A DNA stretch of 64,000 nucleotides from Sporolactobacillus vineae DSM 21990 = SL153 (GTDB taxonomy: Bacteria; Bacillota; Bacilli; Bacillales; Sporolactobacillaceae), in NCBI RefSeq assembly GCF_000377985.1, contig NZ_KB899045.1, positions 62,001 to 126,000 on the forward strand, read 5' to 3'. Below are positions 1-64,000 of this stretch, piece after piece. Within the stretch, counting starts at the first letter, position 1. The number at the start of each line of letters is the position of its first letter. The notes below the pieces were generated by a model. It had not been told where the DNA came from. It made no database searches and saw only the letters and a program-made list of their open reading frames with translations. The position numbers were made by a program, and so were the translations under genes.

Positions 1-455
1 ATGTGACCGTGCACACGTATCCGGAATTTCATCCGGGCAATGCGATTGCTACGTTCCGCGTCGATATCGATGTGGCGACGTGCGGCGAGATCACACCGCT
101 GAATACCCTGAACTATCTGATCGGCAGTTTCGACTCCGACATTATTACGGCCGACTACCGCGTGCGCGGCTTTACCCGCGACGTCAATGGCAGGAAGCTG
201 TTCATGGATCATGAGATGACCTCAATCCAGAACTATATTGATCCGGAAACCCTTGAAAAATATGATGCGGTGGACATTAACGTCTACCAGGCAAATCTTT
301 TCCATACAAAAATGCTGATCAAAGAACTGGATCTGCAGAACTATCTGTTCAACCGGGATGTTCTGGAAATCCCTCCGAAAGAACGGCTGAAGATCAGCAC
401 CAGTCTTCGCCGGGAAATGATTGAAATTTTCAGCGGTGCCAATATTTTTGACTGA
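1..455 (+). CDS. speD: S-adenosylmethionine decarboxylase, 3' part (cut by window edge)
   Basis: C-terminal part of an AdoMet decarboxylase proenzyme, which makes decarboxylated AdoMet, the aminopropyl donor for spermidine. The visible 150 residues contain HTYPEFHP, the FRVDIDVATCG stretch and an RGFTRDVNG segment, as in the alpha-chain of the longer E. coli-type SpeD proteins. The N-terminal part with the self-cleavage Ser that becomes the pyruvoyl group lies outside the window, so activity cannot be judged. It is followed 20 bp later by a decarboxylase and then speE, in one apparent operon. Family call is good from sequence pattern; the start is not visible. Confidence 0.85.
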   Translation, partial: VTVHTYPEFHPGNAIATFRVDIDVATCGEITPLNTLNYLIGSFDSDIITADYRVRGFTRDVNGRKLFMDHEMTSIQNYIDPETLEKYDAVDINVYQANLFHTKMLIKELDLQNYLFNRDVLEIPPKERLKISTSLRREMIEIFSGANIFD

Positions 456-475
456 AAGCGGGTGAGACGACAAAA

Positions 476-1948
476 TTGAAGCAGGATACAGATAAGAACC
501 GACTTTCACAGGACAGGGCACCCGTGCTTGAAGCGTTGCAGCGCTACAAGTCGATGCGGGTTGTCCCTTTTGATGTACCCGGACACAAGCGAGGCAGGGG
601 AAACCGTGAGCTGACCGATTTTCTTGGGGAGAAGTGCCTGACCGTTGATGTTAATTCCATGAAGCCGCTCGATAATCTGTGCCACCCGGTTTCGGTGATC
701 AAGGATGCCGAAGCGCTCGCAGCCGAAGCGTTCGGGGCGGAACATGCGTTTTTTATGGTCAATGGAACGACGTCTGCCGTCCAGAGCATGGTGCTGAGTG
801 TCTGCAAGCGCGGGGATAAAATCATTATGCCGCGCAATGTACACCGCAGCGCGATCAACGCGCTGATTCTCAGCGGTGCGATTCCGGTTTACGTGAACCC
901 GGGGATGAATCGTGAACTGGGGATTTCACTCGGTATGTCGCTGGATGACGTGGCCCGGGCGATTGCTGAAAACCCGGATGCTAAAGCGGTGCTGGTCAAC
1001 AATCCGACGTACTACGGCATTTGTTCCGATCTGAAGGCAATCACGGACATGGCACATGCACACGGGATGCGCGTTCTTGTCGACGAGGCACATGGCACCC
1101 ATTTTTATTTCGGGGCGCATCTGCCGCTGACGGCGATGGCTGCGGGCGCCGACATGGCTGCGGTCAGTATGCATAAGTCGGGCGGCTCGCTGACGCAGAG
1201 TTCGCTGCTTCTGATCAGCAACGGGATGAGTGAAGGCTATGTCCGTCAGATCATCAATCTGACGCAGACGACGAGCGGCTCCTACCTGCTGATCTCGTCG
1301 CTCGATATTTCACGGCGCAATCTGGCACTGCGCGGGCAGGACATTTTTCAGAAAGTCAGTAACATGGCCGAGTACGCACGCGCAGAGATCAATCGGATCG
1401 GCGGCTATTATGCCTTCTCAAAGGAACTGGTGAACGGCGACACGGTCTTCGATTTCGATGTGACCAAGCTCTCCGTGCACACGCGTGACATCGGCCTGGC
1501 CGGAATCGAAGTCTACGATCTGCTTCGCGATGAGTATGACATTCAGATCGAATTCGGCGATATCGGCAATATTCTTGCCTATATTTCGATCGGTGACCGC
1601 CGGCTTGATCTGGAACGGCTCGTGTCGGCCCTGTCTGAAATCAAGCGGCGCTATATGAAGGATAAGGCGGGTATGCTGAGCCAGGAATATATCCGGCCGC
1701 AGGTAGAGATGGCACCGCAGACCGCTTTTTATTCAGAAAGCGAATCGGTGCCGCTGGATGGGAGTATCGGCCGGATCTGCAGCGAGTTCGTCATGTGCTA
1801 TCCGCCGGGCATTCCGATTCTCGCTCCGGGTGAAAAAGTGACGCCGCAAGTGCTGGAATATATCCATTATGCCAAGGAAAAAGGTTGTTTCCTGACCGGC
1901 ACGCAGGACAGTCAGGTGAACCGATTACAGGTGATCAGGGAGGGGTAG
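476..1948 (+). CDS. speA: Arginine/lysine/ornithine decarboxylase, fold-I PLP type
   Basis: 490-residue PLP enzyme of the Orn/Lys/Arg decarboxylase family in its short Bacillus SpeA-like form. It would decarboxylate a basic amino acid (arginine in the B. subtilis homologue) to supply the amine acceptor for spermidine synthesis. Visible signatures are DVPGHKRG near residue 33, the DEAHGTH cofactor motif near 203-209, and the PLP lysine K234 in SMHKSGGS. The TTG start is chosen because GGTGAG lies 9 nt upstream and it gives the expected N-terminus. It lies between speD and speE with very short gaps. No agmatinase (speB) is seen in the window, so substrate (Arg versus Orn or Lys) is open. Confidence 0.88.
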   Translation: MKQDTDKNRLSQDRAPVLEALQRYKSMRVVPFDVPGHKRGRGNRELTDFLGEKCLTVDVNSMKPLDNLCHPVSVIKDAEALAAEAFGAEHAFFMVNGTTSAVQSMVLSVCKRGDKIIMPRNVHRSAINALILSGAIPVYVNPGMNRELGISLGMSLDDVARAIAENPDAKAVLVNNPTYYGICSDLKAITDMAHAHGMRVLVDEAHGTHFYFGAHLPLTAMAAGADMAAVSMHKSGGSLTQSSLLLISNGMSEGYVRQIINLTQTTSGSYLLISSLDISRRNLALRGQDIFQKVSNMAEYARAEINRIGGYYAFSKELVNGDTVFDFDVTKLSVHTRDIGLAGIEVYDLLRDEYDIQIEFGDIGNILAYISIGDRRLDLERLVSALSEIKRRYMKDKAGMLSQEYIRPQVEMAPQTAFYSESESVPLDGSIGRICSEFVMCYPPGIPILAPGEKVTPQVLEYIHYAKEKGCFLTGTQDSQVNRLQVIREG

Positions 1949-1950
1949 GC

Positions 1951-2808
1951 TTGGAACTTTGGTTTACGGAAAAACATACGGACCACGTCCGGTTCTCAAT
2001 TCAGGTTGACCGCCAGCTCTATTCCGGGCAGAGCGAGTTCCAGCGGATCGACATCTTCGACTCTCCGGAGTTCGGCCGGTTCCTGACGCTGGACGGTTAT
2101 ATGATGCTGACGGAGAAAGATGAATTCATCTATCACGAAATGATCGTCCATGTACCGATGGCGGTTCATCCGGCAGCAAAAAAAGTGCTCGTGATCGGCG
2201 GCGGTGACGGCGGCGCGGTCCGCGAACTGACCCGCTATCCGGGCATTGAGCAGATCGATCTTGTAGAGATCGATCCTCAGGTGGTCGATGTCTGCAAGAA
2301 ATATCTGCCGCAGACCGCGGGCAAACTGGATGATCGGCGGGTACGGATCTTCTATGAGGACGGCCTGAAGTATGTGCGCGCGGAAGAGGACGCGTACGAT
2401 CTGATTATTGTCGATTCGACCGACCCGTTCGGACCGGGTGAAGGACTGTTTACCCGTGAATTTTACGGCAACTGCTTCAAGGCATTGAAGGCGGACGGTC
2501 TGATGGTCAATCAGCACGAGAGCCCGTTCTACCCGGTCGATGCAGAAGCGATGCAGCGCGCCCATAAGCGGATCGTTGAGTCGTTTCCGATCAGCCGCGT
2601 CTATCAGGCACACATTCCGACTTATCCGTCAGGGCACTGGCTGTTCGGCTTCGCGTCGAAGAAGTATCATCCGGTGCGGGACTTCGATCCGCAGGCGTGG
2701 CTGGCGCTGGGCCTGAAAACCCGTTACTACAATCCGAAACTTCATGTCGGCGCGTTTGCATTGCCGAACTATGTGAATGCGCTGCTTGAAGAAGAGGAGA
2801 AAGGGTAA
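1951..2808 (+). CDS. speE: Spermidine synthase (polyamine aminopropyltransferase)
   Basis: 285-residue aminopropyltransferase that moves an aminopropyl group from decarboxylated AdoMet to putrescine or a similar diamine. It shows the N-terminal beta domain start LWFTEKHT, the EFQRIDIFDSPEFG and YHEMIVHVP blocks, the nucleotide-binding VIGGGDGG motif and the VDSTDPFGPG active-site stretch. A longer open frame begins at 1885, but the TTG at 1951 is preferred: AGGGAGGGG lies 5-6 nt upstream, it starts 2 nt after the speA stop, and the N-terminus then matches Bacillus SpeE. Translational coupling with speA is likely. Confidence 0.93.
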   Translation: MELWFTEKHTDHVRFSIQVDRQLYSGQSEFQRIDIFDSPEFGRFLTLDGYMMLTEKDEFIYHEMIVHVPMAVHPAAKKVLVIGGGDGGAVRELTRYPGIEQIDLVEIDPQVVDVCKKYLPQTAGKLDDRRVRIFYEDGLKYVRAEEDAYDLIIVDSTDPFGPGEGLFTREFYGNCFKALKADGLMVNQHESPFYPVDAEAMQRAHKRIVESFPISRVYQAHIPTYPSGHWLFGFASKKYHPVRDFDPQAWLALGLKTRYYNPKLHVGAFALPNYVNALLEEEEKG

Positions 2809-2827
2809 GTGGATCATCCAAAATATG

Positions 2828-2891
2828 GAATTTGGCTGAATCCCTTCTGAATTTGGCTGAATAAGCTGCCGAATTGGCTGGATAGAATGAA
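2828..2891 (+). repeat. 21-bp-phased repeat, family A (three units)
   Basis: Three tandem degenerate units, each containing TTGGCTG at 2832, 2853 and 2874, so the spacing is exactly 21 bp. Two units share the longer core GAATTTGGCTGAAT. A second array of the same family lies at 8831-8872. This array sits in the 117-bp gap between speE and the carboxynorspermidine dehydrogenase gene, inside the polyamine operon. Confidence 0.8.
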
Positions 2892-2925
2892 AAATCGATT
2901 GACATATTAGAGGAGGCGTTCATTA

Positions 2926-4125
2926 ATGGGTAAAGCGTTGATTATCGGAGCCGGCGGTGTGGCAAGCGTCGCCATTCATAAATGTTGTCAGAACCCGGAC
3001 GTATTCGAAGAAATCTGCATTGCGAGCCGGACAGTAGCGAAGTGTGAGGCGCTGAAAAAGAAATTGGAAGGCGGCAGGACGAAAATTCAGACGGCACAGG
3101 TTGATGCCAATAACGTGTCGGAACTGGTCGCGCTGATCCGTAAATTCCAGCCGGATATCGTCATCAATCTGGCGCTTCCCTATCAGGACCTGACGATCAT
3201 GGACGCCTGTCTCGAGACGAAGGTCGACTATGTCGACACGGCGAATTACGAACCTGAAGACACGGCAAAGTTCGAATACAAATGGCAGTGGGCCTACAGA
3301 AAACGTTTTGAGGACGCCGGGATCACTGCACTTCTTGGGAGCGGATTCGACCCGGGTGTTACCGGTGTTTTCTCGGCCTATGCTCAGAAGCACTATTTTG
3401 ACACGATCCGGCAGATCGACATTCTTGATGCGAATGCCGGCGACCACGGCTACGCGTTCGCGACCAACTTCAATCCGGAAATCAATATCCGTGAAGTTTC
3501 CGCGAAGGGCAGCTATTATGACAACGGCAGGTTCATCGAGACCGATCCGATGTCGATCAGGCGTGTCTATGAATTTCCGGAAATCGGTCCGAAGGATATC
3601 TACCTGCTGCACCACGAAGAGATGGAATCGCTCGCACTGAATATCAGGGGTATTAAGAAGATCCGTTTCTGGATGACGTTCTCGCAGAGCTATCTCGATC
3701 ACCTGAGAGCGCTTGAGGATGTCGGCATGACATCGATCGAGCCGATTGATTTTGAGGGAAAGAAGATCGTGCCGCTGCAGTTTCTTAAGGCAGTGTTGCC
3801 GGATCCGGCCTCGCTCGGACCGCGAACCAGGGGCAAGACCAACATCGGCTGCATCTTCCAGGGTGAGAAGGACGGCAAACCGGTCACTTATTATCTTTAT
3901 AATGTCTGCGATCATCAGGAGTGCTACAGAGAGGTCGGTTCACAGGCCGTCTCTTATACTACCGGCGTACCGGCGATGATCGGTGCATCGATGGTCCTGA
4001 CCGGGAAATGGAAGGTGCCGGGCGTGCACAACATCGAGGAGTTTGATCCGGATCCGTTCATGGCGGCACTGAATCAGTTCGGGCTTCCGTGGCAGGAGAG
4101 TTTTGCACCGGAACTGGTCAAGTGA
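2926..4125 (+). CDS. Carboxynorspermidine/carboxyspermidine dehydrogenase (saccharopine dehydrogenase family)
   Basis: 399-residue NADP-dependent reductase of the Lys1/saccharopine dehydrogenase family. In the alternative polyamine route this enzyme condenses aspartate semialdehyde with a diamine to give carboxyspermidine or carboxynorspermidine. The Rossmann motif is IIGAGGVASVAIHK at the N-terminus, and GSGFDPGVTGVF and the DYVDTANYEPED segment are typical of the family. AGAGGAGG precedes the ATG. The gene is followed 9 bp later by the matching decarboxylase, which supports the assignment. A related enzyme in cyanobacteria uses agmatine to form carboxyaminopropylagmatine, so the acceptor amine is not fixed by sequence. 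Confidence 0.87.
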   Translation: MGKALIIGAGGVASVAIHKCCQNPDVFEEICIASRTVAKCEALKKKLEGGRTKIQTAQVDANNVSELVALIRKFQPDIVINLALPYQDLTIMDACLETKVDYVDTANYEPEDTAKFEYKWQWAYRKRFEDAGITALLGSGFDPGVTGVFSAYAQKHYFDTIRQIDILDANAGDHGYAFATNFNPEINIREVSAKGSYYDNGRFIETDPMSIRRVYEFPEIGPKDIYLLHHEEMESLALNIRGIKKIRFWMTFSQSYLDHLRALEDVGMTSIEPIDFEGKKIVPLQFLKAVLPDPASLGPRTRGKTNIGCIFQGEKDGKPVTYYLYNVCDHQECYREVGSQAVSYTTGVPAMIGASMVLTGKWKVPGVHNIEEFDPDPFMAALNQFGLPWQESFAPELVK

Positions 4126-4134
4126 GGGCGCCCT

Positions 4135-5271
4135 ATGAATCTTGATTTCAATGAGGTGCCGTCACCGGGGTATGTCGTTGATGAGCGCCTGCTGGTGAAA
4201 AATCTCAAACTGCTGAAATCGGTTCAGGACCGGACCGGCTGTAAAATTTTGCTTGCCCAGAAGGCTTTTTCGATGTTCGCCCTTTATCCGCTGATCGGAC
4301 AGTATCTGAGCGGCGTTGCGTCGAGTTCCCTGTACGAGGCACGGCTCGGCCGCGAAGAGATGGACAAGGAGGTCCATGTCTATGCCCCGGCATTCAGCGA
4401 CAGAGATTTTGACAGGATACTCCGCGTCGCCGATCATCTCGTCTTCAACTCGTTCAGTCAGTGGGACCGCTTCAAAGACCGGGTCAATCATGCATCACGG
4501 CACATCGAATGCGGGATCCGCGTGAATCCGGAATACTCCCAAGTGGAAACCGGGCTGTATGATCCGTGCGCCCCTTTTTCAAGAATGGGTGTCACGGCGG
4601 CTAATTTTCAGCCCGATGACCTGGACGGGCTCAGCGGTCTGCATTTTCATACACTGTGTGAGCAGAATTCGGACGCGCTCGAACATACGCTGCAGGCTGT
4701 CGATCAGAAGTTCGGCCCTTACCTGAAAAAGATGAAGTGGATCAATTTCGGCGGCGGGCATCATATCACGCGGTCGGATTATGACGTGGAACGGCTGATC
4801 CGCTGCATCCGGTTCATGCAGAATAAGTACGGCCTGGATGTCTATCTGGAACCGGGTGAAGCCGTGGCGCTGAACACCGGTTATCTTGTCAGCACCGTGC
4901 TGGATATTACCGAAAACGGTATGGCGAACGCCATTCTCGATACATCGGCGACTTGCCACATGCCGGACGTACTGGAGATGCCTTACCGTCCGAAAATCAT
5001 CAGTGCCGGCAAGTCCGGTGAGCTTCCCTACACGTACCGGCTGGGCGGGCCGACCTGTCTTGCCGGCGATGTGATCGGCGATTACTCTTTCCGTGAGCCG
5101 CTTCATGTGGGTTCCCGCCTTGTGTTCTGTGATATGGCGATCTATTCGATGGTGAAGAATAATACGTTTAACGGTATTGCGTTGCCGGCAATCACGACTT
5201 TTAATGCAAAAGACGGACTGCAAGTCATCCGTGAATTTAATTATGACGATTTCAAAAACCGGCTCTCATGA
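4135..5271 (+). CDS. nspC: Carboxynorspermidine/carboxyspermidine decarboxylase
   Basis: 378-residue alanine-racemase-fold PLP decarboxylase of the NspC family, which decarboxylates carboxy(nor)spermidine to (nor)spermidine. The PLP lysine is K43 in LLAQKAFS. GLHFHTLCEQ, NFGGGHHI and the GGPTCLAGD segment carrying the active-site cysteine are all present. Length matches NspC. It is the last gene of the polyamine operon and is followed by a hairpin terminator. Together with the preceding dehydrogenase it forms a complete alternative route next to SpeD/SpeE. Confidence 0.9.
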   Translation: MNLDFNEVPSPGYVVDERLLVKNLKLLKSVQDRTGCKILLAQKAFSMFALYPLIGQYLSGVASSSLYEARLGREEMDKEVHVYAPAFSDRDFDRILRVADHLVFNSFSQWDRFKDRVNHASRHIECGIRVNPEYSQVETGLYDPCAPFSRMGVTAANFQPDDLDGLSGLHFHTLCEQNSDALEHTLQAVDQKFGPYLKKMKWINFGGGHHITRSDYDVERLIRCIRFMQNKYGLDVYLEPGEAVALNTGYLVSTVLDITENGMANAILDTSATCHMPDVLEMPYRPKIISAGKSGELPYTYRLGGPTCLAGDVIGDYSFREPLHVGSRLVFCDMAIYSMVKNNTFNGIALPAITTFNAKDGLQVIREFNYDDFKNRLS

Positions 5272-5290
5272 AATTTTAAAATCTGAAATA

Positions 5291-5320
5291 AAGGACTGTC
5301 CTGATGGGCAGCCTTTTTAT
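5291..5320 (+). terminator. Intrinsic terminator of the polyamine operon
   Basis: Ten-pair stem with one bulged A (arms AAGGACTGTCC and GGGCAGCCTT), loop TGAT, then TTTTTATT, 20 nt after the nspC stop. Confidence 0.8.
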
Positions 5321-5431
5321 TATGGATGATGATAGGGGGATGTCGTAATCATCGGTAGTCCGACGAATTTTTAAGTAGTACAGAAATATTTTTTCATTAT
5401 GCGGATTCCAACCCTTGAGGAGGAATGAATC

Positions 5432-5722
5432 ATGAATCACTATGCTTTTTATGAAGAATTTGACGGGCATGCGTCACGCCCCGTTTTGCTCGGCCGGCCG
5501 GGTTTCACGCTGCCGGCGGAGACGATGCTGACAGCTATCCGCCAGTTCGCCGACCGGAACAAACTTCGGTTAACACACTTCGACGAGCTGGATGAGGGGT
5601 CGATGCGGGCTTTTTATTCACGCAAAAAGTTATTTCATCACGCTCAGGAGGTCATTTATTATGTTTGTGCGGCAGATGACGCGGATTCTGATGCAAAGTC
5701 CGGCAGCTCGCCCTCAGAATGA
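5432..5722 (+). CDS. Hypothetical 96-residue protein
   Basis: Not recognised. It has a good ribosome site (GAGGAGGAATG, about 9 nt before the ATG) and lies alone between the polyamine terminator and a convergent amidohydrolase gene. The product is soluble and mixed charge, with no signal peptide or membrane segment; the C-terminal 20 residues are acidic and Ser-rich (AADDADSDAKSGSSPSE). The body RPGFTLPAETMLTAIRQFADRN could form one helix. The ribosome site and independent position suggest a real gene. Confidence 0.55.
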   Translation: MNHYAFYEEFDGHASRPVLLGRPGFTLPAETMLTAIRQFADRNKLRLTHFDELDEGSMRAFYSRKKLFHHAQEVIYYVCAADDADSDAKSGSSPSE

Positions 5723-5748
5723 TGTAACGGTCCGGAGCGGTATAACAC

Positions 5749-6897
5749 TTATTCTGTTTTGTTCAGCAGCTGTTCAGCAAGTGCAGCAAAGAAACGGGCA
5801 CTTTTGCCAATCGCACGCTCATCGACGACCAGATCCGCATGATGAAGCCCGCTGTTGCCCGAAACGCCCATAAACACAAACAGAGATGACATCTGTTTCT
5901 GATAATAGGCAAAGTCTTCGCCAATCGTTGTCGGCTCAGGATCAACAACCTTAAGGCCGGTTGCCCGGGCCGCTTCTTCCGCCAGGTCCGCCAGTTGCGG
6001 GTTATTGACGATCGGCGGACCCTGACGTAAATAATGCACTTTCCCGGACACGGAAAATGCCCCGGCAATCCGGGTTACCAGTTCATTCATCCGCTGCTCG
6101 ATTTTTCCTCGCGTCTGCTCTGTAAATGTCCGAACCGTCCCCTCAAGCTGCGCGTGATCCGGCATGACGTTCCATGTGTTGCCGGCCGTTATCCGCGTCG
6201 TGCTGATTACTGCCTGATCAAGCGGCGACAGGTTACGGCTGACAATCGACTGCAGTGCGGAAATGATCTGTGCTGAGACGACAATCAGATCGTCCCCCTG
6301 TTCCGGGACGGCACCGTGAGTTCCTTTACCGTTGAGATCAATAATAAAGTGGTCCACTCCGGCCATCAGCGGCCCGGATTTGATGCCCACCGTACCGACT
6401 GGCAGACCCGGCATAATATGCATGCCGCAGATTGCCTGGGCATCATCGAGGAGGTGCGTCTCCAGCACGCGCCGGGCACCCTCACCGATTTCTTCCGCCG
6501 GCTGGAAAATGATCTTCACCGTCCCGTTCAGTTCATTTTCCCGTTCTTTTAACAGAAGCGCGGCACCGAGCATCGACGTCATATGCAGGTCGTGCCCGCA
6601 GGCATGCATTTTTCCCGGCACCTCCGACGCAAAGGGCAGTCCGGTCTGCTCGGCAATCGGCAAGGCGTCGATGTCCGTCCGAAGCGCAATCACCGGCCCC
6701 GGCTTTTTCCCTCCGATCACCCCGAGCACGCCGGTCTCCAGCGGCAGATCGGCCAGTGTGACCGACGCTGCGGTCAGCCACGATTTGAGCTTCGCGGTCG
6801 TCTCCTTTTCTTCAAAAGCAAGTTCCGGATGCCGGTGGAGCTCCCTGCGCCGTTCAATCAGCATCTCATCCAGTGAATCCGTTTCCTTTATGGTCAT
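5749..6897 (-). CDS. M20D-family amidohydrolase (N-acyl amino acid / hippurate hydrolase type)
   Basis: 382-residue zinc peptidase-like amidohydrolase that would release an amino acid from an N-acyl, N-acetyl or peptide amide. Metal-binding and catalytic motifs are HACGHDLHM (near 98), QPAEEIGEG (near 136), the GMHIMPGLP histidine and the C-terminal HHADL. The lid-domain signature GKGTHGAVPEQGDD is present. GGAGG precedes the ATG. No signal peptide, so it is cytosolic. It is monocistronic and convergent with the small gene to its left. Substrate cannot be told from sequence; relatives act on N-acetyl-cysteine, diaminopimelate derivatives or auxin conjugates. Confidence 0.85.
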   Translation of the reverse strand: MTIKETDSLDEMLIERRRELHRHPELAFEEKETTAKLKSWLTAASVTLADLPLETGVLGVIGGKKPGPVIALRTDIDALPIAEQTGLPFASEVPGKMHACGHDLHMTSMLGAALLLKERENELNGTVKIIFQPAEEIGEGARRVLETHLLDDAQAICGMHIMPGLPVGTVGIKSGPLMAGVDHFIIDLNGKGTHGAVPEQGDDLIVVSAQIISALQSIVSRNLSPLDQAVISTTRITAGNTWNVMPDHAQLEGTVRTFTEQTRGKIEQRMNELVTRIAGAFSVSGKVHYLRQGPPIVNNPQLADLAEEAARATGLKVVDPEPTTIGEDFAYYQKQMSSLFVFMGVSGNSGLHHADLVVDERAIGKSARFFAALAEQLLNKTE

Positions 6898-7099
6898 CGC
6901 CCTGCGCCTCCGCTTTTGTCACACATCTGTCTTTACTTTTCTTTCTTCACTTTTCTGTCATCACGTTACTGTTAGAATACATGATTCATGAACCGGGGAC
7001 AACCATCGCCGGGGCCGGCCTCCACGATGCCGGTGAAAAGTTTTCAGGATCACGGGCATACTAACGTGATTGCATTATTCCGGAGGAGGCGGTCGATTG

Positions 7100-8206
7100 A
7101 TGGCGGGGAACACGCGTCATTTTATGAAAAATGTCCTGATCTGGACGGGTAAGGCCACATTCTGTTTCGTTCTGTTCTTGTCTCTTACGGTGACAGCCTC
7201 AGCGGATGCAAGCCAGGGCCCGGGTTCTGAACGGGTAATGATGCCTTCCCGGGCGGCTCTGACAGGCGCAACGGAATCTTTTCCCGTCAAGCCGCCGGAT
7301 CAGCTGTTTCCCGCAGCATCGGTCAGCAGGAAGGTTGCTTTCCCGCTGTTCACGGGCGTCCATTCCATTGATTTTACACTGGGCGTGCTCCCGGATACTC
7401 AGGCTTACAGCAAGTCTCTGCCGGAAATCTTTCCAAAAATGAATCAGTGGCTCGTGGCTAACAGAGAAGCACTGAATTTAAAATATGTATTTCACCTCGG
7501 GGATATCGTCAACAATCTCGACCAGCCCTATCAATGGCATACCGCTTCACAGGCAATGCACCGCTTCGATGCGGCCTCAGTGCCGTACGGTGTTATTGCG
7601 GGAAACCACGATGTCGGCTACAGCATCGACTATCAGATCTACAGTAAGTATTTTGGCGAAAAGCGATTCAGGGACCGCCCCTGGTACGGCGGGTCCTATA
7701 AGGACAACCGCGGACATTATGATCTGATCGATGCCGGCGGCAAGAAGTTCATCATGATCGGCATGGGCTGGGGGATCGGCCGTGAAGAAGTGGCCTGGCT
7801 CAATCAGACGCTAAAACACTATAAAGACCGGACCGCCATCCTCTGCGTCCATGAATACCTGAATGGTGAAAGCCAGCGCTCGATCGAGGGAAACCTGGTC
7901 TATGAAAAGGTGGTCCGGACAAATGCCAATGTACGGATGGTACTGAGCGGCCACTTTTACGGCGCAGCCAGGCGGGTGGATCAGATCGACGACAATCTGG
8001 ACGGCCGGCCCGACAGAAAAGTGATTCAGATTCTGACCGACTATCAGTCCCTCCAGGGCGGCCAGGGATTTATCCGTGTCATGGGGTTTGATCTGTCCCA
8101 TGGCCGCGTGTACGTGCGTACCTATTCACCGCTGAACGGGAAAACCCATGTTTTCAGGAACGATCAGGAAAACTTTACAGTATCGCTGGAAATGCATGAA
8201 AAATAG
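7100..8206 (+). CDS. Secreted calcineurin-like metallophosphoesterase
   Basis: 368-residue exported phosphoesterase. Residues 1-36 form a signal peptide (basic start, hydrophobic VLIWTGKATFCFVLFLSLTV, ASADA cleavage region). The dimetal motifs run in order: GVLPDTQ, HLGDIVNN, AGNHD, CVHEYL and SGHFYGA. The start at ATG 7100 is chosen because GGAGGAGG lies 10 nt upstream; TTG 7097 is equally possible, while the longer frame from 7070 would swallow the ribosome site. It is transcribed away from the amidohydrolase. Natural substrate (nucleotide, phosphodiester or wall phosphate) is not evident. Confidence 0.82.
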   Translation: MAGNTRHFMKNVLIWTGKATFCFVLFLSLTVTASADASQGPGSERVMMPSRAALTGATESFPVKPPDQLFPAASVSRKVAFPLFTGVHSIDFTLGVLPDTQAYSKSLPEIFPKMNQWLVANREALNLKYVFHLGDIVNNLDQPYQWHTASQAMHRFDAASVPYGVIAGNHDVGYSIDYQIYSKYFGEKRFRDRPWYGGSYKDNRGHYDLIDAGGKKFIMIGMGWGIGREEVAWLNQTLKHYKDRTAILCVHEYLNGESQRSIEGNLVYEKVVRTNANVRMVLSGHFYGAARRVDQIDDNLDGRPDRKVIQILTDYQSLQGGQGFIRVMGFDLSHGRVYVRTYSPLNGKTHVFRNDQENFTVSLEMHEK

Positions 8207-8407
8207 ACAGTTTTTAACCAACAATCCTGACGTTGTTTTCCAGGAATTAATCTTGAATATGCCTAAGCGGATTTTTCTCGAAGGACATAACTTTAGATTT
8301 AGTTAAAGTGTGGTAATCTTTAACAGACATAAGGTTTAGTCGAAGCATATCCGCATCACTAATCTGGACGAGATAAAAGACAGTCTGAGGAATACAAAAA
8401 ACATCCG

Positions 8408-8560
8408 ATGAACAATCTCTCAGACTCGATGAATCGTTCAATGGCCGGTGATTTAAAATCATTAACCAAAGGCGGCTGTCTTACAAACATCATTACCCTG
8501 GTTGTAATTATTATCTTTGTCGGCGGGGGATTACTTATTCTTTCTCAATGTACCCGTTAA
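8408..8560 (+). CDS. Possible 50-residue membrane peptide
   Basis: Short open frame with a soluble, Ser/Met-rich N-terminus (MNNLSDSMNRSMAGDLKS), a Gly-Gly-Cys turn and one clear hydrophobic helix (IITLVVIIIFVGGGLLIL) ending SQCTR. The only purine-rich site (GAGGA) is about 17 nt upstream, which is too far, so the start or even the gene is doubtful. It could be the end of a decayed gene. The rest of the 8207-8647 gap shows no other gene. Confidence 0.35.
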   Translation: MNNLSDSMNRSMAGDLKSLTKGGCLTNIITLVVIIIFVGGGLLILSQCTR

Positions 8561-8647
8561 ATTCTTTTCCGACCGACTTGACCGCTGTGAAGCAAATAGT
8601 GTAACATTACTATGTTATTGACTCGGGCGGGCTTAAAGCCTTGCGAT

Positions 8648-8720
8648 GGGGCATTAGCTCAGCTGGGAGAGCGCTTCGCTGGCAGCGAAGAGGTCAGCGG
8701 TTCGAGCCCGCTATGCTCCA
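8648..8720 (+). tRNA. tRNA-Ala (anticodon GGC)
   Basis: 73-nt cloverleaf. Acceptor GGGGCAT pairs with ATGCTCC; the D arm is AGCTCAGCTGGGAGAGC; anticodon stem CTTCG/CGAAG carries loop CTGGCAG; the T arm is AGCGG TTCGAGC CCGCT; discriminator A. CCA is not encoded. It stands alone rather than in an rRNA operon. Confidence 0.95.
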
Positions 8721-8743
8721 TAAATGTATAGCATCATGAAGTG

Positions 8744-8776
8744 TGTGACCCTCTTCCTGGGGGTCACATTTTTCTT
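8744..8776 (+). terminator. Terminator after tRNA-Ala
   Basis: Perfect 8-bp stem TGTGACCC/GGGTCACA followed by TTTTTCTT, 23 nt after the tRNA. Confidence 0.85.
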
Positions 8777-8830
8777 AGGGACAAAGATTTGCATGAGACA
8801 CTCAGGGCACAAAATTTCCACAAAATAGGA

Positions 8831-8872
8831 TTTGGCTGAATGACCCCTTGATTTGGCTGGATTTTCCAGCAG
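8831..8872 (+). repeat. 21-bp-phased repeat, family A (two units)
   Basis: Two units of GATTTGGCTGRAT with TTGGCTG at 8832 and 8853, again exactly 21 bp apart. It belongs to the same family as the array at 2828-2891. It lies in the 338-bp gap between tRNA-Ala and the phospholipase gene; the rest of that gap (8777-8830, 8873-9058) is AT-rich leader sequence with no gene seen. Confidence 0.75.
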
Positions 8873-9058
8873 GGCACGTATGCACCTATGCACCAGTCAA
8901 GGGTAATCACTGATTACTTGCTCCTTATGTCACAGTTCCTGCATCCCATTTTCACAATTTTTTAACAATCAGAAAACATGACGAACATCATGGCTTAACT
9001 TGTCCCATCTATCATAAACCTGTGAGTTAAATCACTAAAATAAGGGAGAGAAGAAGGC

Positions 9059-10693
9059 ATGATTCGATTGAAAAGAGAGAAAAAATGGACGGCGGGGCTG
9101 CTTGCGCTGCTGCTTGTCGCAACGTGCAGCACGCTTGCACTGCCGGGGACACAGACGACAGATGCCAAGTCGGTGACAAAACACGCCTCTAAGTATTCGG
9201 TAATCCGGTCACAGTCGGCCACGACCACACCGATTAAACATGTTGTTGTTCTTTTCCAGGAGAATATTTCATTTGACCACTATTTTGGTACGTATCCGAA
9301 TGCGAAGAATCCAAAAGGGGAACCGGCCTTCCATGCGGCTCCGAACACCCCGACGGTAAACGGACTCAGCGGGGCGCTGCTGACGAATAATCCGAACGGT
9401 GTAAACTCGCAGCGACTGGATCGCAACCAGGCGGTGACCGGCGGCAATGACCACAGTTATACGAATGAACAGAAGGCGACCGACGGCGGACTGATGGACA
9501 AGTACGTTCAGTACGGCGGCCACGGATCGACCAATGTGATGAATTACTATGACGGGAACACGGTCACGGCGATGTGGAACTATGCTCAGAATTATTCACT
9601 GAATGATAATTCGTTCGGGACTGTCTACGGGCCGTCCACACCCGGGGCTTTGAATCTCGTATCCGGGCAGACGCACGGCTCTGTTGCCTATACGGCCAAT
9701 TCGACGGCAGGCGGCCAGACCATTCCCGGCAATGTAATCAGCGGCTCGGTGAACAGCAACGGGTCAACCTATGGTGACCCTGATCCTTACTATGACAAGG
9801 CCTCAAAAGGAAAGACGGTCGCGCTGACCGGCAAGAACGTCGGCAATATGCTGAACGATAAAAACATTACCTGGGGCTGGTTTGAAGGCGGATTCCACAA
9901 CGCGGCCGAGCAGCACAGCAATGTCGGCGGTGCCAAGTCGACCGATTATATCCCGCATCATGAACCGTTCCAGTATTATCAGTCCACCTCCAATCCGAAC
10001 CATCTGGCACCCTCTAAACCGTCGCTGATCGGCAAGACCGATCAGGCCAATCATCAGTATGATCTGACCGACTTCTGGACGGCAGCCAAAGCCGGGAATC
10101 TGCCTGCCGTCAGCTTCCTGAAAGCACCGGCGAATCAGGACGGCCATTCCGGCTATTCTGATCCGCTCGACGAGCAGACCTTCCTGACCAACACGATCAA
10201 CACTCTGGAGCAGCTCCCGTCCTGGAAAGACACCGCGATCATCATCGCTTATGATGATTCGGACGGCTGGTATGATCATGTCATGCCGCCGGTTGTGAAT
10301 GGGTCGAATGATCCGCAGGTTGATGCCCTTAACGGCCAGGTCAAACCGGGTGCCTATCTGGACCGTGCGGGGTACGGGCCGAGACTGCCGCTGCTGGTCA
10401 TCTCACCGTATGCGAAAGCCAATTTTGTCGATAACACGCTGACCGATCAGACATCCATCCTCCGGTTCATTGAAGACAACTGGAAGCTGGGACGGATCGG
10501 CGACCAGTCGTTCGACGCGATGGCCGGATCGATGGAGAATATGTTCGATTTCTCAAAGCACGGCGGCAACAAACCGCTGTTCCTGAATCCGGATACCGGC
10601 CTTGTTGAAAGCAAGCAGGCGGCGAAGAAGCAAGGCGCAGCCTATCTGAAGACCCTTTACAAAGAAGCCGGGGTCACTGCTCCGGCGAAGTGA
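9059..10693 (+). CDS. Secreted phospholipase C / acid phosphatase-like phosphoesterase (PF04185 type)
   Basis: 544-residue exported enzyme of the bacterial non-hemolytic phospholipase C / AcpA superfamily. A signal peptide covers about residues 1-35 (basic RLKREKKW, then hydrophobic LLALLLVATCSTLAL). The family's catalytic N-terminal motif is VVLFQENISFDHYFGTYP, followed by PSTPGALNLVSGQTHG; late motifs AYDDSDGWYDHV and GPRLPLLVISPYAK carry metal ligands. AGGGAGAG precedes the ATG. It would cleave phosphodiesters or phosphomonoesters outside the cell, probably for phosphate or lipid-headgroup scavenging (inference). It is monocistronic with its own terminator. Confidence 0.87.
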   Translation: MIRLKREKKWTAGLLALLLVATCSTLALPGTQTTDAKSVTKHASKYSVIRSQSATTTPIKHVVVLFQENISFDHYFGTYPNAKNPKGEPAFHAAPNTPTVNGLSGALLTNNPNGVNSQRLDRNQAVTGGNDHSYTNEQKATDGGLMDKYVQYGGHGSTNVMNYYDGNTVTAMWNYAQNYSLNDNSFGTVYGPSTPGALNLVSGQTHGSVAYTANSTAGGQTIPGNVISGSVNSNGSTYGDPDPYYDKASKGKTVALTGKNVGNMLNDKNITWGWFEGGFHNAAEQHSNVGGAKSTDYIPHHEPFQYYQSTSNPNHLAPSKPSLIGKTDQANHQYDLTDFWTAAKAGNLPAVSFLKAPANQDGHSGYSDPLDEQTFLTNTINTLEQLPSWKDTAIIIAYDDSDGWYDHVMPPVVNGSNDPQVDALNGQVKPGAYLDRAGYGPRLPLLVISPYAKANFVDNTLTDQTSILRFIEDNWKLGRIGDQSFDAMAGSMENMFDFSKHGGNKPLFLNPDTGLVESKQAAKKQGAAYLKTLYKEAGVTAPAK

Positions 10694-10723
10694 AATAAAT
10701 CTTTTTCATCCTGATTTTTGCAG

Positions 10724-10756
10724 ACAGGCCGGAGAGTTGCTTCTTCGGCCTGTTTT
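10724..10756 (+). terminator. Terminator of phospholipase-like gene
   Basis: Eleven-pair stem ACAGGCCGGAG/CTTCGGCCTGT (one G-T pair), then TTTTC. Confidence 0.85.
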
Positions 10757-10957
10757 CGGTGCGCCTTTCAGAAGTTTCCGATCGATGCACAGTTGAAATC
10801 GCATCCAGTTCTCCGATAAACTGGTAACAGAGGCACTGCTTTCCGACAGAAGGTATCACTCACCGGGTCGAAAAAGTCAGACTAGTTTTGTTCTGTTTGG
10901 CAAAACTAACCGGAACAGGATCGAAACCGGTACATTCGGAGATTGGGGCGATCGGCT

Positions 10958-13627
10958 ATGGCATGGTTTTCCAGACCGGCAGAAGAGGTTTTTTCAGAAT
11001 ATAAAGTGACTGCCGAACAGGGACTTTCCAGTGATGAAGTGCAGCGGAGACTGGCGGAATACGGAGAAAATAAGTTAAAAAGCAAACCGAAAAAAAGTGT
11101 GCTGGCCCTGTTCTTTTCGCAGCTCCGGGACATGCTGATTTACGTGCTGCTCGGAGCGGCCGTGATCACACTGGTGATCGGCGAATACGCGGATACCGTG
11201 ATTATTCTGATTGTGGTTGTGTTGAATGCTGTGATCGGCGTCTTTCAGGAATTCAAGGCGGAAAAGGCGATGGAGGCGCTCCAGAAAATGACGGCGCCGA
11301 AAGCACTGGTCCGGCGCGATGGCGAGATCCGGGAAGTGGAGGCCAGGACGATTGTGCCCGGGGATGTGGTGGTGCTTGATGCCGGACGTTATGTGCCGGC
11401 TGATCTGCGGCTGACTGAAAGCGCTAATCTGCAAATTGAAGAATCGGCACTGACCGGTGAATCCGTACCGACGGAAAAGCACGCCGGCAAAACTTTTGAC
11501 AATGAGAAGACACCGCTTGGGGATCAGGCAAATATGGCTTTTCTGTCCACACTGGTGACGTACGGACGCGGCGAAGGGGTAGCGATAGCCACCGGTATGC
11601 AGACGGAGATCGGCAAGATTGCCAAAGTGCTTGACGAGGATACGGAAGAGCTGACGCCGCTGCAGAAGAAGCTGGCGGAACTCGGGAAGATGCTCGGCTA
11701 TGTCGCCATCGCGATCTGTGCGGTGATTTTCATCGTTGCCCTGATTCAGAAGCGGGATCTGTTCGAAATGTTTCTAACGGCGATCAGCCTTGCTGTGGCC
11801 GCAATTCCGGAAGGGCTTCCGGCGATTGTCGCGATCGTACTGGCCCTTGGCGTGACGCGGATGTCACGGATCCATGCGATCGTCAAACGGCTCCCGGCTG
11901 TGGAAACGCTCGGTTCCGTCACCATCATCTGTTCCGATAAAACCGGAACGCTGACACAGAACCGGATGACGGTCCTGAACACGTACACTTATAAAAATCT
12001 TGACGATGTGCCGGAAACCGGGAATCGCGCGGTGAAGCGTGACGATCTGAAAGACTTGATCCGCTCCCTGGTGCTCTGCTCCGACGCCACTTATGAAAAC
12101 GGCGAGAGTACCGGTGACCCGACAGAAGTTGCGCTGGTCGTGCTTGGCGAAAAATATCAGCTGACAAAAAAAACACTCGAAGCCGCCTGCCCGCGAGTTG
12201 CGGAAAAGCCGTTTGATTCGGACCGGAAGCTGATGTCGACTGTGAACCGGGAGGGAGACGGCTTCCGGGTCAATACGAAAGGGGCCATCGACAATATTCT
12301 GAAGATCGCTACCCGGGCACGGGTCGACGGACAGGTTGTCCCGCTTACCGACGACCTGCGGCATGCGTATCTCGAAACTGCTGAAGCGCTGTCCGACAAG
12401 GCGCTGAGGGTACTTGGTGCAGCCTATAAAGATACGGTGGAACCGGTCCGGGCGGAGGACATGGAGCAGGATTTGATCGTGCTCGGCCTTGTCGGGATGA
12501 TCGATCCGCCGCGTCCCGAGGTCCGGGAGGCGATCGCCAGAACGAAGGAAGCAGGTATTACACCAGTGATGATTACCGGCGACCACCAGCATACCGCGCT
12601 GGCGATTGCCCGGGATCTCGGGATCGCCGATACTCCGGATCAGGCGATTTCGGGCAGTGACATCGATGCGATTCCGGATGATGCGTTTCAAAACGAAATC
12701 AATCGGTACCGCGTCTTTGCCCGCGTCTCCCCGGAACACAAAGTCCGGATCGTCAAGGCCTTTCAGGCGCAGGGCAATATCGTGTCGATGACCGGAGACG
12801 GAGTGAATGATGCACCGTCGCTGAAAAGGGCGGATATCGGCGTGGCGATGGGGATCACGGGGACCGATGTCTCCAAGGGTGCGAGTGATATGATCCTGAC
12901 CGATGATCATTTTACGACCATCGTCGCGGCAATCGAAGAAGGACGGAATATCTATAACAATATCCGTAAATCGGTGGTTTTCCTGCTGTCCTGCAATCTT
13001 GGGGAAATTCTGGCCATCTTCATTTCCGTTCTGTTCTTCTGGCCGGTACCGCTGATGCCGACGCAGATTCTGTGGATCAACCTGATCACCGACACGCTGC
13101 CGGCGATCGCCCTCGGCATTGATCCCGGCGATGCGGAGATTATGAAGCGCAAGCCAAGGAGTCCGAAAGAGAGCTTCTTTGCCGGAGGCGCCGCTGTACG
13201 TGCGATTGTCGGCGGGTCGCTGATCGGCCTTCTGACCTTGATTGCTTTTTATTTCGGGCTGAATGAATACGGCTACAGCATGTGGTCGAAAGGAATCCCG
13301 GGACATGTCCTGAACTATGCGGAAACGATGGCCTTCGTCGTGCTCGCAGTATCGCAGCTCTTTTACTCGCTGGCGATGCGCCATCCGACGCAGTCGATTT
13401 TCAGAATCGGATGGTTTTCAAACCTGTATCTGACCGGTGCCATCGTGCTCGGCATGGTGCTGCAGTTTCTCGTCATTTCGATTCCGGTGCTGGCCGGTGC
13501 ATTCCATGTGCAGATGTTGAGTCTCCGTGACTGGGTGATCGTTGTCGCCTTTTCTCTTGTTCCGCTGGCCGTCAATGAATGCGTCAAAATCGGACTGAGA
13601 ATGCGGCAAAAGGCTTCGCGCAGCTGA
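10958..13627 (+). CDS. Calcium-type cation-transporting P-type ATPase (P2A)
   Basis: 889-residue membrane pump. Phosphorylation site D327 lies in CSDKTGTLT; the actuator TGES motif, [12 protein letters not shown] hinge and about ten membrane segments are visible. Ion-site motifs match SERCA-type pumps: PEGLP with E285 in M4, SCNLGEIL in M5 and NLITDTLPA in M6, so Ca2+ (possibly Mn2+) export is expected. The ATG at 10958 is preferred because GGGGCG lies 7 nt upstream and the protein then starts MAWFSRP; the longer TTG frame at 10943 has its GGAG too close. No linked regulator is seen. Confidence 0.92.
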
Positions 13628-13666
13628 TTGAGTATCATCCTGCCGGAGGATGAGAAAAAAGGGATA

Positions 13667-13695
13667 TTGACAAACAGCAGTTGTGGTGTTTAAAT
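13667..13695 (+). promoter_or_regulatory. Sigma-A promoter of the aromatic operon
   Basis: TTGACA, 17-bp spacer, TTAAAT with a TG one base upstream (extended -10). Predicted start near 13702, 27 nt before the leader-peptide ATG. Confidence 0.7.
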
Positions 13696-13728
13696 GATGA
13701 GTAATCCTCATAGAAGGGAACAGATCCG

Positions 13729-13785
13729 ATGAAACGAATCGCAGTGGCTTTTACTTACTATTATCGCTTTTACTACTTTAGGTAG
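13729..13785 (+). CDS. Tyr/Phe-rich leader peptide of the aromatic operon
   Basis: Eighteen-codon frame encoding MKRIAVAFTYYYRFYYFR then TAG. Five Tyr and three Phe codons fall in the last 11 positions, including TAC TAT TAT and TAC TAC runs. AGAAGGGA lies 10 nt before the ATG and a TTGACA promoter lies just upstream. The stop codon touches the first of a set of hairpins ending in an intrinsic terminator, ahead of an operon for prephenate and tyrosine synthesis. This is the layout of a ribosome-mediated attenuation leader in which scarce Tyr- or Phe-tRNA stalls translation. The mechanism is inferred; the peptide and hairpins are seen directly. Confidence 0.8.
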   Translation: MKRIAVAFTYYYRFYYFR

Positions 13786-13869
13786 CGTTCGTATCCGCTC
13801 CGGGTGCGAACGCCATGCGTTTTAGCATCTGGAGTTGGGAAGCGACAATAGCGCAACCAACTAGAGATG
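13785..13869 (+). promoter_or_regulatory. Attenuator leader hairpins
   Basis: Hairpin 1 (13785-13813): 12 pairs, arms GCGTTCGTATCC and GGGTGCGAACGC, loop GCTCC, beginning on the last base of the leader stop codon, so a terminating ribosome would open it. Hairpin 2 (13826-13869): 13-position arms CATCTGGAGTTGG and CCAACTAGAGATG with a 2-nt internal mismatch. A clear anti-terminator pairing was not found by eye; ATCCG in hairpin 1 can pair with CGGAT in the terminator stem. No T-box core sequence is seen here. Confidence 0.65.
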
Positions 13870-13933
13870 ATTGTTACATCCTAATTGGTCGCCACTACGA
13901 TACGGATCTTGCAATAGATTTCCTGTTCAAAGC

Positions 13934-13967
13934 AGCCAGCCGGATATAACAATCCGACTGGCTTTTT
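13934..13967 (+). terminator. Attenuator terminator before the MFS-chorismate mutase gene
   Basis: Stem of 12 positions with one mismatch (AGCCAGCCGGAT / ATCCGACTGGCT), loop ATAACA, then TTTTT. It is 149 nt downstream of the leader-peptide stop and 158 nt upstream of the first structural gene. Confidence 0.85.
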
Positions 13968-14124
13968 CAATAACTCTGTTATATCTGGTGCTGTTTTCCG
14001 TTGCAGGCGCTCGCTTTTCCCGCAGGAGATTCGTGCCTTCCGCTCGAAACGATCGAGTGAGAAAAACAACATTATTTTTTAGACAGAGCGTTTTCAATAG
14101 AAACAGAAGGGGTGTTTGGGAAGG
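13968..14124 (+). other. Untranslated stretch between attenuator and first gene
   Basis: 157 bp with no gene. It contains GCAGGCGCTCGCTTTTCC, a piece resembling the core of the repeat element at 62.4 kb, and a short inverted repeat CTCG-N7-CGAG near 14043-14057. AGAAGGGG lies 12 nt before the ATG at 14125. Confidence 0.4.
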
Positions 14125-15594
14125 ATGACGAAATCAAACAGAATCAGGCTGAGTCTGGTCCTCTACATGAATTATTTTATTCACGGGATCGGCCTGCTGA
14201 TTCTGACACAGAACATGAAGGCGCTGAGCGGCGTGTGGGGAACGCCGCTGGCAACCGTTTCTTACGTCATTTCCGGTGTGGGGATCGGCAGGCTTCTGGC
14301 TTATTATCTGTTCGGCAGTCTGTCGGATCGATACGGCCGGAAGGTATTTATTGCAATCGGCATGGTCAGCTACACAGTCTTTTTCATCGGCATTGTCCTG
14401 ACCCGGGATTTCCAGGTGGCTTACCTGCTGGCCATACTGGCAGGTATCGCCAACTCGGCGCTGGATTCGGGAACCTATCCAACTTTTATGGAAATGGGCG
14501 GGAACAATGGGGCGGCAAATATCCTGATCAAGGCAGCCATGTCTGTCGGGGAATTTATCCTGCCTCTTTTCATCGGGCTGAATGAGAATCTGGGCGGCTG
14601 GTACGGTCTCAGTTTCGTTCTTGCTGCAGCCATTCTTCTCGTCAACTGTCTCGTGCTCATCCGGACACGGTTTCCGGAACAGTCGCGTCCAGGCGGGAAG
14701 GCAGATCACCGGCTGTTTGAAAAGGGTACGGTGACCGCCCGAAAAATCGTACTGCTTGCCATTCTGTCTTTGTACGGTTACACGTCGATGGCCCTGATGA
14801 TCCTCTATACGCAGTGGATCACGCTCTACGGGATTGGCGATCTGCACATGAGCAATATGCAGGCTCATTTTCTGCTGTCTCTGTACAGTGCCGGATCGAT
14901 TACCGGTGTTCTGATCACTTTCACCTTGTTGAAACGCGCCTTGGTGAAGGATGTTCATCTGATTCTGACGCTCAGCGGACTGGCTCTGCTGGCGCTCCTG
15001 GTGATCTGCTTTTCGGCCAATCCGCTCGTCGTCAGCGCGGCTTCATTTATTTTCGGCATAACGGCGGCCGGCGGGATCATGCAGGTCGGTCTGAATATTT
15101 TCATCTCCCTGTTTCCGAAAGCCAGGGGCCGCGTGACCGGCATCTTCTTCTCGTTCGGCAGTCTCGCTTCGTTCACGGTGCCGATCTTCACCGGGATGCT
15201 GTCGACCCTCAGCACGGTCGCAGCACTGCGCAGCGATCTGATTATCGCCGCCGCTTCCTGTATTCTCTGGCTCATCGGTTACCGGCTGATGCGCCCTTCA
15301 ACAGAGAAGAATGTGAGTTATCGCAAAGAACGGAGCCGGATCAATCTGATCGATTTCCTGATTCTCAGGCTGCTGCAGTGGCGCTTCCGGATGGTCCGTA
15401 TCATCGGTGTTAAAAAACGTGACCAGGAGGGGCAGATTCTTGATCGGGCACGCGAGCAGGAGATCATGGACCGGATTCACCGGCAAATCAGGGATCATGA
15501 AAATGTTGCTTATTATCAGGCGATTTTCCAGACCATTCTGATCAATTCGAAACGCTATCAATCACAGATACAGGAGAAAGGAAGGATCCGATGA
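14125..15594 (+). CDS. MFS transporter fused to an AroQ-class chorismate mutase domain
   Basis: 489-residue fusion. Residues 1 to about 390 are a 12-segment major facilitator carrier (GIGRLL, GSLSDRYGRK loop 2-3 motif), clearly paralogous to the shikimate-cluster carrier at 45521 (NYFxHGxGxxILxQNM, DSGTYP, GRVTGIFFSFGSLASFT). About 85-90 extra residues form a chorismate mutase of the helical AroQ type. All E. coli AroQ active-site residues have counterparts at matching spacing: R403, R420, K431, D440, R443, E444, S475 and Q479 (for R11, R28, K39, D48, R51, E52, S84, Q88). The enzyme should convert chorismate to prephenate on the cytosolic face. The stop overlaps aroC by 4 nt (ATGA). TTG 14116 is an alternative start. 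The carrier substrate is inferred, perhaps shikimate, quinate or an aromatic product. Confidence 0.88.
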   Translation: MTKSNRIRLSLVLYMNYFIHGIGLLILTQNMKALSGVWGTPLATVSYVISGVGIGRLLAYYLFGSLSDRYGRKVFIAIGMVSYTVFFIGIVLTRDFQVAYLLAILAGIANSALDSGTYPTFMEMGGNNGAANILIKAAMSVGEFILPLFIGLNENLGGWYGLSFVLAAAILLVNCLVLIRTRFPEQSRPGGKADHRLFEKGTVTARKIVLLAILSLYGYTSMALMILYTQWITLYGIGDLHMSNMQAHFLLSLYSAGSITGVLITFTLLKRALVKDVHLILTLSGLALLALLVICFSANPLVVSAASFIFGITAAGGIMQVGLNIFISLFPKARGRVTGIFFSFGSLASFTVPIFTGMLSTLSTVAALRSDLIIAAASCILWLIGYRLMRPSTEKNVSYRKERSRINLIDFLILRLLQWRFRMVRIIGVKKRDQEGQILDRAREQEIMDRIHRQIRDHENVAYYQAIFQTILINSKRYQSQIQEKGRIR

Positions 15595-16757
15595 TTTACT
15601 TTACAGCAGGTGAGTCGCACGGCCCGGAACTGACGGGACTGATCGAGGGGTTTCCCGCCGGTCTGCAGCTGTCGGCCGATCAGATCGATCAGCAGCTGAG
15701 TGAGCGGCAGAAAGGTTACGGACGCGGGTACCGGCAGAAGATTGAAAAAGACCGGGTGAAGATCACATCCGGGGTGCGTCACGGCATCACTCTGGGTTCG
15801 CCGATCACCCTCCGGATCGCCAACATCGATCATAAACACTGGGGTGAAATTATGGATCCGGTCGGTGAACCGGATCCGGAAACGAATATGCGGGAAGTGA
15901 AGAATCCGCGTCCGGGCCATGCCGATCTGGTCGGCGGGATGAAATACGGGCATCGGGATCTGCGCAATGTACTGGAACGTTCGTCGGCCCGGGAAACGGC
16001 GATGCGGGTCGCCATCGGTGCGGTTTGCAGCCAGCTGCTCAATCAGCTTGGCATTCAGCTTGCCGGATATGTACGTCAGGTCGGGCCGATTGACGCGGAT
16101 GCCGGCCGGCTGCTGACGCCGGCAGAAATTGAGCGTGAGATCAGTAAGAATGATCTCCGGATCGTCGACCAGGATCAAGTCCTGCCGATTCACGAGCTCA
16201 TTGACCGGACGAAAAAGGAAGGTGACACCCTTGGCGGGATCATCCGGGTCGTCGTGCAAAACGTTCCGGCCGGTCTCGGCAGCTACACAAGCTGGAATGA
16301 GAAACTGGACGCCAAAATTGCTGCCGCAGTGATCGGCATCAATGCGATTAAGGGCGTATCTTTCGGCGACGGCTTCGATCTGTCCGTCCGTCCCGGAAGT
16401 AAGGATATGGATCAGATCTACTGGGATAAGGAGCACGGCTGGTACCGCAGCAGTGATCATCTCGGCGGGTTCGAAGGCGGCATGACCAACGGGATGCCGA
16501 TCATCGTCAATGCGGCGATGAAGCCGATCCCGACTCTTTACAAACCGCTGCACAGTGTCTCGATCGACAGCAAGGAAGAACATAAAGCCAGCATCGAACG
16601 CTCCGATGTGACAGCGATCGTTCCGGCGTCTCTCATTATCGAAGCAGTTGTCGCCATCGAACTGTGCAAGGCCATACTGGATACGTTTGATTCGAGCAGC
16701 ATGGAACGGCTGAAAAAGCAGTATCAGGACTACTGTGAGGAATTAAAAAATTACTGA
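15591..16757 (+). CDS. aroC: Chorismate synthase
   Basis: 388-residue FMN-dependent enzyme converting 5-enolpyruvylshikimate 3-phosphate to chorismate. Visible signatures: FTAGESHGPELTG at the N-terminus, GYGRGYRQ, GHADLVGGMKYGHRDLRNVLERSSARET and the C-terminal GMTNGMPIIVNAAMKPIPT. GAAAGGA precedes the ATG, which overlaps the stop of the MFS-mutase gene, so its product chorismate is the direct substrate of the fused upstream domain. The B. subtilis name for this gene is aroF. Confidence 0.96.
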   Translation: MIYFTAGESHGPELTGLIEGFPAGLQLSADQIDQQLSERQKGYGRGYRQKIEKDRVKITSGVRHGITLGSPITLRIANIDHKHWGEIMDPVGEPDPETNMREVKNPRPGHADLVGGMKYGHRDLRNVLERSSARETAMRVAIGAVCSQLLNQLGIQLAGYVRQVGPIDADAGRLLTPAEIEREISKNDLRIVDQDQVLPIHELIDRTKKEGDTLGGIIRVVVQNVPAGLGSYTSWNEKLDAKIAAAVIGINAIKGVSFGDGFDLSVRPGSKDMDQIYWDKEHGWYRSSDHLGGFEGGMTNGMPIIVNAAMKPIPTLYKPLHSVSIDSKEEHKASIERSDVTAIVPASLIIEAVVAIELCKAILDTFDSSSMERLKKQYQDYCEELKNY

Positions 16758-16771
16758 GGAGATTCTGACCG

Positions 16772-17377
16772 GTGATCATTCATACACTTGGACCTGAAGC
16801 AACCGACAGCAACGATGCGGCGGATTATTATCTGAAAAGAGAAACCGGAATCAGTCAGGTTGTGCTTCACGATTGTTTCGAAGACATTACCGATCATCTC
16901 GGGATATATCAGGGCGACTGTCTGCTGATTCCAGCCGCGTTCAAGTCGTTTCGAAACCACACGGACTGGGCAGATTTTCATTACGGACATGTCGCCCAAC
17001 TGACCCTGATTGACTGCTTCCGCCATCCATTGAATCGTCTGGTCCTGATCCGTCGGCTGAACGCGGTGCAGGATGCGGCTTATACCCATCCGTCGACTTC
17101 GGCACTGCTGAAAAGTTATCTGAAATCGGTCGGTGCCTGCCCGAAAGTTGAGTATGCAGACAGTAAATATCTTGCGTACCGGAAGTATCAGGAAACGCAG
17201 GCACGGTTTGTCCTGACGAACGAGCGGAATGTTCATCTGACTTCAGGGGAAGACGTGGAGCGATCGTGGACGCCTGACATGGTCTGGTGTGTCTATCAGA
17301 TTAAATCTAATGAAGAGAATCGGGTGAGAGGGCATGAAAATTTTACATACAAATCTTCGGACAGGATTAACCGGTGA
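16772..17377 (+). CDS. BacA-like / divergent prephenate dehydratase-fold protein
   Basis: 201 residues, no ACT domain. It opens HTLGPEATDSNDAADYYL, the TLGPxxT..AA signature of prephenate dehydratases and of bacilysin BacA. It then shows VLHDCFED, LLIPAAFKSF, THPSTSALLKSYL and FVLTNERN blocks that line up by eye with recalled BacA sequence (LHDTFES, IVPHAYDG, SHPSPINLIKYF, IALTNEL). Where dehydratases have the catalytic Thr-Arg-Phe it has TPDMVWCVY, as BacA has a similar non-TRF stretch. BacA decarboxylates prephenate without aromatizing it; this gene could do that, be a second branch toward phenylalanine, or regulate. GTG start with GAGGAGA about 10 nt upstream. Its 3' end overlaps aroA by 44 nt. 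Other bacilysin genes are not nearby. Confidence 0.65.
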   Translation: MIIHTLGPEATDSNDAADYYLKRETGISQVVLHDCFEDITDHLGIYQGDCLLIPAAFKSFRNHTDWADFHYGHVAQLTLIDCFRHPLNRLVLIRRLNAVQDAAYTHPSTSALLKSYLKSVGACPKVEYADSKYLAYRKYQETQARFVLTNERNVHLTSGEDVERSWTPDMVWCVYQIKSNEENRVRGHENFTYKSSDRINR

Positions 17378-18647
17378 ACTTGCGGTGCCGGGTGATAAAA
17401 GTATTTCACACCGCGGGGTGATTCTCGGCGCAATCAGCCGGGGCACCACGGAACTGACACATTTTCTGCTGTCGGAGGATTGTCTGTCGACGATCCGCGC
17501 CTTTCAGGATATGGGCGTTGCGATTGAACGCAGGGACGACCACGTGCTCGTTCACGGGGCCGGACTGAACGGACTGAACCAGCCGCGGCTTCCGCTGAAC
17601 ATGGGAAACTCCGGAACAACGACGCGCCTCTTGCTCGGGCTGCTGAGCAGACAGGACTTCACGACCGAACTTATTGGCGACGCGTCCCTGAGTCGTCGGC
17701 CGATGCGGCGGGTCACCGAGCCCCTGACCCAATCGGGTTCGGCCTTTAAAGTCAGTGCCCGCGGAACATTGCCGATCACGGTCTGTGGACGGCCGCAGTC
17801 TGCGCCGATTCATTACCGGCTGCCGGTGGCCAGTGCTCAGGTGAAAAGTGCGCTGATTCTTGCAGCATTGCAGGCGGACGGGGTATCGACGATTGTCGAG
17901 AAGCAGCCGACCCGGAATCATACGGAATTGATGCTCCGCGCTTTTGGTGCGGAGATTGAGCAGCGGGGTCTGGAAATAAAGGTCAGCGGTCGACCGGAGC
18001 TCGTCGGCCGTTCCCTGAAGATCCCCGGAGATTTGTCTTCAGCGGCTTTCTTTATTACTGCGGCCACTTTGGTCAGGGGCAGTGAAATCCGACTGGCGAA
18101 TGTCGGGCTGAATCCGACGCGTACCGGCTTCCTGGACATTCTCAGGCGAATGGGCGGCGACGTGACTGTTCTGAACAGAAGTGATGACGGCGAACCTGCC
18201 GGAGATCTTCTCGTTCGCCATGCCGGCCTTCATGCGGTGTCGCTTTCAAGCCAGGACATTCCGGGAGCGATCGACGAACTGCCGTTGATCGCGCTGCTGG
18301 CGACTCAGGCGGAGGGGATCACGGTGATTCACGGCGCGGAAGAGCTGCGTGTCAAAGAGACGGACCGAATCGCCGTTGTGACGGAAGAACTGAGAAAACT
18401 TGGCGCGTCGGTCACTGAACTGCCCGATGGCATGACGATTCAGGGACCAACGCCGCTCAGTCCGCGGGAGACCCATGTTGTCGACACACACGGCGACCAC
18501 CGGATCGGCATGATGCTTGGGGTCGCAGCGCTGCTGAGCAGGCATGAACTCAGGCTGCGCGGGGAGGATGCCGTCGCCGTTTCCTATCCGGAATTTTTCA
18601 GCGATCTGGATCAATTGCTGTCTGCAGGAAGGCCGGTGCGGCCATGA
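17334..18647 (+). CDS. aroA: 3-phosphoshikimate 1-carboxyvinyltransferase (EPSP synthase)
   Basis: 437-residue enzyme joining phosphoenolpyruvate to shikimate 3-phosphate. It has the N-terminal GDKSISHRGVILGAISRGTT motif, NMGNSGTTTRLLLGLL, LSRRPMRRVTEPL and the C-terminal RVKETDRIAVV and DTHGDHRIGMM blocks. The Gly in GNSGTTTR and neighbouring residues resemble class II (Gram-positive) enzymes. The ATG follows GAGAGGGC and lies inside the end of the preceding gene; the stop overlaps tyrA by 4 nt (ATGA), so translation is coupled through the operon. B. subtilis calls this gene aroE. Confidence 0.96.
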   Translation: MKILHTNLRTGLTGELAVPGDKSISHRGVILGAISRGTTELTHFLLSEDCLSTIRAFQDMGVAIERRDDHVLVHGAGLNGLNQPRLPLNMGNSGTTTRLLLGLLSRQDFTTELIGDASLSRRPMRRVTEPLTQSGSAFKVSARGTLPITVCGRPQSAPIHYRLPVASAQVKSALILAALQADGVSTIVEKQPTRNHTELMLRAFGAEIEQRGLEIKVSGRPELVGRSLKIPGDLSSAAFFITAATLVRGSEIRLANVGLNPTRTGFLDILRRMGGDVTVLNRSDDGEPAGDLLVRHAGLHAVSLSSQDIPGAIDELPLIALLATQAEGITVIHGAEELRVKETDRIAVVTEELRKLGASVTELPDGMTIQGPTPLSPRETHVVDTHGDHRIGMMLGVAALLSRHELRLRGEDAVAVSYPEFFSDLDQLLSAGRPVRP

Positions 18648-19753
18648 AAACCATCGTCGTTGACGGACTGGGATTGATCGGCGGGTCTCTGGCCCTGGCG
18701 ATCAGGAAAAAGTGGCCGGATCACCGGATTTATGCCGTTGATGTGAATCAGCAGCTGCTGACTTTTGCTGAAAACCGCGGCATGATCGACGGCGGTTTTG
18801 CACAGCTGCGGGATATCGCTCCGGCGGCTGATGTGATTGTACTGGCAGCCCCCGTCGGAACGATTCTGGCACATTTGGACCGGCTGGCGGAACTTTCACT
18901 GAAAACAGATGTCCTGGTTACGGATGTCGGCAGTACCAAACAGGAGATCACGGCAAAAGCGCAGAGACTGAGCGGCCGGGGCGTGATCTTTATCGGCGGT
19001 CATCCAATGGCCGGCTCGCATAAAACGACCGTTCGTGCCGCCCGCGCCGACCTGTTTCAAAGCGCCTATTATTTTCTGATTACCGATACGATAACGGATG
19101 AACGGCACCGCCGTGCGGCCGATGAACTGCAGACTCTGCTTTCAGGAACGCATGTCAAGTGGCAGCTCGTGTCGGCCGCCGAGCATGACCGGGTGGTCGC
19201 CCAGATCAGCCACCTGCCGCACCTCATTGCCTCCGGATTAGTCAATCAGTCGCAGACGGAGTTCAGCCACTCGCCGCTTTCTTTAAAACTGGCTGCCGGC
19301 GGTTTCCGAAGCATTACCCGGATCGCCTCCTCCGACCCGACGATGTGGACGGATATCCTGTTAAGCAGCAAAGCGACAATCGTTGCCAGAATGGATGGCT
19401 TCGTCCAGGAATTGCAGCGCCTCCGGCAGGCGATCATCCGGTCCGACCAGGAAGCCATCCGCAATTATTTTCTGAAAGCCAAGGTCACCCGGGACGGCAT
19501 TACCGATGCTTCCCGTGAACATGTTCCCGGTTTTCATGATCTGTTCCTGAATATTCCCGACCGGGTCGGAGAAATCGCTAAAGTCACACGAATTCTAGAA
19601 GAAGAACAAATCAATCTGATTAATATCCATATCCTTGAGATCAGAGAAGAAATCGACGGCGTCCTGCAACTGTCGTTCTCGAACCGCCAGGATCTGATCC
19701 GTGCGAGAAACGCGCTGACCCGATACGGATTTACAGCAGTCAGGAGTGATTAA
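18644..19753 (+). CDS. tyrA: Prephenate dehydrogenase with C-terminal ACT domain
   Basis: 369-residue NAD-dependent enzyme turning prephenate into 4-hydroxyphenylpyruvate for tyrosine synthesis. The N-terminal Rossmann motif is VDGLGLIGGSLALAI; VTDVGSTK, GGHPMAGSHKTT and ISHLPHLIASGL are dehydrogenase signatures. The last 75 residues (FHDLFLNIPDRVGEIAKVTRIL onward) form an ACT domain, suggesting feedback control by tyrosine. With the fused mutase domain two genes upstream this completes chorismate to hydroxyphenylpyruvate in one operon. Confidence 0.94.
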   Translation: MKTIVVDGLGLIGGSLALAIRKKWPDHRIYAVDVNQQLLTFAENRGMIDGGFAQLRDIAPAADVIVLAAPVGTILAHLDRLAELSLKTDVLVTDVGSTKQEITAKAQRLSGRGVIFIGGHPMAGSHKTTVRAARADLFQSAYYFLITDTITDERHRRAADELQTLLSGTHVKWQLVSAAEHDRVVAQISHLPHLIASGLVNQSQTEFSHSPLSLKLAAGGFRSITRIASSDPTMWTDILLSSKATIVARMDGFVQELQRLRQAIIRSDQEAIRNYFLKAKVTRDGITDASREHVPGFHDLFLNIPDRVGEIAKVTRILEEEQINLINIHILEIREEIDGVLQLSFSNRQDLIRARNALTRYGFTAVRSD

Positions 19754-19755
19754 AC

Positions 19756-20280
19756 ATGACAGAATTTGTGTTAACCGGTTTTATGGGCAGCGGGAAAACA
19801 ACGATCGGCCGTTTAATGGCGGAAATGCTGCACTGCCCGCACATCGATCTTGACGAAGCGATCGTTGCAAAGGCCGGGAAGTCCATCAGCCGGATTTTTG
19901 CCGAAGAGGGGGAGCCCTATTTCCGGGACCTTGAAACGCAGCTGCTTGCCGCAGCAGTCGCTCGGGCGGGGATTCTCTCAACCGGAGGAGGAACGCCCGT
20001 ACGAATGGAAAACAATCTGCTGCTGCGCCGGATCAAGACGCCGGTCATCTTTCTGGAAACGTCTCCGGAGATGATCCTTGAACGGCTGAAAAATGACCGG
20101 AACCGTCCGCTTGTCCAGGCACTGGATCCGGACAAACTACTTCAGCTGTACCGGGAACGGGAAAGCTGCTACCGGCAATCGGCGGACTTCAGGATCTCCA
20201 CCGACCGGAAAACGCCGATCGAGATCGTTCGTGAGATTATGGAGCGGGCACACATTTCCGCTGAAGATGGGATGCACTGA
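19756..20280 (+). CDS. aroK: Shikimate kinase
   Basis: 174-residue P-loop kinase phosphorylating shikimate at the 3-hydroxyl. Walker A is GFMGSGKTT; the shikimate-binding DLDEAI, FxxGEPYFRDLE and STGGGTPV motifs and the lid NDRNRPLV are present. It begins 2 nt after the tyrA stop and is the last gene of the operon. The operon lacks DAHP synthase, aroB, aroD and aroE; copies of the last two lie in the separate cluster at 44-49 kb. Confidence 0.95.
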   Translation: MTEFVLTGFMGSGKTTIGRLMAEMLHCPHIDLDEAIVAKAGKSISRIFAEEGEPYFRDLETQLLAAAVARAGILSTGGGTPVRMENNLLLRRIKTPVIFLETSPEMILERLKNDRNRPLVQALDPDKLLQLYRERESCYRQSADFRISTDRKTPIEIVREIMERAHISAEDGMH

Positions 20281-20340
20281 ATTCTGTTTTCTTTTTTAAC
20301 GGGCTCTGTTAAACTTGTCCGTAGTTTTTTGCGGCAGGCT

Positions 20341-20445
20341 AATAGGATCAACTTGAGCCCGAATAGGATCAAGTTTTAGCGAAATAGGAGCAACTTTGTC
20401 CTGATTAGGATCAAGTTTTCCCTAAATAGGAGCAACTCTCCGATT
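20341..20445 (+). repeat. 21-bp-phased repeat, family B (five units)
   Basis: Five tandem copies starting at 20341, 20362, 20383, 20404 and 20425, each exactly 21 bp long. Each begins AATAGGA (ATTAGGA once), then K/TCAA or GCAA and a T-rich or C/T-rich half. The first 15 bases (AATAGGAKCAASTTT type) are conserved and the last 6 vary. It sits after aroK and before a bidirectional terminator. Confidence 0.9.
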
Positions 20446-20465
20446 CTCTTCATTTTCACTTACAT

Positions 20466-20508
20466 AATAAGAAATCCACTCTGCCGACGTCAGAGTGGAT
20501 TTCTTATT
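20466..20508. terminator. Bidirectional terminator between aroK and ridA
   Basis: Perfect 18-bp stem (AATAAGAAATCCACTCTG and its complement) with loop CCGACGT. TTTCTTATT follows on either strand, fitting the convergent genes. Confidence 0.8.
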
Positions 20509-20519
20509 AGACAGGAAAC

Positions 20520-20906
20520 TCAGTTTTCTGTACCGGCAACACAGGAAATCTCCAGCTTCGCCTGCTTCGGCAGGGCGCCTACCTGCACTGCCGAACGGGC
20601 GGGGAGCACGCCGCCTTTGAAATAACCTGCGTAGACCTCATTGACCGCGGCAAAGTCGCTGATATCCGTCAGAAAAACGGTTGCTGTGACCACATGGGTA
20701 AAATCAAGACCGGCCTCATTCAGAATCGCACCGATATTTTTAAAGATCCGTTCTGCCTGGGTCTTTACATCACCGGCAACAATCGTGCCGGTTTCCGGGT
20801 CGAGCGGAATCTGTCCGGAGACAAACACGAACCCTCCCGCTGCGACAGCCTGTGAATAAGGACCGACGGCCTGCGGAGCAAGCCTGGTCGCAATCTGCTT
20901 TTTCAT
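20520..20906 (-). CDS. ridA: RidA-family enamine/imine deaminase
   Basis: 128-residue small trimeric enzyme that hydrolyses reactive 2-aminoacrylate-type enamines made by PLP enzymes. It shows APQAVGPYSQAVAAGGFVFVSGQIPLDPETG, the conserved Arg in PARSAVQVGALP, and the C-terminal LEISCVAG. The start is set at the ATG giving MKKQIATRLAP, with GGAGG 9 nt upstream, rather than the longer frame to 20939, because this matches normal RidA length (about 125-130). Monocistronic. Confidence 0.93.
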   Translation of the reverse strand: MKKQIATRLAPQAVGPYSQAVAAGGFVFVSGQIPLDPETGTIVAGDVKTQAERIFKNIGAILNEAGLDFTHVVTATVFLTDISDFAAVNEVYAGYFKGGVLPARSAVQVGALPKQAKLEISCVAGTEN

Positions 20907-21084
20907 TCTGTCCTGCCTCCATTTTATGTATGGGCGCAAGTGCTGAAGGGCGGCCTCACGCCGGGATTAGTCCTTATTTTAACACAACGGCGGGCCGAGT
21001 CCCCACGAAAAAAAGAATTCCGGCACCGTTTATCACCATTTTCGGGAAGAATCTCCTACCTGATAGATGTAGGAGGTGATGATG

Positions 21085-21303
21085 ATGGCCAACAGTACGA
21101 TTACAGCATCTGCCCTGGTGCTGAGCTTTGACGGCGGCCTGGATCAGAACGGCGACCCGGTCGTTCTGACGAAGACGTTCCGCAACATCAAGGCAGCTGC
21201 GTCCTATGACGCTTTGCTGGCAATTGCCGGCAAACTGGCACCGCTGCAGCAGCATCCGCTGGTAACCGTCGAGCGCGACGATACAGCGACAATCACGGCC
21301 TGA
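21085..21303 (+). CDS. DUF1659 family protein
   Basis: 72-residue protein starting MANSTITASALVLSF. The pattern matches the DUF1659 family: short beta-rich proteins of unknown role found in Bacillaceae next to DUF2922 and YvrJ genes, as here. A very strong AGGAGGTGAT lies just upstream of a run of ATG codons; 21085 gives 8-9 nt spacing, though 21079 or 21082 could be used. No signal peptide. Confidence 0.75.
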   Translation: MANSTITASALVLSFDGGLDQNGDPVVLTKTFRNIKAAASYDALLAIAGKLAPLQQHPLVTVERDDTATITA

Positions 21304-21350
21304 TCCGGTAAAACGGATCAGGAAATCATGACAGAAAGGAGGAACAGTTA

Positions 21351-21566
21351 ATGAAGAAACTGAATCTCGTTTTTCTCAACGAACAGGGGAAGTCGGTCAC
21401 ACTCTCGCTCAACGATCCGATTGAGCCTGCAGATCCTGTTGCAGTAAAAGCGGCAATGGACGAAGTTATCGCGCAGAATGTGTTCGTGTCGACTGGGGGC
21501 CTACTGACACAGTTGAAATCGGCACGTATTTCTGAAAATAATACCACGCCGATCCAGATTGTCTGA
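21351..21566 (+). CDS. DUF2922 family protein
   Basis: 71-residue protein (MKKLNLVFLNEQGKSVTLSL) of the DUF2922 type, function unknown. GAAAGGAGG lies about 8 nt before the ATG. It has the same size and beta-rich look as the DUF1659 product before it, and the two are probably partners (inference from constant co-occurrence). Confidence 0.78.
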   Translation: MKKLNLVFLNEQGKSVTLSLNDPIEPADPVAVKAAMDEVIAQNVFVSTGGLLTQLKSARISENNTTPIQIV

Positions 21567-21586
21567 GCTGCGTGAACTGAATGAAG

Positions 21587-21619
21587 AGGGCCGAAGCTTC
21601 ATATCGTTCGGCCCTTTTT
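21587..21619 (+). terminator. Terminator between DUF2922 and YvrJ genes
   Basis: Perfect 9-bp stem AGGGCCGAA/TTCGGCCCT with an 11-nt loop, then TTTTT. It would reduce YvrJ expression relative to the first two genes, or YvrJ has its own promoter. Confidence 0.85.
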
Positions 21620-21640
21620 AAATGAAAGGAGGCGGATCAG

Positions 21641-21823
21641 ATGGAGGTATGGCTGCCGATGATCAGGGATATCGGTTTTCCGGCTGTCGTCACCTTTTTC
21701 CTTCTGTACCGGATTGAAGGAAAACTGGATGAGCTGATTCAGTCGGTTCGGGCGCTGCCCGGCGTCACGGCGGCCGGCCGCCCTGAAGAGCCGGCAATCC
21801 GGGAAGTGAAAAAGCAAGGATAA
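21641..21823 (+). CDS. YvrJ family small membrane protein
   Basis: 60-residue protein with one N-terminal membrane helix (IGFPAVVTFFLLYRI) followed by a short cytosolic tail (EGKLDELIQSVRAL), the YvrJ family pattern. GAAAGGAGG precedes the ATG. Third member of the DUF1659-DUF2922-YvrJ trio; role unknown. Confidence 0.78.
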   Translation: MEVWLPMIRDIGFPAVVTFFLLYRIEGKLDELIQSVRALPGVTAAGRPEEPAIREVKKQG

Positions 21824-21841
21824 ATCAGAACAGAAAGGCGG

Positions 21842-21870
21842 AGCACCTGCCACATCGGCGGGTGCTTTTT
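21842..21870 (+). terminator. Terminator after YvrJ gene
   Basis: Ten-pair stem AGCACCTGCC/GGCGGGTGCT (one T-G), loop ACATC, then TTTTT. Confidence 0.85.
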
Positions 21871-21941
21871 ACGTAACAGGAGTAAAATGACAGTATGAAA
21901 GGAAATGTTGGCACAGAACTGCCGAAAGGAAGTCTCACACT

Positions 21942-23027
21942 TTGAAAATTGCCGATATCCGAACCCGAATGCTGTCCATACCGCTGAATAAACCTTTTAA
22001 AACGGCGCTGCGGACCGTGACCCATCTGAACAATATCCTGGTTACCGTCATCTGTGATGACGGGACAACAGGCATCGGCGAAGCGCCGCCGACGCATGTC
22101 ATTACCGGGGACAGTCTGGAAAGTATCCGTTATGCCGTTGAAAAAGTTATCGGGCCGCAGCTGATCGGTCTTCAGATCGAACAGAAAGCGAAAATTGACG
22201 CGGTACTTGAGCGAGCGATGGTTCATAACGTGAGCGCAAAGGCAGCAATCGATATGGCGGTGTATGACTGTCTGGGGAAATGTACCGGCCTGCCGCTCTA
22301 TCAGCTGCTTGGCGGGTACAGGAATCAGCTGTGTACCGATTTTACGGTCAGTGTCAACGGAACCGATGAGATGATTGCCGATGCGCTGGAACTGGTTCAG
22401 AAGGGCTATGACACATTAAAAATCAAGGTTGGCAATTCCACGGAACAGGAAGATCTCAAACGTGTCTCCGGAATCCGCCGGGCTGTGGGTCCGGACATCA
22501 AGATTCGTCTTGATGCCAACCAGGGCTGGTCGGTGAAGGAAGCGATCTCAGCCATCCGGAAAATGGAGCATCTCGATCTGGATATCGAACTCGTCGAGCA
22601 GCCGCTGCCCGCCTGGGATTTTTCCGGAATGAAGCAGGTCACCGAATCGGTCGTTACGCCGATCATGGCGGATGAGAGTGTATTCAGCCTCCATGATGCG
22701 GCACGGCTTCTGGCGATGCACGGCTGCGACATCCTGAATATTAAGTTAATGAAAGCCGGCGGGATCGCCAATGCGGTCAGGATCTGCCATATCGCCGAAG
22801 CTTACGGAATAGAGTGCATGTGCGGCTGCATGATTGAATCGAAAGTATCGGTCACAGCGGCGTGCCAGTTTGCCGCGGCAGAACGCAATGTCACACGCTG
22901 CGATCTTGATGCGCCGCTGATGCTGGCCGCCGATCCGGTGGAAGGCGGCGTAAGTTATCAGGGAAAACGGATTTTCCTGCCTGAACAGCCCGGTCTCGGC
23001 ATTACGGCTGTTCATGCTGACGACTGA
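21942..23027 (+). CDS. ykfB: L-Ala-D/L-Glu (dipeptide) epimerase
   Basis: 361-residue enolase-superfamily enzyme that epimerises L-Ala-D-Glu from murein peptides to L-Ala-L-Glu so it can be degraded. The KIK motif ends in catalytic K162. Metal ligands lie in DANQGW, ELVEQPL and MADES; the second catalytic Lys is in LNIKLMKAGGI. The TTG start follows GAAAGGAAG. It heads a run of murein-peptide genes and is followed 16 bp later by the NlpC/P60 peptidase, the same ykfB-ykfC order as in B. subtilis. Confidence 0.9.
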   Translation: MKIADIRTRMLSIPLNKPFKTALRTVTHLNNILVTVICDDGTTGIGEAPPTHVITGDSLESIRYAVEKVIGPQLIGLQIEQKAKIDAVLERAMVHNVSAKAAIDMAVYDCLGKCTGLPLYQLLGGYRNQLCTDFTVSVNGTDEMIADALELVQKGYDTLKIKVGNSTEQEDLKRVSGIRRAVGPDIKIRLDANQGWSVKEAISAIRKMEHLDLDIELVEQPLPAWDFSGMKQVTESVVTPIMADESVFSLHDAARLLAMHGCDILNIKLMKAGGIANAVRICHIAEAYGIECMCGCMIESKVSVTAACQFAAAERNVTRCDLDAPLMLAADPVEGGVSYQGKRIFLPEQPGLGITAVHADD

Positions 23028-23043
23028 ATAATGGAATGGGGCG

Positions 23044-23949
23044 ATGAAGATGCTCGTTAAAGAAGTCCGTGTGCCCGTGGCAACCGTCTGGACCGATCCG
23101 GATTCGGTGCGTCCGGTTGATGGGCCGGCGGCTGCTGCCGATCCGGATATTCCCGGATGGCTGGCTCAGATGACCCGGAAGCAGACGATCGATCTTTGTG
23201 ATGAGAAACGCGTGCAAACACAGGTCCTTTTCGGGGACAAAGTGATCGTTGGCTCGATCCGGGACGGCTGGGCCTATGTCATGGTGCCCGCTCAGATGTC
23301 GGCGAAAGACAGCCGCGGCTACCCAGGCTGGATGCCGGCCGGACAGCTGACCGCACCGCACGCGGCGGCAGGCGGTGAAAAGGTGATGGTTCAGAGCAAA
23401 CTGGCGCCTTTTTTTGATCGGCATCAGACGCCTGTGCTTACTCTCAGCTTCGGTACATTTCTGGATTTTCTTGGTGGTGAAGGGACTCGCGTGAAGGTTG
23501 CCAGTCCGTCCGGGAACGGTTACCTCAATTCGGAAGATGTGATTTTTCCGTTCCGTCGTCCAAAGGACACCGGTGAAAAAATCGTCGCCAACGCGATGCG
23601 CTTTCTAGATCTTCCCTATCTGTGGTCGGGGATGAGTGCCTACGGGTATGACTGTTCCGGGTTCAGCTATTCCATGCTGCGCGCCGGCGGCTACCTGATC
23701 CCGCGCGACGCTGATGACCAGTCGGTCAAGGGCCGGGAGATCGCAAAAGCGGAAATGAAACCGGGTGACCTGCTCTACTTTGCGTATGAACAGGGCAGGG
23801 GCTATGTCCATCATGTCGGCATTTACGCCGGTGATGGAAAAATGGTCCATTCACCGACACCAGGTAAGATAGTCAGTCTGACAGAACTTGCCGGAACGAT
23901 CTTTGAAGAAGAACTGTGCACGGTCCGGCGCTATTGGAAGGAAAACTGA
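23044..23949 (+). CDS. ykfC: NlpC/P60 gamma-D-glutamyl-L-diamino acid endopeptidase (YkfC-like)
   Basis: 301 residues: an N-terminal half with SH3-like repeats (QVLFGDKVIVGSIRDGWAYVMVP near 65) and a C-terminal NlpC/P60 cysteine peptidase. Catalytic C204 is in YDCSGFSYS and H257 in HHVGIYAG. There is no signal peptide, so like YkfC it should act in the cytosol on imported murein tri- or tetrapeptides, cutting between D-Glu and the diamino acid. Its product L-Ala-D-Glu is the substrate of the upstream epimerase. Confidence 0.9.
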   Translation: MKMLVKEVRVPVATVWTDPDSVRPVDGPAAAADPDIPGWLAQMTRKQTIDLCDEKRVQTQVLFGDKVIVGSIRDGWAYVMVPAQMSAKDSRGYPGWMPAGQLTAPHAAAGGEKVMVQSKLAPFFDRHQTPVLTLSFGTFLDFLGGEGTRVKVASPSGNGYLNSEDVIFPFRRPKDTGEKIVANAMRFLDLPYLWSGMSAYGYDCSGFSYSMLRAGGYLIPRDADDQSVKGREIAKAEMKPGDLLYFAYEQGRGYVHHVGIYAGDGKMVHSPTPGKIVSLTELAGTIFEEELCTVRRYWKEN

Positions 23950-23976
23950 TTTGATCGACTGAAAGGCAGGCTGGTG

Positions 23977-24780
23977 ATGATGGATAAAACGTACCAACAG
24001 AAGAAAGATGCTCTCGCCAGGTCTCTGGAAGATCTGTCTGCGCCGTTCGGCAAACAAATGGCTGTCCGGGCCGCTGGCACTGACGGTTTTTATTTTTCGT
24101 TGAATGCATCTCAATCGATGCTGTCGGCGAGTCTGATCAAATTGCCGATTCTGCTCTGTGCCTGCGAACAGGCGTCCCGCAACCCCGGGCTTTTCCAAAA
24201 TCAGGTACAATTCACCGATTTGGAAATTGTCGGCGGTTCCGGAGTCCTTCAGATTCTGAGTGGCCGGACGTGGTCCGTGCGCGACTTGCTTGCACTGATG
24301 ATCAATGTCTCTGATAATACAGCTACCAATTTACTGATCGACTACCTCGGGAGCGATGTGATTCAGAACTGGATACGGAAGAATGGATTCACTGGCACTG
24401 TACTTGGCAGAAAATTAATGGATGAAGCAGCGGAATCGGCCGGCCGGAGGAACAGAATCAGTGCTGCAGATGCCTGTGCCATGGTTGAACGAGTGATGAC
24501 GATGGAAGGTCCGTTTTCAGATGACGTTCGACGCTGGTTTCTGCATCAGCAGTTCCGGGGGAAGCTTCCGGCCCTTTTTGATGAACTGCCTTGCCCCGTG
24601 GACGTGTACAACAAGACTGGCGAGATGGAGGAAGTGGATCATGACGCAGCCTGTTTTGTCTGCGGGGAACATCGGCTGACAATTGCCGTTCTGTCAGAAG
24701 GGGTCGAAGACAGGCAAAAAGTACTGGCCGCCATACAAACGATCGGCCGGAAAACCGCCGATTATCTGCTCAGTCTCTGA
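23977..24780 (+). CDS. Class A beta-lactamase-fold serine hydrolase, cytosolic
   Basis: 267-residue protein with penicillin-recognising motifs in order: S52-L-I-K55, S112-D113-N114 and K213-T214-G215. Unlike true beta-lactamases there is no signal peptide or lipobox, so it should stay in the cytosol. It is third in the YkfB-YkfC run. The likely substrate is a small amide, ester or D-amino acid peptide released from murein rather than an antibiotic (inference from location and neighbours). Start is ambiguous among GTG 23974 and ATGs 23977 and 23980. Confidence 0.8.
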   Translation: MMDKTYQQKKDALARSLEDLSAPFGKQMAVRAAGTDGFYFSLNASQSMLSASLIKLPILLCACEQASRNPGLFQNQVQFTDLEIVGGSGVLQILSGRTWSVRDLLALMINVSDNTATNLLIDYLGSDVIQNWIRKNGFTGTVLGRKLMDEAAESAGRRNRISAADACAMVERVMTMEGPFSDDVRRWFLHQQFRGKLPALFDELPCPVDVYNKTGEMEEVDHDAACFVCGEHRLTIAVLSEGVEDRQKVLAAIQTIGRKTADYLLSL

Positions 24781-24979
24781 AAATCAGGTTAACTGATCGG
24801 TAATAGGGCAGATGCCTCGTGTCTTCTGAATCAAAAACAGGGTCAGGATTTTTTACAAAATGGATTGTTATAACCGATACATATGGTTTTTAATTCCATA
24901 AATCGCTATAAAATAGATACATGAGATGACTGGCATACAGTTTATGTAATAAAATCTAACAAAATGATGATTGGAAGCA

Positions 24980-25008
24980 TTGACTTTTATTTGTCTGAAT
25001 AATATTAT
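24980..25008 (+). promoter_or_regulatory. Promoter upstream of DUF3870 and opp genes
   Basis: TTGACT, 17-bp spacer, TATTAT in a very AT-rich stretch. The rest of the 333-bp gap 24781-25113 is AT-rich and holds no gene I can support; it is likely a regulatory region. Confidence 0.6.
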
Positions 25009-25113
25009 AATTATAATATTCCTTTGAACATGTTTACATGATTCAAGTATCTGCAATTTCCCATTGCCAGCCCCTTGAGTCACCTGAAATAAGCATAATG
25101 AAGGAAATGTACT

Positions 25114-25446
25114 ATGTTCAGTAAAAATACGATTTTCGTTATCGGAGATTCGAAGTCAAGTAGAAATAACCCGATTACACTGCGGTACAATCAGTTCTTT
25201 CTCGGTCTGGTGATCGATATGTCCAGCGGCCGGATAGTGGATGCCGAGTGTTCCGCAACCATCGGGCTGACAAACCGGTTCATCCATTCGCTTTTTGTGG
25301 ATCAGCTGATGGATGACCCGGCGATTCTGGAAAATATCAGCAACCGTTATTTCGGTTCATCACAGAAGGCACTGATTGTTGCCTATAATGACGCTCTGAA
25401 AAAATATAATCAGATTTCCGCCGCTTTATCTAGTAATCAAACCTAG
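25114..25446 (+). CDS. DUF3870 domain protein
   Basis: 110-residue soluble protein recognised as DUF3870 type (FVIGDSKSSRNNPI, DMSSGRIVDAECSATIGLTNRFI, YFGSSQKALIVAYNDALKKY). Function is unknown in the family; members are often found beside transporters or metabolic regulators. AAGGAAA precedes the ATG. It is separated from the downstream opp genes by a strong hairpin, so it may be transcribed in excess of them. Confidence 0.75.
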   Translation: MFSKNTIFVIGDSKSSRNNPITLRYNQFFLGLVIDMSSGRIVDAECSATIGLTNRFIHSLFVDQLMDDPAILENISNRYFGSSQKALIVAYNDALKKYNQISAALSSNQT

Positions 25447-25490
25447 ATAAAATCCAGCCCTTATGATCAGGACTGGATTTTATTGTTTTC
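25447..25490 (+). terminator. Terminator/attenuator before the opp-type operon
   Basis: Perfect 11-bp stem ATAAAATCCAG/CTGGATTTTAT followed by TGTTTTC, starting next to the DUF3870 stop. Confidence 0.75.
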
Positions 25491-25543
25491 GGACAGTGTG
25501 AGCCATGATGCCGCCGGTACACTAAAACAGAGGAGTTAAGGCT

Positions 25544-26467
25544 ATGGCAAAATACATACTCAAACGGTTTCTTGAGATGCTGCTGACGATCTGGGTGATC
25601 GCCACACTGACATTCGTACTGATGCACGCGATCCCCGGCTCACCATTCAATACGAGCAACGGGAAGTCTATCAACGCTGTGGCGATGAAAAATCTCGAGG
25701 CCCATTATCATTTGGATCAGCCACTTCCTGTTCAGTACCTGATTTACCTGAAATCGATCATCACATTTAATTACGGCCCGTCGATCAGGCAGCCGACACA
25801 GACGGTCAATGATCTGATTGGACAAGGCTTCCCCGTTTCGTTTGAGCTGGGCATGTGGACATTGATTGTGGCGATTATTTCGGGTATCGCTCTGGGTGTT
25901 GTCGCTGCATTGAAACATAATGGCATCATTGATTACCTGGCCATGACGATCGCCGTTCTCGGTATTTCAATTCCCAATTTCGTGCTGGCGACACTTTTGA
26001 TTCAGGAATTTGCCGTCAATCTCGTATGGTTCCCGGTTGGGACATGGCAGGGTGTCAGTTATATGGTGCTGCCTGTAATCGCTCTGGCAACCGGTCCGAT
26101 GGCGATTATTGCCCGGCTTACTCGGTCGAGTATGCTGGAGATACTCAATCAGGATTATATCCGAGTGGCGGAAGCAAAGGGGCTTTCTCCGGTATTGATT
26201 GTTTTCAAACATGCGCTCAGGAACGCACTGCTCCCGGTCGTCACTGTTGTCGGTACACTTGCGGCCGGCATTCTGACCGGAACTTTTGTTATCGAAAAGA
26301 TATTTGCCATACCGGGAATGGGCAAGTACTTTGTTGACAGCATCAACTCCCGGGATTATCCGGTCATTATGGGAACAACGGTCTTCTACAGTACGATTCT
26401 GATCATCCTTCTCTTTCTTGTTGACATTATTTACGGATGGCTCGACCCAAGGATTAATCTCCATTAG
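25544..26467 (+). CDS. oppB: Oligopeptide/dipeptide ABC transporter permease, DppB/OppB type
   Basis: 307-residue inner-membrane permease with six predicted helices. The N-terminus ILKRFLEMLLTIWVIATLTFVLMHAIPGSPF is the usual OppB start, and the EAA coupling loop is visible (YIRVAEAKGLSPVLIVFKHALRNALLPVV). Forms the pore with the next gene product. AGAGGAG precedes the ATG. Given the murein-peptide enzymes on both sides, the transporter probably imports wall peptides, comparable to a murein tripeptide permease (inference). Confidence 0.92.
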   Translation: MAKYILKRFLEMLLTIWVIATLTFVLMHAIPGSPFNTSNGKSINAVAMKNLEAHYHLDQPLPVQYLIYLKSIITFNYGPSIRQPTQTVNDLIGQGFPVSFELGMWTLIVAIISGIALGVVAALKHNGIIDYLAMTIAVLGISIPNFVLATLLIQEFAVNLVWFPVGTWQGVSYMVLPVIALATGPMAIIARLTRSSMLEILNQDYIRVAEAKGLSPVLIVFKHALRNALLPVVTVVGTLAAGILTGTFVIEKIFAIPGMGKYFVDSINSRDYPVIMGTTVFYSTILIILLFLVDIIYGWLDPRINLH

Positions 26468-26482
26468 GAAGGAGGGAAAGCA

Positions 26483-27448
26483 ATGAGCGCAGATGACGTT
26501 TCAGAATCCCGGCTTCAATCCGCTGTCGTCCAGCCCATTCCGGACGACTGGTTCCGGCCGCGGAGCAGGAAAAAACATGGTGCGGAACGGCTGGTACGGC
26601 CGAGCACATCATACTGGAAAGATACATGGATTCAGTTCAGAAAGAATAAACTCGCGATGGGCGGCCTTGCTTTCCTGATTATGCTTGGGATCATGGCTGT
26701 GATCGGCCCGCTGCTGTCCCATTATAATGTTACGGCCCAGAATCTTGTTATGCAGGATCTCGCACCGTCCCCGGCACATTGGTTCGGTACGGATAATCTG
26801 GGCCGGGATGTCTTTGTACGAACCTGGTACGGCGCTCGCATTTCCTTATTCATCGGTATCGTTGCAGCACTGGCTGATTTGCTGATCGGCGTGGCTTACG
26901 GTGGCCTGTCAGGCTATAAGGGCGGGCGGACAGATAATGTCATGATGCGGATCGTTGAAATTCTGTACGGGCTTCCGTATTTACTGGTTGTCATTCTTCT
27001 GATGGTTGTCATGGGTCCGGGCCTGCTGACGATTGTGGTCGCCCTTTCGGCAACCGGATGGACAGATATGGCGCGGATTGTCCGCGGGCAGGTGCTTCAG
27101 CTGAAAAACTATGAATTTGTGATTGCGTCGAAATCCTTCGGCAGCGGCACTGCCCGGATTATCCGGAAGAGTCTGGTGCCGAACACGATGGGTCCGATTA
27201 TCGTTCAGGTGACACTGACCGTCCCGTCTGCCATTTTCTCGGAAGCTTTTCTCAGTTTTCTGGGACTTGGCGTTCAGGCACCGTTTGCCAGCTGGGGCGT
27301 GATGGTTAATGATTCGCTGTCAGCGATTCTTTCGGGTTACTGGTGGCAGTTGTTCTTTCCCGCCTTGTTTATTTCGCTGACGATGTTTGCTTTCAATATC
27401 GTTGGCGACGGACTTCAGGACGCGCTGGATCCGAATCTGAGGAGCTGA
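26483..27448 (+). CDS. oppC: Oligopeptide/dipeptide ABC transporter permease, DppC/OppC type
   Basis: 321-residue permease with a cytosolic 50-residue N-terminus (Pro/Arg-rich PDDWFRPRSRKKH) and the OppC-type N-domain FGTDNLGRDVFVRTWYGARISL. The EAA loop is YEFVIASKSFGSGTARIIRKSLVPNT. AAGGAGGG precedes the ATG. It pairs with the upstream permease. Confidence 0.92.
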   Translation: MSADDVSESRLQSAVVQPIPDDWFRPRSRKKHGAERLVRPSTSYWKDTWIQFRKNKLAMGGLAFLIMLGIMAVIGPLLSHYNVTAQNLVMQDLAPSPAHWFGTDNLGRDVFVRTWYGARISLFIGIVAALADLLIGVAYGGLSGYKGGRTDNVMMRIVEILYGLPYLLVVILLMVVMGPGLLTIVVALSATGWTDMARIVRGQVLQLKNYEFVIASKSFGSGTARIIRKSLVPNTMGPIIVQVTLTVPSAIFSEAFLSFLGLGVQAPFASWGVMVNDSLSAILSGYWWQLFFPALFISLTMFAFNIVGDGLQDALDPNLRS

Positions 27449-27452
27449 TCTG

Positions 27453-28460
27453 ATGAGTGATCAAGAACCGTTGCTTCAAGTCAGTCATCTGCATGTGACT
27501 TTCAAAACGCATGGCGGCCGGGTCAGTGCGGTGCGCGGTGTCGATTTTTCCGTCAACCGCGGTGAGACTCTGGCAATCGTCGGTGAATCCGGCTGCGGAA
27601 AAAGCGTGACGTCCCTGTCGGTGATGGGTCTGCTTCCGGCTTCCGGAAAAATAACACAAGGATCGATCAGGTTTGATCATCAGGAACTGACCCGGCTGAC
27701 GAAGAAACAGATGCGCCGGATCCGCGGTGTCGACCTTTCAATGATCTTTCAGGATCCGATGACGTCGCTGAATCCGACGCTGTCCATTGGTTCTCAGATG
27801 ACGGAAGGACTGGTGCATCAGAACAAAGTACCAAGGAGCGAGGCCAGAAAAAGGGCCGTGGATATGCTGAAACTTGTCGGTATCCCGAATCCTCAGGAAC
27901 GGATGAAAGAATTCCCGCATCAATTCAGCGGCGGGATGAGGCAGCGCATCGTCATTGCCATGGCGCTGATCTGCCAGCCGAAACTGATCATCGCCGATGA
28001 ACCGACGACCGCTCTGGATGTGACGATCCAGGCCCAGATTCTCGAGCTATTCGGACGGATCCAGCGGGAAACAGGGGTCGCGATGATCATGATCACGCAT
28101 GATCTTGGCATTGTGGCGAAAATAGCCGACCGTATTGCGGTCATGTATGCCGGTGAAATTGTGGAAACAGGGAATAAGCGGGATATCTTTTACCATTCCC
28201 GTCATCCATATACGAAAGCGCTGCTTGATTCCATTGTCCGGATCGACCTCCCTTCGGATGAACTCCATCCGATTGAAGGGGCGCCGCCTGATCTGTTCTC
28301 TCCTCCGGCAGGTTGCGCCTTCAGCGACCGCTGCCCATTCGCGATGGAAGTGTGTGATCATGTTCAACCGCCGACAACCTGGCTCGATCTTCATCATCGT
28401 GCGGCTTGCTGGCTTTTAGATAAAAGAGCGCAGGCTGTCAGAGAAGCGGTTGAAAAATAG
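27453..28460 (+). CDS. oppD: Oligopeptide ABC transporter ATPase, DppD/OppD type
   Basis: 335-residue ATP-binding subunit. Walker A is GESGCGKS, signature FSGGMRQRIVIAMAL, Walker B LIIADEPTTALD, and the C-terminal Cys-rich oligopeptide-transporter domain is PAGCAFSDRCPFAMEVCDHVQP. It begins 4 nt after the oppC stop. Confidence 0.94.
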   Translation: MSDQEPLLQVSHLHVTFKTHGGRVSAVRGVDFSVNRGETLAIVGESGCGKSVTSLSVMGLLPASGKITQGSIRFDHQELTRLTKKQMRRIRGVDLSMIFQDPMTSLNPTLSIGSQMTEGLVHQNKVPRSEARKRAVDMLKLVGIPNPQERMKEFPHQFSGGMRQRIVIAMALICQPKLIIADEPTTALDVTIQAQILELFGRIQRETGVAMIMITHDLGIVAKIADRIAVMYAGEIVETGNKRDIFYHSRHPYTKALLDSIVRIDLPSDELHPIEGAPPDLFSPPAGCAFSDRCPFAMEVCDHVQPPTTWLDLHHRAACWLLDKRAQAVREAVEK

Positions 28461-28478
28461 AAATGAGGGGGAATTGCC

Positions 28479-30086
28479 TTGAAGAAGTGGTTTAGCCGAG
28501 TTTTGTTTGTGAGTCTTTCATTACTCCTGGTCTTTGTGTTCAGCGGCTGTACCGCCCGTCCGAATGCGTCGGCTGGCAAGTCCGTGCTGAAACTGAACAA
28601 CGGGTCGGAACCGACAACATTTAATCCTGCCGTAGCTTTTGACTCGTATTCTCTGAACCCGTTGAACAACCTGCTTGAAGGGCTGACCCGGCTGGATAAG
28701 ACGAATAATCCAAAGCCGGCGATGGCGCAAAGCTGGACCGTGTCCAAAGATCAGAAAACGTATACGTTCCACATCCGTCAGGACGCAAAATGGACCAATG
28801 GCGATCCGGTGACAGCCGGGGACTTTGTGTATTCCTGGAAACAGCTTCTGAATCCGAAGACGGCATCACCGGCTGCCTTTCTCGGCTATCTCATTCAAGG
28901 CGCTGAGGCTTATAACGCCGGCAAGGGTCCGGCAAGCGGCATGATGGTGACAGCCGCGGGATCGAAAACACTCGTTGTGAAACTGAAAGCCGCACAATCT
29001 TATTTTACCAACCTGATTTCGAACCCGGCTTTCTTCCCTGTTGACGCAAAAGTGGCACAAAAGAATCCAAAGTGGTTTGCAAACGCCAAAACATTTGTCG
29101 GCAATGGCCCATATAAACTGACTTCCTGGAAACATAACGCCAGTATGGTGTTTACGAAGAACAATACTTATTGGGACAGCAAGTCAGTCAAACTGGATCA
29201 GATTGACTGGGCAATGGTGAACAATCCAGATACGGAATATCAGATGTATAAGTCCGGGCAGCTTGACAGTTCAGGCGTTCCGGCCGATCTGAGTACAAAA
29301 TTGTTCCAGTCCGGGAAGGTCAAAGTAGCGCCGCAGGGGGGAACTTTTTTCATCAGTATGAACGTGAAAAAGGCGCCGTTCCAGAACATAAATATTCGTA
29401 AAGCATTTGCGTACGCTGTAGACAATAAGCAGATCACAGATTATGTCCTCAAACAGAAAAATGTCCCGGCCTACGGCTTTGTTTCTCCGGGTTTCAAGGA
29501 CCCGAGCGGTCAGGATTTCCGTGCCCATAACGGCGATCTGTATAAGTATGATCCGACACTGGCCAAGAGCCTGCTGAAGAAGGGCATGAAGGAGGCCGGG
29601 TATAAGACACTGCCGAAAATCACGCTGACATACAGTACGGATCCTCAGAACCAGGCAGTCTGCGAAGCCATTCAGGCGATGCTGAAAAAGAATCTCGGCG
29701 TCTCCGTCGGTCTGGCAAATATGGAGTGGAATGTCTATCAGTCCCAGCAGAAGGCAGGCAAGTTCCAGCTTTCCAAAGGCTCGTTCCTGGCTGATTTTGC
29801 CGATCCGATTGATTATCTGCTCAACTTCCAGACCGGCAATCAGATGAACAGCATGCAGTGGAGCAACAAGCAGTATGACCAGCTGACGAAAGAAGCATCG
29901 ACGGAAGCGAACAACACCAAGCGTTACAACGCAATGTATCAGGCGGAGAAACTGCTGATCAATCAGATGCCGCTGTTCCCGGTTTACTTCTATAATCAGG
30001 CATATCTGCTCAATCCGAAAGTCTCCGGTATTGTTTATCATCCGGTCGGCTATATGGAACTGAAATGGGCAGCAAAAGCGAAATAA
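28479..30086 (+). CDS. oppA: Peptide-binding lipoprotein (OppA-like, SBP family 5)
   Basis: 535-residue extracellular substrate-binding protein anchored by a lipid: the signal sequence ends in the lipobox FSGC with C24 as the modified residue. LKLNNGSEPTTFNPAVAFDS, LLEGLTRLDKTNNPKPAMAQSWT and YTFHIRQDAKWTNGDPVTAGDFVYSWK are family 5 signatures shared with OppA and MppA. The TTG start follows GAGGGGG. It delivers peptides to the permease pair; murein peptides are the favoured cargo from context. Confidence 0.92.
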   Translation: MKKWFSRVLFVSLSLLLVFVFSGCTARPNASAGKSVLKLNNGSEPTTFNPAVAFDSYSLNPLNNLLEGLTRLDKTNNPKPAMAQSWTVSKDQKTYTFHIRQDAKWTNGDPVTAGDFVYSWKQLLNPKTASPAAFLGYLIQGAEAYNAGKGPASGMMVTAAGSKTLVVKLKAAQSYFTNLISNPAFFPVDAKVAQKNPKWFANAKTFVGNGPYKLTSWKHNASMVFTKNNTYWDSKSVKLDQIDWAMVNNPDTEYQMYKSGQLDSSGVPADLSTKLFQSGKVKVAPQGGTFFISMNVKKAPFQNINIRKAFAYAVDNKQITDYVLKQKNVPAYGFVSPGFKDPSGQDFRAHNGDLYKYDPTLAKSLLKKGMKEAGYKTLPKITLTYSTDPQNQAVCEAIQAMLKKNLGVSVGLANMEWNVYQSQQKAGKFQLSKGSFLADFADPIDYLLNFQTGNQMNSMQWSNKQYDQLTKEASTEANNTKRYNAMYQAEKLLINQMPLFPVYFYNQAYLLNPKVSGIVYHPVGYMELKWAAKAK

Positions 30087-30114
30087 CCGGGAAATAAATG
30101 ATCAACGACAGAAG

Positions 30115-30145
30115 GCCGCTTTCCTCAGTCCAGGAAACGGCTTTT
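30115..30145 (+). terminator. Internal terminator between oppA and oppF
   Basis: Stem GCCG-C-TTTCCT / AGGAAA-CGGC (ten pairs, one bulge), loop CAGTCC, then TTTTTATCC. A partial terminator here would keep oppA mRNA more abundant than oppF. Confidence 0.75.
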
Positions 30146-30203
30146 TATCCGGCTGTACATCGCTTCTGCCTGAAGCGAACCGGACAGGGAAAGAGGGTTA
30201 AAC

Positions 30204-31271
30204 ATGACGGACAGCGCATTTCTGGAAGTAAAACATTTAAAAAAGTATTTCGATCTCGGCCATGACCGACTGCTTAAAGCTGTGGATGACGTGAGCCTGA
30301 ACATCCGGAAAGGGAAAACACTGGGCATCGTCGGCGAATCCGGATGTGGAAAAACGACTTTCGGACGAACCGTTCTCGGCATTTATGAGAAAACCGGCGG
30401 CAAAGTCGTATTTGACGGCAAAGACACGGATGCCATGAGTGAAAAGGAACATTTTCAACTCAAGAAACGTATGCAGATGATTTTTCAGGATCCTTATGCG
30501 TCACTGAATCCGCGTTCCACGGTTCTCGACCTGATCGCCGAACCGATGGATATCCACCATCTCTGCAAAAATGGCCGGGACCGCCGCGCCCGTGTGGAGA
30601 AGCTGCTTCAGGAAGTCGGTCTGAGTGCGGATTTTCTCAATCGTTATCCGCACGAATTCAGCGGCGGTCAGCGGCAGCGGATCGGGATCGCGCGGGCACT
30701 GGCACTGAATCCGGAATTTGTCATCGCTGATGAACCGATTTCTGCACTTGATGTATCCGTTCAGGCGCAGGTTGTCCAGCTGCTGAAACAGCTTCAGAAG
30801 GAAAAAGGGCTCACGATGATGTTTATTGCTCATGATCTGTCGATGGTGAAATACATTAGCGATGATGTGGCCGTCATGTATCTCGGCCATCTTGTCGAAC
30901 AGACATCGAGCCGGGTTCTCTATGACCGGCCGCTTCATCCATATACACAGGCACTGCTTTCGGCGATACCGATTCCCGATCCGGACGTGGAAGAGAAACG
31001 GAAAAGAATCATTCTGTCCGGCGATCTGCCGAGTCCGATTAATCCGCCGAGCGGGTGTGTATTTCGGACACGCTGTCCGCTGGCGATGGCGGCCTGCGCG
31101 TCGGAGAAGCCTTCTCTGAAAGAGGTTGCTGAAGGTCATTATGTCGCCTGTCACCTCCATCCCAGTGCAAAATCAGGCCACGCGGCACGCATGAAGCAGG
31201 TTTTCAATAAAGAGGAAAACCGGCCGTTCCAGTCGATCTTCCCATATCTGAACCACGCCCTGTACTTTTAG
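30204..31271 (+). CDS. oppF: Oligopeptide ABC transporter ATPase, DppF/OppF type
   Basis: 355-residue second ATPase of the importer. Walker A GESGCGKTT, signature FSGGQRQRIGIARAL, Walker B FVIADEPISALD, and the C-terminal PSGCVFRTRCPLAMAAC oligopeptide motif. It is about 20-30 residues longer than usual at the C-terminus (RMKQVFNKEENRPFQSIFPYL). The stop lies inside a strong inverted repeat. Confidence 0.93.
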   Translation: MTDSAFLEVKHLKKYFDLGHDRLLKAVDDVSLNIRKGKTLGIVGESGCGKTTFGRTVLGIYEKTGGKVVFDGKDTDAMSEKEHFQLKKRMQMIFQDPYASLNPRSTVLDLIAEPMDIHHLCKNGRDRRARVEKLLQEVGLSADFLNRYPHEFSGGQRQRIGIARALALNPEFVIADEPISALDVSVQAQVVQLLKQLQKEKGLTMMFIAHDLSMVKYISDDVAVMYLGHLVEQTSSRVLYDRPLHPYTQALLSAIPIPDPDVEEKRKRIILSGDLPSPINPPSGCVFRTRCPLAMAACASEKPSLKEVAEGHYVACHLHPSAKSGHAARMKQVFNKEENRPFQSIFPYLNHALYF

Positions 31272-31286
31272 TGCAGGGCGTGGTTC
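31250..31286. other. Hairpin across the oppF stop codon
   Basis: Perfect 13-bp arms GAACCACGCCCTG/CAGGGCGTGGTTC with an 11-nt loop containing the oppF TAG. There is no T-run on the plus strand, so it is not a plain intrinsic terminator; it may be an mRNA processing or stability element. Confidence 0.6.
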
Positions 31287-31330
31287 AGACCAGAAACTTA
31301 TTAACTAAATATTTAAGGTGTTGTTATTTG

Positions 31331-31975
31331 ATGACCAGCAGTGTATTCACGAAACAGAGTGAAAAGCTTGTAGCTATGGAAAATGTCTCGAAAAAAATAA
31401 CGATTTATCCCTCCTATTACCTGCAAAAGCTCCCGGGAACCTCGCCGCTGCTTTTTCTCCGGGAGGGCGTTGCCGAAAGAATCATCCGGCTGGCAGACCG
31501 TCTGCCCGGTCAGTTGTCCCTGGTTCTGATTGATGGCTGGCGGTCCTATGAAACGCAGCGGTGTCTCTATGACCGGGCAGCTGCCCGTTTCCGCAAACTC
31601 GGACATACAGAGCAGCAAGTCAAAGAGGAGATGACCGGGTTTGTCGCTTTCCCTTCCCGGGATCCAGCCTGTCCGGCTCCGCATTATTCAGGATCGGCCA
31701 TTGATCTGACCCTTGCGGAGGGGCAGGACTGGCTGGAGATGGGAACGGATTTTGATGACTTTACTGACAAAGCCGGACTCACCTATTATGAAGGGAAAGA
31801 GGGGTTATCCGGAAGTGCACTCCGGGCGCGGAACAACCGGCGAAAATTAAGGCACCTGATGGAATGTGCCGGATTTGTACCGAATCCAGCCGAGTGGTGG
31901 CATTACTCTTACGGGGACCGGACATGGGCAAACGCGAATCATACCATCCCCCTGTATGGCGGAACGGAGAAGTGA
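31331..31975 (+). CDS. D-alanyl-D-alanine dipeptidase (VanX/DdpX family)
   Basis: 214-residue zinc dipeptidase. Ligands and catalytic residues fit the M15D pattern: H118 and D125 in HYSGSAID, E188 and H191 in EWWH. The conserved Arg lies in LIDGWRSYETQ. No signal peptide, so it is cytosolic and not the periplasmic resistance type context. Start at ATG 31331 with AAGGTG 10 nt upstream; a longer frame from 31271 would run through the hairpin. It likely splits D-Ala-D-Ala or related dipeptides taken up by the adjacent importer. No vanH/vanA partners are present, so it is not a vancomycin resistance locus. Confidence 0.88.
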   Translation: MTSSVFTKQSEKLVAMENVSKKITIYPSYYLQKLPGTSPLLFLREGVAERIIRLADRLPGQLSLVLIDGWRSYETQRCLYDRAAARFRKLGHTEQQVKEEMTGFVAFPSRDPACPAPHYSGSAIDLTLAEGQDWLEMGTDFDDFTDKAGLTYYEGKEGLSGSALRARNNRRKLRHLMECAGFVPNPAEWWHYSYGDRTWANANHTIPLYGGTEK

Positions 31976-32003
31976 ATGTCTGACGGGAAAGGGGAACTGT
32001 GCC

Positions 32004-32645
32004 ATGCATAAATCAAAACCGGCGCGTTCATCCGGTCCCTCTGCCGAAGCAGAGAAAAACAATCATGAACCCGTTGTGGCGCGTACAAAAACGGGATTGC
32101 GTACCCGGCAGATTGTCGCCGTCATAGCCGACGGCAGTACCGCGCAGGTGACATTCTGGCAAAATGAAAACGGGATCTGGCGCAACACACTGGCGACCCG
32201 CGGCTATGTGGGTGCGAACGGTGTCGGTTTAACAAAAGAAGGCCGAAAGACAACACCCGTCGGTGCATTCCCGCTCGGTCCGGCGTTCGGCACGGAAAAT
32301 CCCGGAACTGAACTTCCGTTCCGGCAGATTACGCCGCGCTCCTGGTGGGTGGAAGACAGCGCGAGCCCGGATTATAATTCCTGGCAGGAAGGAGATCACT
32401 TCAATCCGCCCAGCGAGCATCTGGCTGACTATCCGGATGCTTACCGCTATGCGGTGGTGATTCAGTACAATAGGTCGCGAACGCCTTATGCCGGCTCGGG
32501 TTTTTTTCTCCATTGCGCAACTGGCGGGCCGACTGCCGGCTGCGTCTCTGTTCCGGCCGATCAAATGCAGCGGCTGGTGCGGCTGCTCCGTCCCGGCGCA
32601 TACATCATCAACGGCACCAGTGAACAGGAGGTCGGCAGGTTCTGA
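32004..32645 (+). CDS. L,D-transpeptidase (YkuD)-fold protein, COG3786-like
   Basis: 213-residue protein with a YkuD-type active site: H170 in FFLHCATGG and C180 in PTAGCVSVP. It begins MHKSKPARSSGPSAEAEK, a polar tail without a signal peptide, so export is not apparent. The ATG follows AAAGGGGAA. Family members cross-link murein or trim tetrapeptides by L,D-carboxypeptidase action. In this island a cytosolic L,D-carboxypeptidase-like role on imported peptides is possible (inference). An upstream in-frame stretch back to 31866 overlaps the dipeptidase gene and is unlikely. Confidence 0.78.
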   Translation: MHKSKPARSSGPSAEAEKNNHEPVVARTKTGLRTRQIVAVIADGSTAQVTFWQNENGIWRNTLATRGYVGANGVGLTKEGRKTTPVGAFPLGPAFGTENPGTELPFRQITPRSWWVEDSASPDYNSWQEGDHFNPPSEHLADYPDAYRYAVVIQYNRSRTPYAGSGFFLHCATGGPTAGCVSVPADQMQRLVRLLRPGAYIINGTSEQEVGRF

Positions 32646-32685
32646 ATTTCCGGCAGAAGACGTGAACTTCTGCATTTCATCGTAT

Positions 32686-32730
32686 GGCCGCCTCATCTGC
32701 AGTTTTTGGGAGATGAGACGGCCTTTTTTT
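32686..32730 (+). terminator. Terminator of the murein-peptide island
   Basis: Stem GGCCG-C-CTCATCT / AGATGAG-A-CGGCC with a 12-nt loop, then a run of seven T. Confidence 0.88.
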
Positions 32731-32843
32731 GCAGACAGTGCCATCCCGGTTCTGGGCGGTACCGGAAAAAGAACAGACCGGGCACGGCATAGCTCGTTTA
32801 AGCTTTGTCTCTGGCACCATGACAAAGTTAGCATTAGTAACTG

Positions 32844-32873
32844 TTGTTTCCCCCGTCCGGCCGTACCTATAAT
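32844..32873 (+). promoter_or_regulatory. mtl operon promoter
   Basis: TTGTTT, 18-bp spacer, consensus TATAAT. Predicted start near 32880, about 98 nt before mtlA. Confidence 0.7.
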
Positions 32874-32902
32874 AAAGGTGTAGAAAGAAAGCAGGGCAAT
32901 AG

Positions 32903-32931
32903 TGAGAACGCTTACTTTGAAAGCGCAATCA
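32903..32931 (+). promoter_or_regulatory. Two adjacent cre-like (CcpA) sites in the mtl leader
   Basis: TGAAAGCGCAATCA at 32918-32931 fits the catabolite-responsive-element consensus TGWAANCGNTNWCA except one position. TGAGAACGCTTACT at 32903-32916 is a weaker copy 15 bp upstream. Both lie downstream of the predicted start, where CcpA would block transcription when glucose is present. Confidence 0.65.
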
Positions 32932-32977
32932 TTTCATCATTCATTCCCGTGCTTTTCAAACTGGAGGAGGATTTAAC

Positions 32978-34894
32978 ATGACAGAGACAAAGGGCCTTAA
33001 GCTGGCGGTACAGAAATTCGGCAACTTCCTGAGTTCGATGATTTTGCCGAACATCGGTGCCTTCCTGGCATGGGGCATTATAACAGCGTTGTTCATTCCA
33101 AATGGCTGGCTGCCGAACAAAGGCTTAGCTCAGCTTGTTACGCCGATGGTGACCTATCTGCTGCCGATTCTGATTGGCTATACCGGCGGCAAACTGATTA
33201 ACGGCCATCGCGGCGGCGTCGTCGGCGCGATCGCAACACTTGGCGTCATCGTCGGAACCAATATTCCTATGTTTCTTGGCGCGATGATCATGGGACCGCT
33301 TGGCGGCTATGTCATCAAAAAATTTGACCGGTCGGTCGAAGGAAAGATTAAGACCGGTTTCGAAATGCTGGTTGACAATTTCTCAGCCGGCATTCTTGGC
33401 GGCATTCTTGCGATCATTGCCTTCTTTGGTATCGGACCGCTTGTCGATATCGTCAGTGTGGCAATGGCAGACGGTGTTGAATGGCTAATCCATACGGGCC
33501 TGCTTCCGCTTGCCAGTCTGTTCATTGAACCAGGGAAAGTCCTCTTCTTGAACAATGCGATTAACCATGGTGTATTAACACCGATCGGAATCGAACAAGT
33601 CAGACAGTATGGCAAATCGGTGCTGTTCCTGCTTGAAGCCAACCCCGGACCCGGCATGGGCATTCTGCTTGCCTACTGCTTCTTTGGTAAAGGCAACGCA
33701 AAACAGTCGGCACCCGGTGCAGCGATCATTCACTTCATCGGTGGTGTTCATGAAATCTTCTTCCCGTATGTACTGATGAAACCAGTACTGATCATCGCAA
33801 CGATGCTCGGCGGTATGAGTGGTGTCTTCACACTGGTTACACTGAAAGGCGGGCTGGTCGGGCCGGCTTCCCCTGGCAGCATTCTCGCCGTACTGGCAGC
33901 AACACCGCGCTCCGGGACCGCTTTCATGGCCAATATGCTCGATGTGCTGATTTCAATGACCGTAACGTTTGTCGTTGCTGCGTTCATCCTGAAAATGGAT
34001 AAGAGCGAAGCAGAAGCCGGAGACCTGGAAAAAGCCACGGCACAGATGGAAAGCATGAAAGGGAAAAAGAGCAGTGTTTCCGGAACTCTGACCGCTTCGA
34101 AGAACTTAAATCCGGCCAAAGTCAAGAAAATCGTTTTCGCCTGCGATGCCGGCATGGGATCAAGTGCCATGGGTGCCTCGCTGCTGAGAAAGAAAGTCAA
34201 GGCAGCAGGACTTGATATTTACGTCACCAACTCGGCAGTCAGTGCGATTCCTGAAGATGCCCAGGTGGTCGTCACGCAGTCCGGACTCACGGCGCGTGCG
34301 AAGGACAAGGCACCGAATGCGTATCACGTTTCCGTAGATAACTTCCTGACCAGTCCGGCTTATGACGCACTGATCAACGATCTGAAGAAGGGTGCAAAAC
34401 ATGAATCGGCCAAGGCTGCGGATACCGGTGAGCCGAAGACGATTCTCAACGATGAAAAGGTATTAAAGAAGGAAAATGTCTTCCTGAATAAATCGTTCTC
34501 AAGCAAAGAGGAAGCAATCCGTTTCGCCGGTCAGGCGCTGGTCGACGGAGGTTATGTCAATCCTTCTTATGTTGACGGGATGATTGAACGTGACAAGGAT
34601 ATGTCGACCTACATGGGCAACTCGATTGCGATTCCGCACGGCACAGAGAAAGTGAAAAAGGAAGTCATTGCTTCCGGTGTCGTCATTGTCCAGGTACCTC
34701 AGGGGATTGACTTTGACGGGAATAAGGTTCGCCTGATCTTCGGCATTGCCGGCAAGAACAACAGTCACCTGGCCATTCTGTCGAAAATCGCGGTTGCCTG
34801 CGCAGAAATGGAAAACGTTGAAGCGATGGTTCGTGCCGGATCCGTTGATGAGCTGCTTCAGGTCATCAATCAGGCGATTGAAAAGAATTCATAA
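32978..34894 (+). CDS. mtlA: Mannitol-specific PTS enzyme IICBA
   Basis: 638-residue phosphotransferase transporter importing mannitol as mannitol 1-phosphate. The membrane IIC domain occupies about residues 1-340, the IIB domain carries phospho-Cys C389 in FACDAGMGSS, and a IIA domain begins near residue 490 with phospho-His H554 in AIPHGT. In B. subtilis IIA is a separate protein (MtlF); here all three are one chain as in E. coli. AGGAGGA precedes the ATG. First gene of mtlA-mtlR-mtlD behind cre-like sites. Confidence 0.96.
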   Translation: MTETKGLKLAVQKFGNFLSSMILPNIGAFLAWGIITALFIPNGWLPNKGLAQLVTPMVTYLLPILIGYTGGKLINGHRGGVVGAIATLGVIVGTNIPMFLGAMIMGPLGGYVIKKFDRSVEGKIKTGFEMLVDNFSAGILGGILAIIAFFGIGPLVDIVSVAMADGVEWLIHTGLLPLASLFIEPGKVLFLNNAINHGVLTPIGIEQVRQYGKSVLFLLEANPGPGMGILLAYCFFGKGNAKQSAPGAAIIHFIGGVHEIFFPYVLMKPVLIIATMLGGMSGVFTLVTLKGGLVGPASPGSILAVLAATPRSGTAFMANMLDVLISMTVTFVVAAFILKMDKSEAEAGDLEKATAQMESMKGKKSSVSGTLTASKNLNPAKVKKIVFACDAGMGSSAMGASLLRKKVKAAGLDIYVTNSAVSAIPEDAQVVVTQSGLTARAKDKAPNAYHVSVDNFLTSPAYDALINDLKKGAKHESAKAADTGEPKTILNDEKVLKKENVFLNKSFSSKEEAIRFAGQALVDGGYVNPSYVDGMIERDKDMSTYMGNSIAIPHGTEKVKKEVIASGVVIVQVPQGIDFDGNKVRLIFGIAGKNNSHLAILSKIAVACAEMENVEAMVRAGSVDELLQVINQAIEKNS

Positions 34895-34977
34895 GCGGCG
34901 GATCAGTCAGCCGGAGCAGGTGCAGCAAGTTACCGGATGTGTTACGGTAAAGAAAAAAGGTAAGGTTGGTTGATTCC

Positions 34978-37086
34978 ATGTTTGTCACCAACAGAGAAAA
35001 AACGATTATCGAGCTGCTGATTAAGACAAGCGGGCGCCATACACCTTCGTCGATTGCCACTTATCTTCGGGTCAGTGTCCGGACCGTGCACCGGGACTTG
35101 AACAAAATCGAGAACACTTTGGAACAATTCGATCTTCAGCTGGTTCATGAGGACAATAACAATCTTCATATTGAAGGCTCGGATCGATCGATATTCAAGC
35201 TAATTCAGACACTGGCCAAAGTCAAACCGATGGATCTTCCGGTAAAAGAAAGGCGGCTGTGCCTGCTGCTTCAACTGCTGGACGCCAAAGGTCCGCAGAA
35301 AACCGTATCGCTTGCCAGTGATCTGACCATTTCAGTGGCGACGCTGCTCAGTGATCTCGACGAACTGTCCGGCTGGATGAAAGAGTTTCAGGTCAGCCTC
35401 AGCAGAAAAAGAGGCGTCGGCATTCAGATTGAAGGCGCTGAAAGTGATCGGCGTATTGCCTTGGCTAACTATTACCTGCACTACTTTAACCAGGAAATGA
35501 TGGATGCGATCTTTCACCTGCGCGATGAAAAGGTGACGGAAGACCGGCTGATCCTTCACTACTTCCGGCAGGACTATCTGTGGGAAGCAGACCGGGCGAT
35601 CCGGCAGAATATCAAGGATATGTATGCAGAACTTGCGGACAATGACTATATGGGTTTTCTGACTCAGGTGTGCATCACCCTGCAGCGCTATCACGGCGGC
35701 AATCCTCTGACACTGCCCAATGCCCGGAAATTCGGGCAGCAAGGCACGCAAGCGATTCTGCCATTTGTCGACAAGGTCAGTACCATTATCGGTGAGCGCC
35801 TGTCGATTCACTTGCCGGCTCAGGAGAAAATGTTTCTGAGCATGATTCTGAAGGGGTCGCGTCTCAGAAGTGAAGAATCGGTCCATTTTGACAGTGCGGC
35901 GACAGGAAGAGCGATCCGGCAGCTGATCCTGCAGGTTTCAGCAAAAGTAAATGTGGATCTGACGGATGACTTTTCCCTGTTTCAGGGGCTGATGGCACAC
36001 ATTGAACCGTCGCTGTTCCGGATCAGAGAGAAGCTCCCGGCATTCAATCCGCTGACCGAACAGGTAAGAGACCGCTTTCCGGATCTTTTCGCCATCATTG
36101 CGGAGTGCCTGAAACAGGTGTTCAAACAGGTTTCTTTTCCCGATGATGAAATCGCTTATGTTGTGCTCCACTTCGGTTCGGCACTGGAGCAGCGAAAGCA
36201 GGATGTGAAACTTCGTGCTCTGGTTGTCTGTCCGACAGGCATTGGTGCGTCAAAAATGCTGGCATCACGGCTGAGGAAAGAGTTCCCGGAATTCTTATCC
36301 GTTTCGGTTTCGTCGATCAGCGAGATGAAACGACTTGAACTTGAACAGTACGACCTGATTCTGTCCACCGTTCATCTGCCCAAACAGGTCATCCCGTGCA
36401 TGTTCGTTAATCCGCTGCTCAGCAAAAAAGATGCCGACGACATTCATTCAACGACCCGGCACCTGGTAGCGCGGAAGAAGTTAATACCGGTCGTCCGGCC
36501 GTCATCTGAGCCGGCGCTGATGAAACCGGCTGCAGATGAGGGACCGGCTCCGTCACTGGAACATTTTATGGATGCCGTGGATCATGTTCAGCTTGCAATC
36601 CGGGAGATCATGGCTCATTTTACTGTCTACCGGCTCAAGGCGCAGGAAAGTAAGGAACAGGTCATCCGCAAGGCGGCGGAACTGCTGCAGAGCCAGGGCG
36701 TCGTGTCCGATGCGGACCGGATTGCCGCTCGGCTGCTGGCGCGGGAGAAGCTGGCAGGTCTCGCCATTCCCGGAACCACAATGGCTCTGTTTCATTGCCG
36801 GGATCAGGCGGTAAAATCGCTGACCTTTGAAATTGTCCGCTCGGACCGGTATTTCGTCCTGAACGGCATGGATGAAGAAAAACTGCCGGTGAATAACTTC
36901 CTGATTCTGCTGGCACCGGAGCCGACAGACCAGTTCGGAAATGAAGTCATCGGCAGAATCAGCGCCTCACTTGTTGAAGATAAAGAAAGCATACTGGTTT
37001 TTACTTCAGCGAACGAAAAAGTCGTTCGCGAGAAGCTTGAAGATATTTTCTACCAATATCTACTAAATAAATTCTCAAAGGACTGA
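34978..37086 (+). CDS. mtlR: Mannitol operon activator, PRD-containing
   Basis: 702-residue DeoR/BglG-type activator: N-terminal helix-turn-helix (STYLRVSVRTVHRDL region), two PTS regulation domains, a IIB-Gat-like domain with C418 in VVCPTGIGASKM, and a C-terminal IIA-Mtl-like domain with H606 in TTMALFHCR. These phosphorylation sites sit almost where they do in Bacillus and Geobacillus MtlR, so control by HPr and MtlA phosphorylation is expected. ATG 34978 (MFVTNREKT) matches the family N-terminus; TTG 34966 is an alternative. Confidence 0.93.
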   Translation: MFVTNREKTIIELLIKTSGRHTPSSIATYLRVSVRTVHRDLNKIENTLEQFDLQLVHEDNNNLHIEGSDRSIFKLIQTLAKVKPMDLPVKERRLCLLLQLLDAKGPQKTVSLASDLTISVATLLSDLDELSGWMKEFQVSLSRKRGVGIQIEGAESDRRIALANYYLHYFNQEMMDAIFHLRDEKVTEDRLILHYFRQDYLWEADRAIRQNIKDMYAELADNDYMGFLTQVCITLQRYHGGNPLTLPNARKFGQQGTQAILPFVDKVSTIIGERLSIHLPAQEKMFLSMILKGSRLRSEESVHFDSAATGRAIRQLILQVSAKVNVDLTDDFSLFQGLMAHIEPSLFRIREKLPAFNPLTEQVRDRFPDLFAIIAECLKQVFKQVSFPDDEIAYVVLHFGSALEQRKQDVKLRALVVCPTGIGASKMLASRLRKEFPEFLSVSVSSISEMKRLELEQYDLILSTVHLPKQVIPCMFVNPLLSKKDADDIHSTTRHLVARKKLIPVVRPSSEPALMKPAADEGPAPSLEHFMDAVDHVQLAIREIMAHFTVYRLKAQESKEQVIRKAAELLQSQGVVSDADRIAARLLAREKLAGLAIPGTTMALFHCRDQAVKSLTFEIVRSDRYFVLNGMDEEKLPVNNFLILLAPEPTDQFGNEVIGRISASLVEDKESILVFTSANEKVVREKLEDIFYQYLLNKFSKD

Positions 37087-37091
37087 TCATT

Positions 37092-38243
37092 ATGGCAAAG
37101 GTTGTACATTTTGGTGCAGGAAATATTGGACGGGGTTTTATCGGCGGACTGTTCTCAGAGTCCGGTTATCATGTCACTTTCGTAGATCTGGCAGCACCGA
37201 TTATCGATGCATTAAATGAAAAGGGAACCTACACTGTACGGACCGCATCCGATCCGCAGCAGGTCTTCCAGATTCATAATGTATCGGGAATCAACAACAA
37301 GGAACATCCGGAACAGGTCATCGCTGCGATTAAAGAAGCCAGGTTCATCACCACGGCGATCGGCCCGAAAGTGCTCAAGTTCATTGCACCGCTGATTGCA
37401 CAGGGTCTGACGGAACGGCTTAAGACGACCGACGAAAAGGTGTATGTCATCGCCTGCGAGAACCAGATTAACGCAACGGATCTCCTGAAGGGTTATGTGC
37501 TCAGCCATCTTGATCCGGAAACGGTAAAGAAACTGGACGGCAGGGTCTACTTCCTGAATTCGGCCGTCGACCGCATCGTGCCGCTGCAGCATAATAAGGA
37601 ACTGCTGGATGTGCTGGTTGAAGACTATCATGAATGGATCGTCGAATCGTCCGAACCGGTACCTGAAGTCAAAGGCATGCAGACGGTTCCGGATCTGGCC
37701 CCTTATATCGAACGGAAGCTGTTTACCGTTAATACCGGACATGCGGTAACGGCCTATCTCGGCTATCTTGCCGGCAAGGAGAAGATCCACGAAACGCTCA
37801 AGGATCCGGAAATCTATAAGGATGTTAAAGGGGCCATCGAAGAAACCGGTGCCTATCTGATCAAGAGATACGGGTTTAAGCCGGAAGTTCACGAGGCCTA
37901 TATTGAAAAAATTCTCCATCGTTTCCAGAACCCGAAGCTGAATGATGATGTCACTCGTGTCGGCCGTGCCCCGCTGCGTAAGCTCGGCGCGCAGGACCGG
38001 CTCGTCAGACCGGCCGTTCAGGCGGAGAAGCTGGGCCTGAAGTACGACTATCTGGCCAAAGCCATTGCGGCCTGCCTGCACTTTGACGCCGAAACCGACA
38101 AAGAGGCTGTGGAACTTCAGAAGAAGTTGAAAGAAAACGGCCTGATTGCGGTTCTGCATGAAGTATCCGGACTGGAAGAATCCGATCCGATCACCCAGGA
38201 AGTGGTCAGCCAGTACAAGCAGACCAAAACCGTCAGCAAATAA
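37092..38243 (+). CDS. mtlD: Mannitol-1-phosphate 5-dehydrogenase
   Basis: 383-residue NAD-dependent enzyme oxidising mannitol 1-phosphate to fructose 6-phosphate. The N-terminal VVHFGAGNIGRGFIGGLFSESG motif, ACENQINATD, the LNSAVDRIVP segment and NTGHAVTAYLGYLAG are typical. It starts 5 nt after the mtlR stop and ends at a strong terminator. Confidence 0.96.
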   Translation: MAKVVHFGAGNIGRGFIGGLFSESGYHVTFVDLAAPIIDALNEKGTYTVRTASDPQQVFQIHNVSGINNKEHPEQVIAAIKEARFITTAIGPKVLKFIAPLIAQGLTERLKTTDEKVYVIACENQINATDLLKGYVLSHLDPETVKKLDGRVYFLNSAVDRIVPLQHNKELLDVLVEDYHEWIVESSEPVPEVKGMQTVPDLAPYIERKLFTVNTGHAVTAYLGYLAGKEKIHETLKDPEIYKDVKGAIEETGAYLIKRYGFKPEVHEAYIEKILHRFQNPKLNDDVTRVGRAPLRKLGAQDRLVRPAVQAEKLGLKYDYLAKAIAACLHFDAETDKEAVELQKKLKENGLIAVLHEVSGLEESDPITQEVVSQYKQTKTVSK

Positions 38244-38275
38244 CATCTGTAAAAAAATTCAGGTATATGAAAGAA

Positions 38276-38316
38276 AGGTATCTGCAGTCGCCAGGCGGCG
38301 TGCAGATACCTTTTTT
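38276..38316 (+). terminator. mtl operon terminator
   Basis: Perfect 11-bp stem AGGTATCTGCA/TGCAGATACCT with a 14-nt loop and six T. Confidence 0.9.
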
Positions 38317-38324
38317 GTCTGACC

Positions 38325-38360
38325 AAAAAGAGCAGGCAGCTGAATCTCAGCTGCCTGTTC
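38325..38360 (-). terminator. adhE terminator
   Basis: On the minus strand, 14-position stem GAACAGGCAGCTGA/TCAGCTGCCTGCTC (one G-T), loop GAT, then TTTTT; directly downstream of adhE. Confidence 0.88.
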
Positions 38361-38376
38361 CTTATCAGATTCTGGT

Positions 38377-40968
38377 TTACCCCTTTAACGCCTGGCGATA
38401 GACGTCAACCAGTTCTTTGACGAGAGGGCATTTCGGATTGGTGATCGTGTATTGGTCGCCCTGAGCACGATCCGCCATATCGTCGATGACCTTTTCCAGT
38501 TCTTCTTTATGGATACCGACGGCTTCGAGGCTCATCGGCTCCCCGACATCGGCCGCCAGCTTCTTGATCGCGCGGATGTAATTGTCCACGCCATCGGCTG
38601 TAGTTCTTCCGGGTGCGTCAATGGCTTTCGCCAGTTCCGCATAACGTTTGTCAGCGATAAAGTATTTGTATTTCGGGAATTCGGCGAACTTCTCCGGTTT
38701 CTGAGCATTATAGCGGACGACAACCGGCAGCATGATCGCGCAGCAGCGTGCCTGCGGGAGCTTAAAGGTCATACTCAGTTCGTGAGCCAGACTGTGGGTG
38801 ACGCCGAGGAACGCGTTTGAGAACGCCATTCCGGCAAGTGTCGACGCGCTGTGGATCTTTTCCAGCGCCTGCTGATTTCCACGGTAAGCATTCGGAAGGT
38901 TCTGGAAAACAAGTTGAATGGCTTTCACGGCAAGCCCGTCGGTAAAGTCATTGGCCATTACGGAAACATAGGCTTCAGTGGCCTGGGTCAGCACGTTGAG
39001 TCCGGTGTCGGCGACTTCACGACCGGATACCGGCTGAATATACTGCGGATCCAGAATGGCCACATCAGGGGTGAGCGCATAGTCGGTCAGCGGATAAGCA
39101 TTTCCTTTCTTATCGGTAATTGCTGCGAACGGCGTGACTTCCGAGCCGTTGCTGCTGTGCGTCGGAATCGCGACAAATTTGGCTTTCTTGCCGAGTACCG
39201 GGAATTTATAGGCACGTTTCCGGATATCGAGGAAGGCCTGCTTCATGCCGAACAGATCTGCATTCGGGCTTTCATAGTAGAGCCACATGCCCTTGGCGGC
39301 ATCCAGGACGGAACCGCTGCCTAAGGCGATGATGACGTCCGGTTTGAATTTGTTCATCATAGCTGTCCCTTTTTCCAGGGTTTCCGGCGACGACGGTGTG
39401 ACATCGGAGAAGATTTCCGTGCGAACCAGATGCGGCCGTGTGCTGAGGGCATAGACGATCCGGTCAGTGCTCCCGGACTGGACCTGATCCGGGCTGGTGA
39501 CGATCAGTGCCCGTGAGATGTCCGGCATCTGTGTCAGATAGTGTGTCGCATTTTTTTCAAAATAAATTTTCGGCGGAATCTTAAACCACTGCATCTCATT
39601 CTTCCGGTTGCCGATCGTCTTCACGTTGATCAGATCGGCGACGCCGACGTTATGCGAAACGGAATTGCCGCCGTAGCTCCCGCAGCCCAGCGTCAGTGAC
39701 GGGAGGAAGGCGTTATACAGATCGCCGATGCCGCCCTGCGAAGACGGTGCGTTGACGATGATCCGTCCGGCGTGCATACGCTTCCCGAAGGCTACGGCAA
39801 TCTCGTGATTGGTCGTATGGATCGCTGCGGAGTGGCCATTGCCCCCGAAATTAAGCATCTCTTCAGACCGTCTGAAGCCTTCCTCAGTCGAATTGACTTT
39901 ATAGCAGGCGAGAACCGGACTCAGCTTTTCTCTTGAGAGCGGGTCGTCCGGACCGACGCGCTTCATATCGGCAATCAGGACCTTCGTGTTTTCCGGTACG
40001 GTGAGCCCGGCCATCTTGGCGATGGACGCCGCCGTCTGGCCGACGACCTTCGGATTGACGGAGCATTTTTCCTCGTTGATGACGACTTTCTGAACCTTTT
40101 TCTTCTCTTCACTGTTCAGAAAATAGCAGTTATTGGCCAGCAGTTCTTTTTTCACAGGTTCGAAGATTTCTTTATCAATGATCGCTGCGGATTCCGACGC
40201 GCAGATCATACCGTTGTCGAAGGTCTTGGACATGATCAGATCGTTGACGGCTTCTTTAATATCGGCCGACTTCTCGATATAGCAAGGCACGTTGCCGGGG
40301 CCGACGCCAAGAGCCGGTTTGCCGGAACTGTATGCTGCTTTGACCATTCCGGGACCTCCGGTAGCCAGAATCAGGGCGATTCCGGGATGGTGCATCAGTG
40401 CCTGGGTTGCTTCCAGCGACGGATGTTCGATCCACTGAATGCAGTTTTTCGGTGCGCCGGCTTTGACAGCCGCATCAAGAACAATTTTTGCCGCGGCCGA
40501 ACTTGATTTTTGCGCGAAAGGATGGAAGCCGAAGATGATCGGATTCTTTGTCTTCATGGCAATGATCGATTTGAACAGCACGGTGGATGTCGGATTGGTT
40601 ACCGGTGTGACACCGGCGATAATGCCGACAGGTTCGGCGACTTTGATTGTTTCATCATAAGGATTTCCGGAAATGATGCCGACCGTCTTGTCACGTTTGA
40701 TGTGATGGTAGATATATTCAGTGGCAAAGATGTTTTTGATGATCTTGTCTTCATAGACACCGCGCCGGGTTTCTTCAACGGCCAATTTTGCGAGCTGCTT
40801 GTGCTGATCCAGTCCGGCGATCGCCATCTGTTTCACAATTTCATCAATCTGCTCCTGGTTCAGCGGCTCGAAGTCCTTGATTGCCTGACGGGCATTGTCG
40901 ACCAGCTGATCGACCATTTGCTGTACGGTCTGTCCCTTTTTAACTTCGCTTTCTTTAATAGCCATCAT
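38377..40968 (-). CDS. adhE: Bifunctional acetaldehyde-CoA/alcohol dehydrogenase
   Basis: 863-residue fermentative enzyme reducing acetyl-CoA to acetaldehyde and then ethanol, regenerating two NAD+. Residues 1 to about 440 are the CoA-acylating aldehyde dehydrogenase domain (catalytic Cys in DNGMICASES). The rest is an iron-dependent alcohol dehydrogenase (GSGSVLDAAKGMW, FLGVTHSLAHELS metal ligands). AGGAGG lies 6 nt before ATG 40968. Two TGTGA-N6-TCACA-like palindromes upstream (41015, 41181) suggest oxygen- or redox-dependent control. Confidence 0.97.
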   Translation of the reverse strand: MMAIKESEVKKGQTVQQMVDQLVDNARQAIKDFEPLNQEQIDEIVKQMAIAGLDQHKQLAKLAVEETRRGVYEDKIIKNIFATEYIYHHIKRDKTVGIISGNPYDETIKVAEPVGIIAGVTPVTNPTSTVLFKSIIAMKTKNPIIFGFHPFAQKSSSAAAKIVLDAAVKAGAPKNCIQWIEHPSLEATQALMHHPGIALILATGGPGMVKAAYSSGKPALGVGPGNVPCYIEKSADIKEAVNDLIMSKTFDNGMICASESAAIIDKEIFEPVKKELLANNCYFLNSEEKKKVQKVVINEEKCSVNPKVVGQTAASIAKMAGLTVPENTKVLIADMKRVGPDDPLSREKLSPVLACYKVNSTEEGFRRSEEMLNFGGNGHSAAIHTTNHEIAVAFGKRMHAGRIIVNAPSSQGGIGDLYNAFLPSLTLGCGSYGGNSVSHNVGVADLINVKTIGNRKNEMQWFKIPPKIYFEKNATHYLTQMPDISRALIVTSPDQVQSGSTDRIVYALSTRPHLVRTEIFSDVTPSSPETLEKGTAMMNKFKPDVIIALGSGSVLDAAKGMWLYYESPNADLFGMKQAFLDIRKRAYKFPVLGKKAKFVAIPTHSSNGSEVTPFAAITDKKGNAYPLTDYALTPDVAILDPQYIQPVSGREVADTGLNVLTQATEAYVSVMANDFTDGLAVKAIQLVFQNLPNAYRGNQQALEKIHSASTLAGMAFSNAFLGVTHSLAHELSMTFKLPQARCCAIMLPVVVRYNAQKPEKFAEFPKYKYFIADKRYAELAKAIDAPGRTTADGVDNYIRAIKKLAADVGEPMSLEAVGIHKEELEKVIDDMADRAQGDQYTITNPKCPLVKELVDVYRQALKG

Positions 40969-41014
40969 CAAAAACCTCCTGGTGTGATTGATATTTCACA
41001 GAGCGGACTTTTTA

Positions 41015-41030
41015 TGTGAATTAGTTCACA
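41015..41030 (-). promoter_or_regulatory. CRP/FNR- or Rex-type palindrome 1 (adhE leader)
   Basis: TGTGAATTAGTTCACA; the symmetry extends outward to 11-bp arms TTTTATGTGAA/TTCACATAAAA. It fits TGTGA-N6-TCACA of Fnr/ArcR regulators and is one outer base from the Rex consensus. It lies 47-62 bp before the adhE ATG. Confidence 0.75.
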
Positions 41031-41180
41031 TAAAAGACTAACCTGCTTTAATAATCGGCCGCTCTGTACGGTATTCGTGTTGCCGACTTACCAACTGAAA
41101 GGATAAAGATCTGCACATCTTGCTGCTGCTTTCCTGTCACCTCGGTTAAGTGCTATGTAATTAAATGGATCAATAATAAA

Positions 41181-41196
41181 CGTGAAATATTTCACA
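41181..41196 (-). promoter_or_regulatory. CRP/FNR- or Rex-type palindrome 2 (adhE far upstream)
   Basis: CGTGAAATATTTCACA, a perfect 14-bp inverted core. A TACATA -10-like box at 41154-41159 (minus strand) would put the site centre near -41.5, the usual place for an Fnr-type activator. Confidence 0.6.
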
Positions 41197-41285
41197 TACT
41201 ATTGTAAACCCTTTGGCCTCAGATAGCGCACTAAATTTCTGAATTCACAATTTGTTCAAAATTTCCGTCTGAAATCATAAAAGCC

Positions 41286-42185
41286 TTAATCCAATGATAT
41301 CGGATGATTCTGTTTCAGAAGGAAGTCCTTGAATGCGTCCGCTGCGGGACTCATGAAACTGTGTTTCAAATATGCGAGATAGATGATCCGGGCAGGAATC
41401 TTATTCGTGATCTTCAATATTTTTACATCAAATGTGTCAAGCATCTTCATTTTCGGGATGATCGCAATCCCGTAGTTAATCGACACCAGTCCGGCCATTG
41501 CCTGATCTTCCTCAACAATACAGGCAATCTTCGGCTGGAGCCGAAGTGAACGGAAGGTGTCGCGTATATATGGATAGAGTCCGCTTTTTCGATTAAACAG
41601 GATATAGGGATAATCGGTGGTTTGTCGGAGATCGATGCGGTCGTATTTGGCGAGCGGATGATTTTTTGACGTGATCAGCACCAGTTCTTCCCGATATACT
41701 GGGGTAAAACTAATTTCCGGATGGCCTTCAGCATAGGAACAGACAGCAAGATCGCAAGATTCGTCGATAAGTTTATTCGTAACATCCTGAGTTGTCCCTT
41801 GGTGAAAACTAAAACGGATTCGGCCATATACCGGCTTGTCCGAGAACTCACGGACCATTTTAGGGACAAATGCAGCACCCATTGTATAGATAAAAGCCAA
41901 TTCTATCGTGCCTGAATGAGGATCAATCAGGGTATCAAGTGCTGCCTTTCCTTTTTTCAGTTCATCAAGCGCTTTCCGTACATAGGTCAAATAACATTTT
42001 CCATAATGGGTCAGGTGAACATTCCGTCCCTGCTTTTCAAACAGTAATACACCCAGTTCCGACTGAAGCAGGGAAATGGCATGACTGAGCGTCGGTTGCG
42101 TAATGGTCAGCCGATCTGCCGACAGTGAATAGTTTTCTGTCTCTGCCAGGTCACGGAAATAATAAAGTTGTTTCAAGTTCAACAA
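41286..42185 (-). CDS. LysR-type regulator of the quinate/shikimate cluster (QuiR-like)
   Basis: 299-residue LysR protein with N-terminal winged helix (LNLKQLYYFRDLAETENYSLSADRLTITQPTLSHAISLLQSELG) and a C-terminal effector-binding domain. TTG 42185 is chosen because AGAGG is 6 nt upstream; TTG 42182 or 42200 are possible. It is divergent from the ene-reductase, aroE, MFS, MFS and aroD genes. In Listeria a LysR regulator, QuiR, activates a similar gene set in response to shikimate, so the same role is inferred. Confidence 0.85.
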   Translation of the reverse strand: MLNLKQLYYFRDLAETENYSLSADRLTITQPTLSHAISLLQSELGVLLFEKQGRNVHLTHYGKCYLTYVRKALDELKKGKAALDTLIDPHSGTIELAFIYTMGAAFVPKMVREFSDKPVYGRIRFSFHQGTTQDVTNKLIDESCDLAVCSYAEGHPEISFTPVYREELVLITSKNHPLAKYDRIDLRQTTDYPYILFNRKSGLYPYIRDTFRSLRLQPKIACIVEEDQAMAGLVSINYGIAIIPKMKMLDTFDVKILKITNKIPARIIYLAYLKHSFMSPAADAFKDFLLKQNHPISLD

Positions 42186-42304
42186 GAATCGCCTCTTCAA
42201 TTAAACTATAGATAAAATCAATAGATAATGGATGATAATTTTATTGTAATCAATGTAAGCGAATTCTACAATAAATTTGTGAATGAATTAACAATCTTTT
42301 TATG

Positions 42305-42320
42305 ATGACTGTCCAGTCAT
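42305..42320. promoter_or_regulatory. Inverted repeat in the LysR/ene-reductase intergenic region
   Basis: ATGACTGTCCAGTCAT, perfect 7-bp arms with a 2-bp spacer. It overlaps a plausible -10 (TATGAT at 42301, with TTGTGA 18 bp upstream) for the ene-reductase gene. A candidate operator; the binding protein is unknown. Confidence 0.5.
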
Positions 42321-42340
42321 TTTACAACAAATCAATTTAA

Positions 42341-42356
42341 TGTGAATTACATCACA
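42341..42356 (+). promoter_or_regulatory. CRP/FNR-type palindrome 3 (before ene-reductase)
   Basis: TGTGAATTACATCACA, an exact TGTGA-N6-TCACA match sharing TGTGAATTA with sites 1 and 4. It lies 23 bp before the ATG, downstream of the likely promoter. Confidence 0.75.
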
Positions 42357-42378
42357 AAAAGAAGAGGAGTGACTGGTA

Positions 42379-44412
42379 ATGGTAACTGACTATCCATTGC
42401 TTTTTAAACCACTGACGGTTAAAAGAATGACAATTAAGAACCGGATCATCATGCCGCCGATGGGTACCAATTTTGCCAATCTGGATGGAAGTATGAGTGA
42501 AGATCATTTGTCATATTATCGTGACCGGGCCAGGGGGGGTACGGGCCTGATTATTCTTGAAAACGTCTGTATCGACTACCCGATGGGCACGAATGGAACA
42601 ACACAGCTGCGAATGGATAATGATCAGTTTATTCCAGGCCTTTACAAATTTACAGAAACGATGCATGCATATGGCACTTGTGTTTCCGTCCAGATCAACC
42701 ATGCCGGTGCTTCAGCTTATCCCGGACGCCTCAACGGAGCCCGGCCGGTTTCCTCATCTGAGGTTCCATCTAAAAAGGGAGGATCTGTGCCTCGTCCGCT
42801 CAGCCGGGAAGAGATTCTTGCGATTGTCAAAAAATACGGTGAAGCAGCTCGGAGAGCACAGCGCGCCGGGTTTGACTGTGTCGAAATTCATGCCGGCCAT
42901 TCCTACCTGCTGAGCCAGTTTCTATCCCCGTATTACAATCAGCGTCACGATGAATTCGGCGGCAGTCCGGAAAACCGTGCCCGGTTCACCCGAATGGTCA
43001 TTGATGAAGTTCGCCGGCAAGTCGGTCCGCACTTTCCGATTGCGCTGCGCTTCAGTGCCGATGAGTTTGTACCGGGCGGCAATTCACTGGAAGATACGTT
43101 GGCACTGCTGGACTTTCTAAATAACCAGATTGATATCTTCAATGTGTCGGCGGCACTGAATGATTCAATTCAGTACCAGATCGATGAAATGTCACTGAAG
43201 GACGGCTGGCGTGCGTATATGGCAGAAGCTGTGAGGAAAAAGTTTGGAAAAGTTACTGTGACTTCAGGGAATATTCGTACTCCTGCAACAGCCGAGCAGA
43301 TTCTTGAAGACGGACAGGCAGATCTCATTGCTCTCGGCCGCGGGCTTCTGGCGGAACCCTATTGGGTCAACAAAGTTCGGAATGGTCAGGAAGACCTGCT
43401 TAGAAAATGTATTTCCTGCAACATCGGCTGTGCCGACAACCGGATTGCCCAGTGCAAACCGATCCGCTGCACGATTAATCCGGATCTGATCCATGGCGAT
43501 GACTACAAGCTCTATCAAGTTGCCCATCCGGTTCGTGTGACAGTCATCGGCGGCGGTACGGCTGGACTGGAAGCCGCCTGCACCGCAGCAGAAGTTGGCT
43601 GCGACGTTCAGCTATTCGAAGCCAAGCCATATCTTGGTGGGCTTGCCCGCGAGATTTCCAGACTTCCTGATAAGAAAAGAATTGCAGATTTCCCGGATTA
43701 TCTGGAGAACAGAGCAAGGCGGCTGTCCAATCTGAGTATTTCTCTGAACCATCGGGCTACTCTCAACGATGTTGCACAGATGCGCCCGGATATTGTCGTG
43801 ACAGCCAGCGGCGCTACACCGCTCCTTCCGCCGATTACCGGTTTGCATGAGGAACTGGATAAAGCTGACCGGAAAGTATTTTCGGTCTTCGATCTCCTGG
43901 CGGACTTGAAGAGGTTCAGTCCATTTACAGGTAAAAATGTAGCCATTGTCGGCGGCGGAGCAGTTGGCCTCGATGTGGCGGAGTATTTCTCCAGTCGAGG
44001 TGCAGGTTCCGTGTCTATCATTGAAATGCTGCCGGTTCTGGGTAAAGATCTTGATCTGGTTACTAAAGTATCAATGAAGGCGATGCTCAGGAAGTACCAC
44101 GTCAATCAATTCACGAATACCGCTTTGGTACGTGTTGCGGCAGACCATTTCGATGTCCGCGCAGAGGGAGTCGAGCGTTCGGTTAACTTTGATTATGGCT
44201 TTATCTGCCTTGGAATGCGGTCATTCAATCCGATGGGCAAAGAACTGACTGATTTCTGCCTTTCTAATAAGATTGAACAGATAACTATCGGTGACAGTAA
44301 GGCAGCTCGCCGGTTGATTAACGGCACTCAGGAAGGAAGAAACATTCTTAAAACGATTGAGAAAGTTGACAGTCTGAAGAGTGGTTTTCCTGTTGCTGTC
44401 GGGATAAAGTGA
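42379..44412 (+). CDS. Flavin/iron-sulfur ene-reductase (2,4-dienoyl-CoA reductase / old yellow enzyme family)
   Basis: 677-residue NAD(P)H enzyme: an N-terminal FMN TIM barrel (LFKPLTVKRMTIKNRIIMPPMGT; EIHAGHSYLLSQFLSP), a 4Fe-4S ligand set CISCNIGC...CTIN near residues 341-367, and a C-terminal FAD/NAD domain (VIGGGTAGLEAA; VAIVGGGAVGLDVAEYF). Such enzymes reduce activated C=C bonds. Next to shikimate dehydrogenase and carriers it likely reduces the cyclohexene ring of shikimate or dehydroshikimate, using it as an electron sink (inference; a homologue sits in the Listeria qui cluster). GAGGAGTG precedes the ATG. Confidence 0.88.
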   Translation: MVTDYPLLFKPLTVKRMTIKNRIIMPPMGTNFANLDGSMSEDHLSYYRDRARGGTGLIILENVCIDYPMGTNGTTQLRMDNDQFIPGLYKFTETMHAYGTCVSVQINHAGASAYPGRLNGARPVSSSEVPSKKGGSVPRPLSREEILAIVKKYGEAARRAQRAGFDCVEIHAGHSYLLSQFLSPYYNQRHDEFGGSPENRARFTRMVIDEVRRQVGPHFPIALRFSADEFVPGGNSLEDTLALLDFLNNQIDIFNVSAALNDSIQYQIDEMSLKDGWRAYMAEAVRKKFGKVTVTSGNIRTPATAEQILEDGQADLIALGRGLLAEPYWVNKVRNGQEDLLRKCISCNIGCADNRIAQCKPIRCTINPDLIHGDDYKLYQVAHPVRVTVIGGGTAGLEAACTAAEVGCDVQLFEAKPYLGGLAREISRLPDKKRIADFPDYLENRARRLSNLSISLNHRATLNDVAQMRPDIVVTASGATPLLPPITGLHEELDKADRKVFSVFDLLADLKRFSPFTGKNVAIVGGGAVGLDVAEYFSSRGAGSVSIIEMLPVLGKDLDLVTKVSMKAMLRKYHVNQFTNTALVRVAADHFDVRAEGVERSVNFDYGFICLGMRSFNPMGKELTDFCLSNKIEQITIGDSKAARRLINGTQEGRNILKTIEKVDSLKSGFPVAVGIK

Positions 44413-44481
44413 TCTATGGATCGCTGTTTCCGGCACGACATCAAATAAATCTATTAACGATCAGGAAGGGAACGATGACTT

Positions 44482-45387
44482 ATGACTGAAAGAATCACTG
44501 GACACACTGAATTGATTGGACTAATTGCCACACCGATCCGGCACAGCCTTTCGCCGACGATGCACAATGAGGCTTTTGCAAAACTGGGACTGGATTATGT
44601 TTATCTGGCTTTTGAAGTAAACAACCAGGAATTACCTGACGTCATCAAAGGTTTTCGTGCACTCAAACTACGCGGCTGGAATGTTTCCATGCCGAATAAA
44701 CGTCTGATCGGCAACTATCTTGACAAACTAACTCCGGCAGCTCAACTTGTCGGTGCAGTAAATACGGTCGTCAATGACCACGGTGTTCTGACCGGTGACA
44801 TCACTGACGGAACGGGCTATATGAGAAATCTGAAAGAAAACGGTGTGGACATTATTGGCAAGAAAATTACCATTGTCGGAGCAGGAGGCGCCGCGACGGC
44901 CATCTGTGTACAGGCCGCACTCGATGGCGTCCGGGAAATCTCAATTTTTAACCGGAAAGACGAGTTCTATGAAAATGGTAAAAGGACTGTGGAAAAAATC
45001 AATTCAAAGACCTCCTGCAGGGCAACCCTGTTTGACCTTAATGATACGGAACGTCTGCGGACAGAAATTGCCGACAGCGTCCTATTCGGAAACGCCACCG
45101 GAGTCGGCATGAAACCTCTGGAGGGGCAGAGTGTGATCAAGGATCCGTCAATGCTGCGGCCCGATCTTATTGTTACTGATGTTGTTTACAGCCCGAGGCA
45201 GTCGAAATTGCTCCAGATCGCTGAAGCACAAGGATGCCGCTTTTTTAATGGACTCGGCATGATGCTCTGGCAGGGGGCACGGGCATTTGAAATCTGGACA
45301 GGGAAACAAATGCCGGTCGATTATATCCGGTCATTACCATTCCTGGCCGACGACACTAAGAAAGGTTCTGCCTCATCTGCCAGGTGA
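44482..45387 (+). CDS. aroE: Shikimate/quinate 5-dehydrogenase
   Basis: 301-residue NAD(P)-dependent dehydrogenase interconverting 3-dehydroshikimate and shikimate, or 3-dehydroquinate and quinate. Substrate motif SLSPTMHNEAF, catalytic Lys in NVSMPNK, Asp in DITDGTGY, cofactor motif IVGAGGAATAI. The NVSMPNK form is that of YdiB/quinate-using enzymes rather than the NVTIPHK of biosynthetic AroE, which fits a catabolic cluster. GGAAGGGA lies upstream. Confidence 0.92.
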   Translation: MTERITGHTELIGLIATPIRHSLSPTMHNEAFAKLGLDYVYLAFEVNNQELPDVIKGFRALKLRGWNVSMPNKRLIGNYLDKLTPAAQLVGAVNTVVNDHGVLTGDITDGTGYMRNLKENGVDIIGKKITIVGAGGAATAICVQAALDGVREISIFNRKDEFYENGKRTVEKINSKTSCRATLFDLNDTERLRTEIADSVLFGNATGVGMKPLEGQSVIKDPSMLRPDLIVTDVVYSPRQSKLLQIAEAQGCRFFNGLGMMLWQGARAFEIWTGKQMPVDYIRSLPFLADDTKKGSASSAR

Positions 45388-45422
45388 TAAAAAAGAGAGC
45401 AATTGATGCTCTTACATTCGTA

Positions 45423-45438
45423 TGTGAATTAAATCACA
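45423..45438 (+). promoter_or_regulatory. CRP/FNR-type palindrome 4 (before first MFS gene)
   Basis: TGTGAATTAAATCACA, an exact TGTGA-N6-TCACA match, in the 133-bp gap after aroE. It implies separate control of the transporter pair and aroD. Confidence 0.75.
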
Positions 45439-45520
45439 TTTTATCCTGCGCTTTTGTCATAGACAGGCATCATGTGTTTGCTATCCTGAATTCACTTTCT
45501 AAAAAGAGGGGTTGTCTCGG

Positions 45521-46738
45521 ATGAAAAATAAATATTTTCCTACTGTACTTGGCCTCTATATCAACTACTTTGTTCATGGCATGGGCGTGATCATTCTGGC
45601 ACAGAATATGGATGCGCTGGCGAAACAATGGAATACAAATGTCGGCGGTGTCGCTATTGTCATCTCTGCCCTGGGCATCGGACGTCTGCTGGTCTTGTTT
45701 GTTTCCGGAATTCTGTCGGATAAATTCGGCCGAAAACCATTTGTATTTCTCGGCCTGACGACTTACATCTGTTTCTTTGTCGGTATCCTGATCAGTCCGA
45801 ATATTGCTGTTGCCTATCTCTTCGGCATCCTGGCCGGTGTGGCAAATTCATTTCTGGACTGCGGAACGTATCCTGCCCTGATGGAAGCCTATCCGGAATC
45901 GGCATCAACCGCGAATATTATGCTGAAGGCATTTATTTCCGGCGGTCAGTTTCTCCTTCCACTGATCATTAGTCTGTTTGTTGCAGCAAATATCTGGTTC
46001 GGCTGGTCATTTCTGATTGCAGCGATCATTCTTGCTGCCAATGCCATTTTCCTGTTCCGCCGGCCTTTCCCGCCGATGCGGCAAAAAAGCCAGAATGATG
46101 GCGGAGCGAGTCAGGCTGCAACGATTCACTTTGTCGAAAAACCGAAATTTTGGATTGAAGGCGTTTGCTTTTGCCTGTACGGTTATATTTCACAGGCAAC
46201 ATTTTACCTCGTCAGTCAGTGGCTGACGAAATATGGGAGCAGCGTCGCAGGAATGAGTGATACATCTTCGCGTGCACTGATGAGTTATTACGCGATTGGT
46301 TCCATCATCTGCGTATTCGTCACGGCAGTACTTGTAAAAAGATTTCATACGCTGTTCTTTCTGGTTGGTTACACATTCATTTCTATGATCGCTCTGCTGA
46401 CACTTGTTCTCTTTCCCGATCCAGCCGTTTGTGTTGCTTTCTCATTTGTAATCGGTTATTCGGCGGCCGGCGGTGTGATGCAGCTGGCTCTTGTCCTTAT
46501 GGCGGAAGTATTTCCCAAAGGGAAGGGAACGATTACCGGCACATTTTACACACTGGGCAGTATTGCCTCATTTACGATCCCTTTAATTACCGGCAGTCTG
46601 TCCAACACAAGCATCGCCAGTATCATGGTTTTCGACACGTGGATTGCAGCAGCCGGATTTGTGCTGGCACTGATCATTGCGTATCGTTATCATAAGGTCA
46701 TCCGCATTGTCCCGGACGCTGAAGAAAAAGTTTCATAA
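45521..46738 (+). CDS. MFS transporter, likely shikimate/quinate
   Basis: 405-residue 12-helix carrier (YINYFVHGMGVIILAQNMDAL; GILSDKFGRKP loop motif). It is a clear relative of the carrier half of the fusion at 14125 and of the next gene, but ends at residue 405 with no extra domain. ATG 45521 is used because AGAGGGG lies 9 nt upstream. Position in the shikimate cluster suggests uptake of quinate or shikimate. Confidence 0.85.
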   Translation: MKNKYFPTVLGLYINYFVHGMGVIILAQNMDALAKQWNTNVGGVAIVISALGIGRLLVLFVSGILSDKFGRKPFVFLGLTTYICFFVGILISPNIAVAYLFGILAGVANSFLDCGTYPALMEAYPESASTANIMLKAFISGGQFLLPLIISLFVAANIWFGWSFLIAAIILAANAIFLFRRPFPPMRQKSQNDGGASQAATIHFVEKPKFWIEGVCFCLYGYISQATFYLVSQWLTKYGSSVAGMSDTSSRALMSYYAIGSIICVFVTAVLVKRFHTLFFLVGYTFISMIALLTLVLFPDPAVCVAFSFVIGYSAAGGVMQLALVLMAEVFPKGKGTITGTFYTLGSIASFTIPLITGSLSNTSIASIMVFDTWIAAAGFVLALIIAYRYHKVIRIVPDAEEKVS

Positions 46739-46800
46739 AGAAAAAGCGGGCAATGGCGCAGAGCCTCAGTTTGTCAGAAGTAATCCGGGAGGCGTAGAAG

Positions 46801-48036
46801 GTGAAGAGAAAAGACGGCTATACTTTTTCGGCAGTTTGCTGTTACAGCGCATATTTTGCATTTGGTATGGCTTATATTATGCTGGCACAGAACATGAGCT
46901 TTCTGCAGGCGCAGTTTCACACAGACGCGGCTGGAATCAGTTTCATGATTGCCGCATTCGGACTGGGCAGATTGTGTACGGTATTTATCGACGGCATGAT
47001 TGTCGACAAAATCGGCCGCAAAGGAATGATTATGATTGGAACGATATTCATGGCTGCTTTCCTTTTCGGTGTTCCACTGGCACCCAGCTATTTTGTAGCA
47101 CTGTGCTTTTCAGCATTCGGCGGGCTGTCGATCGCCTGTCTGGATACAGGCACTTATCCTTCACTCATGGAGTTTTTTCCAAAGTACGGCAGCTCTTCAA
47201 CGGTAATTCTGAAAGCAATTATCTCTTTCGGTTCGGCACTGCTGCCGCTGCTGATTATCTTCCTCAATAAAGAGAATTTGTTTTACGGACTGGCTTTCTT
47301 TTTGCCCGGACTGATCTATATCACTTTATTTCTGTTATTGATCAGAGCGCCTTTTCCAAGAAAAGAATCTGCGGTAGTTTCCGGAAAGACGCCGCCGCAT
47401 GTCCGTTTTAAAAAGAAACCAAAATTCTGGCTGGATGGAGCAGCATTTGTTCTGATTGGATTTACAGCACCCGGGTTGCTCTATATTATGGGAACATGGC
47501 TGCCGACCTATGGGCAGCAGGTGACCGGTATGGAGCTTGGCCAATCACTGAAGCTTGTCAGCTATTACAATATGGGTGCGATTCTATCGGTTGTCTGTCT
47601 GGCATTATTGCTGATGAAGGTGCTGAGGCCGGTGACAATCCTGGCCGTGTTCCCGGTGGCATCCTTTTTGTCGACCGTGCTGTTTATGATCACCCGTTCC
47701 TTCGCAGTCGCTGACTTTGCAGCATTTTTAATCGGTGTGTTTACCGCCGGAGTCTTTCAACTGTGTATTGCCGTTTTCTGCGAATTTTTTTGGAATCGCA
47801 AGGGGACCGTTACCGGTACAATCGACACTGCCACAGGAATTGCCCAGGCAGGAATTCCGTTTGTCACCGGACTGATCCTGCGAAATACGGATATTCAGGG
47901 CGTTTTCTTCTTCTCCCTGGCGGTTAACGGAATGGGCATACTGCTCGGTTTACTGGTCAACTATCGTTACAGGAGATTGCTCGCCGGCAGAGATGATGAA
48001 CTGGAACCGAAGTCTGCAGAAGCTGTGAATCGGTAA
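46801..48036 (+). CDS. MFS transporter, second copy in shikimate cluster
   Basis: 411-residue carrier (AFGMAYIMLAQNMSFLQAQF; DGMIVDKIGRKG). Same subfamily as the preceding gene but diverged, so probably an old tandem duplication with a different substrate or direction (for example product export). GTG start with GGGAGG 10 nt upstream. Confidence 0.84.
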   Translation: MKRKDGYTFSAVCCYSAYFAFGMAYIMLAQNMSFLQAQFHTDAAGISFMIAAFGLGRLCTVFIDGMIVDKIGRKGMIMIGTIFMAAFLFGVPLAPSYFVALCFSAFGGLSIACLDTGTYPSLMEFFPKYGSSSTVILKAIISFGSALLPLLIIFLNKENLFYGLAFFLPGLIYITLFLLLIRAPFPRKESAVVSGKTPPHVRFKKKPKFWLDGAAFVLIGFTAPGLLYIMGTWLPTYGQQVTGMELGQSLKLVSYYNMGAILSVVCLALLLMKVLRPVTILAVFPVASFLSTVLFMITRSFAVADFAAFLIGVFTAGVFQLCIAVFCEFFWNRKGTVTGTIDTATGIAQAGIPFVTGLILRNTDIQGVFFFSLAVNGMGILLGLLVNYRYRRLLAGRDDELEPKSAEAVNR

Positions 48037-48055
48037 AGAGAGTGGAGTGAGACAT

Positions 48056-48823
48056 ATGAGAACTGTAAAAGTAAAGAACGTGGAAATCGGCGCGGGAAGT
48101 CCGAAAATAGCAATTCCAATTGTCGGGAAAAAGCTGGCCGATTTGAAGAGAGAGGTTTCTCTGGTTCGGAATCTTCCGGCTGACCTTATTGAATGGCGGG
48201 TTGATTTTCTTGAAAAAGGAGACGATCCCGGCATTGTCGGGCAGGCGGCTGAGAAGCTGCGGACATGGATTCCGGATCTTCCGGTTCTGTTCACTTTCCG
48301 CACGGCAGATGAAGGAGGAGAGAAGGCGATTCTTCCTGAAAACTATGTGACGCTGAACCGAAAAATGATCCGGAGCGGGCTTATCGATCTTGTAGACGTC
48401 GAACTGTTCCGCGGTGATGCCGTTGTGCATAAAATTGTTGAGGAAGCGCATCAGTACGGTGTGAAAGTGATTCTTTCCAATCATGAATTTCATAAGACGC
48501 CAAGGGTAGAGGAGATTATCCGTCGTCTTTGCCTGATGCAGACGCTCGGTGCGGATATTTCGAAAATAGCGGTCATGCCTGAATCAGCAGATGATGTTCT
48601 CGTTCTGCTCCGGGCAACCAATCTGATGCGGACTACATTTGCCGATCGGCCGTTCATAACGATGTCTATGTCCGGACAAGGCGTGGTGAGCCGGTTGACG
48701 GGCGAGCTTTTCGGATCGGCACTTTCTTTCGGGTGTGCGGAAAAACCGTCCGCTCCCGGTCAGGTCCGCGCCGATCAGCTGGCCGGACTGCTGAACTTTT
48801 TCCATCAACAGTCGGCGCGATGA
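48056..48823 (+). CDS. aroD: 3-dehydroquinate dehydratase, type I
   Basis: 255-residue Schiff-base enzyme converting 3-dehydroquinate and 3-dehydroshikimate. EWRVDFLE, catalytic His in ILSNHEFHKTP and the Schiff-base Lys in ISKIAVMPES are visible. ATG 48056 is preferred over GTG 48047, since GGAG is 8 nt upstream. It ends the shikimate cluster and, with the dehydrogenase, would link quinate to shikimate. Confidence 0.94.
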   Translation: MRTVKVKNVEIGAGSPKIAIPIVGKKLADLKREVSLVRNLPADLIEWRVDFLEKGDDPGIVGQAAEKLRTWIPDLPVLFTFRTADEGGEKAILPENYVTLNRKMIRSGLIDLVDVELFRGDAVVHKIVEEAHQYGVKVILSNHEFHKTPRVEEIIRRLCLMQTLGADISKIAVMPESADDVLVLLRATNLMRTTFADRPFITMSMSGQGVVSRLTGELFGSALSFGCAEKPSAPGQVRADQLAGLLNFFHQQSAR

Positions 48824-48836
48824 TCGCGAAGGCATT

Positions 48837-48880
48837 AAAAAGCAGTGGCTGAACCCCAATGGTTCAGCCACTGCTTTTTA
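48837..48880. terminator. Bidirectional terminator between aroD and the ABC transporter gene
   Basis: Perfect stem of at least 14 bp, AGCAGTGGCTGAAC and its complement, with A5 before and T5 after; serves the two convergent genes. Confidence 0.9.
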
Positions 48881-48961
48881 TAAAGGTTGCCAGCGAAGAA
48901 AACCTGGCTATTCATTGCCGGGATAAATCCGCGCCCGGGCAATCCGGAAACTTTCGGCAAG

Positions 48962-50944
48962 TTAATCTGCGGACAGCGCATCAATGGGATTAAGCCGTGA
49001 AGCGCGTCTTGCCGGGAGGAGTGCGGCAATAAATGAGATCAGCAGCGCGATGATCACGATTGAGACAATATTGGCTGCTGAAATCTGAACCATGTTGAAT
49101 TTAACAATTTTATAGAGTATGTGGTTGAGCAGCATGCTGAAGCCATAAGCCAGGATAAGCGCAAGTCCTGCTGAAAACAAGCCGATCAGAATCGATTCAG
49201 CCGTAAACAATCGGCGTATATCCTTTCTGCGTTCGCCGAGTGCGCGCAGAATACCGATTTCTTTTGTTCGCTCAGACACTGACATATACATAGTTACGAT
49301 GATCATGAGTGCAGAAACGATGAGCGAAATGCCGGCAATCGCTGAGAGGACGATTGAGGCAATCTGGACATATTGATTCACCGTATCGAGAATATTGCCG
49401 ACTGTGATCGCGCCGTAGGTGTATTTACCGTTATCCTTTAATCCCTGGATCGTCTTAGCCACCTGTTTGACATAAGTTGACTTCGTCACATTAACGGACA
49501 CATAGTTTGCCTCGGTCACACCATTCTTTTTTTCGATCATCCGGCGCATCGTATGATAGTTGGTCGCTGCCGGCAGCGTCTGGGCATTGCTTGTGAATCC
49601 GACAACTTTAAGCTTTCCGGTAATTTGAACAGGCTGGTTTTTCTTGTTGATCCATTGCATCGTCAGCCGGACTGTTTTCCCACGAAGCTGTTTATAGGTT
49701 TTGGCGCTGGAAAGTGCAATCGCCTGATTCTTATTGATCACAATTTCGTTGTCTCCGGGGATATGCCCGTTCTTTACGGTGTCGCCGGCAAAGCCCTTGG
49801 TCCATGTCTGGATCCCCGAGCCGTTTGAATTCTTCCCATTATAAGAAACGGTATAAGTACTTAGCTGATAACCAGGCTCGACCTTATTGACGTGTTTTAA
49901 GTGGCGCAGGCGGTTTACCTGATTGTCGGTAAGCAGAAGTTTGGACGGATCACTGGCAAACTGCTGCATTGATTGCTGCAATTCAGTGCTGCTCATTTTT
50001 TTACCAGCGGGGTTCTTTAGTACAGTTACCGAATCGGGATTGACCATTGAGTTGATTTGATCCTGGAGGAAAGCATTAATCCCATTGCCCAGACCGCTGA
50101 AGCTCAGCACCGCGAACAGCCCGATGGCCGTTCCCAGCATGATGATCGAATTGCGCCAGAAATTAAATGTGAGGTGTCTGAACGCATTGGTGTAACTCGC
50201 TCCGGCAGAAAGAGGCTTTGACCGGAATCCGGACTGAGCTTCTCCTGCAACGGGATAGGCCGGTTTCAGGCGCTTGTCGCCATCGATTTTTCCGTCGGTG
50301 AGATGGACGATACGAGTCCCATGGTTAGCCACCTCCTGGGAGTGAGTCACGGTGATGACCAGTTTTCCCTCCGCTGCGATCTGGTCCAGAAGTTTAAGAA
50401 CCTCTGCGGTGTTCCCGGAGTCCAGAGCGCCTGTAGGTTCATCGGCAATGATGATTTCAGGATCGCCGGCCAGAGCACGGGCAATGGCTACACGCTGCTT
50501 CTGGCCGCCTGAGAGCTGATTCGGTCGTTTCTTTAATTGATCGCCCAGACCGACCTTCTTGAGCAATGAGATTGCCCGTTTCTTTCGCTGGCTTCCGGTG
50601 AGTGTCGTCATGTCCAGGGACATTAAAACATTTTCAACGATGTTTAGATGGGTGATCAGGTTATATGATTGGTAGATGTAGCCGATCGTACTGCGACGGT
50701 AGTTGTCCAGCTGTTTTTCTTTAGTATGATCCAGCAGTTTTCCCTCGACGGTTACCTTACCGGTGAATTTACGATCCAATCCGGCAATGATGTTCATCAA
50801 GGTTGATTTGCCGCCCCCGGATTCACCTAAAATCGATACGAATTCACCGCGATCCAGCTGAAGATCAATACCTTTCAGGACAGGGAATTCTTCTTTTCCT
50901 AAAAAGTACGACTTGTGGACATCTTGCAATTCGAGAAAGGGCAT
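48962..50944 (-). CDS. MacB-like ABC transporter, fused ATPase and FtsX-type permease
   Basis: 660 residues. N-terminal ATPase: Walker A GESGGGKS, signature [15 protein letters not shown], Walker [13 protein letters not shown]. One membrane helix near 270, then an extracellular domain of about 220 residues and three C-terminal helices with the FtsX motif ([20 protein letters not shown]). TAGGAGGAG precedes the ATG. Relatives export peptides, lipids or drugs, or transmit signals. Divergent from a TetR regulator with a shared palindrome, so probably inducible detoxification (inference). Confidence 0.9.
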
Positions 50945-50984
50945 AAGTCTCCTCCTATTTCAGTATCTCGGATTAATATACGAA

Positions 50985-51020
50985 AACTAAAACTTTAAGT
51001 CAACCTTGTTTTAGTTTTTT
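50985..51020. promoter_or_regulatory. Probable TetR-type operator
   Basis: Inverted repeat AAAACTAAAAC / GTTTTAGTTTT, 11-bp perfect arms with a 14-bp spacer, in the gap between the divergent transporter and regulator genes. Confidence 0.65.
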
Positions 51021-51103
51021 TGACAAAATGCAAGATTGTTTTTACAATTATTTTTACAAAGAAAGAATGAGAAATGAGAATAGAAGTGCGGAAGTGAGCA
51101 GAT

Positions 51104-51748
51104 ATGAAACGAAGCGAGCGAAGGGACATGATGCGCGAACGCATTTTACAGACCGCTTCTGAACTGTATTTAAAGACAGATCCGGAGAAAGTCAGAATGC
51201 GTGAATTAGCGCGCACTATTGGCATTTCATCGGCAACGCTTTACAGCTATTTTTCAAGCAAAGACGAGTTATCAAGGGCAGTGGTGATGCGAATACTCAC
51301 CCGGTATCAGAAGACGATTATCGATGATTTAAATGATCCGACGCGGACATTCCCGGAGATCCTGCAGCGTATGCAACGTTTTTCGAGACGAGCACGCAAT
51401 AATATGAATATGAAAACGATGGATCTGTTCTTTAAAATATATCAGGACGACAATCATGAAATGAACCGGCTATTTGACAGTCAGAGCCGTTTCTGGCGGC
51501 GGTTTGTTGCACGCGGACGGGCGGACGGCTACATTGCCGAGGATCTAAGCGACACTGCGGTTTTTATTTACATAGACATGTTCTCCCAATACTTTCGCAA
51601 TCAGGAACATATGGATAAGTTCAGGATGACCCCTCAATTATGGCAGAAAATAGATCATGAACTGGACAAGATGTTTTTTCGGGGACTGCTTGGTATCGGC
51701 AATGATTGTATTGGGTGTAAAACAAAGCCTGAGAAAAATTCTGATTGA
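51104..51748 (+). CDS. TetR/AcrR family transcriptional regulator
   Basis: 214-residue repressor. Helix-turn-helix: RERILQTASELYLKTDPEKVRMRELARTIGISSATLYSYFSSKDEL (residues about 11-56). The C-terminal half is a ligand-binding helical domain ending in a Cys-containing tail (NDCIGCKTKPEKNSD). Divergent from the MacB-like gene, with the palindrome between them; it probably represses that gene and itself. ATG follows GAAGTGAG, a weak ribosome site. Confidence 0.9.
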   Translation: MKRSERRDMMRERILQTASELYLKTDPEKVRMRELARTIGISSATLYSYFSSKDELSRAVVMRILTRYQKTIIDDLNDPTRTFPEILQRMQRFSRRARNNMNMKTMDLFFKIYQDDNHEMNRLFDSQSRFWRRFVARGRADGYIAEDLSDTAVFIYIDMFSQYFRNQEHMDKFRMTPQLWQKIDHELDKMFFRGLLGIGNDCIGCKTKPEKNSD

Positions 51749-51793
51749 GTTTGAAATCAGCGAGGATGATCAAGTTGTAAGTGTTAACCGCGA

Positions 51794-52173
51794 TCAATAC
51801 ATTGCAACATCTCTTAAATTGATCTTATATGTACCTTTAAAAGTCAGCTCCGGATTCTGAATCATATGGATATTCACAATCTCGCTGTTGGATATCCGGA
51901 TGAAGTCACTTGGATTCAGAAGGTTTTCCAATTGATTACAGACGTTTGCGGATTTCATAGACGTGTTCCATTGTTTGTGCCCGGACTCGTTGGTTGTCCG
52001 TAAAAAAACGAATAATTTCGTCAGGATCCAGTGGAGTCAGCTTTTCATGATCATAGCCGAAAATTGGCAGTTAATGATTTAATCGCCTCGTTCACTTCTC
52101 CGGTTATTGACGATATATGAATCACGGCATATGGGAATGGAGCATCATGATCAATTCGGACATCAATTTTCAT
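51794..52173 (-). pseudogene. Broken LytTR-family regulator
   Basis: Minus-strand remnant. It starts with a good AGGTG site and ATG 52173 (MKIDVRIDHDAPFPYAVIH) and hits a stop at 52051 after 40 codons. A shifted frame continues with GYDHEKLTPLDPDEIIRFF and VYEIRKRL to a stop at 51936; removing one A there restores YQLENLLNPSDFIRISNSEI, the hallmark of LytTR DNA-binding domains, until a stop at 51794. At least two frameshifts are seen. No DUF3021 partner gene is found. It fills most of the 51749-52376 gap; the rest of that gap holds nothing I recognise. Confidence 0.75.
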
Positions 52174-52376
52174 AAGATCATCACCTGCTCTTCTTTATGA
52201 CTGTAACATTTTTAACCCGAATGAACATTAGATTCAGGATAAGTGGTTCGGTACAGAAGACAAATGGTGATCAACGCAGTACATCCGGAGAAAAGCATTG
52301 ATGAGAAAATATTTTGGGTGTGCTTGGCATAATAGCGGAGGCTGATTCTCCAGGCAGAGTTTCGTGCGCTTGCATT

Positions 52377-52997
52377 TTACGTATTCAGCGTCAGTTCCCA
52401 TCCTCTGGATCGGGGCGTGAGCCCTGCCGCCGCCCTTGCGAGTGTGTCGGCGGCGAGGTTGCCGCGGTTCTGGTGAGCCGGTACTTTGATGAAATGGATG
52501 GCGAGCTCCTTTTCCAGCTGGCGCATACGGTAAGTGTAAGCGACCGTTGCCTTTGTCGCAGCATTCCAGGTGCCGGTTGCCCAGCCGGCGATGCCGTCGT
52601 AGTCGTGGTAGATGGTGAGTGCGGGGTAGCCGCAGTCGGCGGCAAGTGTGGCTGCGTGAATGACGGCCTGAAGCTCGCCTGCGATATTGGTCAGATTGGT
52701 CCAGTCGGGGTCTTTGATGGACAAGCTGAGCCGGTTTATATCACCCTCCGGCGACACGATCAGGACCCCGGCGCCGTAAGCCCTGTTTCTGGGATCGTAA
52801 CAGCCGTCGACAAAAGCGGCGGCTGAGCCTTCTGCAAGATTGGGTTCACTTTCAGTCAGGAGCCACAGGACAGCGTCGCGTTTGCGGTCGAACCGCCGCC
52901 ATTCGGCGCTGCGGATGCCGCGAATTTCGCGTTCCGTCTGGTGCCAGGTTGAGAAGAGCCCGGCTCGTTTTCCACTTTGGATGGCGTAAATAGACAT
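52377..52997 (-). CDS. Ribonuclease H-like protein
   Basis: 206 residues. A short N-terminal stretch (YAIQSGKRAGLFSTWHQTEREIRG...WRRFDRKRDAVLWL) resembles the viroplasmin-like hybrid-binding domain. The RNase HI fold follows with acidic residues in AAFVDGCYD, AGELQAV, IYHDYDG and NLAADTLAR, so the four-carboxylate site looks complete. It would cut RNA in RNA-DNA hybrids. GAAGGGA lies upstream of ATG. No linked genes. Confidence 0.82.
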   Translation of the reverse strand: MSIYAIQSGKRAGLFSTWHQTEREIRGIRSAEWRRFDRKRDAVLWLLTESEPNLAEGSAAAFVDGCYDPRNRAYGAGVLIVSPEGDINRLSLSIKDPDWTNLTNIAGELQAVIHAATLAADCGYPALTIYHDYDGIAGWATGTWNAATKATVAYTYRMRQLEKELAIHFIKVPAHQNRGNLAADTLARAAAGLTPRSRGWELTLNT

Positions 52998-53179
52998 GAC
53001 GGATCAGATCCCTTCTTTAGAGGTTATGAAAGGTGTCTTTGTCCGTATTTTATTCAGAGGTGTTTTTTCTGTATGGGCGAATGGATGGGGTATTTGTGAA
53101 AAGGGAGCATATGAGCATTTTGCTTTATCGAGCAGCTGATCCCTTGCTCTTCTGCGACTGACTGGAGGTATTCCGACGT

Positions 53180-53219
53180 AAAAAAGGCTGACATCCGGAT
53201 GGATTCGTTCGGATGTCAG
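53180..53219 (-). terminator. Terminator downstream of tRNA-Gln (distal)
   Basis: Minus-strand stem CTGACATCCG/CGGATGTCAG followed by CCTTTTTTAC. The plus strand lacks a comparable T-run. The gap 52998-53179 shows no gene. Confidence 0.75.
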
Positions 53220-53238
53220 TCTTTAGCATTCCATAGAG

Positions 53239-53280
53239 AAGAGCCCGAAAGCCTTGATATATCAAAGCTTTCGGGCTCTT
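53239..53280 (-). terminator. Hairpin directly after tRNA-Gln
   Basis: 14-bp arms AAGAGCCCGAAAGC and GCTTTCGGGCTCTT, beginning 7 nt after the tRNA 3' end; only a weak T stretch follows. It may be a processing or first termination signal ahead of the stronger hairpin. Confidence 0.6.
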
Positions 53281-53286
53281 ATGCGA

Positions 53287-53358
53287 TTACCCCATCTGGA
53301 TTCGAACCAGAACATCACGGCCCCAGAAACCGTTGCCTTACCGTTTGGCCATGGGGTA
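53287..53358 (-). tRNA. tRNA-Gln (anticodon CTG)
   Basis: 72-nt minus-strand cloverleaf: acceptor TACCCCA/TGGGGTA, D arm GCC...GGC with GGTAA, anticodon stem ACGGT/GCCGT around loop TTCTGGG (CTG, reads CAG), T arm CTGG TTCGAAT CCAG, discriminator A, no encoded CCA. The genome presumably also has a TTG-anticodon Gln tRNA. Confidence 0.9.
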
Positions 53359-53595
53359 ATGAATCAGAACAAGAAATAGTATACCCAGAAATAATGAATA
53401 ATGCAACCTTATTTCTTAAAGACGCAAAAATCAATGAGTTCTGAATTCTCTTAACGGAGAAAATAGAACTGCCCGATCCATTAAAAAATCCCGCTATGAT
53501 CCGCTTTTCCGGGTGCAGGTACCTGATTTTTTCCGCCGGTGATAGAATGAATAGATGAAAATAACATTTTGAGATAACAGAAAGGCAGGGTCCGG

Positions 53596-56091
53596 ATGGT
53601 GAATGAACTGCCGGATACAATCGATATTTATCACGCAAAAACTCATAATTTGAAAGATATTACGGTCCATGTGCCGCTCCATGAACAAGTGGCGATTGCC
53701 GGTGTATCGGGATCAGGGAAATCCTCGCTGGCGATGGGAGTACTTTATGCTGAAGGAAGCCGCAGATACTTAGAGGGTTTGTCCGCCTTCACCCGCCGGA
53801 AGATTCATCAGGCAGAGCGGGCATCGGTGGAAAGGATCGACTTTCTTCCGCCGGCCCTGGCTTTGCGCCAGTGTCCGCCGGTTCCCGGGCGCCGAAGCAC
53901 AGTCGGGACAATCACAGAAATCTATAATCTTCTCCGGCTGATTTTTTCCCGGCTGGGGACACACCGTTGTCCGAATGGTCATGCGGTGCCGCCTTCCCTT
54001 CAGGCAATTATGGAAGAACGCTGTATCTGCCCGGAATGCGGGGTTTCATTTAAATTGCCGAGTGCTGAATTTTACTCATTCAATTCGGCCTTGGGCGCTT
54101 GCCCGTCGTGCGGAGGACTCGGTGAACGGGCGGAAGTGGATCCGTCAAGGGTTGTTCCGGATCCTTCAAAAACACTGAAGCAGGGTGCGGTTGCCTCTTG
54201 GCGATCAGCCGGCCGCGGCTATATGATCCGTCTGGCAGCGCTGCTCGGTGTGCGGCTTGATGTGCCGTGGAATAAGCTGACGGAGCAAGAGAAGCACATC
54301 GTGATGGAAGGCAAGCGGACACGGCGCCCGCTGATTTTCCACAACCGGGATACCGGTGCTGAATATCCGATCCTGTTTACCTACGAAAATGCGCTGGATT
54401 CGGTACGTCAGGCACTGGTCGGCGACAAGAACCAGACGCGTTTTGCAAAGATGAAAAAATTTCTCAGCATCCGTCCGTGTGAAACCTGTCACGGTGTCCG
54501 GCTCCGTCCGGAAGCATTGCAGACTACCGTGGCCGGAATGACGATCGCTGAGGCGGCGGCACTGCCGCTGGAAAAAATTGACCGGCTGGGTGACGGCCTG
54601 GCCCGCGCGGTGCCGGAATCGGTACGGACAGTTGCGGAAAAGCTCAGTTCCGGACTCCACGAGGAACTGGAACCGCTGCTCGGACTGGGAGTAGGCTATC
54701 TCACACTGGATCGCCAGGGGGCGACGCTGTCCACCGGGGAACGCCAGCGTCTGGAATTGTCGGCAATGGCCCGGGGCGGTTCGACAGGCATTCTCTACAT
54801 TCTGGACGAGCCGTCGGTCGGGCTGCATCCGGCCAATGTCGAAGGGCTGGAAAATGTCATGCGGCGAATGGTCCGGAACGGCAACAGTCTGGTAGTGGTC
54901 GATCACAACCTGGAGATTATCCGCCATTCAGATTATATGATTGAAATGGGTCCAGAGGCCGGAGTGAACGGCGGGCGGGTTGTTGCAGCCGGCCGGCCTG
55001 AAGATGTGGCTGAAAAAGGAGCAACACTGACCGGACAATACCTTTCCGGCGTCCGGCAGGTCAGGGGCCGCAACCGGCGTCCGGTGCCGCATGACGATGC
55101 CGCTTTTATGAGGATCACTGTTTCCAGAAAGCACAATCTGGACCATGTTGCCGCAGCGTTTCCGTTGAACCGGATGACCGCTGTGACCGGTGTTTCCGGT
55201 GCGGGAAAGACAGCGCTGATTCTGGACAGTCTCGTTCCGGCAGTGAAAGCCGAGCTGATCGGCAGGCCGCTTCCTGCTCACGTCGCTGCGTTGACAGGCG
55301 CGGATCCTATCCGCCGCGTCCTGAAAGTTGATGCCGCGCCGATCGGGCGAAATTCGCGGTCCACTCCGGCTACCTATACCGGCCTTTTTGATGAGGTCCG
55401 ACGGTTATTTGCCGCAACGGAAGAAGCGAATCGCAGAGGCTGGGATGCCGGACATTTTTCCTTTAATGTCAAAGGAGGACGCTGTGCGGTCTGTGAAGGC
55501 CGCGGCGACATGGCTCTGGACATGCAGTATCTGCCGGAGCAGCATGTCCGCTGCCCGCATTGCGGCGGCACCCGCTATGAGCCGGAAACTCTTGAGGTCC
55601 GTGTCCGGGGAAAGTCGATCGCCGATGTGCTGGCGATGTCTGTGGACGATGCACTTGACTTTTTTACGGATGATCCGGGACTGGCGGCGCAACTCCAGAT
55701 TCTGCACGACGTCGGTCTCGGGTATCTTCGCCTCGGGGAACCGACACCTGGTCTGTCCGGCGGCGAAGCGCAGCGGATGAAGCTGGCCGGCGAACTGGTT
55801 CACCGGCATCCCGGAACGTTGTACGTGCTTGACGAACCGTCGACCGGGCTGCATGTTCATGATCTTGAACTGCTGATCGGCGTTCTGGACCGGCTAATGG
55901 GTGACGACTCGACCGTCATTTTGATCGATCATGATCCGGATGTGATTGCCTGCAGCGATTACGTAGTCGACCTCGGGCCGGGCGGCGGTCCGGAGGGCGG
56001 ACACATTGTTGCTTCGGGTACACCGGCACAGGTCGCGGCGAATCCGGACAGCCTGACGGGGAAATATCTTGCCGGACACGGCAGTCTGTGA
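53596..56091 (+). CDS. UvrA2-like excinuclease ATPase subunit paralogue
   Basis: 831 residues, shorter than the usual 930-960 of UvrA1. Two ABC modules: first Walker A GVSGSGKSS, signature LSTGERQRLELSAMARG, Walker B LYILDEPSVGL; second Walker A GVSGAGKTA, signature LSGGEAQRMKLAGEL, Walker B LYVLDEPSTGL. Zinc-type Cys pairs are seen at CPECG, CPSCGG, CETCHG and CAVCEG...CPHCGG. The length suggests loss of the UvrB-binding region, as in class II UvrA proteins linked to DNA-drug tolerance or export. No uvrB is adjacent. ATG with an upstream AAAGGCAGGG. Confidence 0.88.
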   Translation: MVNELPDTIDIYHAKTHNLKDITVHVPLHEQVAIAGVSGSGKSSLAMGVLYAEGSRRYLEGLSAFTRRKIHQAERASVERIDFLPPALALRQCPPVPGRRSTVGTITEIYNLLRLIFSRLGTHRCPNGHAVPPSLQAIMEERCICPECGVSFKLPSAEFYSFNSALGACPSCGGLGERAEVDPSRVVPDPSKTLKQGAVASWRSAGRGYMIRLAALLGVRLDVPWNKLTEQEKHIVMEGKRTRRPLIFHNRDTGAEYPILFTYENALDSVRQALVGDKNQTRFAKMKKFLSIRPCETCHGVRLRPEALQTTVAGMTIAEAAALPLEKIDRLGDGLARAVPESVRTVAEKLSSGLHEELEPLLGLGVGYLTLDRQGATLSTGERQRLELSAMARGGSTGILYILDEPSVGLHPANVEGLENVMRRMVRNGNSLVVVDHNLEIIRHSDYMIEMGPEAGVNGGRVVAAGRPEDVAEKGATLTGQYLSGVRQVRGRNRRPVPHDDAAFMRITVSRKHNLDHVAAAFPLNRMTAVTGVSGAGKTALILDSLVPAVKAELIGRPLPAHVAALTGADPIRRVLKVDAAPIGRNSRSTPATYTGLFDEVRRLFAATEEANRRGWDAGHFSFNVKGGRCAVCEGRGDMALDMQYLPEQHVRCPHCGGTRYEPETLEVRVRGKSIADVLAMSVDDALDFFTDDPGLAAQLQILHDVGLGYLRLGEPTPGLSGGEAQRMKLAGELVHRHPGTLYVLDEPSTGLHVHDLELLIGVLDRLMGDDSTVILIDHDPDVIACSDYVVDLGPGGGPEGGHIVASGTPAQVAANPDSLTGKYLAGHGSL

Positions 56092-56218
56092 CAGGGTGTC
56101 CCTTTTTCCTGCAGGCCGCCCGATGATCTACTAGCCAAGTATGTGAATTTAGTGGCATAATAGAGATAACGCAAATAGATCGTTATAATTGGCTATAAAT
56201 GACGGGGAGATATGAACT

Positions 56219-57595
56219 ATGCACCTAGTATTACTTTCAGGCGGTTCAGGCAAAAGACTCTGGCCGCTCTCAAATGATGCACGCTCCAAACAGTTTCTGC
56301 GCGTGCTTCAGGATCGTCAGAATCATCTGCTGTCGATGGTTCAGCGGGTCTTCGGGCAGCTGAACACCATCGGTCTCGGCGGGTCGACGGTGATCGCGAC
56401 CGGGAAGAGCCAGGTCGAAACGCTGCAAAACCAGCTGGGTACCGATGTGCCGCTGATCGTCGAGCCGGAGCGGCGCGACACTTTTCCGGCGATTGCGCTG
56501 GCAGCTTCCTATCTCTATTCGGTTATGGAAACGGACCCGAACGAAGTGGTCGCCGTCCTGCCGGTAGATCCTTATGTGGATGCCGGATTCTTCAAGCGCA
56601 TCCTGGATCTTGAACCGCTTGTTCAGAATACGGATGCCGACCTGGCTCTGATGGGTGTCCGGCCGACTTATCCATCGGAAAAATACGGCTACATGGTCCC
56701 GGACAAGAGCAGGACCGACGGCTATATCAAAGTGGATCATTTTACCGAAAAGCCGAAAGAGGAACTGGCAAAGCAGCTGATTGAAAAATCTGCACTCTGG
56801 AACTGCGGTGTGTTCGGTTTCCGTTTGAAATATATGATCGACAAGCTGCAGGCACTTGGCCTTCCGCTCCATTATGAAGGCCTGAAGAAGCAGTACCGCA
56901 AACTGCCGAAGATCAGTTTTGACTATGCGGTCGTTGAAAAGGCGAAAAACATTGTCGCTTTGCCGTATGACGGTTTTTGGAAGGATCTCGGTACCTGGAA
57001 CACTCTGACCGAAGAAATGGCGACGCAGCAGATTGGGAAAGGGATTATCAGTGAGGATTCGAAAAATACCAATCTGATCAATGAACTGGATCTGCCGGTC
57101 ACCGTCCTTGGCGTTTCCAACGCGGTCGTCGCGGTCAGCCCGGATGGCATCCTCGTTTCGGACAAGGATCAGAGTCCGCGAATCAAGGAAGTCATGAAAG
57201 GGTTCCAGCAGCGGCCGATGTATGAAGAGCGGCATTGGGGCTCATATCAGGTGCTTGATTATACGAGCTATACGAAAGATCATGAAGAAGTGCTGACGAA
57301 GAAACTGAAAATCAAAGCCGGAAGCAATCTCAGCTACCACTGCCATCATCTCCGCCAGGAAGTCTGGACGGTGATTCGCGGCCGCGGCCGTTATGCCGAA
57401 GACGGTGTGATTCGTTCGATCAAGCCGGGCGACGTTGTCATCGTTCCGGCCGAAACGCTCCACGCCATTATTGCCGATGAGCCGATGGAACTGATCGAAG
57501 TTCAGATGGGCAGCCAGCTGATCGAAGAAGACATTCTCAGAAAATATATGAGCTGGGCAGAAATCGAAGCCAACTGCTCATCAGTAAAAAGCTGA
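56219..57595 (+). CDS. manC: Mannose-1-phosphate guanylyltransferase / mannose-6-phosphate isomerase
   Basis: 458-residue bifunctional-type enzyme making GDP-mannose for polysaccharides. The nucleotidyltransferase start is LVLLSGGSGKRLWPLSNDARSKQFL; FTEKP and NCGVFGF are typical. The C-terminal 110 residues are a cupin (SNLSYHCHHLRQEVWTVIRGRG) matching type II phosphomannose isomerase. GGGGAG precedes the ATG. It stands alone with a terminator after it; no glycosyltransferase genes are close. Confidence 0.93.
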   Translation: MHLVLLSGGSGKRLWPLSNDARSKQFLRVLQDRQNHLLSMVQRVFGQLNTIGLGGSTVIATGKSQVETLQNQLGTDVPLIVEPERRDTFPAIALAASYLYSVMETDPNEVVAVLPVDPYVDAGFFKRILDLEPLVQNTDADLALMGVRPTYPSEKYGYMVPDKSRTDGYIKVDHFTEKPKEELAKQLIEKSALWNCGVFGFRLKYMIDKLQALGLPLHYEGLKKQYRKLPKISFDYAVVEKAKNIVALPYDGFWKDLGTWNTLTEEMATQQIGKGIISEDSKNTNLINELDLPVTVLGVSNAVVAVSPDGILVSDKDQSPRIKEVMKGFQQRPMYEERHWGSYQVLDYTSYTKDHEEVLTKKLKIKAGSNLSYHCHHLRQEVWTVIRGRGRYAEDGVIRSIKPGDVVIVPAETLHAIIADEPMELIEVQMGSQLIEEDILRKYMSWAEIEANCSSVKS

Positions 57596-57606
57596 AGCAG
57601 TAATGT

Positions 57607-57653
57607 AAAAAGATCCGGACGCCGCAGCCGATGCGGATGCCCGGATCTTTTTT
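57607..57653 (+). terminator. manC terminator
   Basis: Twelve-bp stem AAAAAGATCCGG/CCGGATCTTTTT with an inner GC-rich loop and T-run, about 10 nt after the manC stop. Confidence 0.87.
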
Positions 57654-57797
57654 GACCTTCAGACTGAAGCGTGATGGCGCCAGTTCATTCGTCCGGATCT
57701 CTGCCGGCACATGAGAAACGCCGGAACCGGGGATCCTGATATGGTAAAATGAGGGTATACGTTCTGCACAATGAAAAAGAAAGAGGGACATGAACCA

Positions 57798-59210
57798 ATG
57801 ACTCAGAAAGTAACCGTCACACCGGATAGAGATGACTTTCTCAGGGATCTGACCGATCTCCTGTCGGTAAACAGTGCCAAGGATGCGGCCGCGGCAACGA
57901 AGGACGCACCGTTCGGCCCGGGTCCGCGCCGGGCGCTGGACAAAATGCTGGCACTGGCAGAAAAAGACGGCTTCCGTACCAAAAATCTGCAAGGCTACGT
58001 CGGCTATATTGAATATGGTCCGGAAGACGCAGCAGATTACATCGCCGTGCTCGGCCACGTCGATGTGGTTCCGGCCACAGGCCAGTGGACGCACGATCCG
58101 TTCACGCCTTACATCGAAGACGGAACGCTTTATGCACGGGGCGCGATCGATGACAAGGGCCCGACCATGGCGGCTTATTATGCGCTGAAGGCCTTGCGGA
58201 AATCCGGCTTGCCGATCCGGCACCGGATCCGGCTGATCGTCGGCACCGATGAAGAGAGCGGCTGCGAATGCCTCGTTAAGTACAATGAACTGGAACCGAT
58301 GTCGCTGTTCGGTTTTTCGCCGGATGCGGAATTTCCACTGATTTTTGCCGAAAAAGGCCAGATTCGTATTCGCATCGATCTTCCGGAAAAGGGGGAAGCA
58401 GCACCTGTCCGGTTAAGTACATTTTATTCCGGCGAACGGATCAACATGGTACCGGATCATGCCTGCGCCGTGGTATCCGGACCGGAAGCGGAAAAAGCTG
58501 CGGCTGCCGCGGAAAACGATCTTAAAGCGAAAAAAATTGTATACCGTGCGGAAAAACTGACGGACGGCGTCAAACTGACCGTTAAGGGGAAGTCGGCGCA
58601 CGGTTCCGATCCGGCCCATGGCGTCAATGCCGCTTTTTTGCTTGCTTCCGCGCTTCAGAAAGCACCATTTTCCAGCTCGGAACAGACGTTCATCAGTTTT
58701 CTGGCGGATACATTGAACAATGACTTTGCCGGCGAACGGCTCGGCGTTGCCTGCCATGATGATGTGTCCGGGGAGCTGACGGTCAATGCCGGTGTGATCC
58801 GCTATGATGTCCGGAAGGGCGGCTCGGTGTCGCTTGATCTGCGCTGCCCGGTCAAGGCCGATCTTGCGAAGATTGAAGCAACGCTGAAGGCTACCGTTTC
58901 CAGACTGGGATTGACAGTCGGTTCACTGGGTACGAGCGATCCGCTCTATATGGATCCGAACCACCCTGGGGTGCAGATTCTGAAAAAAGTGTATGAGGAG
59001 CATATGGGGCTCAAGGATGTGACTTTACTGACCTCCGGCGGCGGTACCTATGCACAGTATCTCGACGCCGGAGTGGCATTTGGCGCCTGCATGCCGGATT
59101 ATCCGTATACCGGCCATCAGGTGGACGAGCACGTGCGGGTTGACGATCTGCTGAAAGCTTCTGAAATCTATGCCGATGCGATGTACGAACTGGGCAATTT
59201 GGCTAAATAA
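57798..59210 (+). CDS. pepV: Dipeptidase PepV (M20 family)
   Basis: 470-residue di-zinc aminopeptidase cleaving dipeptides with a range of N-terminal residues, as in lactobacilli. Motifs: VLGHVDVVPATGQWTHDPF, RGAIDDKGP, GTDEESGCECL, SFSP-type FGFSPDAEFP and the late TSGGGTYAQYL and GHQVDEHV. ATG 57798 is preferred: GAGGGA is 9 nt upstream and the size equals PepV; the ATG at 57771 has no ribosome site. Confidence 0.93.
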   Translation: MTQKVTVTPDRDDFLRDLTDLLSVNSAKDAAAATKDAPFGPGPRRALDKMLALAEKDGFRTKNLQGYVGYIEYGPEDAADYIAVLGHVDVVPATGQWTHDPFTPYIEDGTLYARGAIDDKGPTMAAYYALKALRKSGLPIRHRIRLIVGTDEESGCECLVKYNELEPMSLFGFSPDAEFPLIFAEKGQIRIRIDLPEKGEAAPVRLSTFYSGERINMVPDHACAVVSGPEAEKAAAAAENDLKAKKIVYRAEKLTDGVKLTVKGKSAHGSDPAHGVNAAFLLASALQKAPFSSSEQTFISFLADTLNNDFAGERLGVACHDDVSGELTVNAGVIRYDVRKGGSVSLDLRCPVKADLAKIEATLKATVSRLGLTVGSLGTSDPLYMDPNHPGVQILKKVYEEHMGLKDVTLLTSGGGTYAQYLDAGVAFGACMPDYPYTGHQVDEHVRVDDLLKASEIYADAMYELGNLAK

Positions 59211-59328
59211 CGGCCCATGCACGGCATGAAAGCCCATTAAACCCATAGGAAAACGAATCAACTGTTTGACGACGCAGGAAATCTCGCATATATTAGTTGT
59301 AAAAGTTGTACGTGCGGGAGCGATGAAT

Positions 59329-60069
59329 ATGGGAGAAAAACCGGTTATCGGCGTCACCACCGGATTTGCAAAAAGGAATGAATTCTCGCAGGGACCCTAC
59401 GTCCATCAGGATTACGAGCAGTCCCTGTTTCTGACGGGCGCGGTGCCGGTACTCCTGCCAGTTGCGCCGGATGACCTGACCGGCCGATACCTGAGTTTAT
59501 GCGACGGCTTCATTTTCAGCGGCGGCGGCGATGTGGATCCCCGGTTCTACGGCGAAGCGCCGTCACCCTTCATCGAGCCCTTCGACGCCGAACGGGACCG
59601 CTTTGAGATCACCTTGCTGAAGAAGGCCGTCGCAGCCGGCAAACCGGTGCTCTGCATCTGTCGCGGGCTGCAGGTACTCAATGTGGCCTATGGCGGTACG
59701 TTGATTCAGGATCTGGCTGCAGAGTGGAAACAGCCGATTCTGCATGATCAGAAGATTCCGCGTGTGCAGACAAGCCACAGCGTGCGGCTCCTTGGGGACA
59801 GCCGCCTGTGCCGGCTTTTCGACGGGAAAACGAGTATTTATGTCAACAGTCTTCATCATCAGGCGATCAAGGCGCTGGCACCCGGTTTCCGGGCTGTGGC
59901 TTATGCTCCGGACGGCGTCATTGAGGCTGTTGAGAGCGATACCCACAGCCGGGTGTTCGGCGTTCAGTGGCATCCCGAGTCGCTGACGGCCGGCGGCGAT
60001 CCGCTGATGCGCCGCCTGTTCCAGACGTTTGTTACTGCCTGCGGTCTGAGCGACGAAAAGGTCAGATAG
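59329..60069 (+). CDS. Gamma-glutamyl-gamma-aminobutyrate hydrolase-like (PuuD type, class I GATase fold)
   Basis: 246-residue cytosolic hydrolase of the peptidase C26 family. The nucleophile Cys lies in LCICRGLQVLNVAYGG and the His/Glu pair in GVQWHPESL. It starts MGEKPVIGVTTG, a typical start for the family; GGGAG lies 8 nt upstream. Relatives split gamma-glutamyl-GABA in putrescine breakdown or other gamma-glutamyl amides. The polyamine operon at the left end makes a polyamine link conceivable but they are 54 kb apart. Confidence 0.85.
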   Translation: MGEKPVIGVTTGFAKRNEFSQGPYVHQDYEQSLFLTGAVPVLLPVAPDDLTGRYLSLCDGFIFSGGGDVDPRFYGEAPSPFIEPFDAERDRFEITLLKKAVAAGKPVLCICRGLQVLNVAYGGTLIQDLAAEWKQPILHDQKIPRVQTSHSVRLLGDSRLCRLFDGKTSIYVNSLHHQAIKALAPGFRAVAYAPDGVIEAVESDTHSRVFGVQWHPESLTAGGDPLMRRLFQTFVTACGLSDEKVR

Positions 60070-60072
60070 GTT

Positions 60073-60107
60073 AAAAAGAGCAAAGGCACAGTGCCCTTGC
60101 TCTTTTT
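60073..60107 (+). terminator. Terminator after the GATase-like gene
   Basis: Perfect outer stem AAAAAGAGCAA/TTGCTCTTTTT with inner GGCAC/GTGCC. The rest of the gap to 60319 shows no gene. Confidence 0.9.
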
Positions 60108-60319
60108 AACAAATTGAACCGATTCAGAGAGATTCACCGCTAAAGTGCCGGTTGTCACAAAAAGTTGCGGATTTCCGGTTACTTTTTCCCATCAAAGCTG
60201 ATAAAATGTGTTTACTGTAAAAGAACAGGCATAGGATACGAGAAAGACGAATTTCCCGGCGGATCATGCGGTTTCCGGTGACCGGCGGCATCCTTTGAAA
60301 CAGATCGACACTGGAGTCG

Positions 60320-61048
60320 GTGAAAGAATGCAAACCGTGTTGGGGGCTTATTGACGTGTTGGCAAAGAGTATGGTCTGGTTGGTTGTGTCGGTGCTGCTG
60401 AATGCATTCGGGAATGCGCTGACGGTAAAGGCGGCCCTGGGATCGGCACCGTGGACGGCGGCAAGCCTGAATGTGTCTTCCGCTTTAGGGATTACGGTCG
60501 GTCAGGCGCTGATTATTGCAGGCGGGATCGTCCTGATTGTCGACGATTTCCTGCGCGGACACTGGAACCGGATGAAAGATCTGTTTAACTTTCTTTATGT
60601 CTTGTCTTTCGGCTATCTGATCGACGCCTGGCTGTTTGTGATGCAGCATATTGTGGTAAATGGTATGATTTTTCGCACTGCCGTCTGCACGCTCGGTATT
60701 CTGTGCGTCGGCTGCGCGCTGTCGATCTACTTCCGTATCAATCTCGTGCTCCATCCGTTCGACGACCTGATGAAGATTATGCGGGAGAAATTTTTCCATG
60801 GACACATCGTCCCGGCCCAGCGTCTGTCGCTGGGCATTCCGCTCGTCATCGGACTGACTGTAGGACTTATCCGTCATGATCTGATCGGCATCAGTCTCGG
60901 CACAGCGATCAGTTTTCTCTGCACCGGGTACTTCATTGTACTGTTCGATAAACTGGTGAAACTGCATCTGGATTCGGAGTGGCACATTTTTCTGCCGCTG
61001 CATCACGGACACCATGCACACAAGCTGGCTCATGCGACGCATCACTGA
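60320..61048 (+). CDS. YczE/YitT-like membrane protein with His-rich tail
   Basis: 242-residue integral membrane protein with five or six helices (MVWLVVSVLLNAFGNALTVKAALGSAPWTAASL is the family-type N-terminal block). Members are of poorly known function; B. subtilis YczE influences bacillomycin/surfactin-related phenotypes. The C-terminus HHGHHAHKLAHATHH has eight His in 15 residues, a possible metal-binding tail. The GTG 60320 start has GGAG only 3 nt away; GTG 60355 (then LAKSMVW) with GGGGGC upstream is an alternative. Confidence 0.75.
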   Translation: MKECKPCWGLIDVLAKSMVWLVVSVLLNAFGNALTVKAALGSAPWTAASLNVSSALGITVGQALIIAGGIVLIVDDFLRGHWNRMKDLFNFLYVLSFGYLIDAWLFVMQHIVVNGMIFRTAVCTLGILCVGCALSIYFRINLVLHPFDDLMKIMREKFFHGHIVPAQRLSLGIPLVIGLTVGLIRHDLIGISLGTAISFLCTGYFIVLFDKLVKLHLDSEWHIFLPLHHGHHAHKLAHATHH

Positions 61049-61066
61049 GTTGCGGAGAAGAACAGC

Positions 61067-61095
61067 TTGACTTTTTCTGAAAAGATGTCAATAAT
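61067..61095 (+). promoter_or_regulatory. Promoter of the T-box leader
   Basis: TTGACT, 17-bp spacer, AATAAT; predicted start near 61102, just before the T-box stem I region. Confidence 0.6.
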
Positions 61096-61137
61096 TAAAC
61101 TGTTTCAAGTGAAACAATCATGATTTTCTCGTAAAAG

Positions 61138-61417
61138 CGATGAAGAGAAAAAGTAGAAGGCAGGCTTCTCCGCAGAGAGCTCCGGCAGGTGAGAGGGAGC
61201 AGAGGTGAACCTTCGAACATGGCCTCTGAGCTGTGCGGCTGAAAAGGGGACTTCATGTCCGAGTAAGCCGCAACGGATGGATTCCCGTTACAAAAATCGG
61301 AGTATAAGAGCTGCAAAACGGTTCCGTACTTGCTGAGGCCGGCAATGTAAGTTGTCGGTAAACTAAGGTGGTTACACGAATTCAAACCTCGTCCTTTATT
61401 TCAGGGCGAGGTTTTTT
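61138..61417 (+). promoter_or_regulatory. T-box riboswitch, methionine specifier (ATG)
   Basis: Leader with T-box hallmarks: GATGAAGAG and AAGTAG at the 5' side, AGAGAGC and GGTGAGAG in the apical part, then GAAC-ATG-GCCTCTGAGC with the specifier codon ATG at 61219-61221. The T-box core AAGGTGGTTACACG lies at 61365-61378. Its TGGT can pair with the ACCA end of a tRNA with discriminator A, as in tRNA-Met. The terminator AACCTCGTCC/GGGCGAGGTT with TTTTTT is at 61385-61417. Uncharged tRNA-Met would favour the antiterminator and turn on the next gene. Confidence 0.85.
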
Positions 61418-61474
61418 GCTGCCCCGGTGAATCCGCTCAGAAGCAGAATCGATTTTAAAAAAAGGGTGATCGGC

Positions 61475-62314
61475 ATGAGCAATGCATTGGTATTTCAGAC
61501 AGATTTCGGACTGGGTGACGGGGCGGTTTCCGCAATGTACGGTGTGGCGAATACCGTTGATCCGAACCTGCGTATTTTTGACCTGACTCATGATATTCCC
61601 CAATATAACATCTGGGAAGCCTCATACCGGCTGCGCCAGACGATTAATTACTGGCCGGAAGGCACCGTGTTTGTTTCCGTGGTTGATCCCGGTGTCGGCT
61701 CTACACGGCGCAGTGTCATTGCGAAAACCAGCCGCAACCAGTTTATCATCACGCCGGATAACGGCACGCTGACGCACATCAAAAAAGTTGCAGGTATCAA
61801 GGCCGTACACGTCTTCGATGAGAAAGCCAACAAGCTGCCGAGTGCAGGGGAATCCTACACATTCTATGGCCGGGACATTTATGCTTACACCGGCGCGCGG
61901 CTGGCGGCCGGGCTCATCGATTTCGACGTGTTCGGTGAAGCGGTCCCGGTGGAATCGATCGTCGAACTGCCGGTGATTCCTGCATATCGCGACGGGGAGC
62001 GGGTTGTCGGCATGATCGACGTTCTGGATGTGCGCTTCGGCAATCTTTGGACGAATATCGACCACAATCTGTTTCACGCGTTGGATGTGACACACGGCGA
62101 CCGCCTGGAAGTCACCATCCGTAACGACACGCGCAATGTTTATAAAAATACAGTTGTTTTTGCCCGGTCATTTGCCGCGGTGGCGATCGGCGAGCCGGTG
62201 ATCTACATTAACTCGCTGGAAAATGTCGGCGTGGCGATCAATCAGGGGTCATTTGCCAAGGCATACACCATCGGCACCGGAAGCAACTGGCATATCGCTT
62301 TTCAAAAGTTATAA
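61475..62314 (+). CDS. SAM hydroxide adenosyltransferase family protein (SAM hydrolase, DUF62)
   Basis: 279-residue protein of the family that splits S-adenosylmethionine with water into adenosine and methionine (related to fluorinase and chlorinase). N-terminal FQTDFGLGDGAVSAMYGV and VVDPGVGSTRR fit, with the triad Asp and Arg at D71 and R78. The usual third residue, His in TFHGRD, is Tyr (Y131 in TFYGRDIYAY), so activity may be altered. ATG 61475 with AAAGGGTG upstream is preferred over GTG 61427. It sits behind a Met-type T-box, which suggests a role in recovering methionine from SAM. Confidence 0.85.
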   Translation: MSNALVFQTDFGLGDGAVSAMYGVANTVDPNLRIFDLTHDIPQYNIWEASYRLRQTINYWPEGTVFVSVVDPGVGSTRRSVIAKTSRNQFIITPDNGTLTHIKKVAGIKAVHVFDEKANKLPSAGESYTFYGRDIYAYTGARLAAGLIDFDVFGEAVPVESIVELPVIPAYRDGERVVGMIDVLDVRFGNLWTNIDHNLFHALDVTHGDRLEVTIRNDTRNVYKNTVVFARSFAAVAIGEPVIYINSLENVGVAINQGSFAKAYTIGTGSNWHIAFQKL

Positions 62315-62364
62315 GGTATCGGAAGAGGTGACCATGCGTTTCTCTTCCAACTACGATTAAGGCT

Positions 62365-62553
62365 ATGTTAACGCAATTGTTGCCTTACGCTCCAGACGCT
62401 CGCTTTCCGCGGGCGCTTCGCGCGGCCTCCCCGCTGATCGAATGAAAGCGCTGCGGGGGCTCGCTTGGCTCGCTGTTCTCAGGAAAGAAATTCACTGTTT
62501 CGACGGAAAATACGGAAAAAATCAGCGGATAAACCAATATTAAACGTTAACAT
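62365..62553. repeat. MITE-like intergenic repeat element
   Basis: About 190 bp with terminal inverted repeats ATGTTAACG (62365) and CGTTAACAT (62545) and a GC-rich core containing GACGCTCGCTTTCCGCGGGCG and inverted CGCTTTC/GAAAGCG. No coding sequence. It resembles noncoding repeats often seen between genes in Bacillales (recollection, not searched). It lies between the convergent SAM hydrolase and aldo/keto reductase genes. Confidence 0.6.
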
Positions 62554-62563
62554 CGCCGCGATT

Positions 62564-62611
62564 AAAAATGACCGGCTCGCCGCGGAGTGGTTATCGCAGT
62601 GAGCCGGTCAT
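62564..62611 (-). terminator. Terminator of the aldo/keto reductase gene
   Basis: Minus-strand 11-bp stem ATGACCGGCTC/GAGCCGGTCAT followed by TTTTTAAT, 17 nt after the stop. Confidence 0.87.
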
Positions 62612-62628
62612 CGTGTTTTTCAATCATG

Positions 62629-63537
62629 TCAGAGAAGGTCAAGCGGCACTTTATGTGACGGGCGCGGGAAGAGGCGATCCAGCGTCTGAAGTTCTTCAGC
62701 GGACAGGTGCACAGATGCGGCTTCCGCATTGGCGAGGACATGTTCCGGCCGGCTCGCTTTCGGGATTGCAATCACGCCGTCTGTCTCGGCGCGGCGGATG
62801 CACCAGGCAAGCAGCAGCTGAATCGGCGACACGTCATGCGCGGCCGCTATCTTTTTCAACGCCGGCTCAGTCGTCAGCTGCTTTTTCAGTGACCCGCCCT
62901 GGGCGATTGGTGAATACGCCATGACCGGCATGTGCTGCGCTTTCTGCCAGGGCAGGAGATCGACTTCGATGCCGCGCGACCCGAGATGATAGAGGACCTG
63001 ATTGGTGGTACAGTGCGCACCGTCAGGACGATGAATCAGATTCTTCATATCTGCGGTGTCGAAATTGGATACTCCCCAGCGCAGGATCTTTCCACTCTGT
63101 TTCAACTTCTCCATGCCGTCAATGGTCTGTTCGATCGGGACTCCGCCTTTCCAATGCAGGAGGTAGAGGTCGAGATGATCGGTCCCGAGCCGCTTCAGGC
63201 TGCTTTCACAGGCACTGACCAGATTGCGGCCGCCGGCGTGGCTCGGCATGACCTTGCTGACGAGAAAGATCTGATCGCGGAGGCCGCGGATCGCTTCGCC
63301 GACGACGCGTTCGGATTTTCCATATCCATACAGTTCGGCAGTGTCGATCAGCGTCATGCCGAGGCGGATACCGAGCCTCAGTGTGTCGACTTCATCCTGA
63401 TGATTTTCCGGATCGTCGCCCATATGCCAGGTTCCTTGTCCGATCGCCGGTACTTCGGTGCCGTCGGCAAATTTTACCTTGCGGCTGAGAACGGCCCGGC
63501 GGATTTTCTCTATTTTCTGGTCCTCTATCTGTAACAA
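62629..63537 (-). CDS. Aldo/keto reductase
   Basis: About 302-residue NADPH-dependent reductase of aldehydes or ketones. The catalytic tetrad appears as Asp and Tyr in LIDTAELYGYG, Lys in FLVSKVMPSHAG and His in YLLHWKGG. WGVSNFDTADM and the cofactor region AIPKASRPEHVLANAEA are typical. Start is uncertain: the TTG at 63537 has GGGGG 9 nt upstream, while ATG 63546 directly abuts the G-run and ATG 63570 has no site. Monocistronic; substrate unknown. Confidence 0.88.
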   Translation of the reverse strand: MLQIEDQKIEKIRRAVLSRKVKFADGTEVPAIGQGTWHMGDDPENHQDEVDTLRLGIRLGMTLIDTAELYGYGKSERVVGEAIRGLRDQIFLVSKVMPSHAGGRNLVSACESSLKRLGTDHLDLYLLHWKGGVPIEQTIDGMEKLKQSGKILRWGVSNFDTADMKNLIHRPDGAHCTTNQVLYHLGSRGIEVDLLPWQKAQHMPVMAYSPIAQGGSLKKQLTTEPALKKIAAAHDVSPIQLLLAWCIRRAETDGVIAIPKASRPEHVLANAEAASVHLSAEELQTLDRLFPRPSHKVPLDLL

Positions 63538-63860
63538 GAAAAACATCCCCCTTATGAATAGCTGCGCCATTCAGATGCTGCGATTTGTCGCGGGAAAGTG
63601 CTGTTCCTTGCTGGAAAGCGTGCCCCGAGGTTTTTGAAACGCCCCGAATCCTGATCCGCCCTGCTGGTTCTGTGGCAGAAAAATTCTCTGTCCGACGAAT
63701 GACTGTTTCATAGCAGTCTGCGGGCGGCTATTACCACGATTTGTCAGAAGGGTTCATTATTCTCCGTGTTTCGCATTTCATCTGAATCGTTCATAATAGA
63801 ATTATAGTCGTTTTACCAGACTGCGCGAATAGTTATGCTTGATGAGGAGTCGTCTTTTCC

Positions 63861-64000
63861 ATGATGCCGGTATACATAAAAAAACTAGTCCATTCGGGTT
63901 ATCTAAAAGTGTTCCTGCTCTGTCTGCTGACTTCGGGCATCATGTTCCTGCCTTCGCTGATGGCGAATAAAGGGTTGTTTTCACTCGTCGGCGATTTCAA
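63861..64000 (+). CDS. Membrane protein, N-terminal fragment (runs off the window)
   Basis: First 46 codons of a gene: short basic start (MMPVYIKKLVHSGYLK), one hydrophobic helix (VFLLCLLTSGIMFLPSLM), then ANKGLFSLVGDF. The last stretch recalls large multi-helix membrane proteins (YfhO-like) but the fragment is too short to assign. GAGGAG lies about 11 nt upstream. The 63571-63860 gap before it shows no gene; a CATAATAGAATTATAG region near 63791 may hold its promoter. Confidence 0.55.
   Translation, partial: MMPVYIKKLVHSGYLKVFLLCLLTSGIMFLPSLMANKGLFSLVGDF

Follow-up and report, generated by a model that had tools for sequence, protein, structure and literature searches.

A putative shikimate importer joined to a chorismate mutase heads a candidate Tyr/Phe-attenuated operon in Sporolactobacillus vineae

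The gene at 14125-15594 (+ strand) of the window, the whole stretch of 64,000 nucleotides of Sporolactobacillus vineae DNA that was analysed, encodes an MFS carrier that runs on in frame into an AroQ chorismate mutase. We think it probable that this protein is a shikimate importer tethered to an active mutase, and that its gene is the first in an operon under Tyr/Phe attenuation. The domains, the active-site residues, the operon, the leader and its paired segments are read directly from the DNA. A wider proposal, on which our judgement is evenly balanced, is that the arrangement is a salvage module by which bacteria lacking AroB, and some lacking AroE, live on environmental shikimate through a mutase-joined carrier whose operon is under a Tyr/Phe attenuator. 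If this is true, a missing upper pathway alone does not make a lactobacillus a Tyr/Phe auxotroph, and the surroundings may supply shikimate. The reading would also give a testable cargo to the YdiM/YdiN carriers, whose cargo is described as unknown in PMC10588857, and would add an aromatic leader-peptide attenuator that is common to two Bacillota families and has no Rfam match in the scans.

The fusion gene opens an operon whose products would lead from shikimate to Tyr and probably to Phe; its genes are assigned as follows.

14125-15594, + strand: MFS carrier (about residues 1-390) followed by AroQ chorismate mutase (about residues 403-482); Pfam, alignments and AF2 model
15591-16757, + strand: aroC, chorismate synthase; NCBIfam PRK05382 and TIGR00033 above cut-off
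16772-17377, + strand: divergent prephenate-dehydratase-like (PDT-like) protein without an ACT domain; AF2 and Foldseek, no Pfam match
17334-18647, + strand: aroA, EPSP synthase; Pfam above cut-off
18644-19753, + strand: tyrA, prephenate dehydrogenase; profiles above cut-off
19756-20280, + strand: aroK, shikimate kinase; E 6.5e-38, below the equivalog cut-off

The fusion ORF has 489 aa counted from its ATG, and a TTG three codons 5' of it is a possible alternative start. The aroC ATG (15591) overlaps the fusion stop codon by 4 bases; the first-pass annotation had pointed to this overlap, and an operon with aroC is supported. In Lactobacillaceae the same lower operon lies 3' of the fusion, with the PDT-like gene present or absent. 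In S. kofuensis (L052), aroC, the PDT-like gene and aroA were not found 3' of the fusion and tyrA is split into two short frames; this operon reads as decaying, with the carrier-mutase and aroK retained. A fusion homologue annotated just as 'MFS transporter' is located on the Nicoliella spurrieriana plasmid NZ_CP093360.1 (344 kb; L226), together with aroE, aroD, aroC, aroA, tyrA and aroK.

The third gene of the operon has no match in Pfam, and PF00800 has none in the window's genome at E 0.001. Two of its relatives match the Pfam PDT profile with E 0.002-0.003 (17.8 and 18.3 bits, below the cut-off of 25.2), and no PDB sequence match to a profile of the gene was found. Foldseek with the AF2 model (pLDDT 88) ranks five prephenate dehydratases at the top (TM about 0.5) and, after them, LysR-type and binding-protein domains with a similar E-value. 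An ordinary prephenate dehydratase was rejected because the Pfam PDT cut-off is not reached; the fold search on the model favours PDT, and the protein may work like one. A BacA-type prephenate decarboxylase may be another candidate identity, for which no paper was found in the PubMed Central subset.

The operon leader is best read as a candidate ribosome-mediated Tyr/Phe attenuator with mutually exclusive terminator and antiterminator forms. Its parts are as follows; the positions of the segments were transferred by hand from alignment A7.

13729-13785, + strand: leader peptide ORF MKRIAVAFTYYYRFYYFR, 18 residues, 8 of them Phe/Tyr, with the ribosome-binding stretch GAAGGGAA upstream
13762-13890, + strand: attenuator RNA, S0-S3 region; consensus fold, alternative fold and model R1
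13762-13783, + strand: S0 (leader codons), pairing with S1 at 13827-13847
about 13786-13813, + strand: hairpin right after the leader stop codon
13855-13866, + strand: S2, pairing with S3 at 13879-13890; S1:S2 is the alternative
13933-13967, + strand: terminator hairpin S4:S5, then a T run; S4:S3, the alternative, is the antiterminator

When the upstream stretch is shuffled, the Phe/Tyr density of the leader peptide is reached in none of 100 cases, and the leader pattern has a single match in the window and none in five window shuffles. Leaders of the form YYYGFYYFR occur about 200-400 bases 5' of most carriers. A short upstream ORF with at least six aromatic residues in its last 12 codons precedes 56 of 82 carriers (30 of 43 fused, 26 of 39 unfused), a score that shuffles reach in 0.7% of cases on average. 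Among the other 26 carriers, 13 score 5, mostly with a weaker form of the same leader peptide, and eight have aroD directly upstream, so that the carrier is not the first gene there; five have neither feature.

The RNA at 13715-14000 has a folding z of -7.06. When 11 Sporolactobacillus leaders are folded together, the consensus has S1 paired to the leader codons, S3 to S2, and a terminator made by S4 and S5. In this fold 17 of 53 pairs carry double changes, a number reached by 0 of 500 shuffles, and 95.3% of cells are paired. The alternative fold, S1:S2 with S3:S4, pairs 92.5% of cells, against 18-41% in slid controls; 6 of its 22 pairs are doubly changed (reached by 29 of 500 shuffles), and with its five measures reached by 6 to 126 of 500 shuffles it is less strongly supported than the terminator fold. 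A shorter form of the terminator hairpin also came up in a hairpin scan, in which such sites were no more numerous in this region than expected by chance. Scarcity of charged tRNA-Tyr or tRNA-Phe would stall the ribosome at the Tyr/Phe codons of the leader and free S1, whereupon S1:S2 and S3:S4 would form and transcription would read through. In all other cases S0:S1, S2:S3 and the terminator S4:S5 would form.

Model R1 matches at 13753-13896, the window's own leader being one of its 11 rows. The Sporolactobacillus-only leader model matches 17 of 18 chosen Lactobacillaceae loci (E 7.6e-13 to 0.008; L128 is unmatched), along with a few extra weak, unexplained matches. Two places in the window's genome match it: the fusion operon and, with a weak E of 0.07, the upper aro operon. 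The second leader (L205:1200-1382, contig C6) lies 5' of a gene that by eye resembles transketolase, followed by aroE, DAHP synthase and AroB, and its peptide ends LNRYYYFGWFR, a Trp codon included. Leader composition fits the product in both cases, with Tyr/Phe for the fusion operon and Tyr/Phe/Trp for the common pathway. An Rfam scan of 13600-14150 gave one match (E 0.92), taken as chance. A T-box was ruled out for this leader; the T-box of the window lies elsewhere, at 61131-61399 (109.7 bits), 5' of the ORF at 61427-62314.

The window's genome keeps the upper pathway, with aroE, DAHP synthase and AroB on another contig 3' of the gene that reads as a transketolase, so import would not be obligatory there. 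DAHP synthase and AroB are jointly absent in 4 of 15 genomes of the genus (G010, G012, G020, G021), and three of these four (G010, G020, G021) have the fusion. Among 201 Lactobacillaceae genomes (an even draw, with completeness of at least 95% requested), aroC is found in 114 and AroB in 81. Linkage to aroC, taken as a carrier within 2 kb, is seen in 29 of 37 AroB- genomes and in 21 of 77 AroB+ genomes; the odds ratio is 9.7 (Fisher p 2.9e-7, kinship uncorrected). All 114 aroC+ genomes are in this table, which was made after one based on carrier distance to the mutase; the earlier table covers 112 genomes, G147 and G155 having been excluded because of stop codons or too low a score, and has the carrier linked in 27 of 37 AroB- and 20 of 75 AroB+ genomes. 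The DAHP synthase search covered the genus genomes and Oenococcus oeni (G057), where AroB is absent and a DAHP synthase match is present. Eleven of the 29 carrier-linked AroB- genomes also have no AroE match (G035, G057, G100, G122, G147, G168, G198, G209, G225, G240, G241); the fusion is present in five of the eleven, namely G035, G100, G122, G225 and G241. Species that have the fusion but no AroB include Lactiplantibacillus herbarum and Bombilactobacillus mellis. A lower pathway kept without AroB and AroE, and with no visible internal source of shikimate, points to imported shikimate. The link to transport of a shikimate-pathway compound that the first-pass annotation proposed is supported.

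In the remaining 8 of the 37 AroB- genomes no carrier lies within 2 kb of aroC, and AroE is missing as well from five of the 8. Of these five, G120 has an adjoining broken carrier, G082, G115 and G140 have a carrier-family member elsewhere in the genome, and G178 has none. G080 is scored as unlinked, with its carrier at least two genes further along the same operon.

On the aroC tree, linkage changes at least 8 times and AroB 19 times. An independent-pairs test on this tree gave no association between AroB and linkage, with about 1.3 pairs along and about 1.1 against; 13 pairs differ in AroB and 4 in carrier linkage, with the same outcome for both, too few to test. For the fused state there is a slight opposite lean (0.3 vs 1.2 and 0.6 vs 1.3). 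A count of AroB losses, designed after this outcome and dependent on the midpoint-rooted aroC gene tree, places 16 independent losses on carrier-linked lineages and 6 on others, where 40% is expected by tree length (binomial p 0.0036; 0.0033 without three divergent rows). The count is supportive of a link between AroB and the carrier, not proof of it.

The carrier may instead import an earlier precursor, namely quinate, 3-dehydroquinate or 3-dehydroshikimate, rather than shikimate. Some AroB- operons of this type hold aroE and aroD (G096, G187, G207, G190), and aroD/aroE adjoin unfused relatives of the carrier; both observations are in its favour. The 11 of 29 carrier-linked AroB- genomes without an AroE match speak against it, since only shikimate would help them, and we regard it as doubtful as a general account. 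The substrate may differ among lineages, and our preferred reading, a YdiM-family carrier importing shikimate, allows for a close precursor such as 3-dehydroshikimate or quinate.

The fusion is present in 10 of 15 genomes of the genus Sporolactobacillus, with the mutase in a frame of 492-532 aa, and is the only CM_2 match in three of the 10 (G000, G016, G021). In the Lactobacillaceae, CM_2 is matched in 114 of 201 genomes; in 31 of the 201 the match lies in a frame of 477-575 aa, which is the fusion. It is the sole CM_2 match in 30 of these 31 (the search covered CM_2, with the AroH type outside it), and the 31st, G047, has no further CM_2 match that is both intact and above cut-off. A sequencing frameshift or assembly joint, the artefact first considered, is ruled out by these intact homologues in many genomes and by purifying selection on the tail. 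Two short, narrow carrier patterns run over contigs of 84,980 species gave 49 loci, fused and unfused, all of them in Sporolactobacillus or Lactobacillaceae.

Carrier and mutase are separate adjoining genes in L072, L082, L086 and others, and carriers without a tail remain with aroC (L051), with tyrA-aroK (L055) or with aroK alone (L054). On a carrier tree of 86 rows, 43 of them fused, the fused label changes at least 10 times, and 6 changes are forced by starred branches (a quick method); one 'unfused' row, L078, is cut by a contig end. Taken with the split neighbours and the tail-less carriers, these changes show that the tail was joined and lost repeatedly. This history bears on the idea that tethering itself matters, with a membrane-bound mutase channelling chorismate or gating transport by prephenate flux. 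Retention of the fusion in two bacterial families is in its favour, whereas the split and tail-less forms indicate that tethering is not obligatory, and the whole pattern fits a joining of neighbours without a strict need for it. We therefore rate a tethering function as unlikely.

AroK is a second unusual partner of the mutase, fused to it in L128, L129 and L130 (genomes G080, G114 and G069). Mutase frames of 265-273 aa occur in 17 Lactobacillaceae genomes, and an AroK alignment was found in all three that were checked. An unfused carrier lies directly 3' of the AroK-mutase frame in G080 and G114.

The carrier half matches MFS_1 of Pfam with E 2.7e-30, most strongly over residues 17-273. Its sequence identity to E. 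coli YdiM is 42% across 390 aa, and that to YdiN is 33%. By sequence homology over the whole carrier and by its shikimate-gene neighbourhood, it is assigned to the YdiM/YdiN MFS subfamily. Further members are encoded elsewhere in the window.

44482-48823, + strand: shikimate/quinate cluster with an aroE-type dehydrogenase, two MFS paralogues and an aroD-like gene (by eye)
45512-46738 and 46801-48036, + strand: MFS paralogues of the fused carrier; Pfam and carrier tree

Both of these had been called paralogues of the fused carrier, correctly so: both are MFS proteins and paralogous to it. The one at 45.5 kb is 58% identical to E. coli YdiM and closer to YdiM than to the fused carrier. The cluster in its wider extent (41286-48823) also includes an OYE-type flavoenzyme and a divergent LysR-like gene (by eye) at 41286-42200.

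E. coli YdiM carries the annotation of a putative exporter, and PMC10588857 proposes Cu transport for it and ties it to an oxidase. The fused carrier could accordingly be an exporter or a Cu transporter, placed in the operon for overflow control or metal supply. This seems quite improbable given that the carrier is retained by aroC in genomes without AroB or AroE, and that L054 keeps it with aroK only. In an E. coli shikimate producer, lack of ydiN raised shikimate about 1.3-fold in small culture, and in fed-batch culture the shiA ydiN double mutant brought no gain over the shiA mutant (both from PMC8788726); the first result counts for the import reading and the second against it.

The tail is predicted from sequence to be a complete and probably active AroQ mutase, as had been proposed at the outset. 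CM_2 is matched by the full-length fusion (E 1e-10) and by the isolated tail (E 3.9e-12), the latter with 46.7 bits against a curated cut-off of 27; the match scores below the NCBIfam equivalog cut-offs. Residues R403, R420, K431, D440, R443, E444, S475 and Q479 align with R11, R28, K39, D48, R51, E52, S84 and Q88 of E. coli PheA, which are its eight active-site residues. The E. coli spacing claimed for them is kept apart from the stretch between E444 and S475, which is one residue shorter. None of the eight positions varies among the aligned fusions, 10 of 10 in one set and 23 of 23 in another that overlaps it. Of 43 fused proteins, 42 keep a six-residue motif; the remaining one, L102, has lost the R51 equivalent, though it is the sole CM_2 match of its genome (G241). 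The AF2 model of the whole fusion (mean pLDDT 80.1, pTM 0.71) has the carrier helices followed by tail helices at 398-433, 441-454 and 458-484. Their count and order, a long H1 and then H2 and H3, agree with the AroQ fold in this full-length model. A Foldseek search with the whole fusion had carriers only among the 50 matches listed. GC3 is 0.76 just 5' of the junction and 0.63 and 0.54 within the tail. Tail dN/dS is 0.03-0.17 in four pairs of close relatives, which indicates purifying selection; the window's own pair is saturated.

The fusion tail is the single CM_2 match in the window's genome (2.86 Mb, 99.77% complete), and a profile search found no AroH-type mutase there. A non-catalytic role for the tail in sensing or dimerisation, as the equivalog scores and the arginine missing from L102 might suggest, is very unlikely for the sole CM_2 domain of a genome, in the same operon as tyrA and with catalytic positions intact in 23 of 23 aligned fusions. 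AroQ mutases act as dimers, as the E. coli enzyme does, and the fused protein should therefore dimerise through its tails. In the reading we prefer, the carrier would bring shikimate inward and bear the active mutase on its cytosolic C-terminus, and AroK, AroA, AroC, the mutase, the PDT-like protein and TyrA would convert shikimate to Tyr and probably Phe. The topology, the direction and substrate of transport, the catalysis, the dimer and the stalling logic are all inferred.

PMC10588857 (PLoS One 2023) mentions that chorismate mutase is joined to YdiM orthologues 'in a handful of cases' and models one such fusion, from Fructobacillus durionis. The domain order is thus not new, and the first-pass statement that no transporter-mutase fusion had been described does not stand. 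Those fusions share domain order, carrier subfamily and shikimate-gene neighbourhood with the one in the window; the passages on them contain no test of a fusion and no mention of AroB loss, sole-mutase status or a leader. No account of the sole-mutase status, the AroB-loss pattern and salvage, or the leader was found in the PubMed Central subset searched. What is new here is the sole CM_2 mutase, the phenylalanine/tyrosine operon, the AroB-loss pattern and the conserved leader; the domain order was known.

PheA, TyrA and the mutase-DAHP synthase fusions have the same Pfam family and active site as the tail described here. PheA and TyrA carry the mutase N-terminally. In the window the mutase is C-terminal, and its partner, in contrast to theirs, is an integral membrane carrier. 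The cluster at 41286-48823 resembles E. coli ydiM-ydiN-ydiB-aroD in gene content. In E. coli, ydiM and ydiN adjoin ydiB and aroD, the neighbours form no Phe/Tyr operon, and there is no mutase tail.

Ribosome-mediated attenuators of the pheL/trpL type consist of a short ORF with end-product codons and then a terminator. The window's leader has this plan in common with them and with uORFC-13-1 upstream of aroF in Acholeplasma, as described in PMC8632094. What sets it apart from both is a cascade of segments that pair alternately, the leader codons being among them; leaders of its type occur in two Bacillota families without an Rfam match.
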